From NCBI GenBank assembly GCA_032622095.1, contig CP136067.1, positions 196,316,052-196,380,051 of the forward strand: a stretch of DNA of 64,000 nucleotides. Direction: 5' to 3'. The DNA comes from Siphonodentalium dalli. Lineage: Eukaryota; Mollusca; Scaphopoda; Gadilida; Siphonodentaliidae. Position 1 is the stretch's first letter; each line of letters starts with the position of its first letter. Below, in pieces: positions 1 through 64,000 of this stretch. The position numbers and the translations under genes were made by a program. Below the pieces are notes generated by a model, which was not told the origin of the DNA, did not search any database, and was given only the letters and a program-made list of their open reading frames with translations.

Positions 1-118
1 TCTGATCTAGCATGGTATATCTGATGAGAACAATGTTTATCTGACCACTATTTATCAACTCATAATCATCTTGTTGAAAAAGTGATGAGTTTATGGTGAT
101 GAAAAACATCAGCTGCTC

Positions 119-333
119 TACAGTAATGCCCTAAAAATAATCAACTCCTTAACCACAGCAGAATTATGGGTAACTTTTCAGGATTTAGTCAGAAATATGG
201 CTTGTTGCCATTCATCGGAAAGCTCTCAGAGATTTCCGATGAATGGCAACAACCTATATTTCCGACTAAATCCTGAAAAGTTATCCATAATTCTGCTGTG
301 GTTAAGGAGTTGATTATTTAGGGCATTACTGTA
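119..333. mobile_element. PalTA palindromic MITE, full length
   Basis: Two inverted arms of about 100 bp meet at AGCTCTC. Tips read CAGTAATGCCC and GGGCATTACTG, flanked by TA on both sides. TA duplication with CAGT-type tips suggests mobilisation by a Tc1/mariner/pogo-type transposase. No coding capacity. Confidence 0.85.
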
Positions 334-403
334 TTTGGAAAGTTAAAGGGGCATTTTATATTCAAGTCTTCAACTTCTGATCCAGGCCACTTAGTTTGTT
401 TAA

Positions 404-757
404 TTAACCCTTTCATGGTGGGAGCTGCGCTAGTGCCGTATTAAAGATCCTGTGCCAGTGCATTCTCTTTTATAGGGAGCATCGCAAATATAAGAGAATG
501 CACTGACTTACTAGTAATACAAGTTCATGGTAAATATTGTTAAGCCAATGTATTCTCTTATATATGCGAGTCTCCCATAAGATAATGCATTGGCACAGGG
601 TTTTTTCGCAATATTTCAGGAAGCTCCTGTCATGAAAGAGATAAAGATCATTTGCCAGTGCATTTACTTATATATGCAGTCTCCAATAGGGAGCCTCACA
701 TATACAAGAATACACTGGCTTACAAGGCAAATGAACCTCCAGTCATGGAAGGGTTAA
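404..757. mobile_element. TTAA-1 non-autonomous element, full length
   Basis: Flanked by TTAA on both sides. Tips begin CCCTTTCATG and end CATGGAAGGG, which is piggyBac-like. It holds two internal hairpins built on the CATTCTCTTATATATGCGAG arm. The first closes with CAGTG:CACTG, the second with CAATG:CATTG. Confidence 0.8.
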
Positions 758-984
758 ACATATTTATTTTTACCAAATGAACATAGTAACAGGATTAGAG
801 GACAAGTGCTATCCAATAAGATAGACATACTCTCCACTTTATAGTGTAGTGGTCAGTATATATGGAATGACTCTTGCTGATCTGGTCATGATACATAGGT
901 CACTGCAGTCTAAATATAAAAATCCAATTACTTCTCTTCATGGGAGGTTAGATCTCTTGGTCACAGTTGTTAGATTCATTATGT

Positions 985-1065
985 GATCACTGAAGTTAAG
1001 CAAAGTTGAGTTTGGTTAGCCCTTTGACGGGTGACCGGTGAGCGATTCCGGGTGCTACTGACTTT
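985..1065 (+). pseudogene. Partial 5S rRNA-like sequence
   Basis: GATCACTGAAGTTAAGCAA is close to the conserved 5S rRNA segment carrying the internal A box. It is followed at the right distance by CTGGTTAG-like, GACGGGTGACC and CCGGGTGCT blocks, matching the middle and 3' part of animal 5S rRNA including the TFIIIA C-box region. The 5' third (before 985) is not recognisable and there are many substitutions, so this is a pseudogene or the head of a 5S-derived SINE, not a functional gene. Its 3' end is the start of the tandem array that follows. Confidence 0.72.
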
Positions 1066-1404
1066 CGATGAGACTAACGCACATCTCTCTCTCATTCTGT
1101 TACTTCCGGGTGCTGCTGACTTTCGATGAGACTAACGCACCTCTCCCTCTCATTCTGTTACATTCCGGGTGCTACTGACTTTCGATAAGACTAACGCACC
1201 TCTCCCTCTCATTCTGTTACATTCCGGGTGCTGCTGACTTTCGATGAGACAAACGCACCTCTCTCTCTCATTCTGTTACATTCCGGGTGCTACTGACTTT
1301 CGATGAGACTAACGCACCTCTCTCTCTCATTCTGTTACATTCCGGGTGCTGCTGACTTTCGATGAGACTAACGCACCTCTTTCTCTCATTCTGTTACATT
1401 CGGT
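1045..1404 (+). repeat. 59-bp tandem repeat, 6 copies, starting with the 5S 3' end
   Basis: Each unit of about 59 bp begins with TTCCGGGTGCT(A/G)CTGACTTT, the terminal stretch of the 5S-like sequence, followed by about 40 bp of downstream spacer containing CTCTCTCTCATTCTGTTAC. Units differ by only a few substitutions. Confidence 0.9.
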
Positions 1405-1435
1405 GCTTGTTCTAGTCCTCGATAGTTGTGCCGAA

Positions 1436-1684
1436 GTTTTATGGGTATATATAAGCGCGGTCACTCCGAGGGAGACCCTGCGTGAGGTTGACATGTGGTT
1501 TTATGGGTATATATACGCGCGGTCACTCCGAGGGAGACCCTGCGTGAGGTTGACATGTGGTTTTATGGGTATATATAAGCGCGGTCACTCCGAGGGAGGC
1601 CCTGCGTGAGGTTGACATGTGGTTTTATGGGTATATATACGCGCGGTCACTCCGAGGGAGACCCTGCGTGAGGTTGACATGTGG
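1436..1684 (+). repeat. 62-bp tandem repeat, 4 copies, each with a TATATA motif
   Basis: The unit contains ATGGGTATATATAAGCGCGG and CACTCCGAGGGAGACCCTGC and repeats every 62 bp with almost no divergence. Each copy carries a TATA-like TATATAAG or TATATACG. Promoter function is not shown. Confidence 0.9.
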
Positions 1685-1726
1685 GAAAGCTCAAAAAGAA
1701 AGGGGGAGTAGTGTAGGGGCCACGGT

Positions 1727-2124
1727 GTAACCCTTTACCCAACAGAAGACCCTGTGCCAATGCATTCTCTTATATATGCGAGTCGACCATAGGTCGCCTC
1801 GCATATATAAGAGAATGCATTGGCTTAACACATTAAAAATTATAAAATTGTTAAAGAATGTAAGAAAAAATGGTAAAAAGTGTTAAAGTTTTTTTTTTTT
1901 AGGCCAATGCATTCTCTTATATATGCGAGGCGACCTATGGTCGACTCGCATATATAAGAGAATGCATTGGCACAGGGCATAACTGTAACTATCACAATGT
2001 GGTCAAGGAGCCGGTTCCAATGATATCCATATTTGTATGGTTCTATTGAGACAGACCGAAGATATTTTAGGCTGTTGAAGCTTTATTTGGCCGGTTTTGG
2101 CCGGTTTGTTGGGTAAAGGGTTAA
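1727..2124. mobile_element. TTAA-2 non-autonomous element
   Basis: Tips CCCTTTACCCAACA and TGTTGGGTAAAGGG. Right flank is TTAA, left flank has decayed to GTAA. Two internal hairpins with GACCATAGGTC loops sit in opposite orientation around an AT-rich spacer. The right side also holds a GGCCGGTTTTGGCCGGTTTG stretch. Confidence 0.82.
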
Positions 2125-2575
2125 ATATAGAATGCCGATGACTTCTCTTTGGATAATTTATTTACAATACACATGAGTTGTACAATGGCAGTAATACATA
2201 ATAAGGTAAAGCAGTATATTGTCGGGGTAGCCTAGCCCTACCGGGATGTCTCCTGCTATCCCCTAAATCAAGTATCAGTATAAATAATATAATAGATGCT
2301 TGTATTTCATATCCACATACATGTACAGACTATAATCATATATAAAACTTTATAGAATCTAGTACTTAGGGCATATCAAAAACAAGTATTGGTGTGGTTG
2401 TGAGCCAATCCAGACGAGTTATAAGATCGAAAATGTATTATCTCTCCATAGGAATGTTTCATGAGAGGTCTTGATCTCTCAGTCTGTAAGCACTAATTGC
2501 ATCCTGTGTGTTCTCATTTGACAGATTTGTATGATATGCGAGGATCGCGAACATCATACTCCTTGTGGATGGACT
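2125..2575. other. No recognised feature
   Basis: Unique-looking sequence with no long open frame, tandem structure or match to the families in this window. Confidence 0.5.
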
Positions 2576-2825
2576 TTAGCCCTTTCATGACGGGAGCTCC
2601 GCTGGTGCAGCATTAAAGACCCTGTGCCAGTACATTCTCTTATATATGCAAGTCTCCCCAAAGAGAGCCTCGCATATATAAGAGAATGCACTGGCTTAAA
2701 AGGTCAAGGTAAATATAATTAGGGCCAATGTATTCTGTTATATATGCGAGGCTGCATATACTAGAGAATGCATTGACACAGGGTTTTCGCAAAATTTCAG
2801 AAAGCTCCAGTCATGGAAGGGTTAA
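2576..2825. mobile_element. TTAA-1 element
   Basis: Left target copy is TTAG, right is TTAA. Both internal hairpins are present, but the second has lost part of one arm and its loop. Confidence 0.78.
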
Positions 2826-2913
2826 ACTAAATGTGTTTTGTTGTTGTTGTAACTGAAGGTCTGAAACCCTGAATGCATCTTTAACCATTTCTTTATTAAT
2901 ACTCATTGATGAC

Positions 2914-3130
2914 TACAGTATTGCTCTAAGTAACCGACTTCTTAACCGCTGCAGAATTATGGGTAACTTTTCAGGATTTAATCGGAAATATGGCTTGTTG
3001 CCATTCATCGGAAAGCTCTCCCCGAGAGCTTTCTGATGAATGGCAACAAGCCATATTTCCGACTAAATCATGAAAAGTTACCCATAATTCTGCTGTGGTT
3101 AAGAAGTCGATTACTTAGAGCATTACTGTA
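2914..3130. mobile_element. PalTA palindromic MITE
   Basis: TA flanks. Arms intact around a GCTCTCCCCGAGAGC apex. This copy has CTTCTTAACCGC and AAGAAGTCG variants near the ends, shared with copies at 4532 and 14448, marking a subfamily. Confidence 0.85.
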
Positions 3131-3450
3131 GTTCCCTTCGGACATGTTCAGATAATAAGTTCAGGTGGTAGAAACCACTGTCTATTCTTACAACAATTAT
3201 GTGGTAATGAGTATTTGGTTTATTGCTTATTTTGTCATGGATCTTAGTGCATCTGTACCACTAAGCTATCAAATACCTGAGTGGTATTATATATGTTACA
3301 TCTGAACACCATCTGAACTATTTAGAAAATGATGGTTTAATGATCTCAGGCCGAGAGCACCCTATGTCTGAATTCTATCTATCAACACACAGTGAGGACA
3401 CAGAGAGATTGATGACTAAATGATTACTTTAGTGATGCAGATTGCCATCA
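3131..3450. other. No recognised feature
   Basis: Spacer between two PalTA copies; nothing supported. Confidence 0.5.
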
Positions 3451-3667
3451 TACAGTAATGCCCTAAATAATTGACTCCTTAACCACAGCAGAATTATGGG
3501 TAACTTTTCATGATTTAGTCGGAAATATGGCTTGTTGCCATTCATCGGAAAGCTCTCAGTGAGAGCTTTCCAATGAATGGCAACAAGCCATATTTCCGAT
3601 TAAATCCTGAATAATTACACATAATTCTGCTATGGTTAGGGAGTCAATTATTTAGGGCATTACTGTA
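3451..3667. mobile_element. PalTA palindromic MITE
   Basis: TA flanks; full-length arms meeting at AGCTCTCAGTGAGAGCT. Confidence 0.85.
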
Positions 3668-4531
3668 CATGAGGTGCACACAACTATTAGATCAAGTCTT
3701 CTCGGTACACAACAGCTTGGGATATCCATTGGGTTGATGCTGTTTTGAACCGAGTCCCATCCCACTCCTCTTCTATAAAGGCCGTTATGCCCAGAAATGT
3801 TGGCATGAGTTATCTCGCTTGTATGACTTAGGATTACGTCAAATGGAAGCTTTACGAACATAGAGGGAAGCCTTTCCCAAACATGATGATATCAAACATG
3901 TGTATATCAGAGATCTCTTGAATGTCAATTATTAAAGCAATGAGATTTATAAGTAAACAAAGCGTTGTTTTCCAGAGAATTTTGGTTTTGATCAGAAAAA
4001 GCATGTAAACAATACATTAAAACCGTGGATGCGCGAATTTAAAACTGAGCGGAAAATGGCTCTGAATTAAAAGAATACCACAGGGAAACAAGTTTTGTTG
4101 AAGAGTTACATGCACAACGAAACGTTTGACACTGAATTGACAATTACGCCTATAATATTTACATTCGGCCAACCAATATTAGAGTAAGACCCATTACAAT
4201 GCCAAGCGATGTACACATCATGGTAATTTGGAATAGCCTTGATAAGATAGCCCAAAATTGTGACTTTTTATAACATCACAAATCATATATGCATCAAATG
4301 TTAAACTGCCTCGTTTGTAATGCAGAAAGAGCAACATTTTATTATGTAGGCTTCGGAATAATTGTAGCGACTTAAATGGCGACATATTTCAAGATCATTT
4401 GATAACTACTGGTAGTCCAAATTGTGCTTGTGGTTCCAGTATGAGAATGCCGGTCACTATCTTTAGAAAGAACAAATACCAAGAACTGGACTGCATGTAG
4501 TACACAGTGAACAGCTACTGGATCACTCATA
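3668..4531. other. Unassigned 860-bp stretch
   Basis: Only short open frames in either strand and no repeat structure or known motif. Confidence 0.5.
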
Positions 4532-4746
4532 TACAGTAATGCCCTAAGTGATCGACTCCTTAACCACAGGAATTATGGGTAACTTTTCAGGATTTAGTCA
4601 GAAATATGGCTTGTTGCCATTCATCGGAAAGCTCTCCCCAAGAGCTTTCCGATGAATGGCAACAAGCCATATTTCCGACTAAATCCTGAAAAGTTACCCA
4701 TAATTCTGCTGTGGTTAAGAAGTCGATCACTTAGAGCATTACTGTA
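4532..4746. mobile_element. PalTA palindromic MITE
   Basis: TA flanks, full-length. Both termini carry the TAAGTGATCGACT variant, so the two arms have changed together. Confidence 0.85.
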
Positions 4747-4893
4747 GTTACATTATTTTATATTCAGCTGTTCAAAACTATATGATAGCATCGAAAGTTC
4801 GAAACGTTTCGGCAACAATGAAATAAATTGTTTCAATGAAACTGAACCAACATGATATCAGTAACATTTACATGTGCACACAACCTTTTTTCA

Positions 4894-4944
4894 GCTTGGA
4901 GTTTATGTTCAACCGAGCTGCGTTGTTGAACATAGACTCCAAGC
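4894..4944. repeat. Short hairpin
   Basis: GCTTGGAGTTTATGTTCAAC is followed after an 11-nt loop by its near-perfect inverse. It lies in otherwise unassigned sequence (4747-5292). A 79-codon open frame at 5090-5329 has no recognisable content. Confidence 0.6.
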
Positions 4945-5292
4945 CGTCAATGTCACACCATGTTACCGTCAATCCACCACAATAACGTATATGTTTTGCC
5001 GACAGTCCTGGTCATTCACAGCAATTTGACATTTATTCCGAGAAATTATCAGCAGAAAATGTCAATCTCCTATCGCTATCCGCATAACGTTGTTCAACGT
5101 TTTAAATAACATTAGGAAATATAAAGCAGCACAGCAAGAGATGATGAAATGGTTGTCTTGTTTCCATTATGTTCACAGCTCTAGATGTTATTCAGCTCTA
5201 TTACCAATCAAATACGCTGTTTCTTACTGGAGACAGAACATTAATATTTATTACTTTGTTCGGACCACACTAAGTGCAAATAAGAGAAAAGG

Positions 5293-5781
5293 TGTGTTAG
5301 ATCATGCCATGAATCTCTACTCTAGCTAACGCCCGTAGAGTTCATATTCCACCAGTACAAAACCTGGGAACTTTTTGAAGTTTTGACAGGGAACCTTATA
5401 AAGTCTAAAAAATAATGCAGGGAACATATTTCTTAGTTATTATCTGTTCCTTAATAATGTACTTTGCTGTAAGTGAAAGTCCCAAATCGAAATTGCATGC
5501 TTTTCCATGACTTTTGTGAAATTCCATAATTACGAGCGACGCAAAGCAATATCGCTCGCAAAGTCACTTAAATCATGAAATTTCGAATTGGGACCTTCAC
5601 CTACAGTGAATTACATCATTAAGGAACAGATAATAACTAAGAAGTATATTCCCCGGGTTATATTTTTCGACTTTCCTGTCAAAACTTGAAAAAGTTCCAA
5701 GGTTTTGTACTGGTGGAATATAATATATGATCTCTACGGGTGTTAGCTAGAGTAGAGATTCATGCATGATCTAGTGTATTG
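5293..5781. mobile_element. 490-bp palindromic element, copy 1
   Basis: Long imperfect inverted repeat. Outer arms carry ATGAATCTCTACTC and ACGCCCGTAGAG near the tips, then GTACAAAACCTGGGAAC. The apex is near 5540 (ACGAGCGACGCAAAGCAATA). A second copy is at 57620-58242 and a degraded piece at 17792. Transposon type unknown; no clear target duplication. Confidence 0.7.
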
Positions 5782-6055
5782 ATAAGACAATGCATGTACT
5801 TTCTACATAATAATGGAATTCTGAGTGTTAATTTATGAGCTAATCTTTGTGAAAATAAATTCCTTGAGGAGCATTGATTGAAATTAACCCTTTCTATACT
5901 AAAAGGATTCTTACACTCAGTTATAAAAGTTATATGTTGGAATGTTCTATTAATCATTTGGAAGGGTGTTCCAAAAAAATGAGCAGATGACAGACATGCT
6001 AAAAGTTAATAAAAGTGCAGTCGTTTGTTAACTTATTATCTGAAGATTTCCTAAA

Positions 6056-6717
6056 ACCCCTGTGACGCATCGCTATGATCAGGACGGCACTTGCATTGCG
6101 CTGAAAAAGTAGTATTGAAATACGAGTAACACACAGGAGGAGCGCGGAAAACTGTCCAAAATTGTCAAACTTTTAATAAAAAGTATGCTCCTATCCCGCT
6201 TATCACGTTTTCAGTGCGCTCTTAGTACGACCAATTGCGTTCCTACTTTGTCAAGTCTCGCGCGCTCTCACTGCGTTTCCTCTACGCTGTAAACGTTCTT
6301 AGTGCGTCCAAGTCGTTGGCATTGCATTGCTAGTACATTCTCAATATGGTTGCAAAACGTTCTCTGTGTGGGCGCAGAGAGTATAAATTGAGCCTCCTGC
6401 GTGCTACAGTCATTGTTTGAATTTTTATGATTTGGGAATATACCCAACAATCCACAATAGGCTAGTTGTCCATGTTCCATGTTCGTACATCGCTCGGAGG
6501 GTCATAATTTAAATTGAACATATGTTTCGATTCACTTTCCATGATAGTATGATAGTGATAATGTGGAATTTCATCAGGGAACAGCGTGATTAAATAGATC
6601 GGCATAATAAGTGCCTTTTTCATTTTTGAATGGCATGATCTATGGAGGCTTGGCGCTTTGATACTTTTTCAGCGAAATGCGAGCGCCGGTCTGATCGCAG
6701 CGGAGTGTGACAGGGGT
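6056..6717. mobile_element. 660-bp element with inverted repeats of about 65 bp
   Basis: The left end (ACCCCTGTGACGCATCGC...) and the inverse of the right end (ACCCCTGTCACACTCCGC...) match over about 65 bp, including a shared GCGCTGAAAAAGTA-like block. Flanks are TAAA and TTAA, consistent with a degraded TTAA duplication. No transposase. Confidence 0.65.
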
Positions 6718-7610
6718 TTAAGGGAACTACTCGTCAATGAGTTTTTAGTATAGAAAGGGTTAATAAGGGAACTACTGGTCATTGAGTATTTAGTAAAGAA
6801 AGGGTTAATAAGGGAACTACTCGTCAATGAGTATTTAATATAGAAAGGGTTAATAAGGGAACTACTCGTCAATGAGTTTTTAGTATAAAAGGGTTAATAA
6901 GGGATCTACTGGTCATTGAGTATTTAGTATAGAAAGGGTTAATAAGGGAACTACTGGTCATTGAGTATTTAGTATAGAAAGTGTTAATAAGGGATCTACT
7001 GGTCATTGAGTATTTAGCATAGAAAGGGTTAATAAGGGAACTACTCGTCAATGAGTTTTTAGTATAGAAAGGGTTAATAAGGGAACTACTGGTCATTGAG
7101 TATTTAGTATAGAAAGTGTTAATAAGGGAACTACTCGTCAATGAGTTTTTAGTATAGAAAGGGTTAATAAGGAAATACTGGTCATTGAGTATATAGTATA
7201 GAAAGTGTTAATAAGGGAACTACTCGTCAATGAGTTTTTAGTATAGAAAGGGTTAATAAGGGAACTACTCGTCAGTGAGTTTTTAGTATAGAAAGGGTTA
7301 ATAAGGGAACTACTGGTCATTGAGTATTTAGTAAAGAAAGGGTTAATAAGGGAACTACTGGTCATTGAGTTTTTAGTATGGAAAGGGTTAATAAGGGAAC
7401 TACTCGTCAATGAGTTTTTAGTATAGAAAGGGTTAATAAGGGAACTACTCGTCAATGAGTTTTTAGTATAGAAAGGGTTAATAAGGGAACTACTCGTCAA
7501 TGAGTTTTTAGTATAGAAAGGGTTAATAAGGGAACTACTGGTCATTGAGTATTTAGTATAGAAAGGGTTAATAAGGGAACTACTGGTCATTGAGTATTTA
7601 GTATAGAAAG
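6718..7610. repeat. 45-bp minisatellite, about 20 copies
   Basis: Unit includes TTTAGTATAGAAAGGGTTAA followed by TAAGGGAACTACTSGTCAWTGAG. Two linked variants alternate: CTCGTCAATGAGTTTTTAG and CTGGTCATTGAGTATTTAG. The period is a multiple of three, so frames stay open on the minus strand. That is a by-product, and single-base changes break the frame three times. Confidence 0.92.
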
Positions 7611-7709
7611 ATTTAACTGCATTCATCCTACCGCCAAGATAGTTGTCATTCTCTTCGCCTATTTATCCAGCTACCATGAAAACTCACTGAAATGTCCGTA
7701 GCTTTTGTA

Positions 7710-8284
7710 TTAAAGGTACTCAATCCGATCAGAAGCTCCTAAATTACTATTTCTTTGGCTTCAGCGTTATAAAATATTTGATTCGAGTCGAGGAACCCAC
7801 CCATCAAAGCTCAGAGTGATCAGATATCAATTTTTGAAGTTTGCTATTTCTCGAGATGTGTAATAATATGTGGCCCAGAAACACGTGGTCAAACGGAGGG
7901 TCTCGGAAAATTGCGGATGAAGATGGATAACTCTAAAATCGAGTGGTAATACGGTCAAATTTCGTGATACTTTAGTTATAATACGGCCATATTTTGTTGA
8001 ACAAAATGTTGATAAATAACAAGTTTTGAGAAAATTTGATACCATAGTTGACAGCACAGGTCCCCAGAACAAAAATTGACCCCACCCCCAATAATACTTA
8101 ATCCTAGATTAAGTATTATTGGGTGTGGGGTCAATTTTTGTTCTGGGGACCTGTGGTTGACAGTGGTTAGCATTATTTTGTTGCAAAAAATTGATTCTGA
8201 TAACTAAAGCGTATTTTGAAGAAATGTTGTTGTTGTTGTATCTTGATGGTATGGGGACCGTTTGATCGGATTGAGTACCTTTAA
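7710..8284 (-). mobile_element. TTAA-5 element, full length, interrupted
   Basis: Ends are TTAA plus AAGGTACTCAATCCGATCA and its inverse. Two further copies lie at 50275 and 58848 in the opposite orientation. This copy is split by the hAT-like MITE at 8055-8155. Confidence 0.8.
8055..8155. mobile_element. 101-bp hAT-like palindromic MITE nested in TTAA-5
   Basis: Near-perfect hairpin from CACAGGTCCCCAGAAC to its inverse. Flanked by an exact 8-bp direct duplication GTTGACAG (8047-8054 and 8156-8163). The TTAA-5 copy at 58848 has this site uninterrupted with a single GTTGACAG, which proves insertion and fixes the ends. Confidence 0.92.
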
Positions 8285-8535
8285 TTGTTTGCACTGGCTG
8301 CAGTGACATACTTCAGTGAGATATAAATAATAACTCTTGTATTATGTCAGGGTTATTTATCTACCATATTACTTCAAGTCATGTTTTCTGATTGAAAATT
8401 ACCGATAATGAATAGATGTTATGACAGTTCTAATGTGTTATCCTACTCTCTCCTGTGATATTCAACAAAAACATTTGCCAAATCATTATACAAAGAAATT
8501 TACTTGGCATTCTCATGAACAAGAGGATAGATAAT

Positions 8536-8686
8536 CAAGCCATGAAATAGGGTGTCTGTCATTTGCAGAATGAGGTCCCCAGAGGGTGAATTTAGTGATG
8601 CTACCCCGCATAGCGGGCTAGCATCATTAAATTCACCCTCTGGGGACCTCATTCTGCAAATGACAGACACACTATTTCAAGGCTTG
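8536..8686. mobile_element. hAT-1 MITE, single-hairpin form
   Basis: Palindrome from CAAGCCATGAAATAGG to CTATTTCAAGGCTTG with inner TTCACCCTCTGGGGACC arms. An exact 8-bp duplication TAGATAAT flanks it at 8528-8535 and 8687-8694. Units 2 and 3 show the unoccupied site. An 8-bp duplication is diagnostic of the hAT superfamily. Confidence 0.9.
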
Positions 8687-8911
8687 TAGATAATATGTCT
8701 TCACAACCCCTGTTTCCTAATTTATTTTAAACATAATCGGGTTCATATAGCGAGTTCTTTGGTAATAATTTTTGCTTGATGAATGAAAACTTATTTAATA
8801 TATTCTCCATTTGCGCCTCTTTTACTAATATCTCGTTTCTGTTTAGGCTCCTTCACTTTGTGACGCCAGTGTATCTGTCTGATGAGATGCTGGCAAGGAC
8901 AAAATACTAAA

Positions 8912-9123
8912 TTCTTTTCATGACGGGAACTGCACTGGTGCAACATTAAAAAACCTGTGCCAGTGCATTCTCTTATATATGTGAGTCTCCCATAGGAAGC
9001 CTTGCAGTATGTACTGGCTTACAAGGTCAAGGTAAATATTGTTAGGCCAGTGTATTCTCTTATATATACAAGGCTCCCTATATATAAGAGAATGCATTGG
9101 CACAGGGTTTTCACAAAATTTCA
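8912..9123. mobile_element. Decayed TTAA-1 element (unit 1)
   Basis: Left tip survives as TTCTTTTCATGACGGGAACT. The first internal hairpin has lost most of its right arm. The right TIR is missing and the sequence runs straight into the next triplication unit. Confidence 0.7.
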
Positions 9124-9469
9124 TTGATTGAAAATTACTGAAAATGAATAGATGTTTTTCCAGTTCTATCCTACTCTCTCCTGTGATAGTCAACAAAAAA
9201 GTTTGCCAAATGATTATCGAAGAAATTTTCATGAACAAGCAGATACATAATATGTCTTCACAGCTCAGACTTCCTAATTGTTTTGAACTGAATCAGGTTT
9301 ATATCGTCAGTTTATTTCTTTGGTAAAAAATTTTCGCTTGATGAATGAAAATTTATATAATATATTTTTCATTTGCGTCTCTTTTACTAATATCTCGCTT
9401 CTGTTTAGTTTCCTTCATTTTGTGATGCCAGTGCATCTGTCTGATGAGATGCTGGCAAGGCCAAAATAC

Positions 9470-9694
9470 TAAATTCTTTTCATGATGGGAACTGCGCTGG
9501 TGCAACATTAAAGAACCTGTGCCAGTGCATTCTCTTATATATGTGAGTCTCCCATAGGGAGCCTTGCATATATCAGAGTATGTGCTGGCTTACAAGGTCA
9601 AGGTAAATATTGTTAGGCCAATGTATTCTCTTATATAAACGAGGCTCCCTATATATAAGAGAATGCATTGGCACAGGGTTTTCGCAAAATTTCA
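9470..9694. mobile_element. Decayed TTAA-1 element (unit 2)
   Basis: Same truncation as the unit 1 copy, ending at GCAAAATTTCATTGATT. The identical breakpoint shows both derive from one duplication event. Confidence 0.7.
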
Positions 9695-10040
9695 TTGATT
9701 GAAAATTACTGAAAATGAATAGATGTTATGACAGTTCTAATGTGTTTATATCTACTCTCCTATGATATTCAACAAAAACGTTTGCCAAATGATTATCGAA
9801 GAAATTTTCATGAACAAGCAGCTACATAATACATTTTCACAGCTCAGACTTCCTAATTGTTTTGAACTGAATCAGGTTCATATCGTCAGTTTATTTCTTT
9901 GGTAACAATTTTCGCTTGATGAATGAAAATTTATATAATATATTTTTCATTTGCGTCTCTTTTACTAATATCTCGCTTCTGTTCAGGTTCCTTCATTTTT
10001 TTGCAGCCAGTGCATCTGTTTGATGAAATGCTGGCAATGC

Positions 10041-10220
10041 TAAATTCTATAAAGACATATTTGGACTTGTTCGGGTATGTGAAACTGACAAGTTAGCATT
10101 CAGGCGCTATGCTCTGTCAACTGGAGGAATGTAGCATTTTAGCAACATTGCCAAAAATTTCAAGCAAATCCATAGAAATTATCATCAGAAATACCCTCAA
10201 TTGTAAATATTTACTTCTCG
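10041..10220 (-). repeat. Dispersed repeat, three copies in window
   Basis: Contains AATGTAGCATTTTAGCAACATTGCC and CAATTGTAAATATTTAC-like segments in inverse orientation to copies at 49381-49530 and 55385-55585. Class unknown. Confidence 0.5.
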
Positions 10221-10465
10221 ATTCGGGACGCAACTATGTGCGATAAACTAACGAAAAACGATTTCACCTTCAAGAATCACTGCAATTAATTAATATATTA
10301 GAATGATGATGCGTGTGGCCAATTTGGATATAATATTTGTAAAAATACCTACTTTGAGCCTGTTTGAGCTAGATTATTCTCCATTTCTATTTGATCACAT
10401 TACCGCAGTGTTTCACATCACTTTAATGTGTAATTTAAGGGTCTCTTCCCATATTCAGTTATAGG
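10221..10465. other. No recognised feature
   Basis: AT-rich spacer, nothing supported. Confidence 0.45.
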
Positions 10466-10589
10466 TACAGTAATGGCTCAGTGAGAGCTTTCCGATGAAT
10501 GGCAACAAGCCATATTTCTGACTAAATCCTGAAAAGTTACCCATAATTCTGCTGTGGTTAAGGAGTCGATTATTTAGGGCATTACTGTA
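10466..10589. mobile_element. PalTA with left arm deleted to the apex
   Basis: The left tip CAGTAATG jumps directly to CTCAGTGAGAGCTTTCC at the palindrome centre. The right arm is complete and TA flanks are kept. Confidence 0.82.
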
Positions 10590-10654
10590 CAAATACTCCG
10601 AGGATTCCGTGGTAGATATGTTCAGCGATTAGTTCAATAGAATGTTTTCTGAAC

Positions 10655-10911
10655 TTAACCCTTACATGATGGGAGCTGCGCTGGTGCAGCATTAAAGATC
10701 ATGTGCCAGTGCATTCTCTTATATATGCCAGCCAGGGAGTATCGCATATATAAGAGAATGCACTGGCTTACAAAGTCAATGTAAATAGTGCTAGACCAAT
10801 GCATTCTCTTATATATGCAAGGCTGTCAATGGTCGACTCGCATATATAAGAGAATGCATTGGCACAGGGTTTTCGGAAAATTTCAGGAAGCTCCAGTCAT
10901 GGAAGGGTTAA
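10655..10911. mobile_element. TTAA-1 element
   Basis: Perfect TTAA on both sides. Both internal hairpins present. The loop of the second reads TGTCAATGGTCGAC, closer to the TTAA-2 loop than to the usual TTAA-1 loop. Confidence 0.82.
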
Positions 10912-11300
10912 TATTAAGAAAAAATTTATTAAAACAAACCATAAAACAATGGTGTCTGTCGTAACATAATATATATACAATATACATCTGAGAAAGAAAT
11001 CACATATTTGGTGACTACAAATTGACTATAATAGGTGAAACATCTGTGGAGGACCCTGTCAGTCAAGAGAACATGAAATAAATTCACATATCAACGTTTC
11101 GCGTGCTGTGTCTGGGCTTAGAAGACCTCGAAAATTATTGAAAGATTCTTTTGATCCTTGTTGTAAAGTTTTTGGTTCAACTTGTTGATTGAGTTTTACA
11201 AATAAATTATTTCTTTGTTTAATGTTCTTTATACAGAAAAGGAAAAAATGTTCTTCGTCTTTTAATTGAAGACATAGAGAGCAAGTTCTTTGCAGCAATA
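10912..11300 (-). pseudogene. LINE ORF2 C-terminal fragment with 3' tail (minus strand)
   Basis: The minus-strand frame at 11059-11290 encodes CSLC followed by EEHFFLFC and RNNLF. This is the C-x2-C...H-x4-C zinc-knuckle pattern found downstream of the reverse transcriptase domain in several non-LTR retrotransposon clades. The stretch down to 10912 is AT-rich and would be the 3' UTR. No RT catalytic region is left, so it is a 5'-truncated remnant. Confidence 0.5.
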
Positions 11301-11384
11301 TTAGTTGAACCCTAAACCCTAAACATGAATCTATGGCAATCAAGTAACTACTCATCACAGATCATTCAGTTATTCAGTTAATAT

Positions 11385-11985
11385 TCTTTTATCAAGAAAC
11401 CTGCAGCAGTGGGAGACATATCCAGACTTACTAAAGTAATGTCCTAAATAATTCACTCTTTAACCACATCAGAATTATGGGTAACTTTTCAGGATTTAGT
11501 CAGAAATATGGCTTGTTGCCATTCATCAGAAAGCTCTCCCTGAGAGCTTTCCAATGAATGGCAACAAGCCATATTTGCGACTAAATCCTGAAAAGTTGCC
11601 CATAATTCTGCTGTGGTTAAGTAGTCGATTATTTAGGGAATTACTGTACTATGTAATTATGAGTAAGGCAATCAGCAAGCTCTTCACAGCATTTACATTC
11701 ACCAAGGGGTTGATCCCTATCTTAATCTTGTTGAAATAAAAAGCACAATACAGATTCTAAGGTTTCCCGTAGAGTTTATTAAGGCGGTCTTTAAATGTCA
11801 TCTTTATTAAAATGTCATTTCATATAGGGATCAGTTGACAGTCTAATCCGTGATTGGTCTTCTGATGTTGTATTAAATAGCCTTTTAGCTAAAGATGACA
11901 TCAAAAAGAATACAACATGAAGATATCTTAATGGTAATTGGTGGGCTGGGTGTAATAAACACAGAACCTCTCATGTGTGTCTTTG
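11385..11985 (+). repeat. Host repeat O, unit 1 (mostly unoccupied)
   Basis: Runs from AAGAAACCTGCAGCA through TAAAGCACAATACAGATTCT, GATCAGTTGACAGTCTAATC and GATGACATCAAAAAGAA to GGGTGTAATAAACACAGAA. It preserves the target sites occupied in unit 2, and it is the ancestor of the minisatellite at 16663. It carries only a PalTA insertion. Confidence 0.75.
11432..11648. mobile_element. PalTA palindromic MITE in host repeat O
   Basis: Full-length arms, tips slightly mutated (AAGTAATGTCC, GGAATTACTG), TA flanks. Host unit 2 at about 12012 has no element at this point. Confidence 0.82.
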
Positions 11986-12171
11986 ATCAAGAAACCTGCA
12001 GCACATATTCAGACTTACTAAGTTACTATATATGAGCAACGGCAAACAACGGGATCTTTATAGCATTTCCTTTCAACAAGGGATCAATCCCTATTTTAAT
12101 GTTAAAGCACAATACAGATGCTGAGGTTTTGTGTTACCCATATAGTATTATAAGGCGGTTTTTAAAGGGGT

Positions 12172-12834
12172 ACTCTACACTAAATCTGTCCATTTATTGG
12201 ACCATCTCCTATTATTACTCAACAGAAAATGAATGAATTTGAGCCACAGATTATTGCAAAATACACTCATTTACTTTATGAACAATGTAAAATAACATGG
12301 TGATTATAATGAAAATGAGATTATGGCTGGAGTCATTAACCCTTTACCCAACAGAACGGCCCTGTGCCAATGCATTCTCTTATATATGCGAGTCGACCAT
12401 AGGTCGCCTCGCATATATAAGAGAATGCATTGGCTTAACACATTAAAAATTATAAAATTGTTAAAGAATGTAAGAAAAAATGGTCGACTCGCATATATAA
12501 GAGAATGCATTGGCACAGGGAATAACTGTAACCATCACAATGTGGTCAATGAGCCGGTTCCAATGATATCCATATTTGTATGGTTTTATTGAGACAGACC
12601 CAAGATAATTTAGGCTGTTGCAGCTTTATTTGGCCGTTTTTGGCCGGTTTGTTGGGTAAAGGGTTAACTCATTTTCATTATAATTACCACGTTGTTTGCA
12701 TCATTCATAGAGCACATGAGTGTATTTTGCAATAATTCACGGCTCAAATTCATTTATTTATTGCATATATTCTGTGGAGTATATTATGAGATGGTCCCAT
12801 AAATGACACGATTTAGAGTACAGTACCCCTTTAA
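12172..12834. mobile_element. TTAA-4 element, interrupted
   Basis: TTAA flanks, tips AGGGGTACTCTACAC and CAGTACCCCT, with long inverted arms containing ATGAATTTGAGCC and its inverse. Host unit 1 at 11784-11790 (GTCTTTAAATG) is the empty TTAA site. The centre is split by TTAA-2. Confidence 0.85.
12336..12667. mobile_element. TTAA-2 element nested in TTAA-4
   Basis: Perfect TTAA at both ends. The second internal hairpin has lost its left arm: AAGAAAAAATGG runs directly into TCGACTCGCATATATAAG. The surrounding TTAA-4 arms match each other across it. Confidence 0.88.
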
Positions 12835-12909
12835 ATGTGGTATTTATTAAAATGTTGTTTCATAGGGATCAGTTGGCAGTCTAATCTGGGTTGGCCTTCT
12901 GATGTTGTA

Positions 12910-13280
12910 TTATACCTTTCAGTGCCAGGTCAGATTTTTGTATCAACCCAAATACCCTGTGCCAATGCATTCTCTTATATATGCGAGTCGACCATAGGTC
13001 GCCTCGCATATATAAGAGAATGCATTGGCCTAACAATTTTTCATCATTTGTTATTATTTTTACAATTTTAATAATTTTTTCTTATATTCTTTAACAGACT
13101 TATTTTGTAGGTTTAGTGCCAGGGAATCTTACGTTTTTCATGGGCATCAAAATTATTATTATGAATACTTGGTGATAGTTTTGAGTTATAACATGCCCCT
13201 AAGGTTTTTTTTTTTAGGGCCGATTTTACAGACCGTAAATTAGGGCCGATGAGATCGGCCCCTGGCACTGAAAGGGTTAA
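12910..13280. mobile_element. TTAA-3 element in host repeat O
   Basis: Tips CCTTTCAGTGCCAGG and CCTGGCACTGAAAGG, with right flank TTAA and left flank decayed to TTAT. Unit 1 (GTATTAAATAGCC, about 11870) shows the empty site. One CATTCTCTTATATATGCGAG hairpin lies near the left end and a GGGCCGATGAGATCGGCCC palindrome at the right. The right TTAA is followed by two extra AGGGTTAA copies. Confidence 0.85.
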
Positions 13281-13343
13281 AGGGTTAAAGGGTTAAAGCC
13301 TTTTAGCTAAAGACGATAGCTGCCACATCAAAAATAATATATC

Positions 13344-13553
13344 TCAAAGGGACACTCTACACGTGGGTCATTAATTCATTTTCATTATAATTACCATGTT
13401 TTTTGTATCGTTCATAGAACACATGAGTGTATTTTGCACTAATCCATGGCTCAAATTCATTCATTTGTTACATATATTCTGTTTGAGTATAAAAGGAGAT
13501 GGTCCCATAAATGGCCAGATTTAATGCACACTGTACATGCAATACCCCTTTAA
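13344..13553. mobile_element. TTAA-4 right half in host repeat O
   Basis: Left end reads TCAA plus AGGGACACTCTACAC, right end CCCCT plus TTAA. Unit 1 at about 11940 (ATCTTAATGG) is the empty site. Only one long arm remains: the left tip is fused to the centre. Confidence 0.75.
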
Positions 13554-13917
13554 TGACGGGTTGGGTGTAATAAACACAGAAGCTAATGTATGTGTTACAT
13601 ACTGGCCAACAATTTATAGCCTACTTGCAGTCATAGGGGGATAACACTCTAGTCTTCTTTTTTACTTTATATCATCAGACTTGCACTTGTGACTTATGCA
13701 ATAAACTGGTTACAAATAAAATCAACCTGTTTATAAGTTTCCATATAAAAGTTAGCATCCATTGTCCGATGTTTGTTCAGTGAGTAACACATTAATATTC
13801 TTTGATTAACCAACATGCAGCAATAATTCAAGACATATCTACATGTAGGATGCTATGGATAAGAAAACCCTTAAGATTTATCATATAAATGAGTCTATGT
13901 CCAGTGGTTGAGCTTGC

Positions 13918-14095
13918 TACAGTAATGCCCGAAGTATATGACCATTTAACCACAGCAGATTTATGGGAAATTTTTCAGGATTTAGTTGGAGAGCTTTCCG
14001 ATGAATGGCAACAAGCCATATTTCCAACTAAATCCTGAAAAATTTCCCATAATTCTGCTGTGGTTTAGGGGTCGATTATTTAGGACATTACTGTA
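13918..14095. mobile_element. PalTA with shortened left arm
   Basis: The left arm runs from CAGTAATGCCCG to GGATTTAGTTGG and then joins AGAGCTTTCCGATG at the apex. Right arm intact, TA flanks. Confidence 0.83.
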
Positions 14096-14447
14096 TGTCA
14101 TGCCCACCATCAGTTATCCCCATGTTTCCGTATGCAAAGTATAATTTTATTGTTGTCATATGTTTGTGGCAATTACGTCAGATGGTATCAGCTGGCCAGT
14201 TTTCCGGATTTTAATTTTTGTTTGTATATAAACAAGGATATATTCAGTAGTTATCTTGCTATGGCATGCACCAACAGTTACCACTAGGTTTCCCTATACA
14301 AAGTAACAGTATATTAATTGACATCATTTTATATATAATAATTGTTTGTGACAATTACGTCAGATATGTTTCATAGGGCATCAGCTGGTTAATTTTTCGA
14401 TATTTAATTTAACAAGAGCCACATATCCTATATAAATGACTCCGAAA
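14096..14447 (+). repeat. Degenerate tandem pair of about 175 bp
   Basis: CAGTTATCCCCATGTTTCC... and CAGTTACCACTAGGTTTCC... introduce two diverged copies that share GACAATTACGTCAGAT and ATCAGCTGG segments. A third trace (CTTGCTATGCCATG) is at about 14748. Confidence 0.55.
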
Positions 14448-14727
14448 TACAGTTATGCTCTAAGTAATCGACTTCTTAACCACAGCAGAATTATGGGTAA
14501 CTTTTCAGGATTTAGTCGGAAATATGGCTTGTTGCCATTCATTGGAAAGCTCTCCCTGAGAGCTCTCCCTGAGAGCTTTCCGGATTTAGTCGGAAATATG
14601 GCTTGTTGCCATTCATCGGAAAGCTCTCCGATGAATGACAACAAGCCATATTTCCGACTAAATCCGACTAAAAGTTACCCATAATTCTGCTGTGGTTAAG
14701 AAGTCGATTACTTAGAGCATTACTGTA
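14448..14727. mobile_element. PalTA with complex, enlarged centre
   Basis: TA flanks. About 65 bp longer than standard. After the apex, a second copy of the GGATTTAGTCGG-to-apex segment appears in the left-arm orientation, before a right arm that has an extra ATCCGACTAAA. This looks like template switching or repair of a folded palindrome. Confidence 0.8.
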
Positions 14728-14940
14728 TATATCTGTTCAGTGGACGGCCTTGCTATGCCATGTTCGCCAACATTTATCGGCTGGGCGGTTCTCCCAGCCA
14801 ACCGAGTTAAAGCCATTTGTGCGTTGGCTAGTTTCCCGATTAACTGGGTTCAAAGGGTTATATATCGCTCATAGAGATCTGGCGGCAGTCTAATCTGGTG
14901 TTGGTCTTCTGATGTTGCAGAAGCATTCAGAATAAAGGAA

Positions 14941-15075
14941 TACAGTAATGCCCTAAATAATCGACTCCTTAACCACAGCAGAATTATGGGTAATTTTTCA
15001 GGATTTAGTCGGAAATATGGCTTGTTGTTTCCGATGAATGGCAACAAGCCATAATTCCGACTAAATCTTGAAAGG
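14941..15075. mobile_element. PalTA, right end missing
   Basis: The left arm runs to CTTGTTG, skips the apex to TTTCCGATG, then stops at CTAAATCTTGAAAGGG. The right tip is lost. Confidence 0.75.
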
Positions 15076-15192
15076 GATTAAGCGCATGTATCGAGCCAAA
15101 TTTGTGATATTTGTGGCAGTGGAAAGTTGGTGATGTAGAGTGACCAAAAGCACCTTTGTATCCGTCTGATGAGTATACACCATAATAATCAG

Positions 15193-16056
15193 TACAGTGA
15201 AACCTCTCCAAACCGGACCCTCTACAATCCGAACCCCTCTCCATTCCGAGCGAGTTGTTCTGTCCCGAATTTACCCAAGTGCATTGTCACTAATATCTAT
15301 GTAATCCGAAACCTCTGTACTCCGAATACCGGACAGCTTTATTTGTCCAAAAGTGAATAACCGTACCAATTTATTAATTAGCGGTCTTTTGTATCGGCAA
15401 AGCTTTGAAACCGATATAAAAACAACAGGTGTCTAATTAGATGCGCCTAAACCAGAATTGGTTACTGCACTGCACCACCTTCAGATACATGCAGATACAG
15501 TTAGATACATGTTTGCCTATATCACAAACTGATTGAACAATGGTGACTTCACAGGTAATTAGAGCAGTGACACGTTGTTTTTACATCAGCTATTGTGCTG
15601 GAATGGACTCTTTGTTTTTACAACAATTGTCCAAAATAAACACTAATTCGCTAAAAGTACAGTAGGGTGGTTCATTGTTACCATCACAGTTTTATTAAAT
15701 CAACTTATCACAATTAAACGAGCCGTCGAGAAAACGATAGCTCGGAGTTGAAATCTACATTTTCAAAAACCGCGAATCACAGTAAAATGTATCGTTTCCG
15801 TGTTTCCTGGTTTACTAGTATCTATACATATATTTATTTCTTATTATAGCATGTTTATCTATTGCAATTTATGTTTTATTTTGAGTTTATTGAATAAAGT
15901 TTAAGTAATCAGTAATGAGGTGTTCGGGTCTCGATAACTCTTACTGACGGAGGCAATATATTCCGATGGTTTTGCGATTTTCTGTAAACCGAAAACCTCT
16001 GTAAACCGAACAGAAGGGTGTCCAAAGGGTGTTCGGTTTAGAGAGGTTTTACTGTA
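15193..16056. mobile_element. Pogo/Tigger-like non-autonomous element, 860 bp
   Basis: TA target copies flank CAGTGAAACCTCTCCAAACC and, at the other end, GGTTTAGAGAGGTTTTACTG. This terminal inverted repeat is typical of the pogo/Tigger branch of Tc1/mariner. Further TIR-like pieces (AATCCGAAACCTCTGTACTC; GTAAACCGAAAACCTCTGTA) sit inside each end. No transposase frame remains. Confidence 0.82.
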
Positions 16057-16356
16057 TAATAGCATGAGTTCCCAAATTGTTGTTAGCGTTTCAAAAGGCG
16101 ATTGGGGGAGTATGTTACATGTATGCATATTATATAAAGTGGCTCACACGTGTCCTCCAATCAATGCCAACTTGTATCGTAATACGTATTGGTAATAATA
16201 TGTTTAAACAATATAAGGAATTAAAATACCCAGTATGTAAGTGAACAACCAATATTCAATTGTACGAAACAAGTTACAACTGAATCATCACTCATAGCTT
16301 TGCATTCATAATCAAGGCTAAAAAATACAAGGACTCTGCAGTTGTATTCCGGTGTA
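16057..16356. other. No recognised feature
   Basis: AT-rich; nothing supported. Confidence 0.45.
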
Positions 16357-16510
16357 CAGAAATATGGCTTGTTGCAATTCATCGGAAAGCTCTCAGTGAG
16401 AGCTTTCCGATGAATGGCAACAAGCCATATTTCCGCCTAAATCCTGAAAAAATCCTAAAAATTACCCATCTGCTGTGGTTAAGGAGTCGATTATTTAGGG
16501 CATTACTGTA
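16357..16510. mobile_element. PalTA, left end missing
   Basis: Starts inside the left arm at AGAAATATGGCTTG. The right arm is complete to ATTACTGTA, with a small ATCCTAAAA duplication. Confidence 0.78.
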
Positions 16511-16662
16511 GTACTCAGCTTCATTGTGTCCCGATTGGTACACAGTTGTAACAAGACAGTATCCGACAGTCACAACTCTTGTACATTTGGCTTTACACTT
16601 GGGAATAGCGGCACATGTTCTAAAGTACAACTGCCCAGCGCTTTATAGCACAGGGTCCTGGC

Positions 16663-17356
16663 ATTGGTCTTCTGATGTTGTATTAGTTGACAGTCTAATC
16701 TGGTGTTCGTCTTCTGATGTTGTATCAGTTGACAGTCTAATCTGGTGTTGGTCTTCTGATGTTGTATCAGTTGATAGTCTAGTCTGGTGTTCGTCTTCTG
16801 ATGTTGTATCAGTTGACAGTCTAATCTGGTGTTGGTCTTCTGATGTTGTATCAGTTGACAGTCTAATCTGGTGTTGGTCTTCTGATGTTGTATCAGTTGA
16901 CAGTCTAATCTGGTGTTGGTCTTCTGATGTTGTATCAGTTGACAGTCTAATCTGGTGTTGGTCTTCTGATGTTGTATCAGTTGACAGTCTAGTCTGGTGT
17001 TCGTCTTCTGATGTTGTATCAGTTGACAGTCTAGTCTGGTGTTCGTCTTCTGATGTTGTATCAGTTGACAGTCTAATCTGGTGTTGGTCTTCTGATGTTG
17101 TATCAGTTGACAGTCTAGTCTGGTGTTCGTCTTCTGATGTTGTATCAGTTGACAGTCTAGTCTGGTGTTCGTCTTCTGATGTTGTATCAGTTGACAGTCT
17201 AGTCTGGTGTTCGTCTTCTGATGTTGTATCAGTTGACAGTCTAATCTGGTGTTGGTCTTCTGATGTTGTATCAGTTGACAGTCTAATCTGGTGTTGGTCT
17301 TCTGATGTTGTATCAGTTGACAGTCTAGTCTGGTGTTCGTCTTCTGATGTTGTATG
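16663..17356 (+). repeat. 42-bp minisatellite, about 16.5 copies
   Basis: Unit: GGTCTTCTGATGTTGTATCA plus GTTGACAGTCTARTCTGGTG plus TT. Two linked alleles occur: TCTAATC with TTGGTC, and TCTAGTC with TTCGTC. The first unit is a recombinant (AATC with CGTC). The array is bounded by host repeat O sequence, including TGCTAAAAAACGATAGCTG on the right. The 277-codon plus-strand open frame over it is explained by the in-frame period. Confidence 0.93.
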
Positions 17357-17510
17357 AATCTTTTTGCTAAAAAACGATAGCTGTTACATCAAAAAGAACG
17401 GAAAATTCAACTCTGCAGACGAGATATTATCGCCTTTCTTTTATGTGTTTTTTCAGATTTTGATGTCACATACCTTGTGTCTCTGCAGTCCTTCTGTAAA
17501 ATCAACCTTA

Positions 17511-17640
17511 TTAACCCTTCCATGACTGGGTCTTCTTGAAATTTTGTGAAAACCCTGTGCCAATGCATTCTCTTATATATGCGAGTCTCGCATATATCAG
17601 AGAATTCATTGTCCTTACAATATCTGGCTACGCCCGTAGA
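17511..17640. mobile_element. TTAA-1 left part
   Basis: TTAA then CCCTTCCATGACTGGG, AAATTTTG and one shortened hairpin. It breaks off at GGCTACGCCCGTAGA, a fragment of the 490-bp palindromic element, immediately before an hAT-1 copy. Confidence 0.68.
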
Positions 17641-17791
17641 CAAGCCTTGAAATAGTGTGTCTGTCATTTGCAGAATGAGGTCCCCAGAGGGTGAATTTAG
17701 TGATGCTACCCCGCATAGCAAGCTAGCATCACCAAATTCATCCTCTGGGGACCTCATTCTGCAAATGACAGACACACTATTTCAAGGCTTG
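17641..17791. mobile_element. hAT-1 MITE, single-hairpin form
   Basis: CAAGCCTTGAAATAG to CTATTTCAAGGCTTG, with arms near perfect. Flanks do not show a matching 8-bp duplication, so it may have inserted before a local rearrangement. Confidence 0.85.
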
Positions 17792-17960
17792 AACTTGTTG
17801 ATGTTCTGACCCCTTCTGACAGGGAACTTTATAACATTGAACAAACAAGGCAGGAATATAACTTTTTGTTAATACTTGTTCCTTAATAATCAATCTCACA
17901 GTAGGGGGTGGTCCCAGCTCAGATTGCATGACTTTCGTGATGGTACTGGCTATTGTATCA
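17792..17960. repeat. Degraded piece of the 490-bp palindromic element
   Basis: CTGACAGGGAACTTTATAA, TTGTTCCTTAATAAT and GATTGCATGACTTTCGTGA follow the order seen at 5380-5520. Confidence 0.55.
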
Positions 17961-17999
17961 TAATATACGTTACTGCAACCATAAAATACCTGTCAAGTT

Positions 18000-18340
18000 T
18001 GATTATGTCCGCATATTTATACCTGAGTTATAGACCTTTTTGATTTTGTAATTTGTGTTTTCTATGTTTCTGTATGATAACTACATTTAATGTACAGATC
18101 AAGTTCGATTTTAGGTTCTGTCTGCCAAGTTTTACCAGTTTACAGATCTTTTTCGACTTTGAAATTAGGTTATCTTGGTTTCCTGTTCATATCTGCTTGA
18201 TCACCACCAATTATGGTATGTGGATGAAATGGCTCAAAATACAAGCTGTGCTTGAATCGGGGACTCAATGTCCACTGATTTTCGCCAGTATTATGGGCTC
18301 TTTTCGACTTAGAATTTTAGTGTTATTGGTTTTTGGCTGA
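18000..18340. repeat. Pearl-like core units, no termini
   Basis: Two or three diverged units contain ACAGATCAAGTTCGATTTTAGG, GGTATGTGGATGAA and GAGTTATAGACC, as in the core of the elements at 28371 and 59272. Confidence 0.5.
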
Positions 18341-18805
18341 TAACTCCCAAATGTTATGGTATCCTTCTGAAATGCAATTTTAAATAAAACAACATGTATA
18401 TTATGCACTGTCTGGCGATGATCTTGTTTAACCATGGCAGGTGGATATCAATTTTGTTCTGCATACCTCAAAACCGCCCTAACATTATTGTCAAAAGGGT
18501 TAGATTAAAAAATTTAATTAGTTTGTGTATAGACCAATTTTTGTCCTTAATTCGGTCAAAATTTATCAGAATTTGATGCTAATTGCAAGGAATTTGCCAA
18601 ATATTGAGCCAAGAGACTAATATATAATTATACATTATTGAATGTGACAAGACCGATAACTCATTTCATTGCTGCATGTTGTTCTTGCTAATGCCTTTTG
18701 TCAGGTGAGCCATCATATCAACAGGTACGTCCTTAATGAAATTTGCTGTGGAATGTCTGGTCTTCTTAAAATAAGCTTGTTAGTGTCCCGCATGTCTGTC
18801 TCACT
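18341..18805. other. No recognised feature
   Basis: Low-complexity AT-rich sequence with short frames only. Confidence 0.45.
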
Positions 18806-18985
18806 TAAAGGGGGACTGTACACTAAATCCAGCCATTTATGGGACTATCTCCTATTATACTCAAAAGAATATATGCAACAAATGAATGAATTTGAGCCAT
18901 GGATGAGTGCAAAATACACGCATGTGCTCTATGACATCATGATAATTATAATGAAAATTAGTTTATTACATGATCCTACCCTTAT
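18806..18985. mobile_element. TTAA-4 left half
   Basis: AAAGGGGGACTGTACACTAAATCC through ATGAATGAATTTGAGCC to ATTATAATGAAAAT, ending at the element centre, where the sequence changes to the repeat that carries the GA-hairpins. Confidence 0.72.
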
Positions 18986-18991
18986 TCCATT

Positions 18992-19150
18992 CTATAAATA
19001 GAGGATCTCACATGAGTTTCTATTTTATACGGAATTTATCAACCGAGTTCACTAAATTCGATTTGAGCCGAGGTTTACCGAGGCTCAAATAGAATTTAGA
19101 GGACGAGGTTGATAAATTACGTATAAAATAGGACGAGTGTGAGATACCTT
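18992..19150. repeat. GA-hairpin, type D
   Basis: Palindrome with apex near GGTTTACC. Arms pair over TATTTTATACG, AATTTATCAAC, TAAATTC and TTTGAGC. Pairing is broken at five CGAG blocks (19044, 19069, 19079, 19104, 19134) and one TGAG (19013), all in the same direction on the plus strand. Block spacing is 31-25-10-25-30. Flank is ATAAATAGAGGATCTCAC. Confidence 0.8.
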
Positions 19151-19660
19151 TTATCACATGATCAAATAAACCCGAAGCAACGCGAATATTCATCGAAAAC
19201 AACAATCATAAACTACAGCGATCGCAAGTTATTAAACGCGCTGATATTAAACGTGTCTATTACCGATAATTATGAAACTGCTTTTATGGCCAAATTATGT
19301 GATAAATTGTGATATTAAACATTCGTTTAATAACAGGAAATAGTGCCAGGTGACCTTTGACTTCCGGGTTGTCGTCTGATTACATTCTATATGCTACATG
19401 TATGTCTCAATATACTATGTCTTCCAATATTTTTCCAACAAACTATAGTGAATAAAGAATTTGAAAAGATATGTCATTAAATATACACCATTAAATATGC
19501 CAAAGAGTCTTTATTTATCTGGGACTATTTCTTTACACGGGCAAACAATGCATAGTTACGTGAAACGTCATCTCATGCCTTATAGAAGCCGATGTTAGTT
19601 TCGTATCCCATTTGTTGATTTACGTATGTTTTGTCGAGGTTTTGGATCATGTAATAAATA
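19150..19660 (+). repeat. Body of repeat Q between two GA-hairpins
   Basis: Shares GTGCCAGGTGACCTTTGAC, AAAGAGTCTTTATTTATCTGG and TCGAGGTTTTGGATCATG with inverted copies at 27430-27790 and 28146-29290. No coding content. The element class is unknown. Confidence 0.6.
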
Positions 19661-19790
19661 GAATCTACAACTCGTCCCCAGTTTATAGTGGAATTTACAG
19701 AACTCATCCAGTAAATTAGGTCGTTTGTAAATTCCGCTATAAACTGGGGACTCGTTGTAGATCCTCTTATTTATTACTTGAGTCATACGA
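19660..19790. repeat. GA-hairpin, type D', centre deleted
   Basis: CAACTCGTCCCCAG in the left arm faces GGGGACTCGTTGTAG in the right, so the CTCG block again runs the same way in both arms while everything around it pairs. The inner part of the right arm is missing. Confidence 0.75.
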
Positions 19791-19795
19791 CAGGT

Positions 19796-20444
19796 AATCA
19801 GACCTACTATTTATATGTGGGTCTGTTACAGTTAACTGAGATTGAGATTTCTTCAGAAACATAAACATGTGTTTTATCACAAAAATTAGTGAGAATGAAT
19901 AATTCAGCTTTATAAAATGTTTTTAAGTTTGCGAGTGTACCTTTATTAAAGTCAGTCAGTGCATTCAGTTTGCCCAGCTCTAAGATATGTGTTATCCGGT
20001 TTAACATAGTGATAAGCCCCATGTTATTAGTTTGTATCCATAATGGAGGTCCGAGACCGAAAGCTTATTACCTCGGCATCTATCCTGATCCCATCTATGT
20101 ATCTCGGATTTCCCGCAGTTATCAAAGTTGACGGTAGGCTTGTTTAGATGATAAACATGGAGTTATCTCCCTCCTTTATTACCACTAATCGTATCCAGAG
20201 ATCTGTGTATCTGGACCTTTATCTCTGATACACTGTTATGCTGTGTAGTCTGCTTTACGGTCAATGACTTTTTTATGGCCCGCTAAAAAATTACCTGAGT
20301 CTACCTGAGTCATCTGATAACGCTATCCTCTGTAATATCTGTGAGGATCATCTGCATAACTGACGCTTCTTTGAGGAGATGGCTCCATATAAGCGCCTGG
20401 CGCTTGATGATGTCAAATCCTCTTCTCTCTCAGACTTACCATAC
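19796..20444. other. No recognised feature
   Basis: About 650 bp with no supported gene, repeat family or strong structure. Confidence 0.45.
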
Positions 20445-20887
20445 TTAACTCTTTCAGTGCCAGGGGCCGATCTCATCGGCCCTAATTTACGGTCTGTAAA
20501 ATCGGCCTAAAAAAAGTTTGTTTGTTTGTTTGTTTTTTTTTAAAAGATTTTTTTGGGTTGAATTTTTTTTGGGTATGCTTAAGCATGCTATAGCGAATTT
20601 AAAAACAAACTGGATAAAACCTTAGGGGCATGTTATAACTCAAAACTATCACCAAGTATTCGTAGTAATAATTTTGATGCCCATGAAAAACGTAAGATTC
20701 CCTGGCACTAAATCTACAAAATACTGAAAGAGTTAAAGAATATAAGAAAAAATTATTAAAATTGTTAGGCCAATGCATTCTCTTATATATGCGAGGCGAC
20801 CTATGGTCGACTTGCATATATAAGAGAATGCATTGGCACAGGGTATATGGGTTGATACAAAAATCGGACCTGGCACTGAAAGGGTTA
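20445..20887 (-). mobile_element. TTAA-3 element, full length
   Basis: TTAA on both sides, tips CTCTTTCAGTGCCAGG and CCTGGCACTGAAAGGG. Contains the GGGCCGATCTCATCGGCCC palindrome at the left, a T-rich GTTTGTTTG tract, the AAGCATGCTATAGCGAATTT block and one CATTCTCTTATATATGCGAG hairpin. Confidence 0.88.
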
Positions 20888-21090
20888 AATATATATATGA
20901 ACATCATCTTGTACATTATTGTATAAATTTGGGATACAAAATAAATATTGTTTACACCATAATTAACTCCTCTCATTAGGGCCCTGTGAATACCACCTTT
21001 TCACTTCAATCAATTTCGAATCGAATACCCATTCAGTAATTCAGAATTGAATAGAATATTTCATAGTTTTGGAACCTGCAATATATGAGA

Positions 21091-21210
21091 TACAGTAATG
21101 CCCTAAGTAATCGACTACTTAAACACAGCAGAATTATGGGTAACGTTTCAGGATTTAGTCGGAAATATGGCTTGTTGCCATTCATCGGAAAGCTCTAGGG
21201 CATTACTGTA
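21091..21210. mobile_element. PalTA with right arm deleted from the apex
   Basis: The complete left arm reaches AAAGCTCT and jumps straight to AGGGCATTACTG. TA flanks kept. Confidence 0.83.
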
Positions 21211-21375
21211 TAGATAGAACAACACAATTGTGTGAACATAATGACGTTATTGCACGAGTTTGTTCTGATGCGATGGTAAAACGAGAACCGGAGGTTAGAG
21301 TTTTACCTCGCGGCACGACAAACGAGTGCAATAACGTTAACATGTTCACACAACTGTGTTGTTCTATGTTTATTG
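21211..21375. repeat. GA-hairpin, type E
   Basis: Outer arms AGAACAACACA and TGTGTTGTTCT pair, then GTGTGAACAT and ACGTTATTGCA with their inverses. CGAG at 21255 faces CGAG at 21323, and CGAG at 21282 faces AGAG at 21297. Spacing 27-15-26. It begins exactly where the PalTA copy ends. Confidence 0.7.
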
Positions 21376-21701
21376 CACACTCTGAAGATTGCAGCTTGTA
21401 ACATACTAACATTTAGGTCGATATTGTTGTATTTAATTGAACAAAAGTGTGCTAATTGAACAAAAGTGTGCTTAATGTAGACTATACCCCATAATTTAGC
21501 GAAGATTTATGTGTTAAAGTTGATGTCACCAGTGACATTTTCGATGTAATAGGTTTGTATTGTTTAAGAACAATGCACATTTTTTTATTGAACGTCTTGA
21601 AAACTTCTGTATTTTGCTGTATTTCGCACAAAGAAGCCATTGGGTGTACAATAAAGGCCTTTACTACCAGGTATTTTATCTTTGCTGTTGCTATAACTAA
21701 A
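21376..21701. other. No recognised feature
   Basis: Spacer before the long foldback. Nothing supported apart from a tandem AATTGAACAAAAGTGTGCT doublet at about 21437. Confidence 0.5.
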
Positions 21702-23272
21702 TAGTACAGCGGCCAAACGCCAAAAGTGGTCGGGTACCCCTACCCACGGTAGAACAACTTTTTTTTAAGGAGAAATATATACTATAGACGAAAATGATAG
21801 TGAAAAATAACGGAATTGGTGGTGGCTATTCTCAAATCGACGATGAACGATACCCACCAGTGACTTTTCCCAGAAATTAACGATTTTGGTAAAGTGAGCC
21901 CTGCGGCTATGTCCTAAGTTATTAGCCCACATTGTAGGCGTCAAAATGACTACAGCATACCATATCTGTACCTAATATGCAAGAAGTGTTGGTTAATTTT
22001 GATTTTCGTGCCATTTGGAGCCGAAACATTTATTTTTTGTTGAAAAATCGCTCTTTTTCAAAAATATTATATTTTTCGAACATTATCATTCAAACGGATA
22101 TTGAAATAATATTGAAATATTTAGTCCATATGGTGTATTAGTTATCTGTCAGGCATATGAAGAAAGAAGTTAACAAAAATTTTGAACGGTTTGCGAGATA
22201 TTGGATTTTAGCTACCCCTCCCCCAAACACGTTTTTGGTCGAAAAAATACATATTTTTGATAATGACATTACAAACATTTTCGAATTGATCTGAATGGGA
22301 TCCAATATAAATCTTGTACTGAAAGTGTTGTCCAGAGATACCGTTTAATCGATTACAGATGTGTTCAGGCTTTCAGACCCCCAGTTACAACAACAACAAT
22401 TATTTTATTGATAACAGTTAATTTTGCATGCATTAACATCGATGTTAAGTACTAAAACCTTTGTTATAAACAACGCGACCAACTATATAACATATGGCTC
22501 AGTAGTTATCTGGAAAATACAAGTAGAAAGAATTTGACAGAAATTGAAAAATAACGGAATAGGTGGTGGCTATTGTCAAATCGACGATGAGCGATACCCT
22601 CCAGTGACTTTTTCCAGAAATGAACGATTTTCAGTATAATATTCATATTGGGTCCCATTCAGATCAATTCAAAAATGTTTGTAATGACATTATCAAAAAT
22701 ATGTATTTTTTTCGACCAAAAACGTGTTTGGGGGAGGGGTAGCTAAAATCCAATATCTCGCAAACCGTTCAAAATTGTTGTTAACTTCTTTCTTCATATG
22801 CTTTCTAGATAACTACTACACCATATGACCTAAATATTTTAATATTATTGCAATATACGTTTGGATGATAATGTTCGAAAAATAAAAAAAATTTGAAAAA
22901 GAGCGATTTTTCAACAAAAAATAAATGTTTCGGCTCCAAATGGCACGAAAATCAAAATTAACCAACACTTCTTGCATATTAGGTACAGATATGGTATGCT
23001 GTAGTCATTTTAACACCAACAGTGTGAGCAAATAACTTAGGACATAGCCGCAGGGCTCACTTTACCAAAATAGTTAATTTCTGGGAAAAGTCACTGGTGG
23101 GTATCGTTCATCGTCAATTTGAGAATAGCCACCACCAATTCCGTTATTTTTCACTATCATTTTCGTAAAGAGTATATATTTCTCCTCCAAAAAAAGTTAG
23201 TTTTAACTTGTTCTACCGTGGGTAGGGGTATCTCGAAAACTAGAGCTCTTTTTCGATTTGGCCGCTGCACTA
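21702..23272. mobile_element. Long foldback element, 1.57 kb
   Basis: Arms of about 635 bp (21702-22335 and 22635-23272) are inverse copies from TAGTACAGCGGCCAAA to GATTTGGCCGCTGCACTA. The loop is not simple: 22541-22633 repeats the left-arm segment GAAAAATAACGGAATNGGTG in direct orientation. No transposase frame. Target duplication unclear. Confidence 0.85.
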
Positions 23273-23789
23273 AAAGCATTGTGACTGTTTCTGTGATCAG
23301 TGAATGAAAATAGGATATTATTTCACCAAATATAAAGTTGATCATATACTGCAAAAGAGTTGTACAAAAGTTGCGGATCTTAATTTTCGTAAACTGTCAT
23401 GTGGCATTTTTGACAAAATTAAACTTCTGAATGATGTCACAAAATGCAAACCCTTGTTCATTGTTCCTCGTACAAAAGGTAGAATTTAGAGATGAACATT
23501 GCCATTAATTTTAAGCTCATGGCTTCCTTGTAATTTAATCTGGCGTTTGATTGGAAAAATTTGAAAATTTAACCCACATTGTCATAAAGAACACTGCAGT
23601 TCCTAATATGTGCATACTACAAGTGCACAACTAATAGAGATAAATCTGTGTTCATGAAGTCTGACATGGTCTACATGCCTGCTGTTTAACTATACTCAGT
23701 ATAGTTCCAATCGACTAATTGTATTTTTTTTATCAAATCGATTCTTATCAGCAATCACTTTGCATGACCCCGATAAATACAGCTTTTAA
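23273..23789. other. No recognised feature
   Basis: Short frames only; nothing supported. Confidence 0.45.
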
Positions 23790-23974
23790 GAAAATAAATA
23801 GATAGAACCGCATGAGTGTCTGGATTTTGACGAAATTATCGCACGAGATTTGTTGGCGGAGCGGTACCTCGAGTGCGGGACGCAGTCCCGCACGAGAGGT
23901 ATCGCGTTCCGCCAACAAATCGAGTGCGATAATTCGTCAAAATCCAGACACTCATGCGGTTCTATTTTTATTAC
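23790..23974. repeat. GA-hairpin, type E'
   Basis: Almost perfect palindrome from AGAACCGCATGAGTGTCTGG to its inverse, apex at GGGACGCAGTCCC. Mismatch is concentrated at CGAG 23844 facing CGAG 23921, and CGAG 23870 facing CGAG 23893. Flanks AATAAATAGAT and TTTTTATTAC resemble those of types D and D'. Confidence 0.8.
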
Positions 23975-24676
23975 ATATCTCCGTATCATAGTAAGTTGAC
24001 TCACAATCGTACATCTCCGTTACAGAAAATGTGAATTTAATTGAGTTTTTAACGGCATTTTAGGGTTAACGCAACAATCAGACAGGGAGCCCGTCTATCC
24101 GCGAATGACCTTGATCCATCTTTAATGATGCGTTTGAAATTAAAATATGTGCCTCGACAAACATATTCTTGAAATGAAACTACTTGAATGAATCATCTCA
24201 TCGATTGATTGCTTATTGTTTCTTTATTGTCGTGATTGAAAAAGTAAAAATAGTAACGGCGAGAACCAGTCTAACAACACTGAATGAAATAGTTCCGTCG
24301 ACAGATTGCACTAGTGCGATTCTGAGAATTATCACACGCCTGGAAACTCGTGCGATCATGCGAATTACGTTGATAGATATGTAATAAATACACTATCTAC
24401 CATGTAGATCTCACAGTGCATGGTTGCTCAGAATGTTAAAAAAATACCAACATGTGTTTCACTTTCCCTGTTGCAAAATGTATGCAGATTGTCATAATTA
24501 TAAGCAATCAGCGTTGTTTTCGATGCATTTATCGGCATATAGAAGTGTCTGATGCCGAATTACGTACTGTATAATTTCGCGATGTACCAATAATTGTTAT
24601 TAGGGTGTAGTTACGCATATTATAAGTCATAAATTCTTACAAGTATCCTAATTTGAAAGGGTTAAGACATTGACCT
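23975..24676. other. No recognised feature
   Basis: Contains AGATATGTAATAAATACAC at about 24375, the inverse of the TTTATTACATAT just after the E' hairpin, hinting at a larger enclosing repeat. No gene supported. Confidence 0.45.
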
Positions 24677-26860
24677 AATGTTCTATGCATCTTGATATCT
24701 TTAAATTCGGAGAGTCCATTAAACGATGGATTAAATTATTTCAAAACAATTCAGAGGCGAGTGTGATAACAAATGGACACTTTTCACCTAGATTTAAATT
24801 AGAAAGAGGGTGTAGACAGGGAGATCCAATAAGTCCATATATATTTATCCTGTGCGTAGAATTCTTGGATTAGCAATCAGAAAAAATAACTTGATAAAGG
24901 GTATTAGTTTATGGGGTGAGGAATTTAAAATATCCCAATATGCTGATGATACTTACCTATTGCTAGACGGAAGCGAACAATCAATGAAAGAAGCCTATAT
25001 AGTTCTAGAATGGTTTTATACAATATCTGGCTTGAAAATAAACATGCAGAAAACAAAAGTTGTATGGATAGGATCAATGAAAGACTCAGACAGACGTTTT
25101 TGTAAGGAAAACAACCCTGATTGGATTACAGATGGTAAATTTACAGCCCTGGGAGTACAATTCAATATTGATCAAAACAAAATGATTGATGATAATATAA
25201 TTCCAAAAATAAATAAAATGAAAAGATTACTAAATATGTGGAACTCGAGAAAACTAACACCTTTAGGCAAAATTACAGTAATCAAATCACTAACAGTGCC
25301 AATAATTACCCACCTGCTAACTATATTGCCCACACCAGCTGATACATTAATAAAAGAGATAGAGGATATTTTCTTTCATTTTATTTGGAATAAACCAAAA
25401 GGAAAAATTAAAAGGAACATGTTAAAAAAAGAATATAACGAAGGAGGGTTAAAAATGATTGATCTATTAAATTATACAAAAGGTCTAAAAATCTCCTGGA
25501 TCAAAAGAGTATTGACCAAATCAGATAGATGGACTTTGTTCTTCACTAAAAATATCCCCGAATTCTACTTCCAAAGTGGTGCAAATGATATAAATACAAT
25601 AAATAAAATAAAAAACCCATTTTGGAAGGATATAGCAAAAACATGGTCTGAATATAATAGTTTAATTAAACCTATATACATACAAGACATTTTAAATGAA
25701 CCAATATGGCACAATTCAAAAATTGAAATAGGATATATAAAACCATGGCACAAAAAAGGTATTGTTTATATTAAAGACTTGCTAAATGAACATGGTAATT
25801 TCTTCACTCATGAACAATTAAAGTCAAGATACAATATACAGGCAACATTTATGGACATAATTAGAATAAAAAAATCAATACCTAAAGAATGGAGTGCTAA
25901 AATCTCAAATGAAGTCATACAAGTTGAAGAAGGTCCAAATATAACATTGTCCATTCTCTCACTGTATAATGTTAAAAAAGGATGCAAAACATTTTACCAA
26001 TTATTTAATAAAAATTTGATAAATGCAACCTCTAATAACAAAATAAAGTGGGCACAATACTTGAATATCAGGCCTGATGAAGACCAATGGCAATCATACT
26101 ATATGCTACCATTTCAAACATCAATTGACACAAACCTGAGATACTTCCAATATAGAATCCTTCAGAGGATCCTTACAACAAATCATTTCTTAAAAATTAT
26201 ACAAGTCATAGATAATGACAAATGTTCTTTCTGTAATATCCATGCCGAGACAATTGTCCACTTGTTTACAGAATGTGAACATGTAACTGAAATTTGGAAT
26301 AGCCTACATACATGGCTAGTGGCAACAGGTCAAACACAACTAGACACATTTTCTAAAATAGATATTATATTTGGAATAAATGGAACAGAGATTATTGTCA
26401 ACCTGTGTATCCAAATAACTAAATTTTCCATATATAAAAGTAAAATTAACAATCAAAGACCATCTTTTATTGCAGTAAAGGCAAACATAAATTACGTCAT
26501 GCAGAATGAAAGATATATTGCACAAACAAACAATTGTCTAGATAAATTTTATGGGAAATGGGCTTCAATTTACCACAGCCTACAAGACTAACATCCTTCA
26601 AATGTTTCTATATTTTATGATTAATATAAATGAATGCATATATACACCATATTCAGCCGTCATTACAAGATAAATTTAGTACGATCCAAATGAAAATCCA
26701 CATTTATGTACATTAATGTGTTTACACAAAATACCATGTATACATGTTTGACTTTTTATACTCTGTTATTGATACTGTAATGTTTGATACTGTAATGTTT
26801 AAAATTGATGTTTCATGGGAATAAAGAAATTATAAAAAAAAAAAATGTTCTATGCATCTT
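24677..26860 (+). mobile_element. 5'-truncated LINE insertion with 17-bp target duplication
   Basis: AATGTTCTATGCATCTT occurs at 24677-24693 and again at 26844-26860, directly after an A-tract. The insert starts inside the reverse transcriptase domain and ends with AATAAAGAAATTAT and about a dozen A. Target duplication, 5' truncation and a 3' poly(A) are the signature of target-primed reverse transcription. The first two bases of the right copy cannot be separated from the A-tract. Confidence 0.95.
24694..26591 (+). pseudogene. LINE ORF2 fragment: reverse transcriptase and C-terminal zinc knuckle
   Basis: The frame opening at the 5' junction encodes GCRQGDPISPYIFILC, a core RT palm motif. 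It stops at 24873, while an overlapping frame carries on from about 24852 to 26591 (about 579 codons). A loss of one base near 24861-24864 explains the switch. The second frame has the catalytic QYADDTYLLLDGS motif, SGLKINMQKTKVVWIG, a long thumb/connection region, and near the end CSFCNIHAETIVHLFTEC, a C-x2-C-x7-H-x4-C knuckle. This arrangement suggests the L1/Tx1 side of non-LTR elements. The endonuclease and ORF1 are absent, so the copy cannot be autonomous. The near-intact frame indicates a fairly recent insertion. Confidence 0.92.
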
Positions 26861-27297
26861 ACCAACTCAGCCACTAGGGACCCAAAATAAATTGGGCAAC
26901 GATAAAAAGATCCTATATTACTGATGGAACATAGTTCTGTGATCTGGTCACAAAGCCTGTGAGAAACCATCAACGGTATCGCCATCTCAAGGTTATCCCA
27001 TCTCAACTTATAGCTAAAAATGACTATTAGACTTAAGTTAGGGTTCCCATGAGAGGGGGTTATAGCCAGGACTAATTAAATAACATAATACTATCTGTCT
27101 GCTGAGGCCGTCCTTAAACGATATTGTATTTCCCCTTTGCCGATACATATTTTTTTTTGGGACAGGGTATAGGTAAAAAAAAAAGTTTATAAACCAAATG
27201 TGGGGAATTATTCTTTCAGCAATAGTGTGTTAATTGGCAAATATCATGTCAGAATGTAATACATTAATAATTCAATGACTTCTCTGTTTTATTTGTA
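26861..27297. other. No recognised feature
   Basis: Resumes the locus interrupted by the LINE; nothing else supported. Confidence 0.45.
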
Positions 27298-27430
27298 TAT
27301 AGAGGATCTACATGTACAACGAGTCCCCAGTTTATAGTGGAATTTACTTTGGCGAGGTCCAGACCTAATTTACTGGATGAGTTCTGTAAATTCCACTATA
27401 AACTGGGGACTATTTATAGATTATATTTAT
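27298..27430. repeat. GA-hairpin, type D', left arm partly deleted
   Basis: CAACGAGTCCCCAGTTTATAG faces CTATAAACTGGGGAC. The inner blocks GGCGAGG and GGATGAG remain only in the right arm, and the outer right block is lost. Confidence 0.72.
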
Positions 27431-27790
27431 TATTATAATTTATTACTTAAAACATGCAATGACTTTTCATGTAACTTTGCGTTATTTGCCCGCATAAAGA
27501 AATAGTCCCAGATAAATAAAGACTCTTTGGCGTATTTAATGGTGTATATTTTATGAAATAACTTTTCAAACTCTTTATTCATTTTAGTTTGTTGGAGAAA
27601 TATTGGAAGCCATAGTATATTGAGACGTAGCATACGGAATGTTAACAAATGACAAACCGGAAGTCAAAGGTCACCTGGCACTATTTCCTATTAAATGAAT
27701 GTTTAATATCACAATTTATAGAATGGGTTTATTGAATGGAATAAGGGTAGGATCATGTAATAAAAAGTATTATTTAATTGGATTTAATTT
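27431..27790 (-). repeat. Repeat Q body
   Basis: Inverted relative to 19150-19660, and contains the unoccupied site GCCATAGTATATTGAGACG (about 27610) that is filled by a pearl-like element in the next copy. Ends at GGATCATGTAATAAA. Confidence 0.65.
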
Positions 27791-27974
27791 TTGGTATGTC
27801 TTTCCCATTATAATCAGGTACAGACAGGAAAGTCTACATGTATACTGTATTTCTTCTAAAGTTTGATATTCCTTTGGTACAACAGTCAGATGCAACCGAG
27901 ATTTAGTCCTCGGTATTTGCATTAAATACTTCCAAAATCAGTTCTTGGGAATCACTGTTTGTTAAATGAAAATT

Positions 27975-28145
27975 ATATAGAGGATCTACAACGAGTCCCC
28001 AGTTTATAGCGGAATTTACAAAACGAGTCCAGTAAATTAGGTCTGTACCGAGCCTTTGGCGAGGTTCAGACATAATTTACTGGACGAGTTTTGTAAATTC
28101 CACTATAAACTGGGGACGAGTTGTAGATTCTATTTATTACATGAT
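27975..28145. repeat. GA-hairpin, type D', complete
   Basis: The cleanest example. Arms pair across ATCTACAA, TCCCCAGTTTATAG, GGAATTTACAAAA and TCCAGTAAATTA. Six CGAG blocks start at 27992, 28024, 28049, 28060, 28085 and 28117, all on the plus strand, with symmetric spacing 32-25-11-25-32. The innermost stem is CCGAGCC-TTT-GGCGAGG. Confidence 0.88.
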
Positions 28146-29290
28146 CCAAAACCTTGACAAAACATACTTAAATCAACAAATGGGATACGAAACTAACATC
28201 GGCTTCTATAAGGCAAGCGACGACGTTTCACGTAATTATATGCGTTGTTTGCCCGCGTAAAGAAATAGTCCCAGATAAATAAAGACTCTTTGGCGTATTT
28301 AATGGCGTATAATTAATGACATAACTTTTCAAACTCATCATTCATTATAGTTTGTTGGAAGCCATAGTATTTTTATACGCCCTTTTGAAAAAAAGGCCGT
28401 ATTATAGTATTGGTCTGTCCGTCCGGGCGGGCGGGCGTCCGGGCGTCCGTTAACCTGTTGTCCGGATGATAACTTTAGTTAGAGTGAACCAAAATTTGGT
28501 ATGTGGGTTTATTAGCCGAAAAGTAAGTTCAAGTTTGAATTTGGGTTCCGCCCGCCAATTTTCACCGGAGTTATGCCCCTTATTTAACGTTTTTTGACTT
28601 AGAAAATCCTTGAAATTTGTTGTCCGGATGATAACTTTAGTATAGTTTATCTGAATGAATCCAAATTTGGTATATTACTTTCTCCCACCAAAAACACAGG
28701 TCAAGTTCGAACTTGGGTTCTGTCCGACCATTTTTGGCAGAGTTATGCCCCTTTTTCGACTCAGAAAATTCAGTTTTTCTTATGTTTTTTGGTTTCCGGA
28801 TGATATAACTCGATTTTGGAATGTTTATACACAAAACCCGTTTTTTTGTGGATTACATATATCAAAATACAGCTCAAGTCCGAATTTCGTTTTAATCCGA
28901 TAATTTTTGCGAGAGTTATGGCCCCTTTTTTTATGTAATTTGACTTAGAAAATCCCTGAAATTTGTTGTCCGGATGATAACTTTACTAGAGCTTATCGGA
29001 TTCAATGATAATTTGGTATATTACTTTCTCCCACCAAAACACAGGTCAAGTTCAAATTTGAGTTCCGTCCGCCAATTTTTACCAGAGTTATGCCCCTTTT
29101 TTTTACCAGTTTCCACCGACCCAAGAGAGGGCGTATATTGCACGCCCAGCGTAGCTCTTGTTGAGACGTAGCGTAGGGAATGTAATCAGACGACAAACCG
29201 GAAGTCAAAGGTCACCTGGCACTATTTCCTGTTCTTAAGCAATTTATTGAATGGGTTTATTGAATGGAATAAATGTAGGATCATGTAATA
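28146..29290 (-). repeat. Repeat Q body, interrupted
   Basis: Runs from CATGATCCAAAACCTTGAC to GCCATAGTAT, then resumes at TTGAGACGTAGC after the pearl-like element and continues to GGATCATGTAATAAA at about 29289. Confidence 0.65.
28371..29160 (+). mobile_element. Pearl-like (Helentron-type, non-autonomous) element, complete
   Basis: Comparison with the empty copy at 27610 fixes both ends. It starts TTTTATACGCCC, has a GTCCGTCCGGGCGGGCGGGC microsatellite, about four core units of roughly 165 bp (each with TTGTCCGGATGATAACTTTA, TTTGGTATATTACTTTC and GAGTTATGCCCC), then GGGCGTATAT and ends GTAGCTCTTG. There is no evident target duplication, as expected for rolling-circle elements. No Rep/helicase coding. 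Confidence 0.8.
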
Positions 29291-29429
29291 AATATTAATA
29301 AAAACTGGTAAAACAAAAAAATAAAAAAACGAGACAACTGTAAAGTCGGCAGGAAAAAAATGGGTCGGTCGGGAGAGGGGAAACAAACTATCTTTTAATT
29401 CTGGCCTGATATATTTCCAGTTAGTGTTG
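29291..29429. other. No recognised feature
   Basis: Short A-rich spacer. Confidence 0.4.
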
Positions 29430-29673
29430 ATAACGAAACACTAATATGGTGGTGGCACCAATAATTATGATGTCCTTGTCCAGTCAGGTGGTCGGTCTGC
29501 CAGTAACGAGCCATTGTGTATGTGACACTCCACTGGGATATTAAGACAGAACATGCGTTAAGTGATCGTCGATATAGATATCTCAGAATATTGTTTTGTA
29601 ATTCAATTTTTTGCGATATATTGATTGTTATTGAATTCAACCCGAGTTTATAATGTCTCGGATGCTTATGACA

Positions 29674-29889
29674 TACAGTGATGCCCTAATTAATCGACTG
29701 CTTAACCACATAGAATTATGGGTAACTTTTCAGGATTTAGTCGGAAATATGGCTTGTTGCCATTCATTGGAAAGCTCTCCCCGAGGGCTTTCCGATGAAT
29801 GGCAACAAGCCATATTTCCGACTAAATCCTGAAAAGTTACCCATAATTCTGCTGTGGTTAAGGAGTTGATTAATTAGGGCATTACTGTA
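29674..29889. mobile_element. PalTA in tandem repeat R
   Basis: Full-length arms with TA flanks. Unit 2 of repeat R has the empty site GACATAGTTATG at about 31203. Confidence 0.88.
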
Positions 29890-29892
29890 GTT

Positions 29893-30659
29893 CAGTGTTG
29901 AAACGATTAATCGATTAGTACGAAATCGACGCGATTATTAAATTAGTCGATCCCGAAATATGCTAGTCGACTAGTCGAGAAAAAGCACTACCTAAGTGCT
30001 ATCATGACAGCGTGCCATTGCATGGTAATATTATCACATAATCTGTAACAGTTAATACATATTAACTTCTTAGAGATTATTGCATTGTTCCTTTAACGAT
30101 GCCACTGCCAGTCATGCACGAGCGGTGAACTCCATGACCTGAACTGAACCCAATGTATGCACATGTATGCGGTTTCTTTTATGTTGATCACCAAAACATA
30201 ATTCGCGACATGTCAAGCTGGTAAAGTCAACTCAGTAACTGAATAGATCCTAGATCATTCTAATACCCATACCCCCCCCCCCCCCCCCGCTACATGAGGC
30301 GCCAATTCAGAGAGACAAAAGAACACACCAGACATCTCGTTAGCGAGACTTACTAACGAGACTTGCCTATTTATTTCCTACATTCCCCAAACCATGAGAT
30401 TATATGGAGGTTGCAGGAGAGCCGGGTTTAAGACATCAAATTGGGAGACTTACGGGCAAAACGGGAGATTACATGTACCGGTATATAGTTCACATGCTTT
30501 CTGTTTTAATGTTCTGAAACGAAGAGTTGGATAATCAAAACTGTGATGCCACATGGCCCTTTTTATACGTCATATGGGCATAGAAACGGGTCCGACTAGT
30601 AGTCGGTTATCTCTGGCGAATAGTCGATTCATTAAAAACACCTAATCGTTTCAACACTA
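29893..30659. mobile_element. hAT-like element, 767 bp, inserted at the edge of PalTA
   Basis: Tips CAGTGTTGAAACGATTAATC and CTAATCGTTTCAACACTA, with an exact 8-bp duplication CTGTAGTT at 29885-29892 and 30660-30667. The left duplicate overlaps the last bases of PalTA. The interior holds subterminal TAGTCGACTAGTCG repeats and a run of about 16 C. No transposase frame. Confidence 0.9.
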
Positions 30660-30785
30660 CTGTAGTTATGTGATATAACAGGGCAAGTTTGGGGCGGTAA
30701 GGATTCTCCGTACTTAATCCTTGACAAAAGGAAGCATTGAACAATCATACTGGGACCAAGCTTGTACCTTTATAAATTTGATACA

Positions 30786-30973
30786 TACATCAATGCTCTA
30801 AATAATCGACTCCTTGACCACAGCAGAATTATCGGTAACTTTTCGAGATTTAGTAGGAAAAATGGTGAGAGCTTTCCGATGAATGGCAACAAGCCATATT
30901 TCCGACTAAATCCTGAAAAGTTACCCATAATTCTGCTGTGGTTAAGGAGTCGATTATTTAGGGCATTACTGTA
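30786..30973. mobile_element. PalTA with left arm shortened to the apex
   Basis: The left arm stops at GGAAAAATGG and continues as TGAGAGCTTTCC; the right arm is complete. Confidence 0.83.
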
Positions 30974-31985
30974 TATGTGATAGGGGGTTGGTTGAAATAA
31001 TTATGGTGCTGTTGTCCAAGTCAGGTGGCTGTTTTTCCAGTAATGAGCCTTTGTAGATGTGACACTCCACTGGGGGATATGAAGACAGAACATGTCTTAA
31101 GTGATCCCCTACATATCTCAGGATATTATTGGCTTGTAATTTCATGTTGTATTGTGATAGGTAATGAAATCAACCCTAGTTTATAATGTCTTGGATGCTT
31201 TTGACATAGTTATGTAGTATAACAGGGTGCAAGTTTGGGGGTACATGGTAGTGATTCTCCGTACTTAATCCTTGACAAAAAAGAAGCATTGAACACTCAT
31301 ACCAAGCTAGTACCTCTATAAATCTCATGGTTGGTCAAAAGCTGTTCATAACCGAACAATAATATGGTGGTGGCAATGTCCTTTCCGCGAAAGAAAGCAC
31401 CAATAATTCTGATGTCCTTGTCTAGTGAGGTGGCTCGTCTGCCAGTAACGAGCCTTTGTGCATGTGACATTCCACTGGGGATATGAAGTCAGAACATGAG
31501 TTCAGTGATGGCCTATACAGATATTTGAGGATATTTTTGGTTTGTAATTTTTAGTGGTACATGTATTGTGATAGGTAATGAAATCAACAGGAGTTAATTG
31601 TCTTTGATGCTTGCGGCAGGTGGTCGGTCTGTTAGTAATGAGGCATTGTGTATGTGACAATTCATTGGGCATATGAAGACAAAACATACGTTCAGTGATC
31701 TCTATATAGATATCTGAGGATATTATTGGTTTGTGATTGAATTTATTGTGGTATTGTGATATAGGTAGTATATTGAAATCAACACGAGTTATGTCTTGGA
31801 TGCTTGCGGCAGGTGGTCGGTCTGTTAGTAATGAGGCATTGTCTATGGGACAATTCATTGGGGATGTTAACATGCATTCAGTGATCGCCTATGGATATCT
31901 CAGAATATTATTGTTTCGTAATTCAATTTCTTGTGATATATTGTGATTGGTATTGAAATCAACCTGAACTGTATCACGGATATTC

Positions 31986-32856
31986 GCAATGTACTCTTGT
32001 ACAGTCATGGGCAATCTAATGTCACTTGCCTGTCAATTTAATTTTGGCCTGAAGTTTCTTAGAATGTGCCGCCATCCACCTCCGCACCCATGCAACCTGC
32101 CTGGTTTATTTCCTATGTTTTATTCACTATCTTTGAATATGTTTTTTTGTTATTCTATTATTATTTTATTCTCTTGTTTTAATAGCATCTGTTTTCTCTT
32201 TGATGTAGTTATGATTTTTCAAGTTGGCAAATTTTTTGTTTCTGAAAAATGGCCAATATTAATTCAGAAATGGCCAAATTATTTTTCTACCTTGGTCATC
32301 ATGCTGTAACGTTGATCAGCTGACCACTGATTTTGAGTAGTGCTGTAAAATAACTACCTTTCTATACTAAATCTGTGACAAGCAAACAGGAATATGGTTA
32401 CACACCGGATTCCCAGCAGTATTTCTGATGGATGCGGTTATTGGTGAGATATACCACAGGAGACATCCACGGATAGCGGTCAATCAGACCCATCCTCTCC
32501 CTACAATCAGTGATAGTAATGCTGCACATCTGTCTCTGTCAAATTGGCACGGAATGTCGTATATTAAGATGCCGGTTCTTCATCATTTTAGACCTGATAA
32601 ATACATGTACTGTCAGACCTCCATATACCGATGGAAAATAACACTCAGGGCAGGAGTGAGTTTCGACATTGGGGAAAACTGGACATTAACAAAATGCTTG
32701 AGGTCAGTCCTCATGAGACGCCTGATAGAGTGTGATGCCAACTGTTTTATTAGCAACTCTCTAGTGATATCCCTAATGTGTTTTATGTGTAACCATAAGT
32801 GGGTGTAGGTGGCACGACACCATGATAAGTGACACCACACCTAGCACACTAAAATG
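31986..32856. other. Unassigned stretch with a 126-codon open frame
   Basis: An open frame at 32428-32808 (plus) includes NWHGMSYIKMPVLHHFRPDK. It shows no domain, signal or repeat that I recognise and abuts the minisatellite. Coding status is open; an exon or a remnant of an element are both possible. Confidence 0.3.
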
Positions 32857-35735
32857 ACAAAGTCAGAGTAATGCTGTGGCAGGTGGACCAAAAGGGAGAC
32901 AAAGTCAGAGTAATGCTCTGGCAGGTGGACCAAAAGGGAGACAAAGTCAGAGTAATGCACTGGCAGGTGGACCAAAAGGGAGACAAAGTCAGAGTAATGC
33001 TGTGGCAGGTGGACCAAAAGGGAGACAAAGTCAGAGTAATGCTCTGGCAGGTGGACCAAAAGGGAGACCAGGTCATATTAATGCACTGGTAGGTGGACCA
33101 AAAGGGAGACAAAGTCAGAGTAATGCACTGGCAGGTGGACCAAAAGGGAGACAAATTCAGAGTAATGCTCTGGCAGGTGGACCAAAAGGGAGACAGTCAG
33201 AGTAATGCTCTGGCAGGTGGACCAAAAGGGAGACAAAGTCAGAGTAATGCTCTGGCAGGTGGACCAAAAGGGAGACAAAGTCAGATTAATGCTGTGGCAG
33301 GTGGACCAAAAGGGAGACAAAGTCAAATTAATGCTGTGGCAGGTGGACCAAAAGGGAGACAAAGTCAGAGTAATGCACTGGCAGGTGAACCAAAAGGGAG
33401 ACAAAGTCAGAGTAATGCTGTGGCAGGTGGACCAAAAGGGAGACAGTCAGAGTAATGCTCTGGCAGGTGGACCAAAAGGGAGACAAAGTCAGTAATGCTC
33501 TGGCAGGTGGACCGAAAGGGAGACAAAGTCAGATTAATGCTGTGGCAGGTGGACCAAAAGGGAGACAAAGTCAGATTAATGCTCTGGCAGGTGGACCAAA
33601 AGGGAGACAAAGTCAGAGTAATGCACTGGCAGGTGAACCAACAGGGAGACAAAGTCAGAGTAATGCACTGGCAGGTGGACCAAAAGGTAGACAAAGTCAG
33701 AGTAATGCTGTGGCAGGTGGACCAAAAGGGAGACAAAGTCAGAGTAATGCTCTGGCAGGTGGACCAAAAGGGAGACCAGGTCATATCAATGCACTGGTAG
33801 GTGGACCAAAAGGGAGACAAAGTCAGAGTAATGCACTGGCAGGTGGACCAAAAGGGAGACAAATTCAGAGTAATGCTCTGGCAGGTGGACCAAAAGGGAG
33901 ACAAAGTCAGAGTAATGCTCTGGCAGGTGGACCAAAAGGGAGACAGTCAGAGTAATGCTCTGGCAGGTGGACCAAAAGGGAGACAAAGTCAGAGTAATGC
34001 TCTGGCAGGTGGACCAAAAGGGAGACAAAGTCAGATTAATGCTGTGGCAGGTGGACCAAAAGGGAGACAAAGTCAGATTAATGCTGTGGCAGGTGGACCA
34101 AAAGGGAGACAAAGTCAGAGTAATGCACTGGCAGGTGAACCAAAAGGGAGACAAAGTCAGAGTAATGCTGTGGCAGGTGGACCAAAAGGGAGACAGTCAG
34201 AGTAATGCTCTGGCAGGTGGACCAAAAGGGAGACCAGGTCATATTAATGCACTGGCAGGTGGACCAAAAGGGAGACAAATTCAGAGTAATGCTCTGGCAG
34301 GTGGACCGAAATGGAGACCAGGTCATATTAATGCACTGGTAGGTGGACCAAAAGGGAGACAAAGTCAGAGTAATGCACTGGTAGGTGGACCAAAAGGGAG
34401 ACAAAGTCATATTAATGCTCTGGCAGGTGGACCAAAAGGGAGACAAAGTCAGAGTAATGCTGTGGCAGGTGGACCAAAAGGGAGACAAAGTCAGAGTAAT
34501 GCTCTGGCAGGTGGACCAAAAGGGAGACCAGGTCATATTAATGCACTGGTAGGTGGACCAAAAGGGAGACAAAGTCAGAGTAATGCACTGGCAGGTGGAC
34601 CAAAAGGGAGACAAATTCAGAGTAATGCTCTGGCAGGTGGACCAAAAGGGAGACAAAGTCAGAGTAATGCTCTGGCAGGTGGACCAAAAGGGAGACAGTC
34701 AGAGTAATGCTCTGGCAGGTGGACCAAAAGGGAGACAAAGTCAGAGTAATGCTCTGGCAGGTGGACCAAAAGGGAGACAAAGTCAGATTAATGCTGTGGC
34801 AGGTGGACCAAAAGGGAGACAAAGTCAGATTAATGCTGTGGCAGGTGGACCAAAAGGGAGACAAAGTCAGAGTAATGCACTGGCAGGTGAACCAAAAGGG
34901 AGACAAAGTCAGAGTAATGCTGTGGCAGGTGGACCAAAAGGGAGACAGTCAGAGTAATGCTCTGGCAGGTGGACCAAAAGGGAGACAAAGTCAGAGTAAT
35001 GCTCTGGCAGGTGGACCAAAAGGGAGACAAAGTCAGATTAATGCTGTGGCAGGTGGACCAAAAGGGAGACAAAGTCAGATTAATGCTCTGGCAGGTGGAC
35101 CAAAAGGGAGACAAAGTCAGAGTAATGCACTGGCAGGTGAACCAAAAGGGAGACAAAGTCAGAGTAATGCACTGGTAGGTGGACCAAAAGGGAGACAAAG
35201 TCAGAGTAATGCACTGGCAGGTGGACCAAAAGGTAGACAAAGTCATATTAATGCTCTGGCAGGTGGACCAAAAGGGAGACAAAGTCAGAGTAATGCACTG
35301 GTAGGTGGACCAAAAGGGAGACAAAGTCAGAGTAATGCACTGGTAGGTGGACCAAAAGGGAGACAAAGTCAGAGTAATGCACTGGCAGGTGGACCAAAAG
35401 GGAGACAAAGTCAGAGTAATGCACTGGTAGGTGGACCAAAAGGGAGACAAAGTCAGCAATGCACTGGCAGGTGGACCAAAAGGGAGACAAAGTCAGAGTA
35501 ATGCACTGGCAGGTGGACCAAAAGGGAGACAAAGTCAGAGTAATGCACTGGCAGGTGGACCAAAAGGGAGACAAAGACCGAGTAATGCACTGGTAGGTGG
35601 ACCAAAAGGGAGACAAAGTCAGATTAATGCTCTGGCAGGTGGACCGAAATGGAGACAAAGTCAGAGTAATGCTCTGGCAGGTGGACCAAAAGGGAGACAA
35701 AGTCAGATTAATGCTCTGGCAGGTGGACCAAAAGT
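32857..35735 (+). repeat. 42-bp minisatellite, about 68 copies, with higher-order structure
   Basis: Unit: AAAGTCAGAGTAATGCTCTG plus GCAGGTGGACCAAAAGGGAG plus AC. Common variants are CAGATTAATG, CTGTGGC, CACTGGC, CACTGGT, AGACCAGGTCATATT and a 2-bp loss giving AGACAGTC. Landmark variants recur after 708 bp (17 units minus 6) and 752 bp (18 units minus 4) at 33093, 33801 and 34553. Frames are open on both strands because of the period; no protein is inferred. Confidence 0.95.
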
Positions 35736-36202
35736 CCTTTTAGAATGTCAACTGAGGAGAAAAGTAAAACGGCTTAAAGTATATTTGCCATGAGAATTTT
35801 TCACAGAATTTGTTTACATAGAGATTTTGGTTCGAAAGTTTCTATGTTCCAGGTATTCTAGAAATATTTCTGAATTACAGAACTCAACCTAGACCCAGAT
35901 ATTTTTAGATGTCGCTTTGAAAAAATGCTCATATTTGTGTGATTGCTTTGCCACCCGTTGTCTGTACTACATCGTACTGTTCTTCGTTCATTTGTCTGTC
36001 TTTTGTCCATATGGCTACTTCGTTTTCGAGATGATAGCTTTTGCTGGTTATGTGTAGATCTCCCATGGAAATCATACCAGTAAATCTGAAGACGACAGAC
36101 AGACCTCTAATTTTGGAAAACCCACTGTTCTTCATGTGGAATAAACATGGGGAATTATTGCAATAAAAAACAAAACATTTTACATCAAGAATAGAACCAA
36201 AC
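35736..36202. other. No recognised feature
   Basis: Post-array sequence, nothing supported. Confidence 0.45.
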
Positions 36203-36423
36203 TACAGCAATGCCCTAAATAATCGACTCCTTAACCACAGCAGAATTATGGGTAACTGTTCAGGATTTAGTCGGAAATATGGCTTGTTGCCATTCATTGG
36301 AAAGCTCTCACTGACTGAGAGCTTTCCGATGAATGGCAACAAGCCATATTTCCGACTAAATCCTGAAAAATTACCCATACTTCTGCTGTGGTTAAGGAGT
36401 CGATTATTTAGGGCATTACTGTA
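36203..36423. mobile_element. PalTA palindromic MITE
   Basis: Full-length, TA flanks. Apex enlarged to CTCTCACTGACTGAGAG. Confidence 0.85.
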
Positions 36424-36649
36424 GCTGATGTGCCAAACTTTGTCCGGGCCATTTAGGGATTTCTTTGTGATCGCCGCCATCTGGGCAGAATATACAGCAT
36501 CTGGACTTGTTTGTGGATGTTGCAAAATTGAGTCTGATGGATTGATCTACAAATTCAAAGTGACAACATTGAACAATACTGAGCGAACAACATTGAAAAG
36601 TATTAGGAGAAAGAAAAAAAACTATTGTTCCATGGTCCAGAAACATGCC

Positions 36650-36845
36650 TATATGAGCGTATATGAGCGAGGTCATGGTCAAGGACACGGTCACAAATGA
36701 AATTTGGACCTGCCCATATTGTTCCTGGCATTAAAGTAGGCTATATACCAAATTTTAGTCGGATCAGTCAAGCAGTTTTTGAGTCTATAACACACAAACA
36801 TACATACATACATACAGACAGAAGTTCCAAAATATATAATAGATA
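36650..36845 (-). repeat. Dispersed repeat S with ATAC tetranucleotide tract
   Basis: Contains GAGCGAGGTCATGGTCAAGG, ACCAAATTTTAGTCGGATC and CATACATACATACA then AGAAGTTCCAAAATAT. An inverted copy lies at 38795-38985. The tract position near one end resembles SINE-like or gastropod/bivalve dispersed repeats. Confidence 0.55.
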
Positions 36846-36897
36846 ATGTGATGAACCTATAAACTGAATATGAGTGAGTTTAAAGTAGTATATACTA

Positions 36898-37327
36898 TTA
36901 ACCCTTTCATGGCGGGAGCTGTGCTGGTGCAGCATTAAATACCTTATGCTAGTTCATTCTCTTATATATACGAGTCCCATAGGGAGCTTATAAGAGAATG
37001 AACTGGCAGAGGGATTTCACAAAATTTCAGGAAGCTCCCGCCAAGCCTTGAAATAGTGTGTCTGTCATTTGCAGAATGAGGTCCCCAGAGGGTGAATTTA
37101 GTGATGCTACCCCGCATAGCAATATATAGCGGGCTAGCATCACCAAATTCACCCTCTGGGGACCTCATTCTGCTTACATCTCAGCAGAATGAGGTTCCCA
37201 GAGGGTGAATTTGGTGATGCTAGCCCGCTATGCGGGGTAGCATCACTAAATTCACCCTCTGGGAACCTCATTCTGCAAATGACAGACACACTATTTCAAG
37301 GCTTGGCTCCCGCCTTTGAAGGGTTAA
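36898..37327. mobile_element. TTAA-1 element interrupted by hAT-1
   Basis: TTAA on both sides, tips CCCTTTCATGGCGGGAGCT and GCCTTTGAAGGG. Only one internal hairpin is left. The right TIR is split by the hAT-1 insertion inside its AGCTCCCGCC stretch. Confidence 0.85.
37042..37305. mobile_element. hAT-1, double-hairpin form, nested in TTAA-1
   Basis: Two GAATGAGGT..ACCTCATTC hairpins sit head to head between CAAGCCTTGAAATAG and CTATTTCAAGGCTTG. An exact 8-bp duplication GCTCCCGC (37034-37041, 37306-37313) confirms insertion into the TTAA-1 terminus. Confidence 0.93.
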
Positions 37328-37885
37328 AATGTAATCTTGATAATGCATTCATTCTTCAATTACTTCATTAGTAACACAGTGTTTAATATGCAAGCATACA
37401 TCAGTGTCTCGCGTCTGTGATTGTAACATGACAGTTAGATGACTTGAGATAATCTAAACATGGGAATCAGAGTCAGATCAAAGAATCTACCCACATGAGC
37501 AGCAGGTGAGAGTTCTGACTTCAGCGTTATAATTACATTTGAAGTTACTGCTTCATGCAGCATGCTTCAAGAAGTATTCACACTGTTCATGCACATTAGG
37601 CCAAACGGTACAGCTTTACAGAATTTTTTAACCAGCAGATGATCTCCCCCATCTGATCGTCACTAAAGTTCATATGGATCTTTGGGATTACCACTAGATG
37701 GGAGTCATCAAATTTTTCTGAAAATCTATAAAAAAAAACAGTGGCCATCTTGGATTTTACTTTACATATATCTCTTCATGTTGACATCTTGTATTACTTT
37801 GACATTTTAACTTTCCACATTGACTGTAACAAATGAAAGTATCTCCGCCCAAGTTGAGCTACAGTGTCATTGACACTTTCATATG
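37328..37885. other. No recognised feature
   Basis: Nothing supported in about 560 bp. Confidence 0.45.
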
Positions 37886-38165
37886 GTTTAGTTTCTCTAT
37901 ATCCCAAAATTGTCAGACGACACAATGCATAATCGAGGTGCCCAATGGGTGCACATCACCATCTGAGAACTTAAGTCTGTGCCTAGGTCTTCGTAGCAGA
38001 ATGCAGAATGAGGTCCAGAGAATGAAGTTGGTAATGCTTTAGCCCACTGTGCAGAGTAGCATCACTAAAATCACCCTCTGGGGACCTCATTATGTAAATG
38101 ACAGACACGCTATTTGCAGGCTTGTGACCCTCATTCTGCAAATGTCGAGCACCATATTTTGAGGC
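37886..38165. mobile_element. hAT-1 long-form fragment
   Basis: TTTAGTTTCTCTATATCCC, CAGACGACACAATGCATAAT and CCCAATGGGTG precede a diverged terminal hairpin ending GCTATTTGCAGGCTTG. A second terminal scrap (CCTCATTCTGCAAATGTCG) follows at 38130. Confidence 0.65.
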
Positions 38166-38265
38166 CAGTAGAAAACATTAATATCGTATTGCAGTCATCC
38201 AAGAAGAACATGCCATCACCTGTGAGACTGCATAACATATCTTGGTTACCTGAGCAGTTATTTAC

Positions 38266-38525
38266 CTATGCCTATAGTTGTTGTGGTATTATTTATCACC
38301 TTGTAGTTACATGGGTTACATGGGTTACATGGGTTACATGGGTTACATGGGTTACATGGGTTACATGGGTTACATGGGTTACATGGGTTACATGGGTTAC
38401 ATGGGTTACATGGGTTATGCTCATAGAGTGCGACTTAAAGCGATGTAGCAGGCCTAAACGATTACAAAGTAAACAAAAACAGTACATGTGTGTGTGATGT
38501 TCATCACGAGGCTTAACCACTCAAC
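38266..38525 (+). repeat. Repeat T copy 1 with a 9-bp tandem expansion
   Basis: TTACATGGG is repeated 12 times at 38307-38414. Flanking sequence (TATTTATCACCTTGTAG before, TTATGCTCATAGAGTGC after) matches a single unexpanded copy at 39235-39365. Confidence 0.85.
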
Positions 38526-38556
38526 CATGGGAGATCGTAGAAACTAAATTATCATA

Positions 38557-38773
38557 TACTGTAATGCTCTATGTAATCGACCCCTTAACCACAGCAGAAT
38601 TATGGGTAACTTTTCAGGATTTAGTCGGAAATATGGCTTGTTGCCATTCATTGGAAAGCTCTCGGGGAGAGCTTTCCGATGAATGGCAACAAGCCATATT
38701 TCCGAATAAATCCTGGAAAATTACCCATAATTCTGCTGTAGTCAAGGAGTCGATTATTTAAGGCATTACCGTA
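38557..38773. mobile_element. PalTA palindromic MITE
   Basis: Full-length, TA flanks, apex GCTCTCGGGGAGAGC. Confidence 0.85.
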
Positions 38774-38794
38774 TATTGTACAATGGTTAATTGT

Positions 38795-38985
38795 GCCTTA
38801 TACCAAGTATAATTTTGGAACTTCTGTCTGTGTGTATGTATGTATGTATGTATGTGTGTTATAGAATTGATCCGACTAAATTTTTTTATGTAGGCCTACT
38901 TTGAACCCGGGAACATATGGGTGGGTCCAATTTCATGTACGACTGTGTCCTTGACCTTGACCTCGCTCAATTAGTAGATCAATCT
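38795..38985 (+). repeat. Dispersed repeat S, inverted copy
   Basis: AATTTTGGAACTTCTGTCTG then (TATG)n, GATCCGACTAAATTT and TTGACCTTGACCTCGCTCA mirror the copy at 36650. Confidence 0.55.
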
Positions 38986-38999
38986 CTCATTAGCCCGGG

Positions 39000-39234
39000 C
39001 GAAGTTGGGCACATCAGCTAGTCATAAAATCGCTCTTCCTTAGGCTTTCTTCGGTTTATATTGATATAGCACAAATACTGTATACTTTGTGAAGTTTACT
39101 GAAACGAACATGTCATCAAAAGGCAGACCATGAGACCAAATACCTCATATCCTTTGTACTGGGCCTGTAGTTGTGTCATTTACCAAGCCAGAAAATCTGA
39201 AACCCCCCAAAAATCATATTGTGATCGTGTGGTT
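39000..39234. other. No recognised feature
   Basis: Spacer between repeats S and T. Confidence 0.4.
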
Positions 39235-39365
39235 ATATACCTATGCCAAAAGCTGTTGTATTATTATTTATTACCTGAGAGTTATATGGGTTATGCTCAT
39301 AGAGTGCACTCAAAATGATCTACCATGTGTGTGCAATGTTCGTCATCAAGAGGCATAACCAATGT
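39235..39365 (+). repeat. Repeat T copy 2, unexpanded
   Basis: ATTATTTATTACCTGAGAG, one TTATATGGG unit, then TTATGCTCATAGAGTGCAC. It serves as the pre-expansion state for copy 1. Confidence 0.7.
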
Positions 39366-39453
39366 AGAAGCTATGCACAGGTACCTATACCCCCCTCACC
39401 TCTGAACACATCACTTCTGTTTATAGATTCAACAAGCCTTTCATTCCCTGGAT

Positions 39454-39635
39454 ATGTCTAGAAGAACACTCCATGTCATATTGTAATAGTTTCTAGAATA
39501 ACACTCCATGTCATATTGTAATAGTTTCTAGAAGAACACTCCATGTCATATTGTAATAGTTTCTAGAAGAACACTCCATGTCATATTGTAATAGTTTCTA
39601 GAAGAACACTCCATGTCATATTGTAATTGTTTCTT
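39454..39635 (+). repeat. 35-bp tandem repeat, 5 copies
   Basis: Unit TTTCTAGAAGAACACTCCAT plus GTCATATTGTAATAG, nearly identical copies. Confidence 0.92.
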
Positions 39636-39681
39636 TGATTTTTTCTAAGTTTTCATTTCTTCAGCCATCAATGCCTCCTTG

Positions 39682-40487
39682 GAAAGCCTGAGTTTAGTGT
39701 TCCTGTCATTTGCAGAATGAGGTCCCCAGTGGGTGAATTTAGTGACGCTATCTCGCATAAAGGGCTAGCATCATTAAATTCACCCTCTGGGGACATCATT
39801 CTGCTTAGGCCTCATCTTTTTCTGAAAAATTTCTTTATTATAAGATTTCTGTAGAAACTTCTTCACATAGATTCTATTTATCACCTACACATAGATTCTA
39901 TTTATCACCTAATTAACCCACAAAATCAGCTTCATAATTATTGGTATTAGCGCGTGTGATGACGTCATGCCATTATTTAAATGACTTGCGATCGCTGAAG
40001 TTTATGATTGTTGTTTTCGATGAATACAGTTTCGCGTTGCTTCGCGTTTATTTGATCATGTGATAAAAGGTATCTCAAACTCGTTCTATTTTATACGTAA
40101 TTTGTCAACCTCGTCCACTACATTCTATTTGAGCCTCGGTAAACCTCGGCTCAAATTGAATTTAGTGAACTCGGTTGATAAATTCCGTATAAAATAGAAA
40201 CTCGTGTGAGATCCTCTATTTCTTTTTTAGTTTAGTTTCTCTATATCCCCAAATTGGCAGACGACACATTGCATAATCAAGGTTCCCAATGGGTGTACAT
40301 CACAATATTCACCATTGGGAACTTCAATATGAAGTCTATGTCTCCCTTAGCAGATGAGGTCTAAGCAGAATGCGGTCCCCAGAGGGTGAATTTGGTGATG
40401 ATAGCCCTTTATGTGGGGTAGCGTCACTAAATTCACCCTCTGGGGACCTCATTCTGCAAACGACAGGTACACTAAACCCAGGCTTCC
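39682..40487. mobile_element. hAT-1 long form, interrupted
   Basis: Ends AAGCCTGAGTTTAGTGTTCC and ACACTAAACCCAGGCTT, each followed inward by a GAATGAGGT hairpin. The middle contains TTAGTTTCTCTATATCCCC and CAATGGGTGTACATCAC. The copy at 49531 has the middle without the 330-bp insertion found here. Confidence 0.78.
39895..40226 (-). repeat. Repeat Q with GA-hairpin type D, inserted in hAT-1
   Basis: Interrupts CACATAGATTCTATTT / CTTTTTTAG. The hairpin at 40070-40215 has six CTCG blocks (40080, 40110, 40135, 40145, 40170, 40201), all in one direction, spacing 30-25-10-25-31. It is the inverse of the copy at 18992. Confidence 0.82.
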
Positions 40488-40827
40488 TCAGGGTGTTTTT
40501 CAGTTTGTTTATGAGGTTATCGACTCCATATTAACTAGTCTACGTTCTCTGTGTGCCAAGTGTCTGCAATCAATAGGATAACTTGGCCTCCTTCTCATCA
40601 AAATGTTTTTCCAGGGAGAGATGCCACTAGAGCCCGAAGCCGCCATCGCACGCCGCCATTGCCGCCAGCCATATTGGCCACAAGCTGCCGGCATGTGATC
40701 ATGGCACAAGCATGTCTGCCGATTACACAGTTAATATCAACTCGCATTGAGATTAATGATTAACTGCAAACTTCATAATTATGTTAGCTTAATAACTAAA
40801 ACTTAATTGGAATATATATAAACTAGC
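40488..40827. other. No recognised feature; locally GC-rich
   Basis: CCGCCATCGCACGCCGCCATTGCCG at about 40640 is unusually GC-rich for this window. Short open frames on both strands, none recognised. Confidence 0.4.
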
Positions 40828-41155
40828 CGATGAGCTCCACCTGTTTCCGAGATCTCGTCTGCGCATGCGCGAAGCTGGCGTCGCACGGGCTCGGCGACCC
40901 GATAAAATTCGTATCCGTGGCAAGATACATTCACATAGCAAATTTCAAGTCGATAGCTCCACCCGTTTCCGAGATCTCGTCTGCGCATGCGCGAAGCTGG
41001 CGTCGCACGGGCTCGCCAATACGACAACGACGACCGCCTGGTCAAACTACACACACGTACCAAGTTTCGTCCCGATCGGTCGAGAATCGTAGATTTGTAT
41101 CAATGACATACAGACAGACATACAGACAGACAAACAGAGGTCTTCAAAATATATA
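40828..41155 (+). repeat. GC-rich dispersed repeat with a 120-bp duplication and two NRF-1-like sites
   Basis: The segment with GTTTCCGAGATCTCGTCTGC and GAAGCTGGCGTCGCACGGGC occurs twice, about 120 bp apart. Each copy holds TGCGCATGCGCG (40860 and 40981), which fits the NRF-1 palindrome consensus. The 3' side has ACCAAGTTTCGTCCCGATC and an (ACAG)n tract ending TTCAAAATATATATGAGA, recalling repeat S. Confidence 0.6.
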
Positions 41156-41619
41156 TGAGATTATGGGCCTGCAAGCAGCGAATTGCACATGCAGTTATTT
41201 CGTTAAAAAATTATTTATTTGATGAAATTTCCCAACACCTTGTACGAACAAACTCGTGTCGGACATTGAGCTTTGAGGACCTATGCTATAAAAGTGCTAG
41301 CCATGTCCCATGTGTACTGCTGGGTTCATCTCCTCTATCTGGTTAAATTTTATATAATTACTGAAATTTAATTCTGAAACATTACTCATGACTCTAATAT
41401 AATTCCATCACTATATTTCAATTTTGCAAGGTAAACAATACGAGTTTTACAAGGTTGTATTAATCCCGCAATCAGACCCTGGCTTTTGATCTTCATTGGG
41501 CTGAAGATTTTCGTTTCATTTTGTGATTTAATTCTGTAATCTGTTTAAATCTTCTAATGGGTCATGGTTTACTTTATACGATTGTCTGAGTGTACTCATT
41601 ACATTTAAAACTTTTCAAT
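41156..41619. other. No recognised feature
   Basis: Nothing supported. Confidence 0.45.
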
Positions 41620-43375
41620 TATTAGTCGAGTTTTTTTTGCTTATAACTCAACCGTTTATTGACGGATAAAAATTTTGGTGTGTGAGTACATATCCATGCA
41701 CATAAGCTGCAGACAAATAATCGGGTTCGTCCGCACATTTATTACAGAGTTATGGCCCTTTGCCATTTTCCACTGATTTTAGGCTCGTTAGCGCAACAAC
41801 TTCAACAAACGTTATCTGATTCGATTGAAATTTGGGATATAGGTGTCTCCCAAGAATATCTCGGACGAGTTCGAAAACCGGCCTGGTCCAATAAAATTTG
41901 ATAGAGTTATGGCCCTTAATTAGTCATTTTTCACGAATTTTCAGCTCGTTAGCACGATAACTTCAACAAACGTTATCCGATTTGATTGAAATTTGGTATA
42001 TAGGTGTCTCCCAAGAATATCTCGGACGAGTTCGAAAACCGGCCTGGTCCGATAAAATTTGATAGTAGTAGTAGTAGTAGTATTTATTTGTACAATATAT
42101 AGATATTTGTAACAATACAATATACAAAAGTGAACATAGGTATATTGTACAGGAGCGGCATGGCCAAAATGGGCCGTCTTCCTGCTGCCCCTATATATAG
42201 CTGTAATTTAAGTCATAAAACGACAACGAGAAATGGAATGGTATTTTGAAATAACGGAATGGTGTATCCAATCTTATTGCACACATGACGGTTTACCATG
42301 GACTGGGCTTAGTATTACTTTATCATAGGTACAGAGTCTGGCTGAAGTATTATTCCTTTGGAATGGAACAGAGCAAGTGTCTTTCAATGTTCCTTTCATT
42401 TTGATCGTACTCATCTAGTTGTAAAGACTAATTTTGCGTTCTTCCAGCCAAAATGTAAGGTGAACATACCTGGCTTTTTCAATAGCAAGTTTAATGGTGG
42501 GGCTCATGTCGTGCAGTTTATGAGTCTGTGCAATCTCGACAAAATGAATTCTTACATTTAATTTGTGACGAGTATCGCGATATGTAACTTTTTGTCAGTA
42601 CATTTTTAAATCTATTTCGAAAGATTATGTTCTTGTTATTTTTATCCAATGAGTTCCATATGTCAGGGAATGTGTGCTTTGGTAACACAGAACTAAAAGC
42701 AGTTCTAGGAGTCGATGGCCTTTAATTAGTCATTTTTCACGAATTTTCAGCTCGTTAGCGCGATAACTTCAACAAACGTCATCCGATTCAACTAAAATTT
42801 GGTATATAAGTGTCTTCCAATAATATCCTGGACGAGTTCGAAAACCAGCCTGGCCCAATAAAATTTGATAGAGTTATGGCCCTTAATTAGTCATTTTTCG
42901 TGAATTTTTAGCTCGTTAGCGCGACAACTTCAACAAATGTCCTCCGATCTGTTTAAAATTTGGAATAGACATACTTGCCAAGAATATTTCGGACGAGTTC
43001 GAAAACCAGCCTGGCCCGATAAAATTTGATAGAGTTATGGCCCCTAATTAGTCATTTTTCGATTTTACCTATTAATTAGTCTACCGATACTGATGCACAC
43101 CAATTGGCGGTAAGCCACCGAAAACGAGACACAGCATCTCTGATACCACCTCTTGTTTTCAAATTTGGTATATGGATTACTCATATGCAAATACAGATCA
43201 AGTTCGAATTTAGGTTCTGTCAGTCCATTTTACCTGAGTTATGGTCCTTGTCTACTTATACTTTGTGAGAATCTGTGCCAATTTAAGTTCGAATCTGAAT
43301 TTTGCGTAACGACTTATAATTTGAGAATGAAAACGAGACACAGCATCTCTGATGCCACCTCTTGTTTCCCCACAA
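41620..43375 (+). mobile_element. Pearl-like element(s), core units and two 3' ends
   Basis: At least five core units of about 165 bp carry GATAACTTCAACAAACGTTATC, GACGAGTTCGAAAACC and GATAGAGTTATGGCCC. Two 3' ends appear, each GAGACACAGCATCTCTGAT plus (A/G)CCACCTCTTG (about 43126 and 43343). The GAGA..TCTC hairpin before the end fits Helentron-type termini. The 5' end is not clear. Confidence 0.68.
42066..42713 (-). mobile_element. 5'-truncated LINE inserted in a pearl-like core unit (minus strand)
   Basis: The (TAG)n tract at 42066 is the (CTA)n tail of a minus-strand insertion. At the other end, the minus-strand frame encodes RTAFSSVLPKHTFPDIWNSL and then NRFKNVLTKSYI. This is the conserved C-terminus of CR1-like non-LTR elements (the WNSL motif followed by F-K-x-L). 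Core-unit sequence resumes at GGCCTTTAATTAGTC. RT domain absent. Confidence 0.72.
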
Positions 43376-43454
43376 TGAATGGTCTCATTCAAACTGTGTT
43401 ACTGTCAGAAATAGGGAACAACATGTTATGATAAATGTCTGATGAGCAAGGACC

Positions 43455-43565
43455 AAGCTTGCAAATAGTGCATCAAACATTTGCAGACTGAGGTCCTCAG
43501 AGGTTTAATTTAGTGATGCTACCCCACATAGTGGGCTAGCATCACTAAATTCCCCCTCTGGTGCC
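43455..43565. mobile_element. hAT-1 fragment
   Basis: CAAGCTTGCAAATAGTGCATC, a diverged GACTGAGGTCCTCAGAGG arm and CTAGCATCACTAAATTCCCCC. The terminal right part is lost. Confidence 0.65.
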
Positions 43566-43845
43566 CGACTCTCATCCAACGTTCCACATAAGACTCGGGT
43601 TTTATTCTGTCCAGTAGGTCTATGTGTCCTGGATTCCAACAGTACACAAATGTTTGTATAACCTTAGTCTATTTAATTGTTAATGGTCATTAATTTTATT
43701 TATTTATAAGCATCAGCATGCTAAAAAGACTCCTCAGCCAAGTCTTTCAATCAGCCCTCAAGGTAAGCATGCTAGGACAACTCACATTTTTTCTTGAAGA
43801 AATTGAAAGAATTTATATAATCTACTGAGCCTGTGGCACAAATCT

Positions 43846-44294
43846 TTAACCCTTTCAGTGCCAAGTCCAATTTTTGTATCAACCCATATACCCTGTGCCA
43901 ATGCATTCTCTTATATATGCGAGGCGTATGGTCGTCTCGCATATATAAGAGAATGCATTGGCCTAACAATTTTTCATCATTTGTTATTATTTTTTACAAT
44001 TTTCTATTAATTTGTAGGTTTTGTGCCAGGGAATCTTATGTTTTTCATGGGCATCAAAATTATTAATATGAATGCTTGGTGATAGTTTTGAGTTATAACA
44101 TGCCCCTAAGGTTTTATCCAGTTTGTTTTTAAACTCGCTATAGCATGCTTAAGCCTACCCAAAACAAATTCAACCCAAAAATATCTAAAAAAAAATATCT
44201 AAAAAAAACATTTATTTTTTTTATTTTTTAGGGCCGATTTTACAGACCGTAAATTAGGGCCGATGAGATCGGCCCCTGGCACTCAAAGGGTTAT
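43846..44294. mobile_element. TTAA-3 element, full length
   Basis: Left TTAA, right TTAT. Tips CCCTTTCAGTGCCAAG and GGCACTCAAAGGG. Same internal order as 20445 in the opposite orientation. Confidence 0.86.
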
Positions 44295-45029
44295 ATATAT
44301 ATATGTAGAACATTGATATTTTGGAATGCAAGAATGATGATCAATTTATCATATAAGCAAACAACTGATGAACAGAAAATAATGTAGTGTCACATGGAGG
44401 CAATTTGCAACATAATAAAATCATCTGCATGTGTGGAAGAATTTTTTTAAAGATAATAACTTCATTACTGCACTCTGTTTTTTTTTACACGATGCAACAA
44501 CAACAACGGCTGCTGGCCCTGATTCTATTAATGCACTGAAACAAACTCATGCGTGACATTCAATTTCATCACATGCGCAGAGGGTTCTATTTATGAACAC
44601 AAAAAATTAATTGTTGCATGTTTTCTCCAAAGCCTTTCATTCATTTCATAATGATGATGTACATGCATAGCCGTATGAATCTTGATCAAGTTATAAGATG
44701 ACAGGAATTGAATGCAAACACCTTTATAGACTCATTAGTGTATAATGCACACAAGTTTTCGGCCTTCAGTGAAGACTATCAAGTGAAATGACAATAGATG
44801 AATCAGTTCCATCTCTTTGCACATTTTGAGTAAGTAGATATCGCTGTCAGTCTGCATCTGTTGTCTTTTAACTTTTATCAATTGCCATTTTCTTCGACTA
44901 ATGAGTCTATAAAGGTGTTATCATTCAATTCCTGCCATCTTATTCATTTCATAGTATTTTGGTTTGAATGCCATGAGTATTTAGAAGAATTTGTGGGTGA
45001 TTTTTTTCATCCTTTGATAACTCATTGTG
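44295..45029. other. Unassigned stretch with one spaced inverted repeat
   Basis: AGGAATTGAATGCAAACACC..TTATAGACTCATTAG at 44700-44743 is repeated in inverse at 44897-44942 across a 150-bp loop. No gene supported. Confidence 0.55.
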
Positions 45030-45395
45030 TTTTTTATTGGGTAATGGAATCAGCTCGTCTGTCCATCCATCCTCTTTGTAGCCGTCGTACCCTCCGTTCG
45101 TGGACACAATTTTTCCGAGCTTTTTATCCTATATTTTTCGACCAATTTAAAAAAATTTGGCACAGATTTTATCAGGACCATGGATGGGAACCTGTACAAA
45201 TGCGATTATGAGGTCCGACTTTTTTTTCGTTTCTGAACTGAAGGGAATGAAATTTGGTATGTGGGTTTACTAGCACAAAATACAGGTCAAGTTCGAAAGT
45301 GGGTTCCACCTGCCAATTTTCTCTAGAGTTATGGCTCTTTGTTGAAATTATCACAGGTGTATTTCGCCATGCCCTCTAACGATGCTCTTGTTATG
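45030..45395 (+). mobile_element. Pearl-like element, short
   Basis: CGTCTGTCCATCCATCC tract, one core unit (GGTATGTGGGTTTACTAGC, ACAGGTCAAGTTCG, CTAGAGTTATGGCTC) and the 3' end GATGCTCTTG. Confidence 0.65.
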
Positions 45396-46201
45396 TTATT
45401 GGTGTAACCAAAGTTAATCGCCATTCTGGTGCTGTACTATTCATATGTCGTCATTCTGAAGCCATACTGTTCCCCGTGTCCTGAAAAATTAGGAAATAAA
45501 TCAATCCTACATGATTATATGCTGGGAATCCAGGTAAGATTATAACCCCCTGTCTGTTGGCTGGCAGCACATTATAGGATATTTTCTCACCTCCATTTCT
45601 GAAGGCAGGCCTCCTGGCATAAACCTACATCTGTAATTAGTTGTTGTGTCCTCTGCCAAACATCATGTTTTCTCCATGGTTTTGTGTATTATTACTCAGA
45701 TAGTTTAATTATGAGCTCTGACTAGATTGTGGTAACACTAATTAGTCTTGTCCTAGCATCTTGACTTGATTATCAGCGGTGTTGGTACCCATTGGTATCA
45801 AAGTCAGTGGGGATTCTAGACACATGCGAGTCCTTCTTGTAAACTTCATTACTCACAGGTCTCCGAATAGAACTCTACAAAAAAGTTATTCCAAGCTTGT
45901 ATCCAATCTACCCGAATGTTATTCCAAGCTTGTATCCAATCTACCCGATTATCATGCTGCAGGATGGGATACTTCTGTGTTTGTTTTCACGATGCAACAT
46001 ATTAACTACCCGGAGTATATCACATATTATTTGAGACTTTATAAAACATCGAGTGTATTTATATTAACCGATTCACTGCAATAACGTCCGTTTAAACTAT
46101 TACGCATGTAAAAGTGCATGCCTTATGATCTGTAGGTATTATGGACCTACTTCTTCACACTAGCAGTAGGCCATAATTCATGACTGGAACTCAGAGATTG
46201 G
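45396..46201. other. Unassigned; contains a 35-bp duplication
   Basis: GTTATTCCAAGCTTGTATCC..AATCTACCCGA occurs twice in tandem at 45886 and 45918. Otherwise nothing supported. Confidence 0.5.
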
Positions 46202-46419
46202 TACAGTAATGCACTAAATAATCAACTCCTTAACCACAGCATAATTATGGGTAATTTTTTCCGGATTTAGTCGGAAATATGGCTTGTTGCCATTCATCGG
46301 AAAGCTCTCATTGAGAGCTTTCCGATGAATGGCAACAAGCCATATTTCTGACTAAATCCTGAAAAATTACCCATAATTCTGCTGTGGTTAAGGAGTTGAT
46401 TATTTAGGGCATTACTGTA
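46202..46419. mobile_element. PalTA palindromic MITE
   Basis: Full-length, TA flanks, apex CTCTCATTGAGAG. Confidence 0.85.
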
Positions 46420-47144
46420 CATCAGAATAACTGTATCTCGAAGTTTCAAACTGTGTGTGATGTTCCATGATTGTGAACACTAATATAGCCTTTCAACTGA
46501 GTCAGTTTTATGATTCTTGTGATATTCTGGTTATATTTTTCCTCTGGACAATAACGTCAAAAGCCCACCACACAACGTCATAACATCATTTAGCATCGAA
46601 TAGGTAAAAGCCATACATCTATCCCTCATGTTAGGCAGACATGTTAACTCTCATAATTTCGGCGATTCCACACCCCATCTCCCGCCCTCACGAATGTCAC
46701 GACTCAAATCTCACAATTTAAGCTGCCAAATCCCAGTCATCATTACAGTTAAATACAATGTTTAAACTAGCTGTAGTTTGTGTTAATTAGTGCAAAGCAA
46801 GTTGGGCATAAGAGCAGGTGGAACCCATCAACAAGGCATGAAGTGTAATTTGCAAATAGACTAATAGACAAATAGAGTAAGTACAGGCCCCTGTGTGCAC
46901 TTCAGGCACATTACAGACAATTCATATTCTTGTATATATATATACATAGAATGTTATAGAAAACTACTGAGTATTTCTGAACAAATAAGGTATCAACTTG
47001 TTTTAAAAATAAACAAGCATATGCCGTAACAGTCAAAATGCTATGTTTTATGTCAGTTCCTCATATATTATGTTTTGGAGTGTTTGCACATTTTGAATGC
47101 GTGGTACTCACCAACTTCGAAACCACGTGATTCCTCACTGTGCT
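46420..47144. other. No recognised feature
   Basis: A short TATATATATATACATA tract at 46936 only. Confidence 0.45.
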
Positions 47145-47235
47145 AATGAATTGTATGTAATGACAATGAATGGTATGTAATGACAATGAATGGTATGTAA
47201 TGACAATGAATGGTATGTAATGACAATGAATGGCT
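47145..47235 (+). repeat. 20-bp tandem repeat, about 4.5 copies
   Basis: Unit GAATGGTATGTAATGACAAT, nearly perfect. Confidence 0.9.
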
Positions 47236-47308
47236 GTACAATTTGTGTTGACAAAATGACCAGGAGAAACAATGTATAGTGCAGAAGATGAAGTTTATCA
47301 TAAACCCA

Positions 47309-47559
47309 AGCCTTGAAATAGGGTGTCTGTCATTTGCAGAATGAGGTCCCCAGAGGGTGAATTTAGTGATGCTACCCCGCATAGCGGGCTAGCATCACCA
47401 AATTCACCCTCTCGGAACCTCATTCTGCTGAGGTGTAAGCAGAATGAGGTCCCCAGAGGGTGAATTTGGTGATGCTAGCCCGCTATGCGGGGTAGCATCA
47501 CTAAATTCACCCTCTGTGGACCTCATTCTGCAAATGACAGACACGCTATTTCAAGGCTT
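47309..47559. mobile_element. hAT-1, double-hairpin form
   Basis: CAAGCCTTGAAATAGG to GCTATTTCAAGGCTTG with two inner hairpins joined by TGCTGAGGTGTAAGCAG. Flanks show no clear 8-bp match. Confidence 0.85.
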
Positions 47560-47954
47560 GTTCAAAACGCAATTTGCCATTTCCAAATGGGCCAAATATA
47601 ATTGGATTATATGAATACAGTGCAGAATGTACAATGTTATTTTAAAAATGCATTTTTAGAGCAGTTTTGAGTTGCTATAAAAATCTTACTATTTTTCCCA
47701 AAATCTCATGATTTTTTAAAGGGAATCTCAGGATTTCTAAAATTCTGAAGTTAACATTTAGTCTGATGTTACGTATGGAATTTCCAACTGACAAAACTAT
47801 ATTTACAATGCATGGTTGGAGGTGGGTCTTGAAAAGCTGATAGCGTCCGTGTTTACCCCCGAATATTCAGCAGATGAATGGGTAGTTGCAAGACTTACGG
47901 AAAACTTGTACACTGAGCACAGCGACTGGTGAAATCGTTTCAAATACATGTATA
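47560..47954. other. No recognised feature
   Basis: Nothing supported. Confidence 0.4.
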
Positions 47955-48178
47955 AAAAAAAATGGTATATATACAAAAAAACAAATATATATACATGTAT
48001 GCAAAAAAAATATATATACAAAAAAATATATATATACAAAAAAATATATATATATACAAAAAAACAAATATATATACATGTATGCAAAAAAAAATATATA
48101 TACAAAAAAATATATATATACAAAAAAATATATATATACAAAAAAACAAATATATATACATGTATGCAAAAAAATAAT
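47955..48178. repeat. AT-rich compound microsatellite
   Basis: TATATATACAAAAAAA units of about 16-18 bp are interspersed three times with a longer ACAAATATATATACATGTAT..GCAAAAAA segment, giving a second-level repeat of about 80 bp. Confidence 0.88.
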
Positions 48179-48664
48179 GGTATCTGTACATTTATCATTT
48201 TATATATGCGTGAATTTGATTTGTTCAACTATTAAACAGAGATAAATCTGCAGTACCATCCTTGTGGCAGTGCTACATCGCAGTGATAACATAGAGTGCA
48301 CTGCATGGAATTTGCTATAATTACACACTGTATAATTAAATGTTTAAATTATAGGCCAATTTATTTCTATCACATATTTTTTTTTTATGAGTGCTGATCC
48401 TGTACTGTAGGTGTCCTGCCAAAATATGCCCTTTGTATTTTATTTAAATTGTGTTGGTTTAGACCCTGCGTAGAACACCTCGTTGGTGGTACATGCCAGC
48501 TGTGTGGTGGAGTGATCATATCTGACAGAGTATACAAGCTCTTGAATGTCAGTATAAATTAAGTCTGATAATTTGATAATAAGTAAGGCTACATTTAGCT
48601 GAACCATCATACACAGGAGATGAATTTAATTAGGAATACAGAAATATAATGAAACATGATTGTA
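48179..48664. other. No recognised feature
   Basis: Nothing supported. Confidence 0.4.
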
Positions 48665-49225
48665 CTTATTATATACCTTATCTTATTGGCTCAAACTGCT
48701 TGAATCACATTTATGGGTGCCAAATGAAAACCATCATTTTTGGCTTCTCCAGTGGCCTACCATGGACCATTTTGCTTGCATTCAAGGGCGCCAGCCAAAA
48801 CCAAGGGCTAATAGCCTTCCCATTATAATTCTCTAAAATTTCAATCTACAGTAATGCCTTAAATAATTGTCTCCTTAACCACAGCAGAATTATGGGTAAT
48901 TTTTCAGGATTTAGTTGGAAATATGGCTTTCAGTGAGAGCTTTCCGATGAATGGCAACAAGCCATATTCTAAATCCTGAAAAATTACCCATAATTCTGCT
49001 GTGGTCAAGGAGGCAATTATTTAGGGCATTACTATACCTCATCTTACCGGTATTGGCTCAACCTGCTTGACACACTTTTATGGGTGCCAAATGAAAACCA
49101 TCATTTTTGGCTTCTCCAGTTGGGTACTGTGGACCATTTTAAATGCATTCAAGGGCGCCAGCAGAAAACAAGGGCTGGGGTGGCTAATAGACTTCCCATC
49201 ATAATTCTCTAAATTTAAATCTATA
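48665..49225 (+). repeat. 190-bp tandem duplication split by PalTA
   Basis: TTTATGGGTGCCAAATGAAA, TTTTTGGCTTCTCCAG and ATTCAAGGGCGCCAGC occur in both copies (48665-48847 and 49035-49225). Confidence 0.85.
48847..49036. mobile_element. PalTA with left arm shortened to the apex
   Basis: The left arm stops at AAATATGGCTT, then TCAGTGAGAGCTTTCC. The right tip is ATTACTA; TA flanks. Confidence 0.82.
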
Positions 49226-49266
49226 ACAAGTAGTAAATAATTATGATGCGATTGTAATTGACCACA

Positions 49267-49374
49267 TACAGTAATACTCTAATTAATCGACCTCTTAACC
49301 ACAGCAGAATTATGGGTAACTTTTCAGGATTTAGTCGGAAATATGGCTTGTTGCCATTCATCGAAAAGCTCTCG
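49267..49374. mobile_element. PalTA left half, broken at the apex
   Basis: TA then CAGTAATACTC through GGAAATATGGCTTG to AAAGCTCTC. The right half is replaced by unrelated sequence (dispersed repeat at 49381). Confidence 0.82.
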
Positions 49375-49380
49375 TAAATA

Positions 49381-49530
49381 TTTACAATTGAGCATACAGT
49401 TCAGACGATGTTTTCTGTGGAGTGGTACGGTTGATTTCTTTGAAAAGTTTGGCGATGTTAGTAGAATGCTACATAAAGCCTACATTCCCCGAGTTGGCAT
49501 AGCATCTGAGTACTAACTTATCAGTTTCAT
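49381..49530 (+). repeat. Dispersed repeat, second copy
   Basis: GTAAATATTTACAATTGAGC, TTCAGACGATGTTTTCTG, GATGTTAGTAGAATGCTACA and GAGTACTAACTTATCAGTTT match 55385-55585. Confidence 0.7.
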
Positions 49531-49920
49531 AGCAGGCTAGCATCACCAAATTCACCGTCTAGGGACCTCATTCTGCTTAGACCTCATCTTCTCTGAAAGT
49601 TTCTTTATTATTTTTATATAGAAACTTCTTCACATAGATTCCATTTCTTTTTTAGTTTAGTTTCTCTATTTCCCCAAATTGGCAGACGACATTGCATAAT
49701 TGAGGTTCCCAATGGGTGTACAATCACTGTACATCAGAATATTCACCATTTGGGAACTTCAATCTGAGTCTATGTCTCCCATAGCAGATGAGGCCATGCA
49801 GAATGAGGTCCCCTGAGGGTGAATTGAGTGATGCTAGCCCGCTATGCGGGATAGCATCACTAAATTCACCCTCTGGGGACCTCATTCTGCAAATGACAGG
49901 CACACTCAACTCAGGCTTCT
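49531..49920. mobile_element. hAT-1 long form, left end missing
   Basis: Starts inside the first hairpin (GCAGGCTAGCATCACCAAAT), has the uninterrupted middle CACATAGATTCCATTTC, and ends AAATGACAGGCACACTCAAC..CAGGCTT. Confidence 0.78.
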
Positions 49921-50274
49921 ATAGAATGGGTTAATGTTGGTACTGTTATAATTAAATCCTCTTCATTCACTGTATTATTCTGTTGTTGGTTTCCAAAAGA
50001 CTAATGTATTCAAATAGAATAATTACAATGTGCCGGATGTGAACTTTGAGTGTATGAGTTTCGTGATGGCAACACGCGACGTCGTAATAACGTCACAATG
50101 AAGTTCCCGATATTCAATGATTTTCAGGATGATTGTTTTCACTGAGACGATACATAATAATCTCCGTATCCTAATATAATTACAGTTTAAAGGCATCATG
50201 CATAAATTTCTTCACATTATACAAGTTTAAATTCTCCGTAATGTCTTTAAACTGTGTAAATACATTAGGAATCA
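49921..50274. other. No recognised feature
   Basis: Nothing supported. Confidence 0.4.
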
Positions 50275-50540
50275 TTAAAGGTACTCAATCCGATCAGAGG
50301 GTCCCCATATCATCAAGAACAACAACATCATTTCTTCAAATTACGCTTTAGTTATCAGAATCGATTAATTGCAACAAAATAATGCTAACCACTGTCAAAT
50401 TTCCCAAACGCGTTATTTATCGACATTTTGTTCAACGAAATATGGCCGTATTATCACTTGAGTATTCATGAAATTTGGCAATTACCACTTGTTTTTAGAG
50501 TTATCCATCTTCATCCGCAATTTTACCGAGACCATCCTGA
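50275..50540 (+). mobile_element. TTAA-5 element, right part missing
   Basis: TTAA then AGGTACTCAATCCGATCAGA, ACAACAACATCATTTCTTC and GAGTTATCCATCTTCATCC. It breaks off near a run of nine G. Confidence 0.78.
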
Positions 50541-51072
50541 GGTAAAGGGGGGGGGGGTGCTCAACTTCAGAAAAGGGCACCTTTTTATGTCATATGTATA
50601 ATGGCATTATTACTGAAAAGGCAAAATCTTGCTGATCTTATAAAAGCCAAGTGTGTGTCTGTCTGTAACTCTGTCATGATTTTTACGTGTCTAAAATATA
50701 TTACCCTCATGTCTGATTGCGCCCAAATTTTGACCAAGTCTTGCACAACTTAGCATACAACAATCAAAATTTCAGGCCAATCGGTACAAGACGAACTGAG
50801 ATATAACTTGTTTCCCAAAGGTTATCAAGGCGATATTTTTACTCATATAATGCGTTTCTCCAAGAACAAATGTGTTTTCAGCGGCGTCAATCATTACAAA
50901 ACACCGAAGCCAAATTCCACACAAACTGCGCATTGTTTGCCAGCTCTCTTTATATTGTTATCAGCGGTGACGATATTTTCCTGTATGCTATGTTTGTCAC
51001 CCGTCATTTGTGACCAGCAATCCCCTAGTTCTATTTTAAAGCTCTTGATATATTGATATACTAGAATGTATA
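50541..51072. other. No recognised gene
   Basis: The 50630-50820 part (GTGTGTCTGTCTGTAACTCT and GTACAAGACGAACTGAGATAT) has the flavour of a dispersed non-coding repeat but no second copy in the window. Confidence 0.4.
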
Positions 51073-51153
51073 TACAGTAATGCCCTAAATAATCGACTCC
51101 TTAACCACAGCAGAATTATGGGTAACTTGTCGATTATTTAGGGCATCACTGTA
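51073..51153. mobile_element. PalTA minimal derivative, 77 bp
   Basis: TA flanks. CAGTAATGCCCTAAATAATC through ATGGGTAACTT joins GTCGATTATTTAGGGCATC, so the whole centre is gone. Confidence 0.85.
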
Positions 51154-51202
51154 CTTTTCTTTTAGGATAATATAACAATGCTATTCTAGCACCTAATTAA
51201 GG

Positions 51203-51404
51203 TACAATCGACTCCTTAACCACAGCAGAATTATGGGTAATTTTTCAGGATTTAGTCGGAAATATGGCTTGTTGCCATTCATCGGAAAGCTCTCAGTGAG
51301 AGCTTTCCGATGAATGGCAACAAGCCATATTTCCGACTAAATCCTGAAAAGTTACCCATAATTCTGCTGTGGTTAAGGAGTCGATTAATTAGAGCATTAC
51401 TGTA
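51203..51404. mobile_element. PalTA with damaged left tip
   Basis: The left end reads TACAATCGACTCC, missing about 16 bp after CA. Right end AGAGCATTACTG plus TA. Arms otherwise intact. Confidence 0.8.
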
Positions 51405-52169
51405 CCTCCTGCCATTTTATGAAGCTTGAAAGGACAATTTACGACCCTCTGTTCCCCCTTGGTAGAGCACAGAAGGGGAATTGTCCCCCTCTGCCTCCCA
51501 GCTCCCGCGTTAAATTAAATTTAAACTGCAAATTTCAGCTTTCAATTTTTGGAAACGACGTACAACACTTAGAAGGAATTAATTGATTTGTAGAGATTTA
51601 AAAACTTGTGCGCCGCAGATGTATTATTCAGTTTAAATCTATTCTGAACTGGTTTTAATGGAATCCGATTACTAACGAATTAGGCTTATTTGTTACACAG
51701 AATGCAAATTTCTATTCCACGCTACTTGAATTCCACTTTCTCATAATGTCCTGACAAGTCTGTGACGGACTAAATCCTCACACAGGCATCTGCTAAGCAT
51801 TGAGATGGCTCGATAACGAATTCGTGACACCGCGATGATGCACGAAGGATGTGCACTGCATGATGCTAATGCCTCCTGTCACAATGCAAGTTATCGTAAT
51901 GAAGAGATTATTGGAAAAAAATATGCCATCTTGATTGCCTGCTAGTGGCTTTGCACGATTTGATTGTACAGTACTGTTGGTAGTCTCTGGCACGGCATTT
52001 GTTCTAATTTTACTAGTGTATTGCCTAATGAAAATATATTTTGCCAAAATTTCTTTGAATTTATTTTGTGGGTAAGACACATGTCCCCCATAACAAAAAC
52101 CTGATAGGGATATTAAACTGAACAGCAGGGAAAAATTTACTAAAAACAATGTTAATATGAGAATATAGA
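51405..52169. other. No recognised feature
   Basis: About 765 bp; a minus-strand open frame of 118 codons at 51793-52149 has no recognised domain. Confidence 0.45.
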
Positions 52170-52385
52170 TACAGTAATGCCCTAAATAATCGACTCCTTA
52201 ACCACAGCAAAATTATGGGTAATTTTTCAGGATTTTGTCAGAAATATGGCTTGTTGCCATTCGTCAGAAAGCTCTCACTGAGAGCTTTCCAATGAATGGC
52301 AACAAACCATATTTCCGACTAAATCCTGAAAAATTATCTATAATTCTGCTGTGGTTAAGAAGTCGATTATAAGGGCATTACTGTA
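52170..52385. mobile_element. PalTA palindromic MITE
   Basis: Full-length, TA flanks. The right arm has lost a few bases (GATTATAAGGGCATT). Confidence 0.84.
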
Positions 52386-52387
52386 GA

Positions 52388-52456
52388 TAATTCCCAGTAG
52401 ATGAGGCCCAAGCAGAATGAGGTTCCCAGATGTCAGAAACACTAAATTGAGGATTG
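52388..52456. mobile_element. hAT-1 terminal scrap
   Basis: AGATGAGGCCCAAGCAGAATGAGG then TGTCAGAAACACTAAATTGAGG, an internally deleted end of the long form. Confidence 0.55.
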
Positions 52457-52574
52457 ATCAGTGTTTCAATTACAGTTGACTTTTTCATTTTAAGGAAGTT
52501 CAGATTAAGTTTTAAAATTTATCCCGATTTTTGTCCATCTCATGTTTTGAACCCACTGTGCTCACAGCTAACTT

Positions 52575-53215
52575 GTGTATTATTATTATTATTATTAACA
52601 TTTGTATAGCGCCTATTCCACAACATAATTGTGTTCGCAGGCGCTGTTAAATAGAAGAGCTGATAAAAGTATATATAAAATAAAAACAGATTGGATAAGA
52701 AATATGTGAGGGTTAAAATGAGTTGAGTTGAATCAAAGAGACACGTGAATCCTAAAAAGATGCTTAAAATACATCTGCAGTTAAAAGTCACTCTGAGAAA
52801 TAAAAATCATAAAAACAGCCATTAACGGTGAGATTAAGTCAGTTGACTCTAAATGCGATTTTAAAAAGGTGAGTTTTATATGTTTGCAGAATTCCATAAC
52901 ATCACTAGTAAGTCGGGAAGTTGTTCTACACGGTAGGTGCGGCAACACAGAAAGTTCTATCCCCTAACGTACGATGACTGGACATAGGGAGTGTCAGAAG
53001 TCATTTACCGTCTGATCTCTTCTGGCTCGATCCAGATGGTTGCCTCAGATTTACTAGTTTCTTGATATATGGTGCCGTTCCTTCGACTGCTCAAAATATT
53101 AATAATTTTTTTTTTAGACTCAATCCTGTACAGCACAGGAAGCCAGTTTTTACTGGCTGTCAAATTGACAGTCACCAAATGGATGGTGTTGGTCATTTCA
53201 AAATGGTGCATGTCA
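52575..53215 (-). pseudogene. CR1-like LINE C-terminus and 3' UTR (minus strand)
   Basis: Minus-strand translation gives ASKNWLPVLYRIESKKKIIN, matching the HWLPVxxRI-xxKI block after the RT domain. In another frame it then gives HRTLGDRTFCVAAPTV and KTHLFKIAF, matching the GDRAFSVAAPxLWNxLP...LKTHLF motif of CR1-like elements. Stops and frameshifts make it non-functional. The 3' UTR has the AGCGCCT..AGGCGCT hairpin followed by (TAA)n at 52575-52596. Confidence 0.8.
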
Positions 53216-53678
53216 AAACTCAGATATACTGTATGAGACAGTATTTAAATTTCGAATCGACTTATTATTCACCAATGATGCACACATTTTAGTGAGCGTC
53301 TAATTGCCATTCAGAAAAAAACCCTTGTTATTTTTTTTTTCAAAAGTTCAAAAACTTTACGTTGATTAATAAATACACATGAAATTCACAAACGACATAA
53401 TTATATTCATTCTGAATTGAATTGAAATTAAAAAACTATTTTTTACCTTTAATGTCCTATTTGGCCAGTAATGGCTCCTTGGACATACCCAAACAGATAC
53501 AGATTGTTTAAAAATTTGCATTGGACAAAATGTCCGACAGATACAGAGTGCACTGGACATAAGCTATTTTTCGTCGGACAATAACCGTGATCGGCCACTT
53601 ATATTGAGCCTTGAACTTCGTCATTGGAGTGCCAGCGATGCCAAACAAGCATGCGTCCATGAAATTCAGCTTACTGCT
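53216..53678. other. No recognised feature
   Basis: Nothing supported. Confidence 0.4.
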
Positions 53679-53686
53679 GACCAAGG

Positions 53687-54077
53687 CAGGGACCAGCCTA
53701 GAGGGCGACGTGGGCGAAATAGTCGCCCTGTGTGGCCGCAAGTCTCCCTGAAATGACGTCAGGGAGAAGTGGATGTCTCCCTAAAAAAAAAAAAAAAAAA
53801 AAAAAAAATGTTTTTTAGTTAAATTTTTAATCTCCCTGAAGAATTGGTGACTGGATGATCTACTGCTCAGCTTAACACTTCCAGTTTATCCTCATCCATG
53901 TAGAAAATCTATTGTGGACAATAATAACAGCTAAAACAATCAGTTCTAATGAATAGTTACTAGCGACAAATAGTCGCACTAACGCTCCACTTCTCCCTGG
54001 TAAGCCCTCACTTCTCCTTATTTTTCCAAGAGGGAGAAGTCACTTCTCCCTATATTTTGACCCTAGGCTGGTCCCTG
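53687..54077. mobile_element. hAT-like non-autonomous element, 391 bp
   Basis: Tips CAGGGACCAGCCTAGAG and CCTAGGCTGGTCCCTG have the canonical hAT CAGGG start. Exact 8-bp duplication GACCAAGG at 53679-53686 and 54078-54085. Interior has several TCTCCCT/AGGGAGA blocks and a 25-bp A-run. Confidence 0.94.
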
Positions 54078-54120
54078 GACCAAGGATTGAACAATTGATT
54101 TTGTTGCTGATAGAGTCAAG

Positions 54121-54235
54121 TAGTGTAATGCCCTAAATAATCAACTCCTTAACCACAGCATAATTATGGGTAATTTTTCAGGATTTATTCGGAAATATGG
54201 CTTATTGCCATTCATCAGAAAGCTCTCACTAGAAT
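54121..54235. mobile_element. PalTA left half, broken at the apex
   Basis: TAGTGTAATGCCCTAAATAA to CATCAGAAAGCTCTCAC, then unrelated sequence. Same kind of break as 49267. Confidence 0.8.
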
Positions 54236-54791
54236 TGAGCTCGTTCTCAGTCTGAACATCATGAAGTTCTATGTTTCTTGCCAATAATCAAAAAACCATC
54301 AAAGTCTGTTTGTTATCAACTCAAGAGTTGTATTAATTCTGTCATGTTTAAACTATTTGATTCTTTCTACTTTGAAACGGAAATGATAATCTTAGGAGGA
54401 GATTGATGGCCATCAAGTTCCGATTGAGTAGGAAGCCTTATTTTCATAGTGGGTAGGTGTCTGTTTTTTATAAGAGGCATCAATGGAGTGAATGTTATGC
54501 TGCTATGAGATCAATGTTTACACACCCGGTTCTTATAAAGTGGGGGATGTCAGAATAATCTCGGTGATTTAAACATTATGTGCATTATTGAAGCATTGAT
54601 ATACTTTTGTATTGAAAATGGGGGGGGGGGGCAGATGTTGTTAGAATGTTGGTAATATTAGTTTGGGTTATCATTAGATTTGTATCTCTTTATTATTATT
54701 ATTAACGTGATGATTATTAACCCTTTGTCTCCTCGATGGATGTTCCAATCAGTTCTTGAATATTGTTGTCTATTCATTTATTGGATACTGT
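54236..54791. other. No recognised feature
   Basis: A run of ten G at 54620 and ATT microsatellite at 54690; nothing else. Confidence 0.45.
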
Positions 54792-55329
54792 TTAACCCTT
54801 TACCCAACAAACCGGCCAAAACCGGCCAAATAAAGCTTCAACAGCCTAAAATATCTTCGGTCTGTCTCAATAGAACCATACAAATATGGATATCATTGGA
54901 ACCGGCTCCTTGACCACATTGTGATAGTTACAGTTATACCCTGTGCCAATGCATTCTCTTATATATGCGAGTCGACCATAGGTCGCCTCGCATATATAAG
55001 AGAATGCATTGGCCTAACAATTTTTCATCATTTGTTATTATTTTTTACAATTTTTTACAATTTTAATAATTTTTTTATTATATTCTTTAACAGACTTATT
55101 TTGTAGGTTTAGTGCCAGGGAATCTTACGTTTTTCATGGGCATCAAAATTATTACTATGAATACTTGGTAATAGTTTTGAGTTATAACATGCACCTAAGG
55201 TTTTAACCAGTTTGTTTTTAAATTCGCTATAGCATGCTTAAGCATACCCAAAAAAAATTCAACCCAAAAATTTTTTACAGACCGAAAATTAGGGCCGATG
55301 AGATCGGCCCCTGGCACTGAAAGGGTTAA
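54792..55329. mobile_element. Chimeric TTAA element: TTAA-2 left half, TTAA-3 right half
   Basis: Left end TTAA plus CCCTTTACCCAACA and GGCCAAAACCGGCC (TTAA-2). After the shared hairpin, sequence continues as GGCCTAACAATTTTTCATC, GTGCCAGGGAATCTTACG and GGGCCGATGAGATCGGCCCC, ending CTGAAAGGG plus TTAA (TTAA-3). The switch lies in the common hairpin. Confidence 0.88.
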
Positions 55330-55384
55330 TTAAATGCAGCGACTCTCGGTGACGTTTTCATTAGTTTATCGCCGATTGTTGTGT

Positions 55385-55585
55385 CTAATTGTAAATTACA
55401 TGTAAATATTTACAATTCAATGTAGTTCAGACGATCTTTTCTATGCAGTTGTATGGTCGATTTGCTTGGGAATTTCGGTGATGTTAGTAGAATGCTACAT
55501 TCCTCCATTTGCATAGTGCCTGAGTACTAACTTATCAGTTTCTCACATCGGAACAAGTCCATAATATGTCTTTAACAAAACAAAA
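55385..55585 (+). repeat. Dispersed repeat, third copy
   Basis: Matches 49381-49530 and extends further on both sides (ATTGTAAATTACATGTAAAT; CTCACATCGGAACAAGTCC). Confidence 0.7.
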
Positions 55586-56559
55586 TGCCTGAGATATTTA
55601 CAGAGAAAATCATATACTACTTCACTGTCATGATGGGGAAGGCTTTATCAGACAGGAGATGTCTATATGATATAGGTTCATATACCAAATATTGTCTGTT
55701 CTTTTCTTGAGTGATGTTATATGTCATGCCATTCATGACCCTGCACTATCTATTTTGTTCAGTTTCTGACATATCTTTATATATTTCTATGATTGATCAT
55801 GATCCATCCTACTTTGTGGAATTATTTATTGCTCCTAGCGATATAGTCTTGTTCCATGTTCAGATAGACCAAAAGAAAATAAATTATATTTGGTCAAACC
55901 TCTGGTCAAATGTTTTATTGTTAACCTCTTCACAGGATGTATTCAAGATCCTGAAGTGATTAAAAAGTAGGAAACATGTTAGTATAAAAGCCCCAACTAA
56001 TGAACCCAGTATAAAGAGCGTTTACATTCAACCCGCTTGGAAGTTGGAATCCAATAGCTGTTAGTGCTTGATATATCATGCATAATTATGCATATCTTAT
56101 TTTCACGAAGTTAACTTAATTTTACTGTTATGTATGGGACAACACCAACACTATTGGTGAAATGTATAACTTATCTATAAATGCGTGTACCTTTAATTCA
56201 GGTACGATATACATGGGAAACTCGGTACCTAATATACCGGAGGACATGGATGGGGCTTTCTTGCTTATTTTATTTCACATAATGTGGGTCATACAAAGCT
56301 TAAATTAATTCTTATTATGAAACATAAATCATAACACAAAATTTCTATGTGTTCTTTGGGTTTCTGCTATCTTTTCTGTTCCTATCCTTTAAGACTATAT
56401 CAGAAACTGCCTTTACAGCAGAGTGCTCTACCTATCATTAGCTTATGTCAGCTTCCGGTGGGCAAGACATGGTACCTCCATATGTGGACTCTTCTGCTAA
56501 TGGGCACCCCCCCCTTTACTCACATAATGTGGGTCACACAAAGCATCCCTGGCTGCCCT
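55586..56559. other. No recognised feature
   Basis: About 970 bp without supported gene or repeat; short open frames only. Confidence 0.45.
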
Positions 56560-56885
56560 CTCTGCTTTCCTGCTTCTGGGTTCTGTCTCTTCTTTCCTGC
56601 TTCTTGATTCCATCTCTTCTTTCCTGCTTCTTGATTCCATCTCTTCTTTCCTGCTTCTGGATTCCATCTCTTCTTTCCTGCTTCTGGATTCCATCTCTTC
56701 TTTCCTGCTTCTTGATTCCATCTCTTCTTTCCTGCTTCTTGATTCCGTCTCTTCTTTCCTGCTTCTGGATTCCATCTCTTCTTTCCTGCTTCTGGATTCC
56801 ATCTCTTCTTTCCTGCTTCTGGATTCCATCTCTTCTTTCCTGCTTCTGGATTCCGTCTCTTCTTTCCTGCTTCTTGATTCCCCTG
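56560..56885. repeat. 27-bp minisatellite, about 12 copies
   Basis: Unit CTTCTTTCCTGCTTCTGGAT plus TCCATCT. A GCTTCTTGATT variant alternates irregularly with GCTTCTGGATT. Strong strand asymmetry (pyrimidine-rich on plus). The period keeps frames open on both strands. Confidence 0.93.
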
Positions 56886-57119
56886 GGTGTGCCACAAAAA
56901 TCTGACACATTTCGACCTTTTCCTCTAAGCTATGTGTGGCTTTGACATAAAGAAGAAAATACTCGATTATAACTTTGTTGCAATGGATGAAAAGGTTTAT
57001 CTTATTTACTGTATTACCAGACAGCACCTGTTAAAACACAACTGGATGCAGTGTACTCTATACAACTCAAGTGTCTGCTGTACATCAGCAAATAGTAATT
57101 ATGAAATATCAACTTGGTA

Positions 57120-57600
57120 TAATCCTTGAATGATGGTTATCACAAAGAATGTTTGTTGTTGTTTGTTGTAGTATATGTTAGCTTTTTTCTGTTTTTTTTT
57201 ATTTGTTGAGGCAAGGTAGCCCTGTAATGATGCCTCAGTGGAAACATCTACAGTAATGCCCTAAGTAATCGACTCCTTAACCACAGCAGAATTAGGTCCC
57301 CGAGAGCTTTCCAATGAATGGCAACAAGCCATATTTCCGACTAAATCCTGAAAAGTTACCCATAATTCTGCTGTGGTTAAAGAGTCGATTATTTAGGGCA
57401 TTACTTTATGTTAGCTTTTTTCTGTTTTTTTCTTGGTGAGGCAAGGTAGCCTCTGTATAATCCTTGAATGATGGTTTATATGATGTCACAAAGCATGTTT
57501 GTTGTGGTATATGTTAGCTTTTTTCTGCTTTTTTTTTCTTGGTGAGGCAAGGTACGTAGCCCTGTAATGATGCTTCAGTGGAAACATCTATTTCCTGAGA
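57120..57600 (+). repeat. Three diverged tandem copies of about 110 bp
   Basis: TATGTTAGCTTTTTTCTG, GTGAGGCAAGGTAGCC and ATGATGCYTCAGTGGAAAC recur at 57170, 57408 and 57508. Confidence 0.8.
57249..57408. mobile_element. PalTA with left arm deleted to the apex
   Basis: CAGTAATGCCC to CAGAATTA joins GGTCCCCGAGAGCTTTCC; right tip TTACTT then TA. Confidence 0.83.
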
Positions 57601-57619
57601 GTGAAGTCTTAGCCCTTCC

Positions 57620-58242
57620 AATACACTAGATCATGTCATGAATCTCTACTCTTAGCTACGCACGTAGAGATCATATTCCACCAAAGCCTTGGAACTTTTT
57701 GAAGTTTTGACAGGGAACCTTATAAAGTCGAAAAAATACTGCAGGGAACATATTTCTTTGTTATGATCTATTCCTTAATAATGTACTTCCCTGTAGGTGA
57801 AGGTCCCAATTGGAAATTTCTTGATTTAAGTGACTTTGTGAGCGATTTTGCTTTGCGTCATATACAATTATGGAATTTCTCCTGGGTAATTAATTCAATG
57901 TTTATTGCGATTTCGGCTCATAAAAGTCAGAGAAAAACATTCAATTTAAAGTTGGGACTTTCACCTACAGTGAAGTATATTATTAAGGGACAGATAATAA
58001 CAAAGAAATATATTCTCCGCCTTATTTTTTCGACTTTATAATGTTCCCTGTCAAAACTTCAAAAAGTTCCCAGGTTTTGTACTGGTGGAATATGATCTCT
58101 ACGGGCGTTAGCCATATAGTAGAGATTCATGTCATGGTGGAATATGATCTCTACGGGCGTAAGCCAGAGTAGAGATTCATGTCATGGTGGAATATGATCT
58201 CTACGGGCGTTAGCCATATAGTAGAGATTCATGTCATGATCT
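57620..58242. mobile_element. 490-bp palindromic element, copy 2, with triplicated terminus
   Basis: Left end AATACACTAGATCATG and ATGAATCTCTACTC. The right terminal segment (GTGGAATATGATCTCTACGG to AGAGATTCATGTCATG) is present three times in tandem at 58084-58242. Confidence 0.78.
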
Positions 58243-58491
58243 ACCATGACTGGAGCTTTCTGGAATTTTGTCAAAAACCTTGTGCCAATGCATTCTCTTA
58301 TATATGTGAGTCTCCCATAGGCAGCCTTGCATATATAAGAGAATACATATTGGCCTAACAATATTTACCTTGACCTTGTAAGCCAGTGCATCCCTTATAT
58401 ATGCAAGGCTCCCTATGGGAGACTCGCATATATAAGAGTATGCACTGGCACAGGAGCTTTAATGCTGCACCAGCCCTCTTGAAAGGATTAA
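58243..58491 (-). mobile_element. TTAA-1 element, abutting the palindromic element
   Basis: Left tip shortened (CCATGACTGGAGCTT), right CTTGAAAGGA plus TTAA. First hairpin closes with CCAATG, second with CCAGTG, as expected for the inverse orientation. Confidence 0.8.
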
Positions 58492-58847
58492 ACTAATTCA
58501 TGGATAATTTACATTGGGTAAAGTGTGTTCTGAAGATTATGCCCCCTTGCCCTTAATGCAGTGGTTCTGTATGAGATATTGTAGACCAGTAAAAGCATTA
58601 ACACAGAGACCCCTAAATATAAGCAGACAACAAGTGCACATGTTGCATGGCTAATGCATTACTTCCATGATATTTTGTCTGCTTAGGATTCTATTATGAC
58701 TTTTGATTAGAAATATAATATACCATTTCTACTTATATTGTCTCATCACTTCTTAAGTTTGTTTAGATTGATGCTCAGATAGGAGGCAATCACACCTGCA
58801 CTTTCTGTATGCATTATTAATTGCCAAGCATTGCCATATGTTATTTA
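58492..58847. other. No recognised feature
   Basis: Nothing supported. Confidence 0.4.
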
Positions 58848-59235
58848 TTAAAGATACGCAATCCAATCAGAGGGTCCCCATATCATCAAGATACAACAAC
58901 AACAACATTTCTTCAAAATACGCTTTAGTTATCAGAATCTATCAATTGCAACAAAATAATGCTAACCACTGTCAACTATGGTACTAAATTTCCCAAAACG
59001 TGTTATTTATCAACAATTTGTGCAAAGAAATATTGCCATATTATCACCACGTTTGACCACGTGTTTCTGGGCCACATATTATTACACATCTCGAGAAATA
59101 ACAAACTTCAAAAATCTATATCTGATCATTCTGAGCTTTGATGGGTGGGTTCCTCGACTCGAATCAAATATTTTTTACCCCCGAAGCCAAAGAAATAGTA
59201 ATTTAGGAGCGTCTCATCGGATTGAGTTCCTTTAA
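58848..59235 (+). mobile_element. TTAA-5 element, complete and uninterrupted
   Basis: TTAA on both sides, tips AGATACGCAATCCAATCAG and CATCGGATTGAGTTCCT. CCACTGTCAACTATGGTAC at about 58964 is the empty site for the hAT-like MITE at 8055. Confidence 0.85.
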
Positions 59236-59271
59236 CATTCAGTTCATGCTTCAGTGATACATTTATTCTCA

Positions 59272-59505
59272 TTTTTATATGCCTGTTTTGAAAAAAAACG
59301 ACTTATTGGTCTGTCCATCCATCCGTCCACCCACCCGCCTGTCTGTCCGTCTGTCCATTCGCTAATTATGTTTCCGGATGATAACTTTAGTAATTCTGAA
59401 CTGAAATTTGGTATGTGGGTTTACTACCACAAAATACAGGTCAAGTTCAAATTTGGTTTTCGCCCGCCAATTTTCACCAGAGTTACGGCCCTTTTTGTCT
59501 GGCTG
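59272..59505 (+). mobile_element. Pearl-like element, 3' end missing
   Basis: TTTTTATATGCCTGTTTTGA, a CCATCCATCCGTCCACCCAC tract, one core unit (GGATGATAACTTTAGTAATT, ACAGGTCAAGTTCAAATTTG, CCAGAGTTACGGCCC). Confidence 0.72.
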
Positions 59506-59994
59506 GTGCATTTGTGTTTGGCTGAAAGTGTTAGTAAGAAAATATGAGGAATGGAAAATTTCTGATTCTCAATGGTAAAGGCGTGCAGGTCGAAGCTTAA
59601 AGTTGGATACCTCCCAGCCTGAAGACCCTCAGCCACGTTCCTGAACATGAGCCAACAGATAACATTATGGAGAGAGAAAAATGAGAATAAAAGTAACAAT
59701 GAAACATAAACTTGACATTGATAAATAACATACTGTGATGCTTGGCAATTAATAATCCAGACGGGAAATGCAGGTTCTATTTCCTCTCATCTACCCATCA
59801 CCAGAGATATTAGATATACTATCGGGTCTATCACTCTAAACAAACTTGCAAAGAGGTGAGACAATCAAATTATAAGCAGAAATGTCACAATACCATCATT
59901 AACAGACAAAATACCATTGCACTATTAGATGCACCAGCCATATGTCTCAGAGTAAAGTAATCACGAATATGGACACACCCATTTGGCACCTCCA
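59506..59994. other. No recognised feature
   Basis: Nothing supported. Confidence 0.4.
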
Positions 59995-60215
59995 TTATGC
60001 ATTGTGTCGATATAGAGATAGAGAAACCAAATTAAAAAACATTTTTTAAAGAAGTTTCTGAAGAAACTAAAAACTTGCTAAATTGATAATAAAGATATTT
60101 TCCAGAGAAGATGATGCCTAAGGAGAATGAGGTCCGCTATGCGGGGTAGCGTTAATAAATTCACCCTCTGGGGACCTCATTCTGTAAATGTCCGACACCA
60201 TATGTTGAGTTCCAG
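59995..60215 (-). mobile_element. hAT-1 long-form fragment, inverted
   Basis: GATATAGAGATAGAGAAACC is the inverse of the middle segment, followed by GATGATGCCTAAGGAGAATG and a terminal hairpin with one arm shortened. Confidence 0.6.
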
Positions 60216-60275
60216 GTGGATAATCTGCTGTTGATGGTGATTCATTCGTTTAGAATTTTGACATCAGGTCTGAAC

Positions 60276-60451
60276 CACAGTAATGCCCTAATTAATCGAC
60301 CCCTTAACCACAGCAGAATTATGGGTAACTTTTCAGGATTTAGTCGCAGCTTTCCGATGAATGGCAACAAGCCATATTTCCGACTAAATCCTGAAAAGTT
60401 ACCCATAATTCTGCTGTGGTTAAGGGGTCGATTACTTAGAGCATTACTGTA
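60276..60451. mobile_element. PalTA with left arm shortened to the apex
   Basis: Flanks CA and TA. The left arm stops at GGATTTAGTCG then CAGCTTTCCGATG. Confidence 0.82.
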
Positions 60452-60628
60452 ACTCCTCCTGATGAGTTTTCGTGATAATTTTTGCACTTCAATGTTTCCA
60501 TTGCAATTGTTTGCCACACACATTTGAAGGACCTTTGCCAAAGTACCTTTTGTTGCTAACTTATGGTTTTCAAATGAAAGAGCAATTATTTTCAAGTGTC
60601 TCTTTAAAAGAAGCACTTTTGTCCTAAT

Positions 60629-61316
60629 GTTTTATTATACCCCCACTTTCGAAAAAAATGGGGGGTATACTGGATTGACTGTGTCCGTCCGTCCGTCATA
60701 ATTTCTCCCTCCGTTTGCTAATTGCGGTTCGGTCCGACTTTTTTTTTTAAAGTTACGCCTCAATTACGACTTATTTTGACTTAGAAAAAACTGTCTGACT
60801 TAATAACTTTAACAACTATGAACCGATTTCAATAATTTTTTGTATGCAATCTCCTTAGGACTGCCTCTCCGCATAATGCAAATTGCGGTTCGGTCCGACT
60901 TTTTAAAAAAAGTTACACATCATTTGCGACTTATTTTGACTTAGAAAATTCTGTCCGACTTAATAACTTTAACAAATATGAACCGATTTCAATAAATTTT
61001 GGTATACATGTTTCTCACAATACCCTCTCTACATGATGCGGCTAGGGATTGGCTCAGACTGTTTTTCGTAATATTACACTTCATTTTCGACTTATTTTGA
61101 CTTAGATTCTGTCAGACTTAATAATTTAACTTCAACAAATATGAACCAATTTGAATAATTTTTTCTGTACAAGCTTCTAGTGACACGTACCATATCGATA
61201 TTATTAGTCCGAATTTTTCTTTAAAGTTAAAAATCTGTTTTGTTGGTTTTACGGATAATGCGTGTTGAATTTGCCACGGTGGGGGTATGCTAGCACTCGA
61301 GTGCACACCTCTTGTT
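60629..61316 (+). mobile_element. Pearl-like element, complete, distinct termini
   Basis: 5' end TTTTATTATACCCCCAC then a hairpin TTTCGAAAAAAATGGGG, a CCGTCCGTCCGTC tract, about three core units with ACTTAATAACTTTAACAA and GACTTATTTTGACTTAGA. Near the end come GTGGGGGTATG, the palindrome GCACTCGAGTGC and ACACCTCTTG. Confidence 0.78.
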
Positions 61317-61359
61317 TCATTTTGAGTTCTGTGAAGAGACATTATATTCACATAAACAA

Positions 61360-61455
61360 TCATTGAAATAGTGTGTCTGTCATTTGCAGAATGAGGTCCC
61401 GCGAGGGTGAATTTAGTGATGCTACTCCAAACAGTGGGCTAGCATCACCCTCTGG
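61360..61455. mobile_element. hAT-1 fragment
   Basis: TTGAAATAGTGTGTCTGTC, GAATGAGGTCC, GATGCTACTCC, and the inverse arm cut at CATCACCCTCTGGGAAG. Confidence 0.68.
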
Positions 61456-61494
61456 GAAGTATTTATAGTCTCAAATTAACATTGTTTTTATTTA

Positions 61495-61745
61495 CTTTTT
61501 CCCTTTTGTTCAGTTTCTATATCCCCTAATTTGCAGAAGATAAAATGCATTATCGAGGTGACTAATGGGTGAACAACACCACTGTTCAATTTGATCCCAG
61601 GTCTCCCAAAGCAGTTGAGGCCTAAGCAGATGAGGTCCCCAGAGGGTGAATTTGGTGATGCTAACCCACCATGCGGCATAGCATCATTAAATTCACCCTC
61701 TGTGGACCTCATTCTGCAAATGACAGACACTCTTTCATCATGAAG
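61495..61745. mobile_element. hAT-1 long-form fragment
   Basis: CAGTTTCTATATCCCCTAAT, GTGACTAATGGGTGAACAAC, then the terminal hairpin (GATGAGGTCCCCAGAGG .. CCTCATTCTGCAAATGACAG). Confidence 0.7.
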
Positions 61746-62660
61746 TTTCATGGCTTGCACATAAAGATATTGTGGGCAGAAAATTGCTTTTTACCTGAAA
61801 TATCTTCAACACCCTAACTAGATGCTGTCTATCCTTTGTTCCCCCTAAAGATATCCACATATTGTGAGATCATTGCCCATCTAAATGAGATAATAATTAC
61901 TTATGTAATAGTCTGAACTTTTCCTGGCTCCTGGGAAGGTTTGTCTGGGAGCATTGCACTGTGTAGGATTGATTTGACAGGTTGCGTCAGCTGTACAGTT
62001 AGTGGCAGACAGGTTTATTAGTGTGGATGTCTTCTCAACAGGTGTCAGCTTAGTGCAGAGGGTAGATTTCTATATAATCAATATACACTCTTTGATCAAG
62101 GATGTGATGTCTTTTATGCTTGAAATTTCTTAAGTTTTTATGCTTCTCTCTTGAATGTCATGTTTACCTTTGTATGGTCTGTTATATGCTGAAGGATTAT
62201 TTGCCAAAATGTAAAATAACAGACGGAAGAAATAATGTTACATCACATCATCTTCCTGCCTGCATTGAAATATATTCAAATATATTTTTAAATATTTACA
62301 TAGCCGGTCTGTGTTACACTAAATCCTGTTTGGTGATTGGTCAACTGCCAATTGGGTAAGACACCTTGTTTACATTCCAATAATGCACAGAGTGTAACAC
62401 GAACAGGCAGTTACAAACTGTTGACCTAATCTGAACTAATCACTAAACGCGGTCAACAGAATAACTGGGCTTTCTTTTAAAAGTTCAGCCAAATTGCATC
62501 TGAAGCGAGTTATTTATATCGATCACGTTATCATAGATAAGAGTTTTGAAACCTTATATTGGGCTGACTTAATGTGATGCATGGGCTAGTCTCAAATTTT
62601 CAGCAGATTTTGTGAAAATAAATAAGAATACACTCAGCTTTTTTATGGGAATAAATAAAA
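61746..62660. other. No recognised feature
   Basis: About 900 bp; no repeat or gene supported. Confidence 0.45.
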
Positions 62661-63275
62661 TGCTTTATAAACAGTACGACATCAATTGATTGGCAATGCT
62701 TTATAAACAGTAGGACATCAATTGATTGGCAATGCTTTATAAACAGTACGACATCAATTGATTGGCAATGCTTTATAAACAGTAGGACATCAATTGATTG
62801 GCAATGCTTTATAAACAGTACGACATCAATTTATTGGCAATGCTTTATAAACAGTAGGACATCAATTGATTGGCAATGCTTTATAAACAGTAGGACATCA
62901 ATTGATTGGCAATGCTTTATAAACAGTAGGACATCAATTGATTGGCAATGCTTTATAAACAGTAGGACATCAATTGATTGGCAATGCTTTATAAACAGTA
63001 GGACATCAATTGATTGGCAATGCTTTATAAACAGTACGACATCAATTTATTGGCAATGCTTTATAAACAGTAGGACATCAATTGATTGGCAATGCTTTAT
63101 AAACAGTAGGACATCAATTGATTGGCAATGCTTTATAAACAGTAGGACATCAATTGATTGGCAATGCTTTATAAACAGTAGGACATCAATTGATTGGCAA
63201 TGCTTTATAAACAGTAGGACATCAATTGATTGGCAATGCTTTATAAACAGTAGGACATCAATTGATTGGCAATGC
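62661..63275. repeat. 36-bp minisatellite, 17 copies
   Basis: Unit TGCTTTATAAACAGTAGGAC plus ATCAATTGATTGGCAA. Variants AGTACGAC and CAATTTATTG. Each unit contains the palindrome ATCAATTGAT. The first units alternate GTACG/GTAGG; later ones are uniform. Confidence 0.94.
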
Positions 63276-63362
63276 AATTGATACTTCTGCTTTTCTCCAG
63301 GCAGTCTGGCTCGGACCGGGTATATCTTTTTGTCATATAAACACCTCATGCACTCAGCTTGG

Positions 63363-63765
63363 TTAACCCTTTACCCAACAAACCGGCCAAAACCGGCCAA
63401 ATAAAGCTTCAACAGCCTAAAATATCTTCGGTCTGTCTCAATAGAACCATACAATTATGGATATCATTGGAACCGGCTCCTTGACCACATTGTGATAGTT
63501 ACAGTTATGCCCTGTGCCAATGCATTCTCTTATATATGCGAGTCGACCATAGGTCGCCTCGCATATATAAGAGAATGCATTGGACTAAAAAAAAATCTTT
63601 TTTTAACACTTTTTACCATTTTTTTTCTTAGATTCTTTAACAATTTTATAATTTTTAATGTGTTAAGCCAATGCATTCTCTTATATATGCGAGGCGACCT
63701 ATGGTCGACTCGCATATATAAGAGAATGCATTGGCACAGGGCCCTTCTGTTGGGTAAAGGGTTAA
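63363..63765. mobile_element. TTAA-2 element, full length
   Basis: Perfect TTAA on both sides, tips CCCTTTACCCAACA and TGTTGGGTAAAGGG. Both hairpins intact. The best reference copy for the family in this window. Sequence after it (63766-64000) shows nothing further. Confidence 0.92.
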
Positions 63766-64000
63766 CCAGACTGGCTCGGTTAGCCAGGCTAGCCCTGTCT
63801 TATATAAACAGGTCCCTAAACAAATTATCGTTTCTTATCTGTATAGATTTAGGGATCTAATTTATCAGTTCATGCACATGCTTCCACTTTGATTGTAATT
63901 TAGAGTATTACGAAAACATAAAAATATGCAATTGCAAAGTGCTAGCTGTTATACGAAAATACTTATCATGATAGTCTGGCAACGAGGTTGATTTTATAAG

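Follow-up and report, generated by a model that had tools for sequence, protein, structure and literature searches.

The closest described systems are eukaryotic rolling-circle transposons. Helitron2 elements carry two short asymmetric terminal inverted repeats (ATIRs), the first at the 5′ end and the second directly preceding the 3′ hairpin, and in the portions of the source cited here (Bao and Jurka 2013, PMC3627910) the 3′ repeat lies ~20–30 bp from the 3′ end, Helitron-1N1_CRe inserts after TTTT without target duplication, and CRe-1, 2, and 3 have target duplications of ~7–19 bp. As excerpted, the non-autonomous Helentrons HINE/DINE-1 of mites and flies (PMC4067079) and the oyster element Cg_HINE (PMC7492417) are non-coding and combine sub-terminal inverted repeats with a short 3′ palindrome and T-rich targets; in the mite HINE this palindrome measures 5–10 bp and lies ~8–35 bp from the 3′ end. 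Canonical Helitrons such as Helraiser begin with TC, end with CTRR, insert between A and T without target duplication, and terminate in a 3′ hairpin, a 19-bp palindrome with a tolerant stem (excerpts of PMC4778049 and PMC5876387). When the stem of the Helraiser terminator was replaced and the loop kept, ~90% of the activity remained, and constructs with an altered loop and closing pair, or with the entire hairpin exchanged, behaved like a deletion, according to the part of PMC4778049 drawn on here. The non-canonical Helitrons of Fusarium also have asymmetric terminal inverted repeats, the 3′ one 38–51 bp from the end, with TNAT|T as the insertion site of FoHeli1 and 2 (PMC5148889, in part). 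The experiments described in these sources on recognition of the 3′ end by a Helitron-like transposase used one 19-bp hairpin.

The window, by which we mean the whole 64,000-nucleotide stretch of Siphonodentalium dalli DNA that was analyzed, contains a much longer hairpin at 27975–28145, interrupted by CGAG blocks that face themselves, together with six relatives. We read it, with a probability of roughly 0.6, as the 3′-terminal hairpin of a group of rolling-circle transposons resembling Helitron2/Helentron, which are non-coding and short (~0.3–0.6 kb when inserts are discounted). The likeness to Helitron2 lies in the asymmetric repeats, the 5′ T, and insertion without target duplication as for Helitron-1N1_CRe. 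Helitron2 elements are expected to have an ATIR of 8–15 bp located 0–2 bp from the 5′ end and its inverted copy directly before the 3′ hairpin; here, the best interior match to the 5′ end has this location in 7/7 copies. The empty sites of II_1 and II_2 and the junctions of six copies and of I_B agree with T-rich insertion without target duplication, a 3–5 bp duplication being possible for the two family II copies. Unlike in Helitron2 as excerpted, the space between the inner repeat and the 3′ end amounts to 110–168 bases and is filled by the CGAG hairpin, and neither insertion after TTTT nor target duplications of the CRe type are seen. The features listed above for HINE/DINE-1 and Cg_HINE recur here, whereas the short 3′ palindrome does not; in its place, the paired stem reaches the element end and comprises ~65 pairs in I_B but 82 in III (range ~65–80). 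With ~155–175 bases, the hairpin is ~3–8 times longer than the 3′ region given for Helitron2 and HINE in the cited portions. Canonical Helitrons are matched in the apparent lack of target duplication, insertion compatible with A|T, and a 3′ hairpin that would act as a terminator with a tolerant stem, but the termini here read TTTAT and mostly TCTA. The Fusarium elements differ in the position of the 3′ inverted repeat, and the excerpted text of PMC5148889 describes no long block-bearing hairpin. The class is a familiar one. The block-bearing giant hairpin was not met in the literature searched (mostly outside subscription journals), and as judged by sequence comparison it is a real and conserved feature.

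The CGAG hairpin and its relatives in the window

The segment 27975–28145 folds into a single long hairpin with three self-facing CGAG/CGAG pairs (Table 1). Folded with RNA parameters, 27960–28160 reaches a minimum free energy of −105.9 kcal/mol, whereas shuffled sequences average −38.0 (z = −17.6; 0/200 shuffles equally good), and DNA parameters give −61.0 (z = −15.5 against shuffles). The sequence-only reading that drew attention to this segment had listed six CGAG in the same orientation with the spacing 32-25-11-25-32, which is borne out by the block coordinates. It had also held that the arms pair everywhere except at CGAG; the blocks do face themselves, and 3/3 of the 2×2 internal loops are CGAG opposite CGAG, but the arms contain three additional single mismatches (GCG/CAC, AGG/CAT, and GTA/TTC).

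Table 1. Positions in the window of the reported hairpin, the element copies, and two palindromic repeats.
Feature	Position	Strand	Remarks
Reported hairpin	27975–28145	+	CGAG strand of the I_B terminal hairpin; based on folds
CGAG block 1	27992–27995	+	opposite 28117–28120
CGAG block 2	28024–28027	+	opposite 28085–28088
CGAG block 3	28049–28052	+	opposite 28060–28063
CGAG block 3′	28060–28063	+	opposite 28049–28052
CGAG block 2′	28085–28088	+	opposite 28024–28027
CGAG block 1′	28117–28120	+	opposite 27992–27995
Copy I_B	27978–29292	− (Helitron orientation)	hairpin ~27978–28137; body to 28371; rest of body and 5′ end 29160–29292
I_B internal (3′) ATIR	28133–28147	−	GGATCATGTAATAAA; adjoins hairpin
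I_B 5′ ATIR	29278–29292	+	GGATCATGTAATAAA on +; TTTATTACATGATCC in Helitron orientation
Copy I_A	27300–27764	−	465 bp; hairpin decayed, partly deleted
Copy I_C	18962–19768	+	807 bp including nested II_1; hairpin with internal deletion
Copy II_1	18999–19306	−	308 bp, inside I_C; hairpin ~18999–19160
Copy II_2	39901–40218	+	318 bp; hairpin ~40055–40218, three block pairs
Copy III	23799–24388	−	590 bp; hairpin ~23799–23973
Copy IV	21211–21655	−	445 bp; hairpin ~21211–21370; far end placed from the inverted repeat alone
TACAGTAATGCCC palindrome	119–333, 2912–3132, 3451–3667, 4532–4746, 29674–29889, 36202–36424, 38554–38776, 46201–46420, 51206–51386, 52170–52385, others		
GCCAATGCATTCTC palindrome	1756–1824, 1903–1971, 12366–12434, 12961–13029, 20769–20837, 54945–55013, 63517–63583, 63667–63735		

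Seven related hairpins belonging to four families occur in the window, and six of them have at least one self-facing pair. They comprise the reported hairpin of I_B, the damaged hairpins of I_A and I_C from the same family, and those of II_1, II_2, III, and IV. Self-comparison of the window gave 53 self-palindromes that include the hairpins of II_1, II_2, III, IV, and I_C; those of I_B and I_A are not among the 53 and were found by other alignments. Each of I_B, II_1, II_2, III, and IV folds by itself as one long hairpin, I_C retains one intact block pair, and I_A retains none. The blocks of II_1 and II_2 are spaced 31-25-10-25-30, and II_1 has three block pairs, one of which is TGAG/CGAG. In III, the spacing is 26-23-28 with a TGAG 31 bases further out; two pairs are self-facing and the outer one, TGAG/CTCA, is paired. 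IV has three CGAG spaced 27 and then 41 bases, its fourth block being AGAG, so that one block pair is exact and the other is CGAG/AGAG. The expectation that CGAG would stay unflipped is thereby upheld for the greater part: I_B, II_1, II_2, III, and IV together have 14 block-pair positions, of which 11 read CGAG/CGAG exactly; TGAG/CGAG and CGAG/AGAG occur once each, whereas the outermost pair of III has flipped to the paired form.

Poly-A aside, CGAG alone among 120 tetramer classes shows more than one self-facing pair. When identical facing tetramers between pairing arms were counted across the window, CGAG gave 7 pairs, which are spread over five hairpins; AAAA, a low-complexity tetramer, gave 42, ACAA and CAAA a single pair each, and the remaining classes 0; a stricter scan gave 7 for CGAG, 16 for AAAA, and 1 each for CAAA, ATTA, and ACAA. 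The seven CGAG-bearing hairpins contain 16 symmetric 2×2 loops, 12 of them with identical facing 4-mers, and all 12 are CGAG/CGAG. Among the remaining 48 palindromes, which are not all independent as some are nested in one another, there are 12 such loops, and a single one of these (ATTT) has identical facing 4-mers.

Identical blocks in the same orientation would also arise if the inner palindromes were separate elements that had inserted at CGAG and duplicated a 4-bp target, since target duplications flank a palindrome in just this orientation. Such an origin would require the same nested events, at similar spacings, in families with different arms, and a BLAST search of the window with the inner segments of I_B, II_2, III, and IV gave no matches beyond the known hairpins. 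We regard it as extremely improbable.

Viral contigs were searched for the same features. The exact hairpin piece and an 18-mer spanning the ATIR and its flank each had 0 matches there, whereas the foot of the hairpin plus block 1 matched six viral loci, five of them with one CGAG each. Among the spacing-pattern matches listed (at least 121 and at least 120 loci), at most 13/21 arm positions are complementary (mean 6.0), and the spacing alone therefore brings no hairpin. The sixth locus matched by the hairpin foot, on a viral contig of 58% G+C that is dense in open frames, contains five CGAG and folds with −76.1 kcal/mol; it was rejected as a relative, as a scan found self-facing blocks absent. 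Parvovirus-like terminal hairpins were also considered for the mismatched palindromic ends and were set aside by reasoning because the hairpin is present at one end only and the bodies are 0.3–0.6 kb long and non-coding.

Element ends and insertion sites

The element copies were oriented by their inverted repeats, independently of the blocks. With the hairpin placed 3′, family I reads TTTATTACATGATCC...CTCTA (CTCTT at the end of I_C), family II TTTATCACAT or TTTATCACCT...CTCTA, III TTTATTACATATC...ATCTA, and IV TTTATTGTACAC...ATCTA. A TTTAT start is present in 6/6 delimited copies, and TCTA followed by T at the end in 5/6. I_B, which ends CTCTA|T, also fits; BLAST of its two pieces against I_A and I_C indicates that it is complete and split by a 788-bp insertion at 28372–29159. 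The first 14 bases were compared, inverted, with the interior of each element, and in 7/7 copies the highest score falls directly inside the hairpin: 14/14 in I_B (where it is the repeat beside the hairpin), I_C, and III, 12/14 in II_1 and IV, 11/14 in II_2, and 10/14 in the decayed I_A; the next-best matches within the elements score 8–11. When the first 60 bases were folded with DNA parameters, the minimum-energy structure contained a 5′ hairpin of the Helitron2 kind, which involves the ATIR, in 2/7 sequences (I_A and IV). An arrangement of two inverted hairpins bracketing one element was ruled out, the second hairpin being that of II_1, nested in I_C.

For both insertions of family II, a site lacking the element can be compared. 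I_A preserves the uninterrupted site for II_1 near 27719 (CACAATTTATAG), and a paralogous empty site for II_2 lies within 49600–49690 (GATTCCATTTCTTT). In sequence, both fit insertion at A|T with nothing duplicated, and because the element start and the target share TTT, a target duplication of 3–5 bp is possible for both. The base preceding the 5′ end is A in 4/7 copies (II_1, II_2, III, and I_B) and T, G, and C in the others, and strict A|T targeting is therefore not established.

At the 5′ end of II_2, 24 bp are duplicated in tandem (39864–39911, with one copy at 39864 and the other at 39888). The duplication contains target sequence together with the first bases of the element and may have been left by the insertion event.

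Block retention and possible recognition of the hairpin

The blocks have changed less than the arms in which they are embedded. Between I_B and II_2, the block bases are identical at 24/24 positions and the paired arm columns at 73/114 (Fisher p = 1e-4); the corresponding values are 23/24 and 74/114 for I_B and II_1 (p = 0.002) and 14/16 and 82/142 for III and IV (p = 0.03), the p-values treating alignment columns as independent. Arm identity at paired columns is thus 58–65% (64–65% for I versus II) against 88–100% for blocks, and as the families are related to each other, these are few independent comparisons. Both sides have changed in 11/65 pairs (I/II) and 12/82 pairs (III/IV). Pairs broken in the alignments number 10–12/65 (I/II) and 23/82 (III/IV), in part reflecting misaligned arms because I_B, II_1, II_2, III, and IV each fold whole by themselves. 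Against constancy of the blocks stand the paired outer TGAG/CTCA of III, the one decayed block of IV, and the TGAG variants, which resemble CpG decay. The retention of the blocks by related elements despite changed arms suggests that the blocks matter for element movement, and their recurrence at matched positions across families with different arms agrees with the earlier view that random decay of a palindrome is not the cause.

Inheritance without function would be another source of shared blocks: an ancestral palindrome may by chance have had unflipped blocks, which all families then inherited. The families have flanks in common and are likely to be related, a single window holds few independent lineages, and some of the blocks have changed from C to T at CpG, a pattern also expected of neutral decay. 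Under this explanation, it is hard to see how arms could fall to their present identity with the blocks still nearly intact, or how chance could have put several identical blocks at matched positions in each hairpin, and we consider it distinctly unlikely.

The blocks could instead be double-stranded binding sites, comparable to iterons, that recur every ~25–32 bp in one orientation and are read on unfolded DNA. Sites of this kind cannot be palindromic and would therefore appear as mismatches in a hairpin whose remaining sequence is selected to pair. The single orientation of the six CGAG agrees with such sites, as do the outer spacings of 30–32, which correspond to 2.9–3.05 turns of B-DNA (2.4–2.7 turns for the inner spacings of 25–28), although these helical-phase figures are few. 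Exact opposition is not predicted, yet it is found at 11/14 block positions, and a single site in each arm, opposite CTCG, would do equally well. Binding of this type appears unlikely.

In the transposon reading that we prefer, a RepHel transposase from an autonomous relative would peel off one strand, on which the long hairpin would form, stall the helicase, and mark the 3′ cut. The transposase may read the hairpin as a structure whose read-out points would be the four-base bubbles ~31 and 26 bases apart, and the stem sequence would hence be free to drift and the blocks would not. The hairpin would likely act as a pause or termination signal, with its blocks read by the transposase. If a terminator is read via its unpaired features and not its stem, drifting arms with fixed blocks would therefore be expected. 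The surmise that the hairpin is a transposon end agrees with its position at the element end, where it would plausibly act as folded single-stranded DNA. Subterminal hairpins of IS200/IS605 and integron attC sites are likewise single-stranded and recognized via unpaired or mismatched positions while their stems vary, although their enzymes and anatomy differ from those of the present elements. Pfam scanning of 10 of the 48 window ORFs (at least 110 aa) found a Rep/helicase domain in none and RVT_1 with zf-RVT in one.

More tentatively, the elements may form a group of their own among eukaryotic rolling-circle transposons, defined by a giant 3′ hairpin with evenly spaced invariant tandem mismatches that is read as a structure with a free stem. 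Within that possible grouping, the terminator code would be the mismatched bubbles (self-facing CGAG or CTCG) and not the sequence of the stem or loop.

The tandem sheared G.A motif is (5′-YGAR-3′)2, that is, Y-GA-R opposite itself, and the CGAG/CGAG loops (12/16 of the 2×2 loops) have this sequence. In 6/6 delimited copies, CTCG is found on the strand equivalent to the Helitron top strand. In vitro, the Helraiser junction is formed and cleaved on the top strand only, according to the portion of PMC5876387 cited here; if this strand rule holds, the transposed strand would therefore contain C.T/T.C bubbles, with the G.A pairs on its complement. RNA parameters favor the CGAG strand in 7/7 hairpins, by 0.9 to 15.9 kcal/mol, and DNA parameters favor it in 4/7, the reported hairpin not being among them (−60.9 versus −61.2). 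As the Helitron-convention strand reads CTCG and the DNA energies favor CGAG in 4/7 only, tandem sheared G.A pairing is at most a possible working state.

The uniform preference of RNA parameters for the CGAG strand would suit a transcript in which this strand adopts a sheared G.A fold, be it a small-RNA precursor, a protein-binding RNA, or a ribozyme; an RNA-binding or self-cleaving fold had been suggested from the sequence. This suggestion found no support, as no Rfam model matches at its gathering score in the window. Four sub-threshold matches were obtained at 27700–28400, and those over the hairpin are to two microRNA models, with weak scores of 37.4 bits (cut-off 195) and 25.5 bits (cut-off 93). 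Location at the ends of mobile elements is also not needed by an RNA gene, and a function as RNA seems very unlikely.

As a natural family with drifted stems and fixed mismatched blocks, these elements hint at what the enzyme of the preferred transposon reading may recognize. Self-facing CGAG ~31 and 26 bases apart constitute a searchable signature, and elements of this kind would likely be missed by programs tuned to TC...CTRR ends.

Other repeats in the window

The 788-bp insert in I_B resembles a canonical HINE, and its 3′ palindrome is no more than a short one. It contains the 5′ sub-terminal repeat ATACGCCC with an inverted copy nearby, a GTCC-type microsatellite, and the repeat GGGCGTATA ~38 bases from its 3′ end (11/16 match). 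GTCC-like microsatellites are described for the oyster Cg_HINE in the portion of PMC7492417 cited here. The resemblance of the repeats to those described in oysters would suit an animal source, perhaps a mollusc, and the LINE-type frame, MITE-like palindromes, and minisatellites of the window look eukaryotic.

Two palindromic repeats are dispersed through the window (Table 1). The first, TACAGTAATGCCC..., is a nearly perfect, MITE-like palindrome of ~180–223 bp, present in many copies and without self-facing CGAG; a partial copy (~21085–21200) abuts element IV at 21200–21211. The second, GCCAATGCATTCTC..., measures 67–69 bp and forms inverted pairs in places (1750–1977). Between IV and III lies an inverted repeat of ~574 bp (21753–22324 and 22629–23202), 93.6% identical with a 304-bp spacer.

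An open frame at 24816–26588 matches RVT_1, at 27.8 bits just under the Pfam cut-off of 29.6, together with zf-RVT and is a LINE-type fragment. A long minisatellite at 32850–35790 is open in several frames and consists of repeats such as MLWQVDQKGDKVR and GGPKGRQSQSNA.
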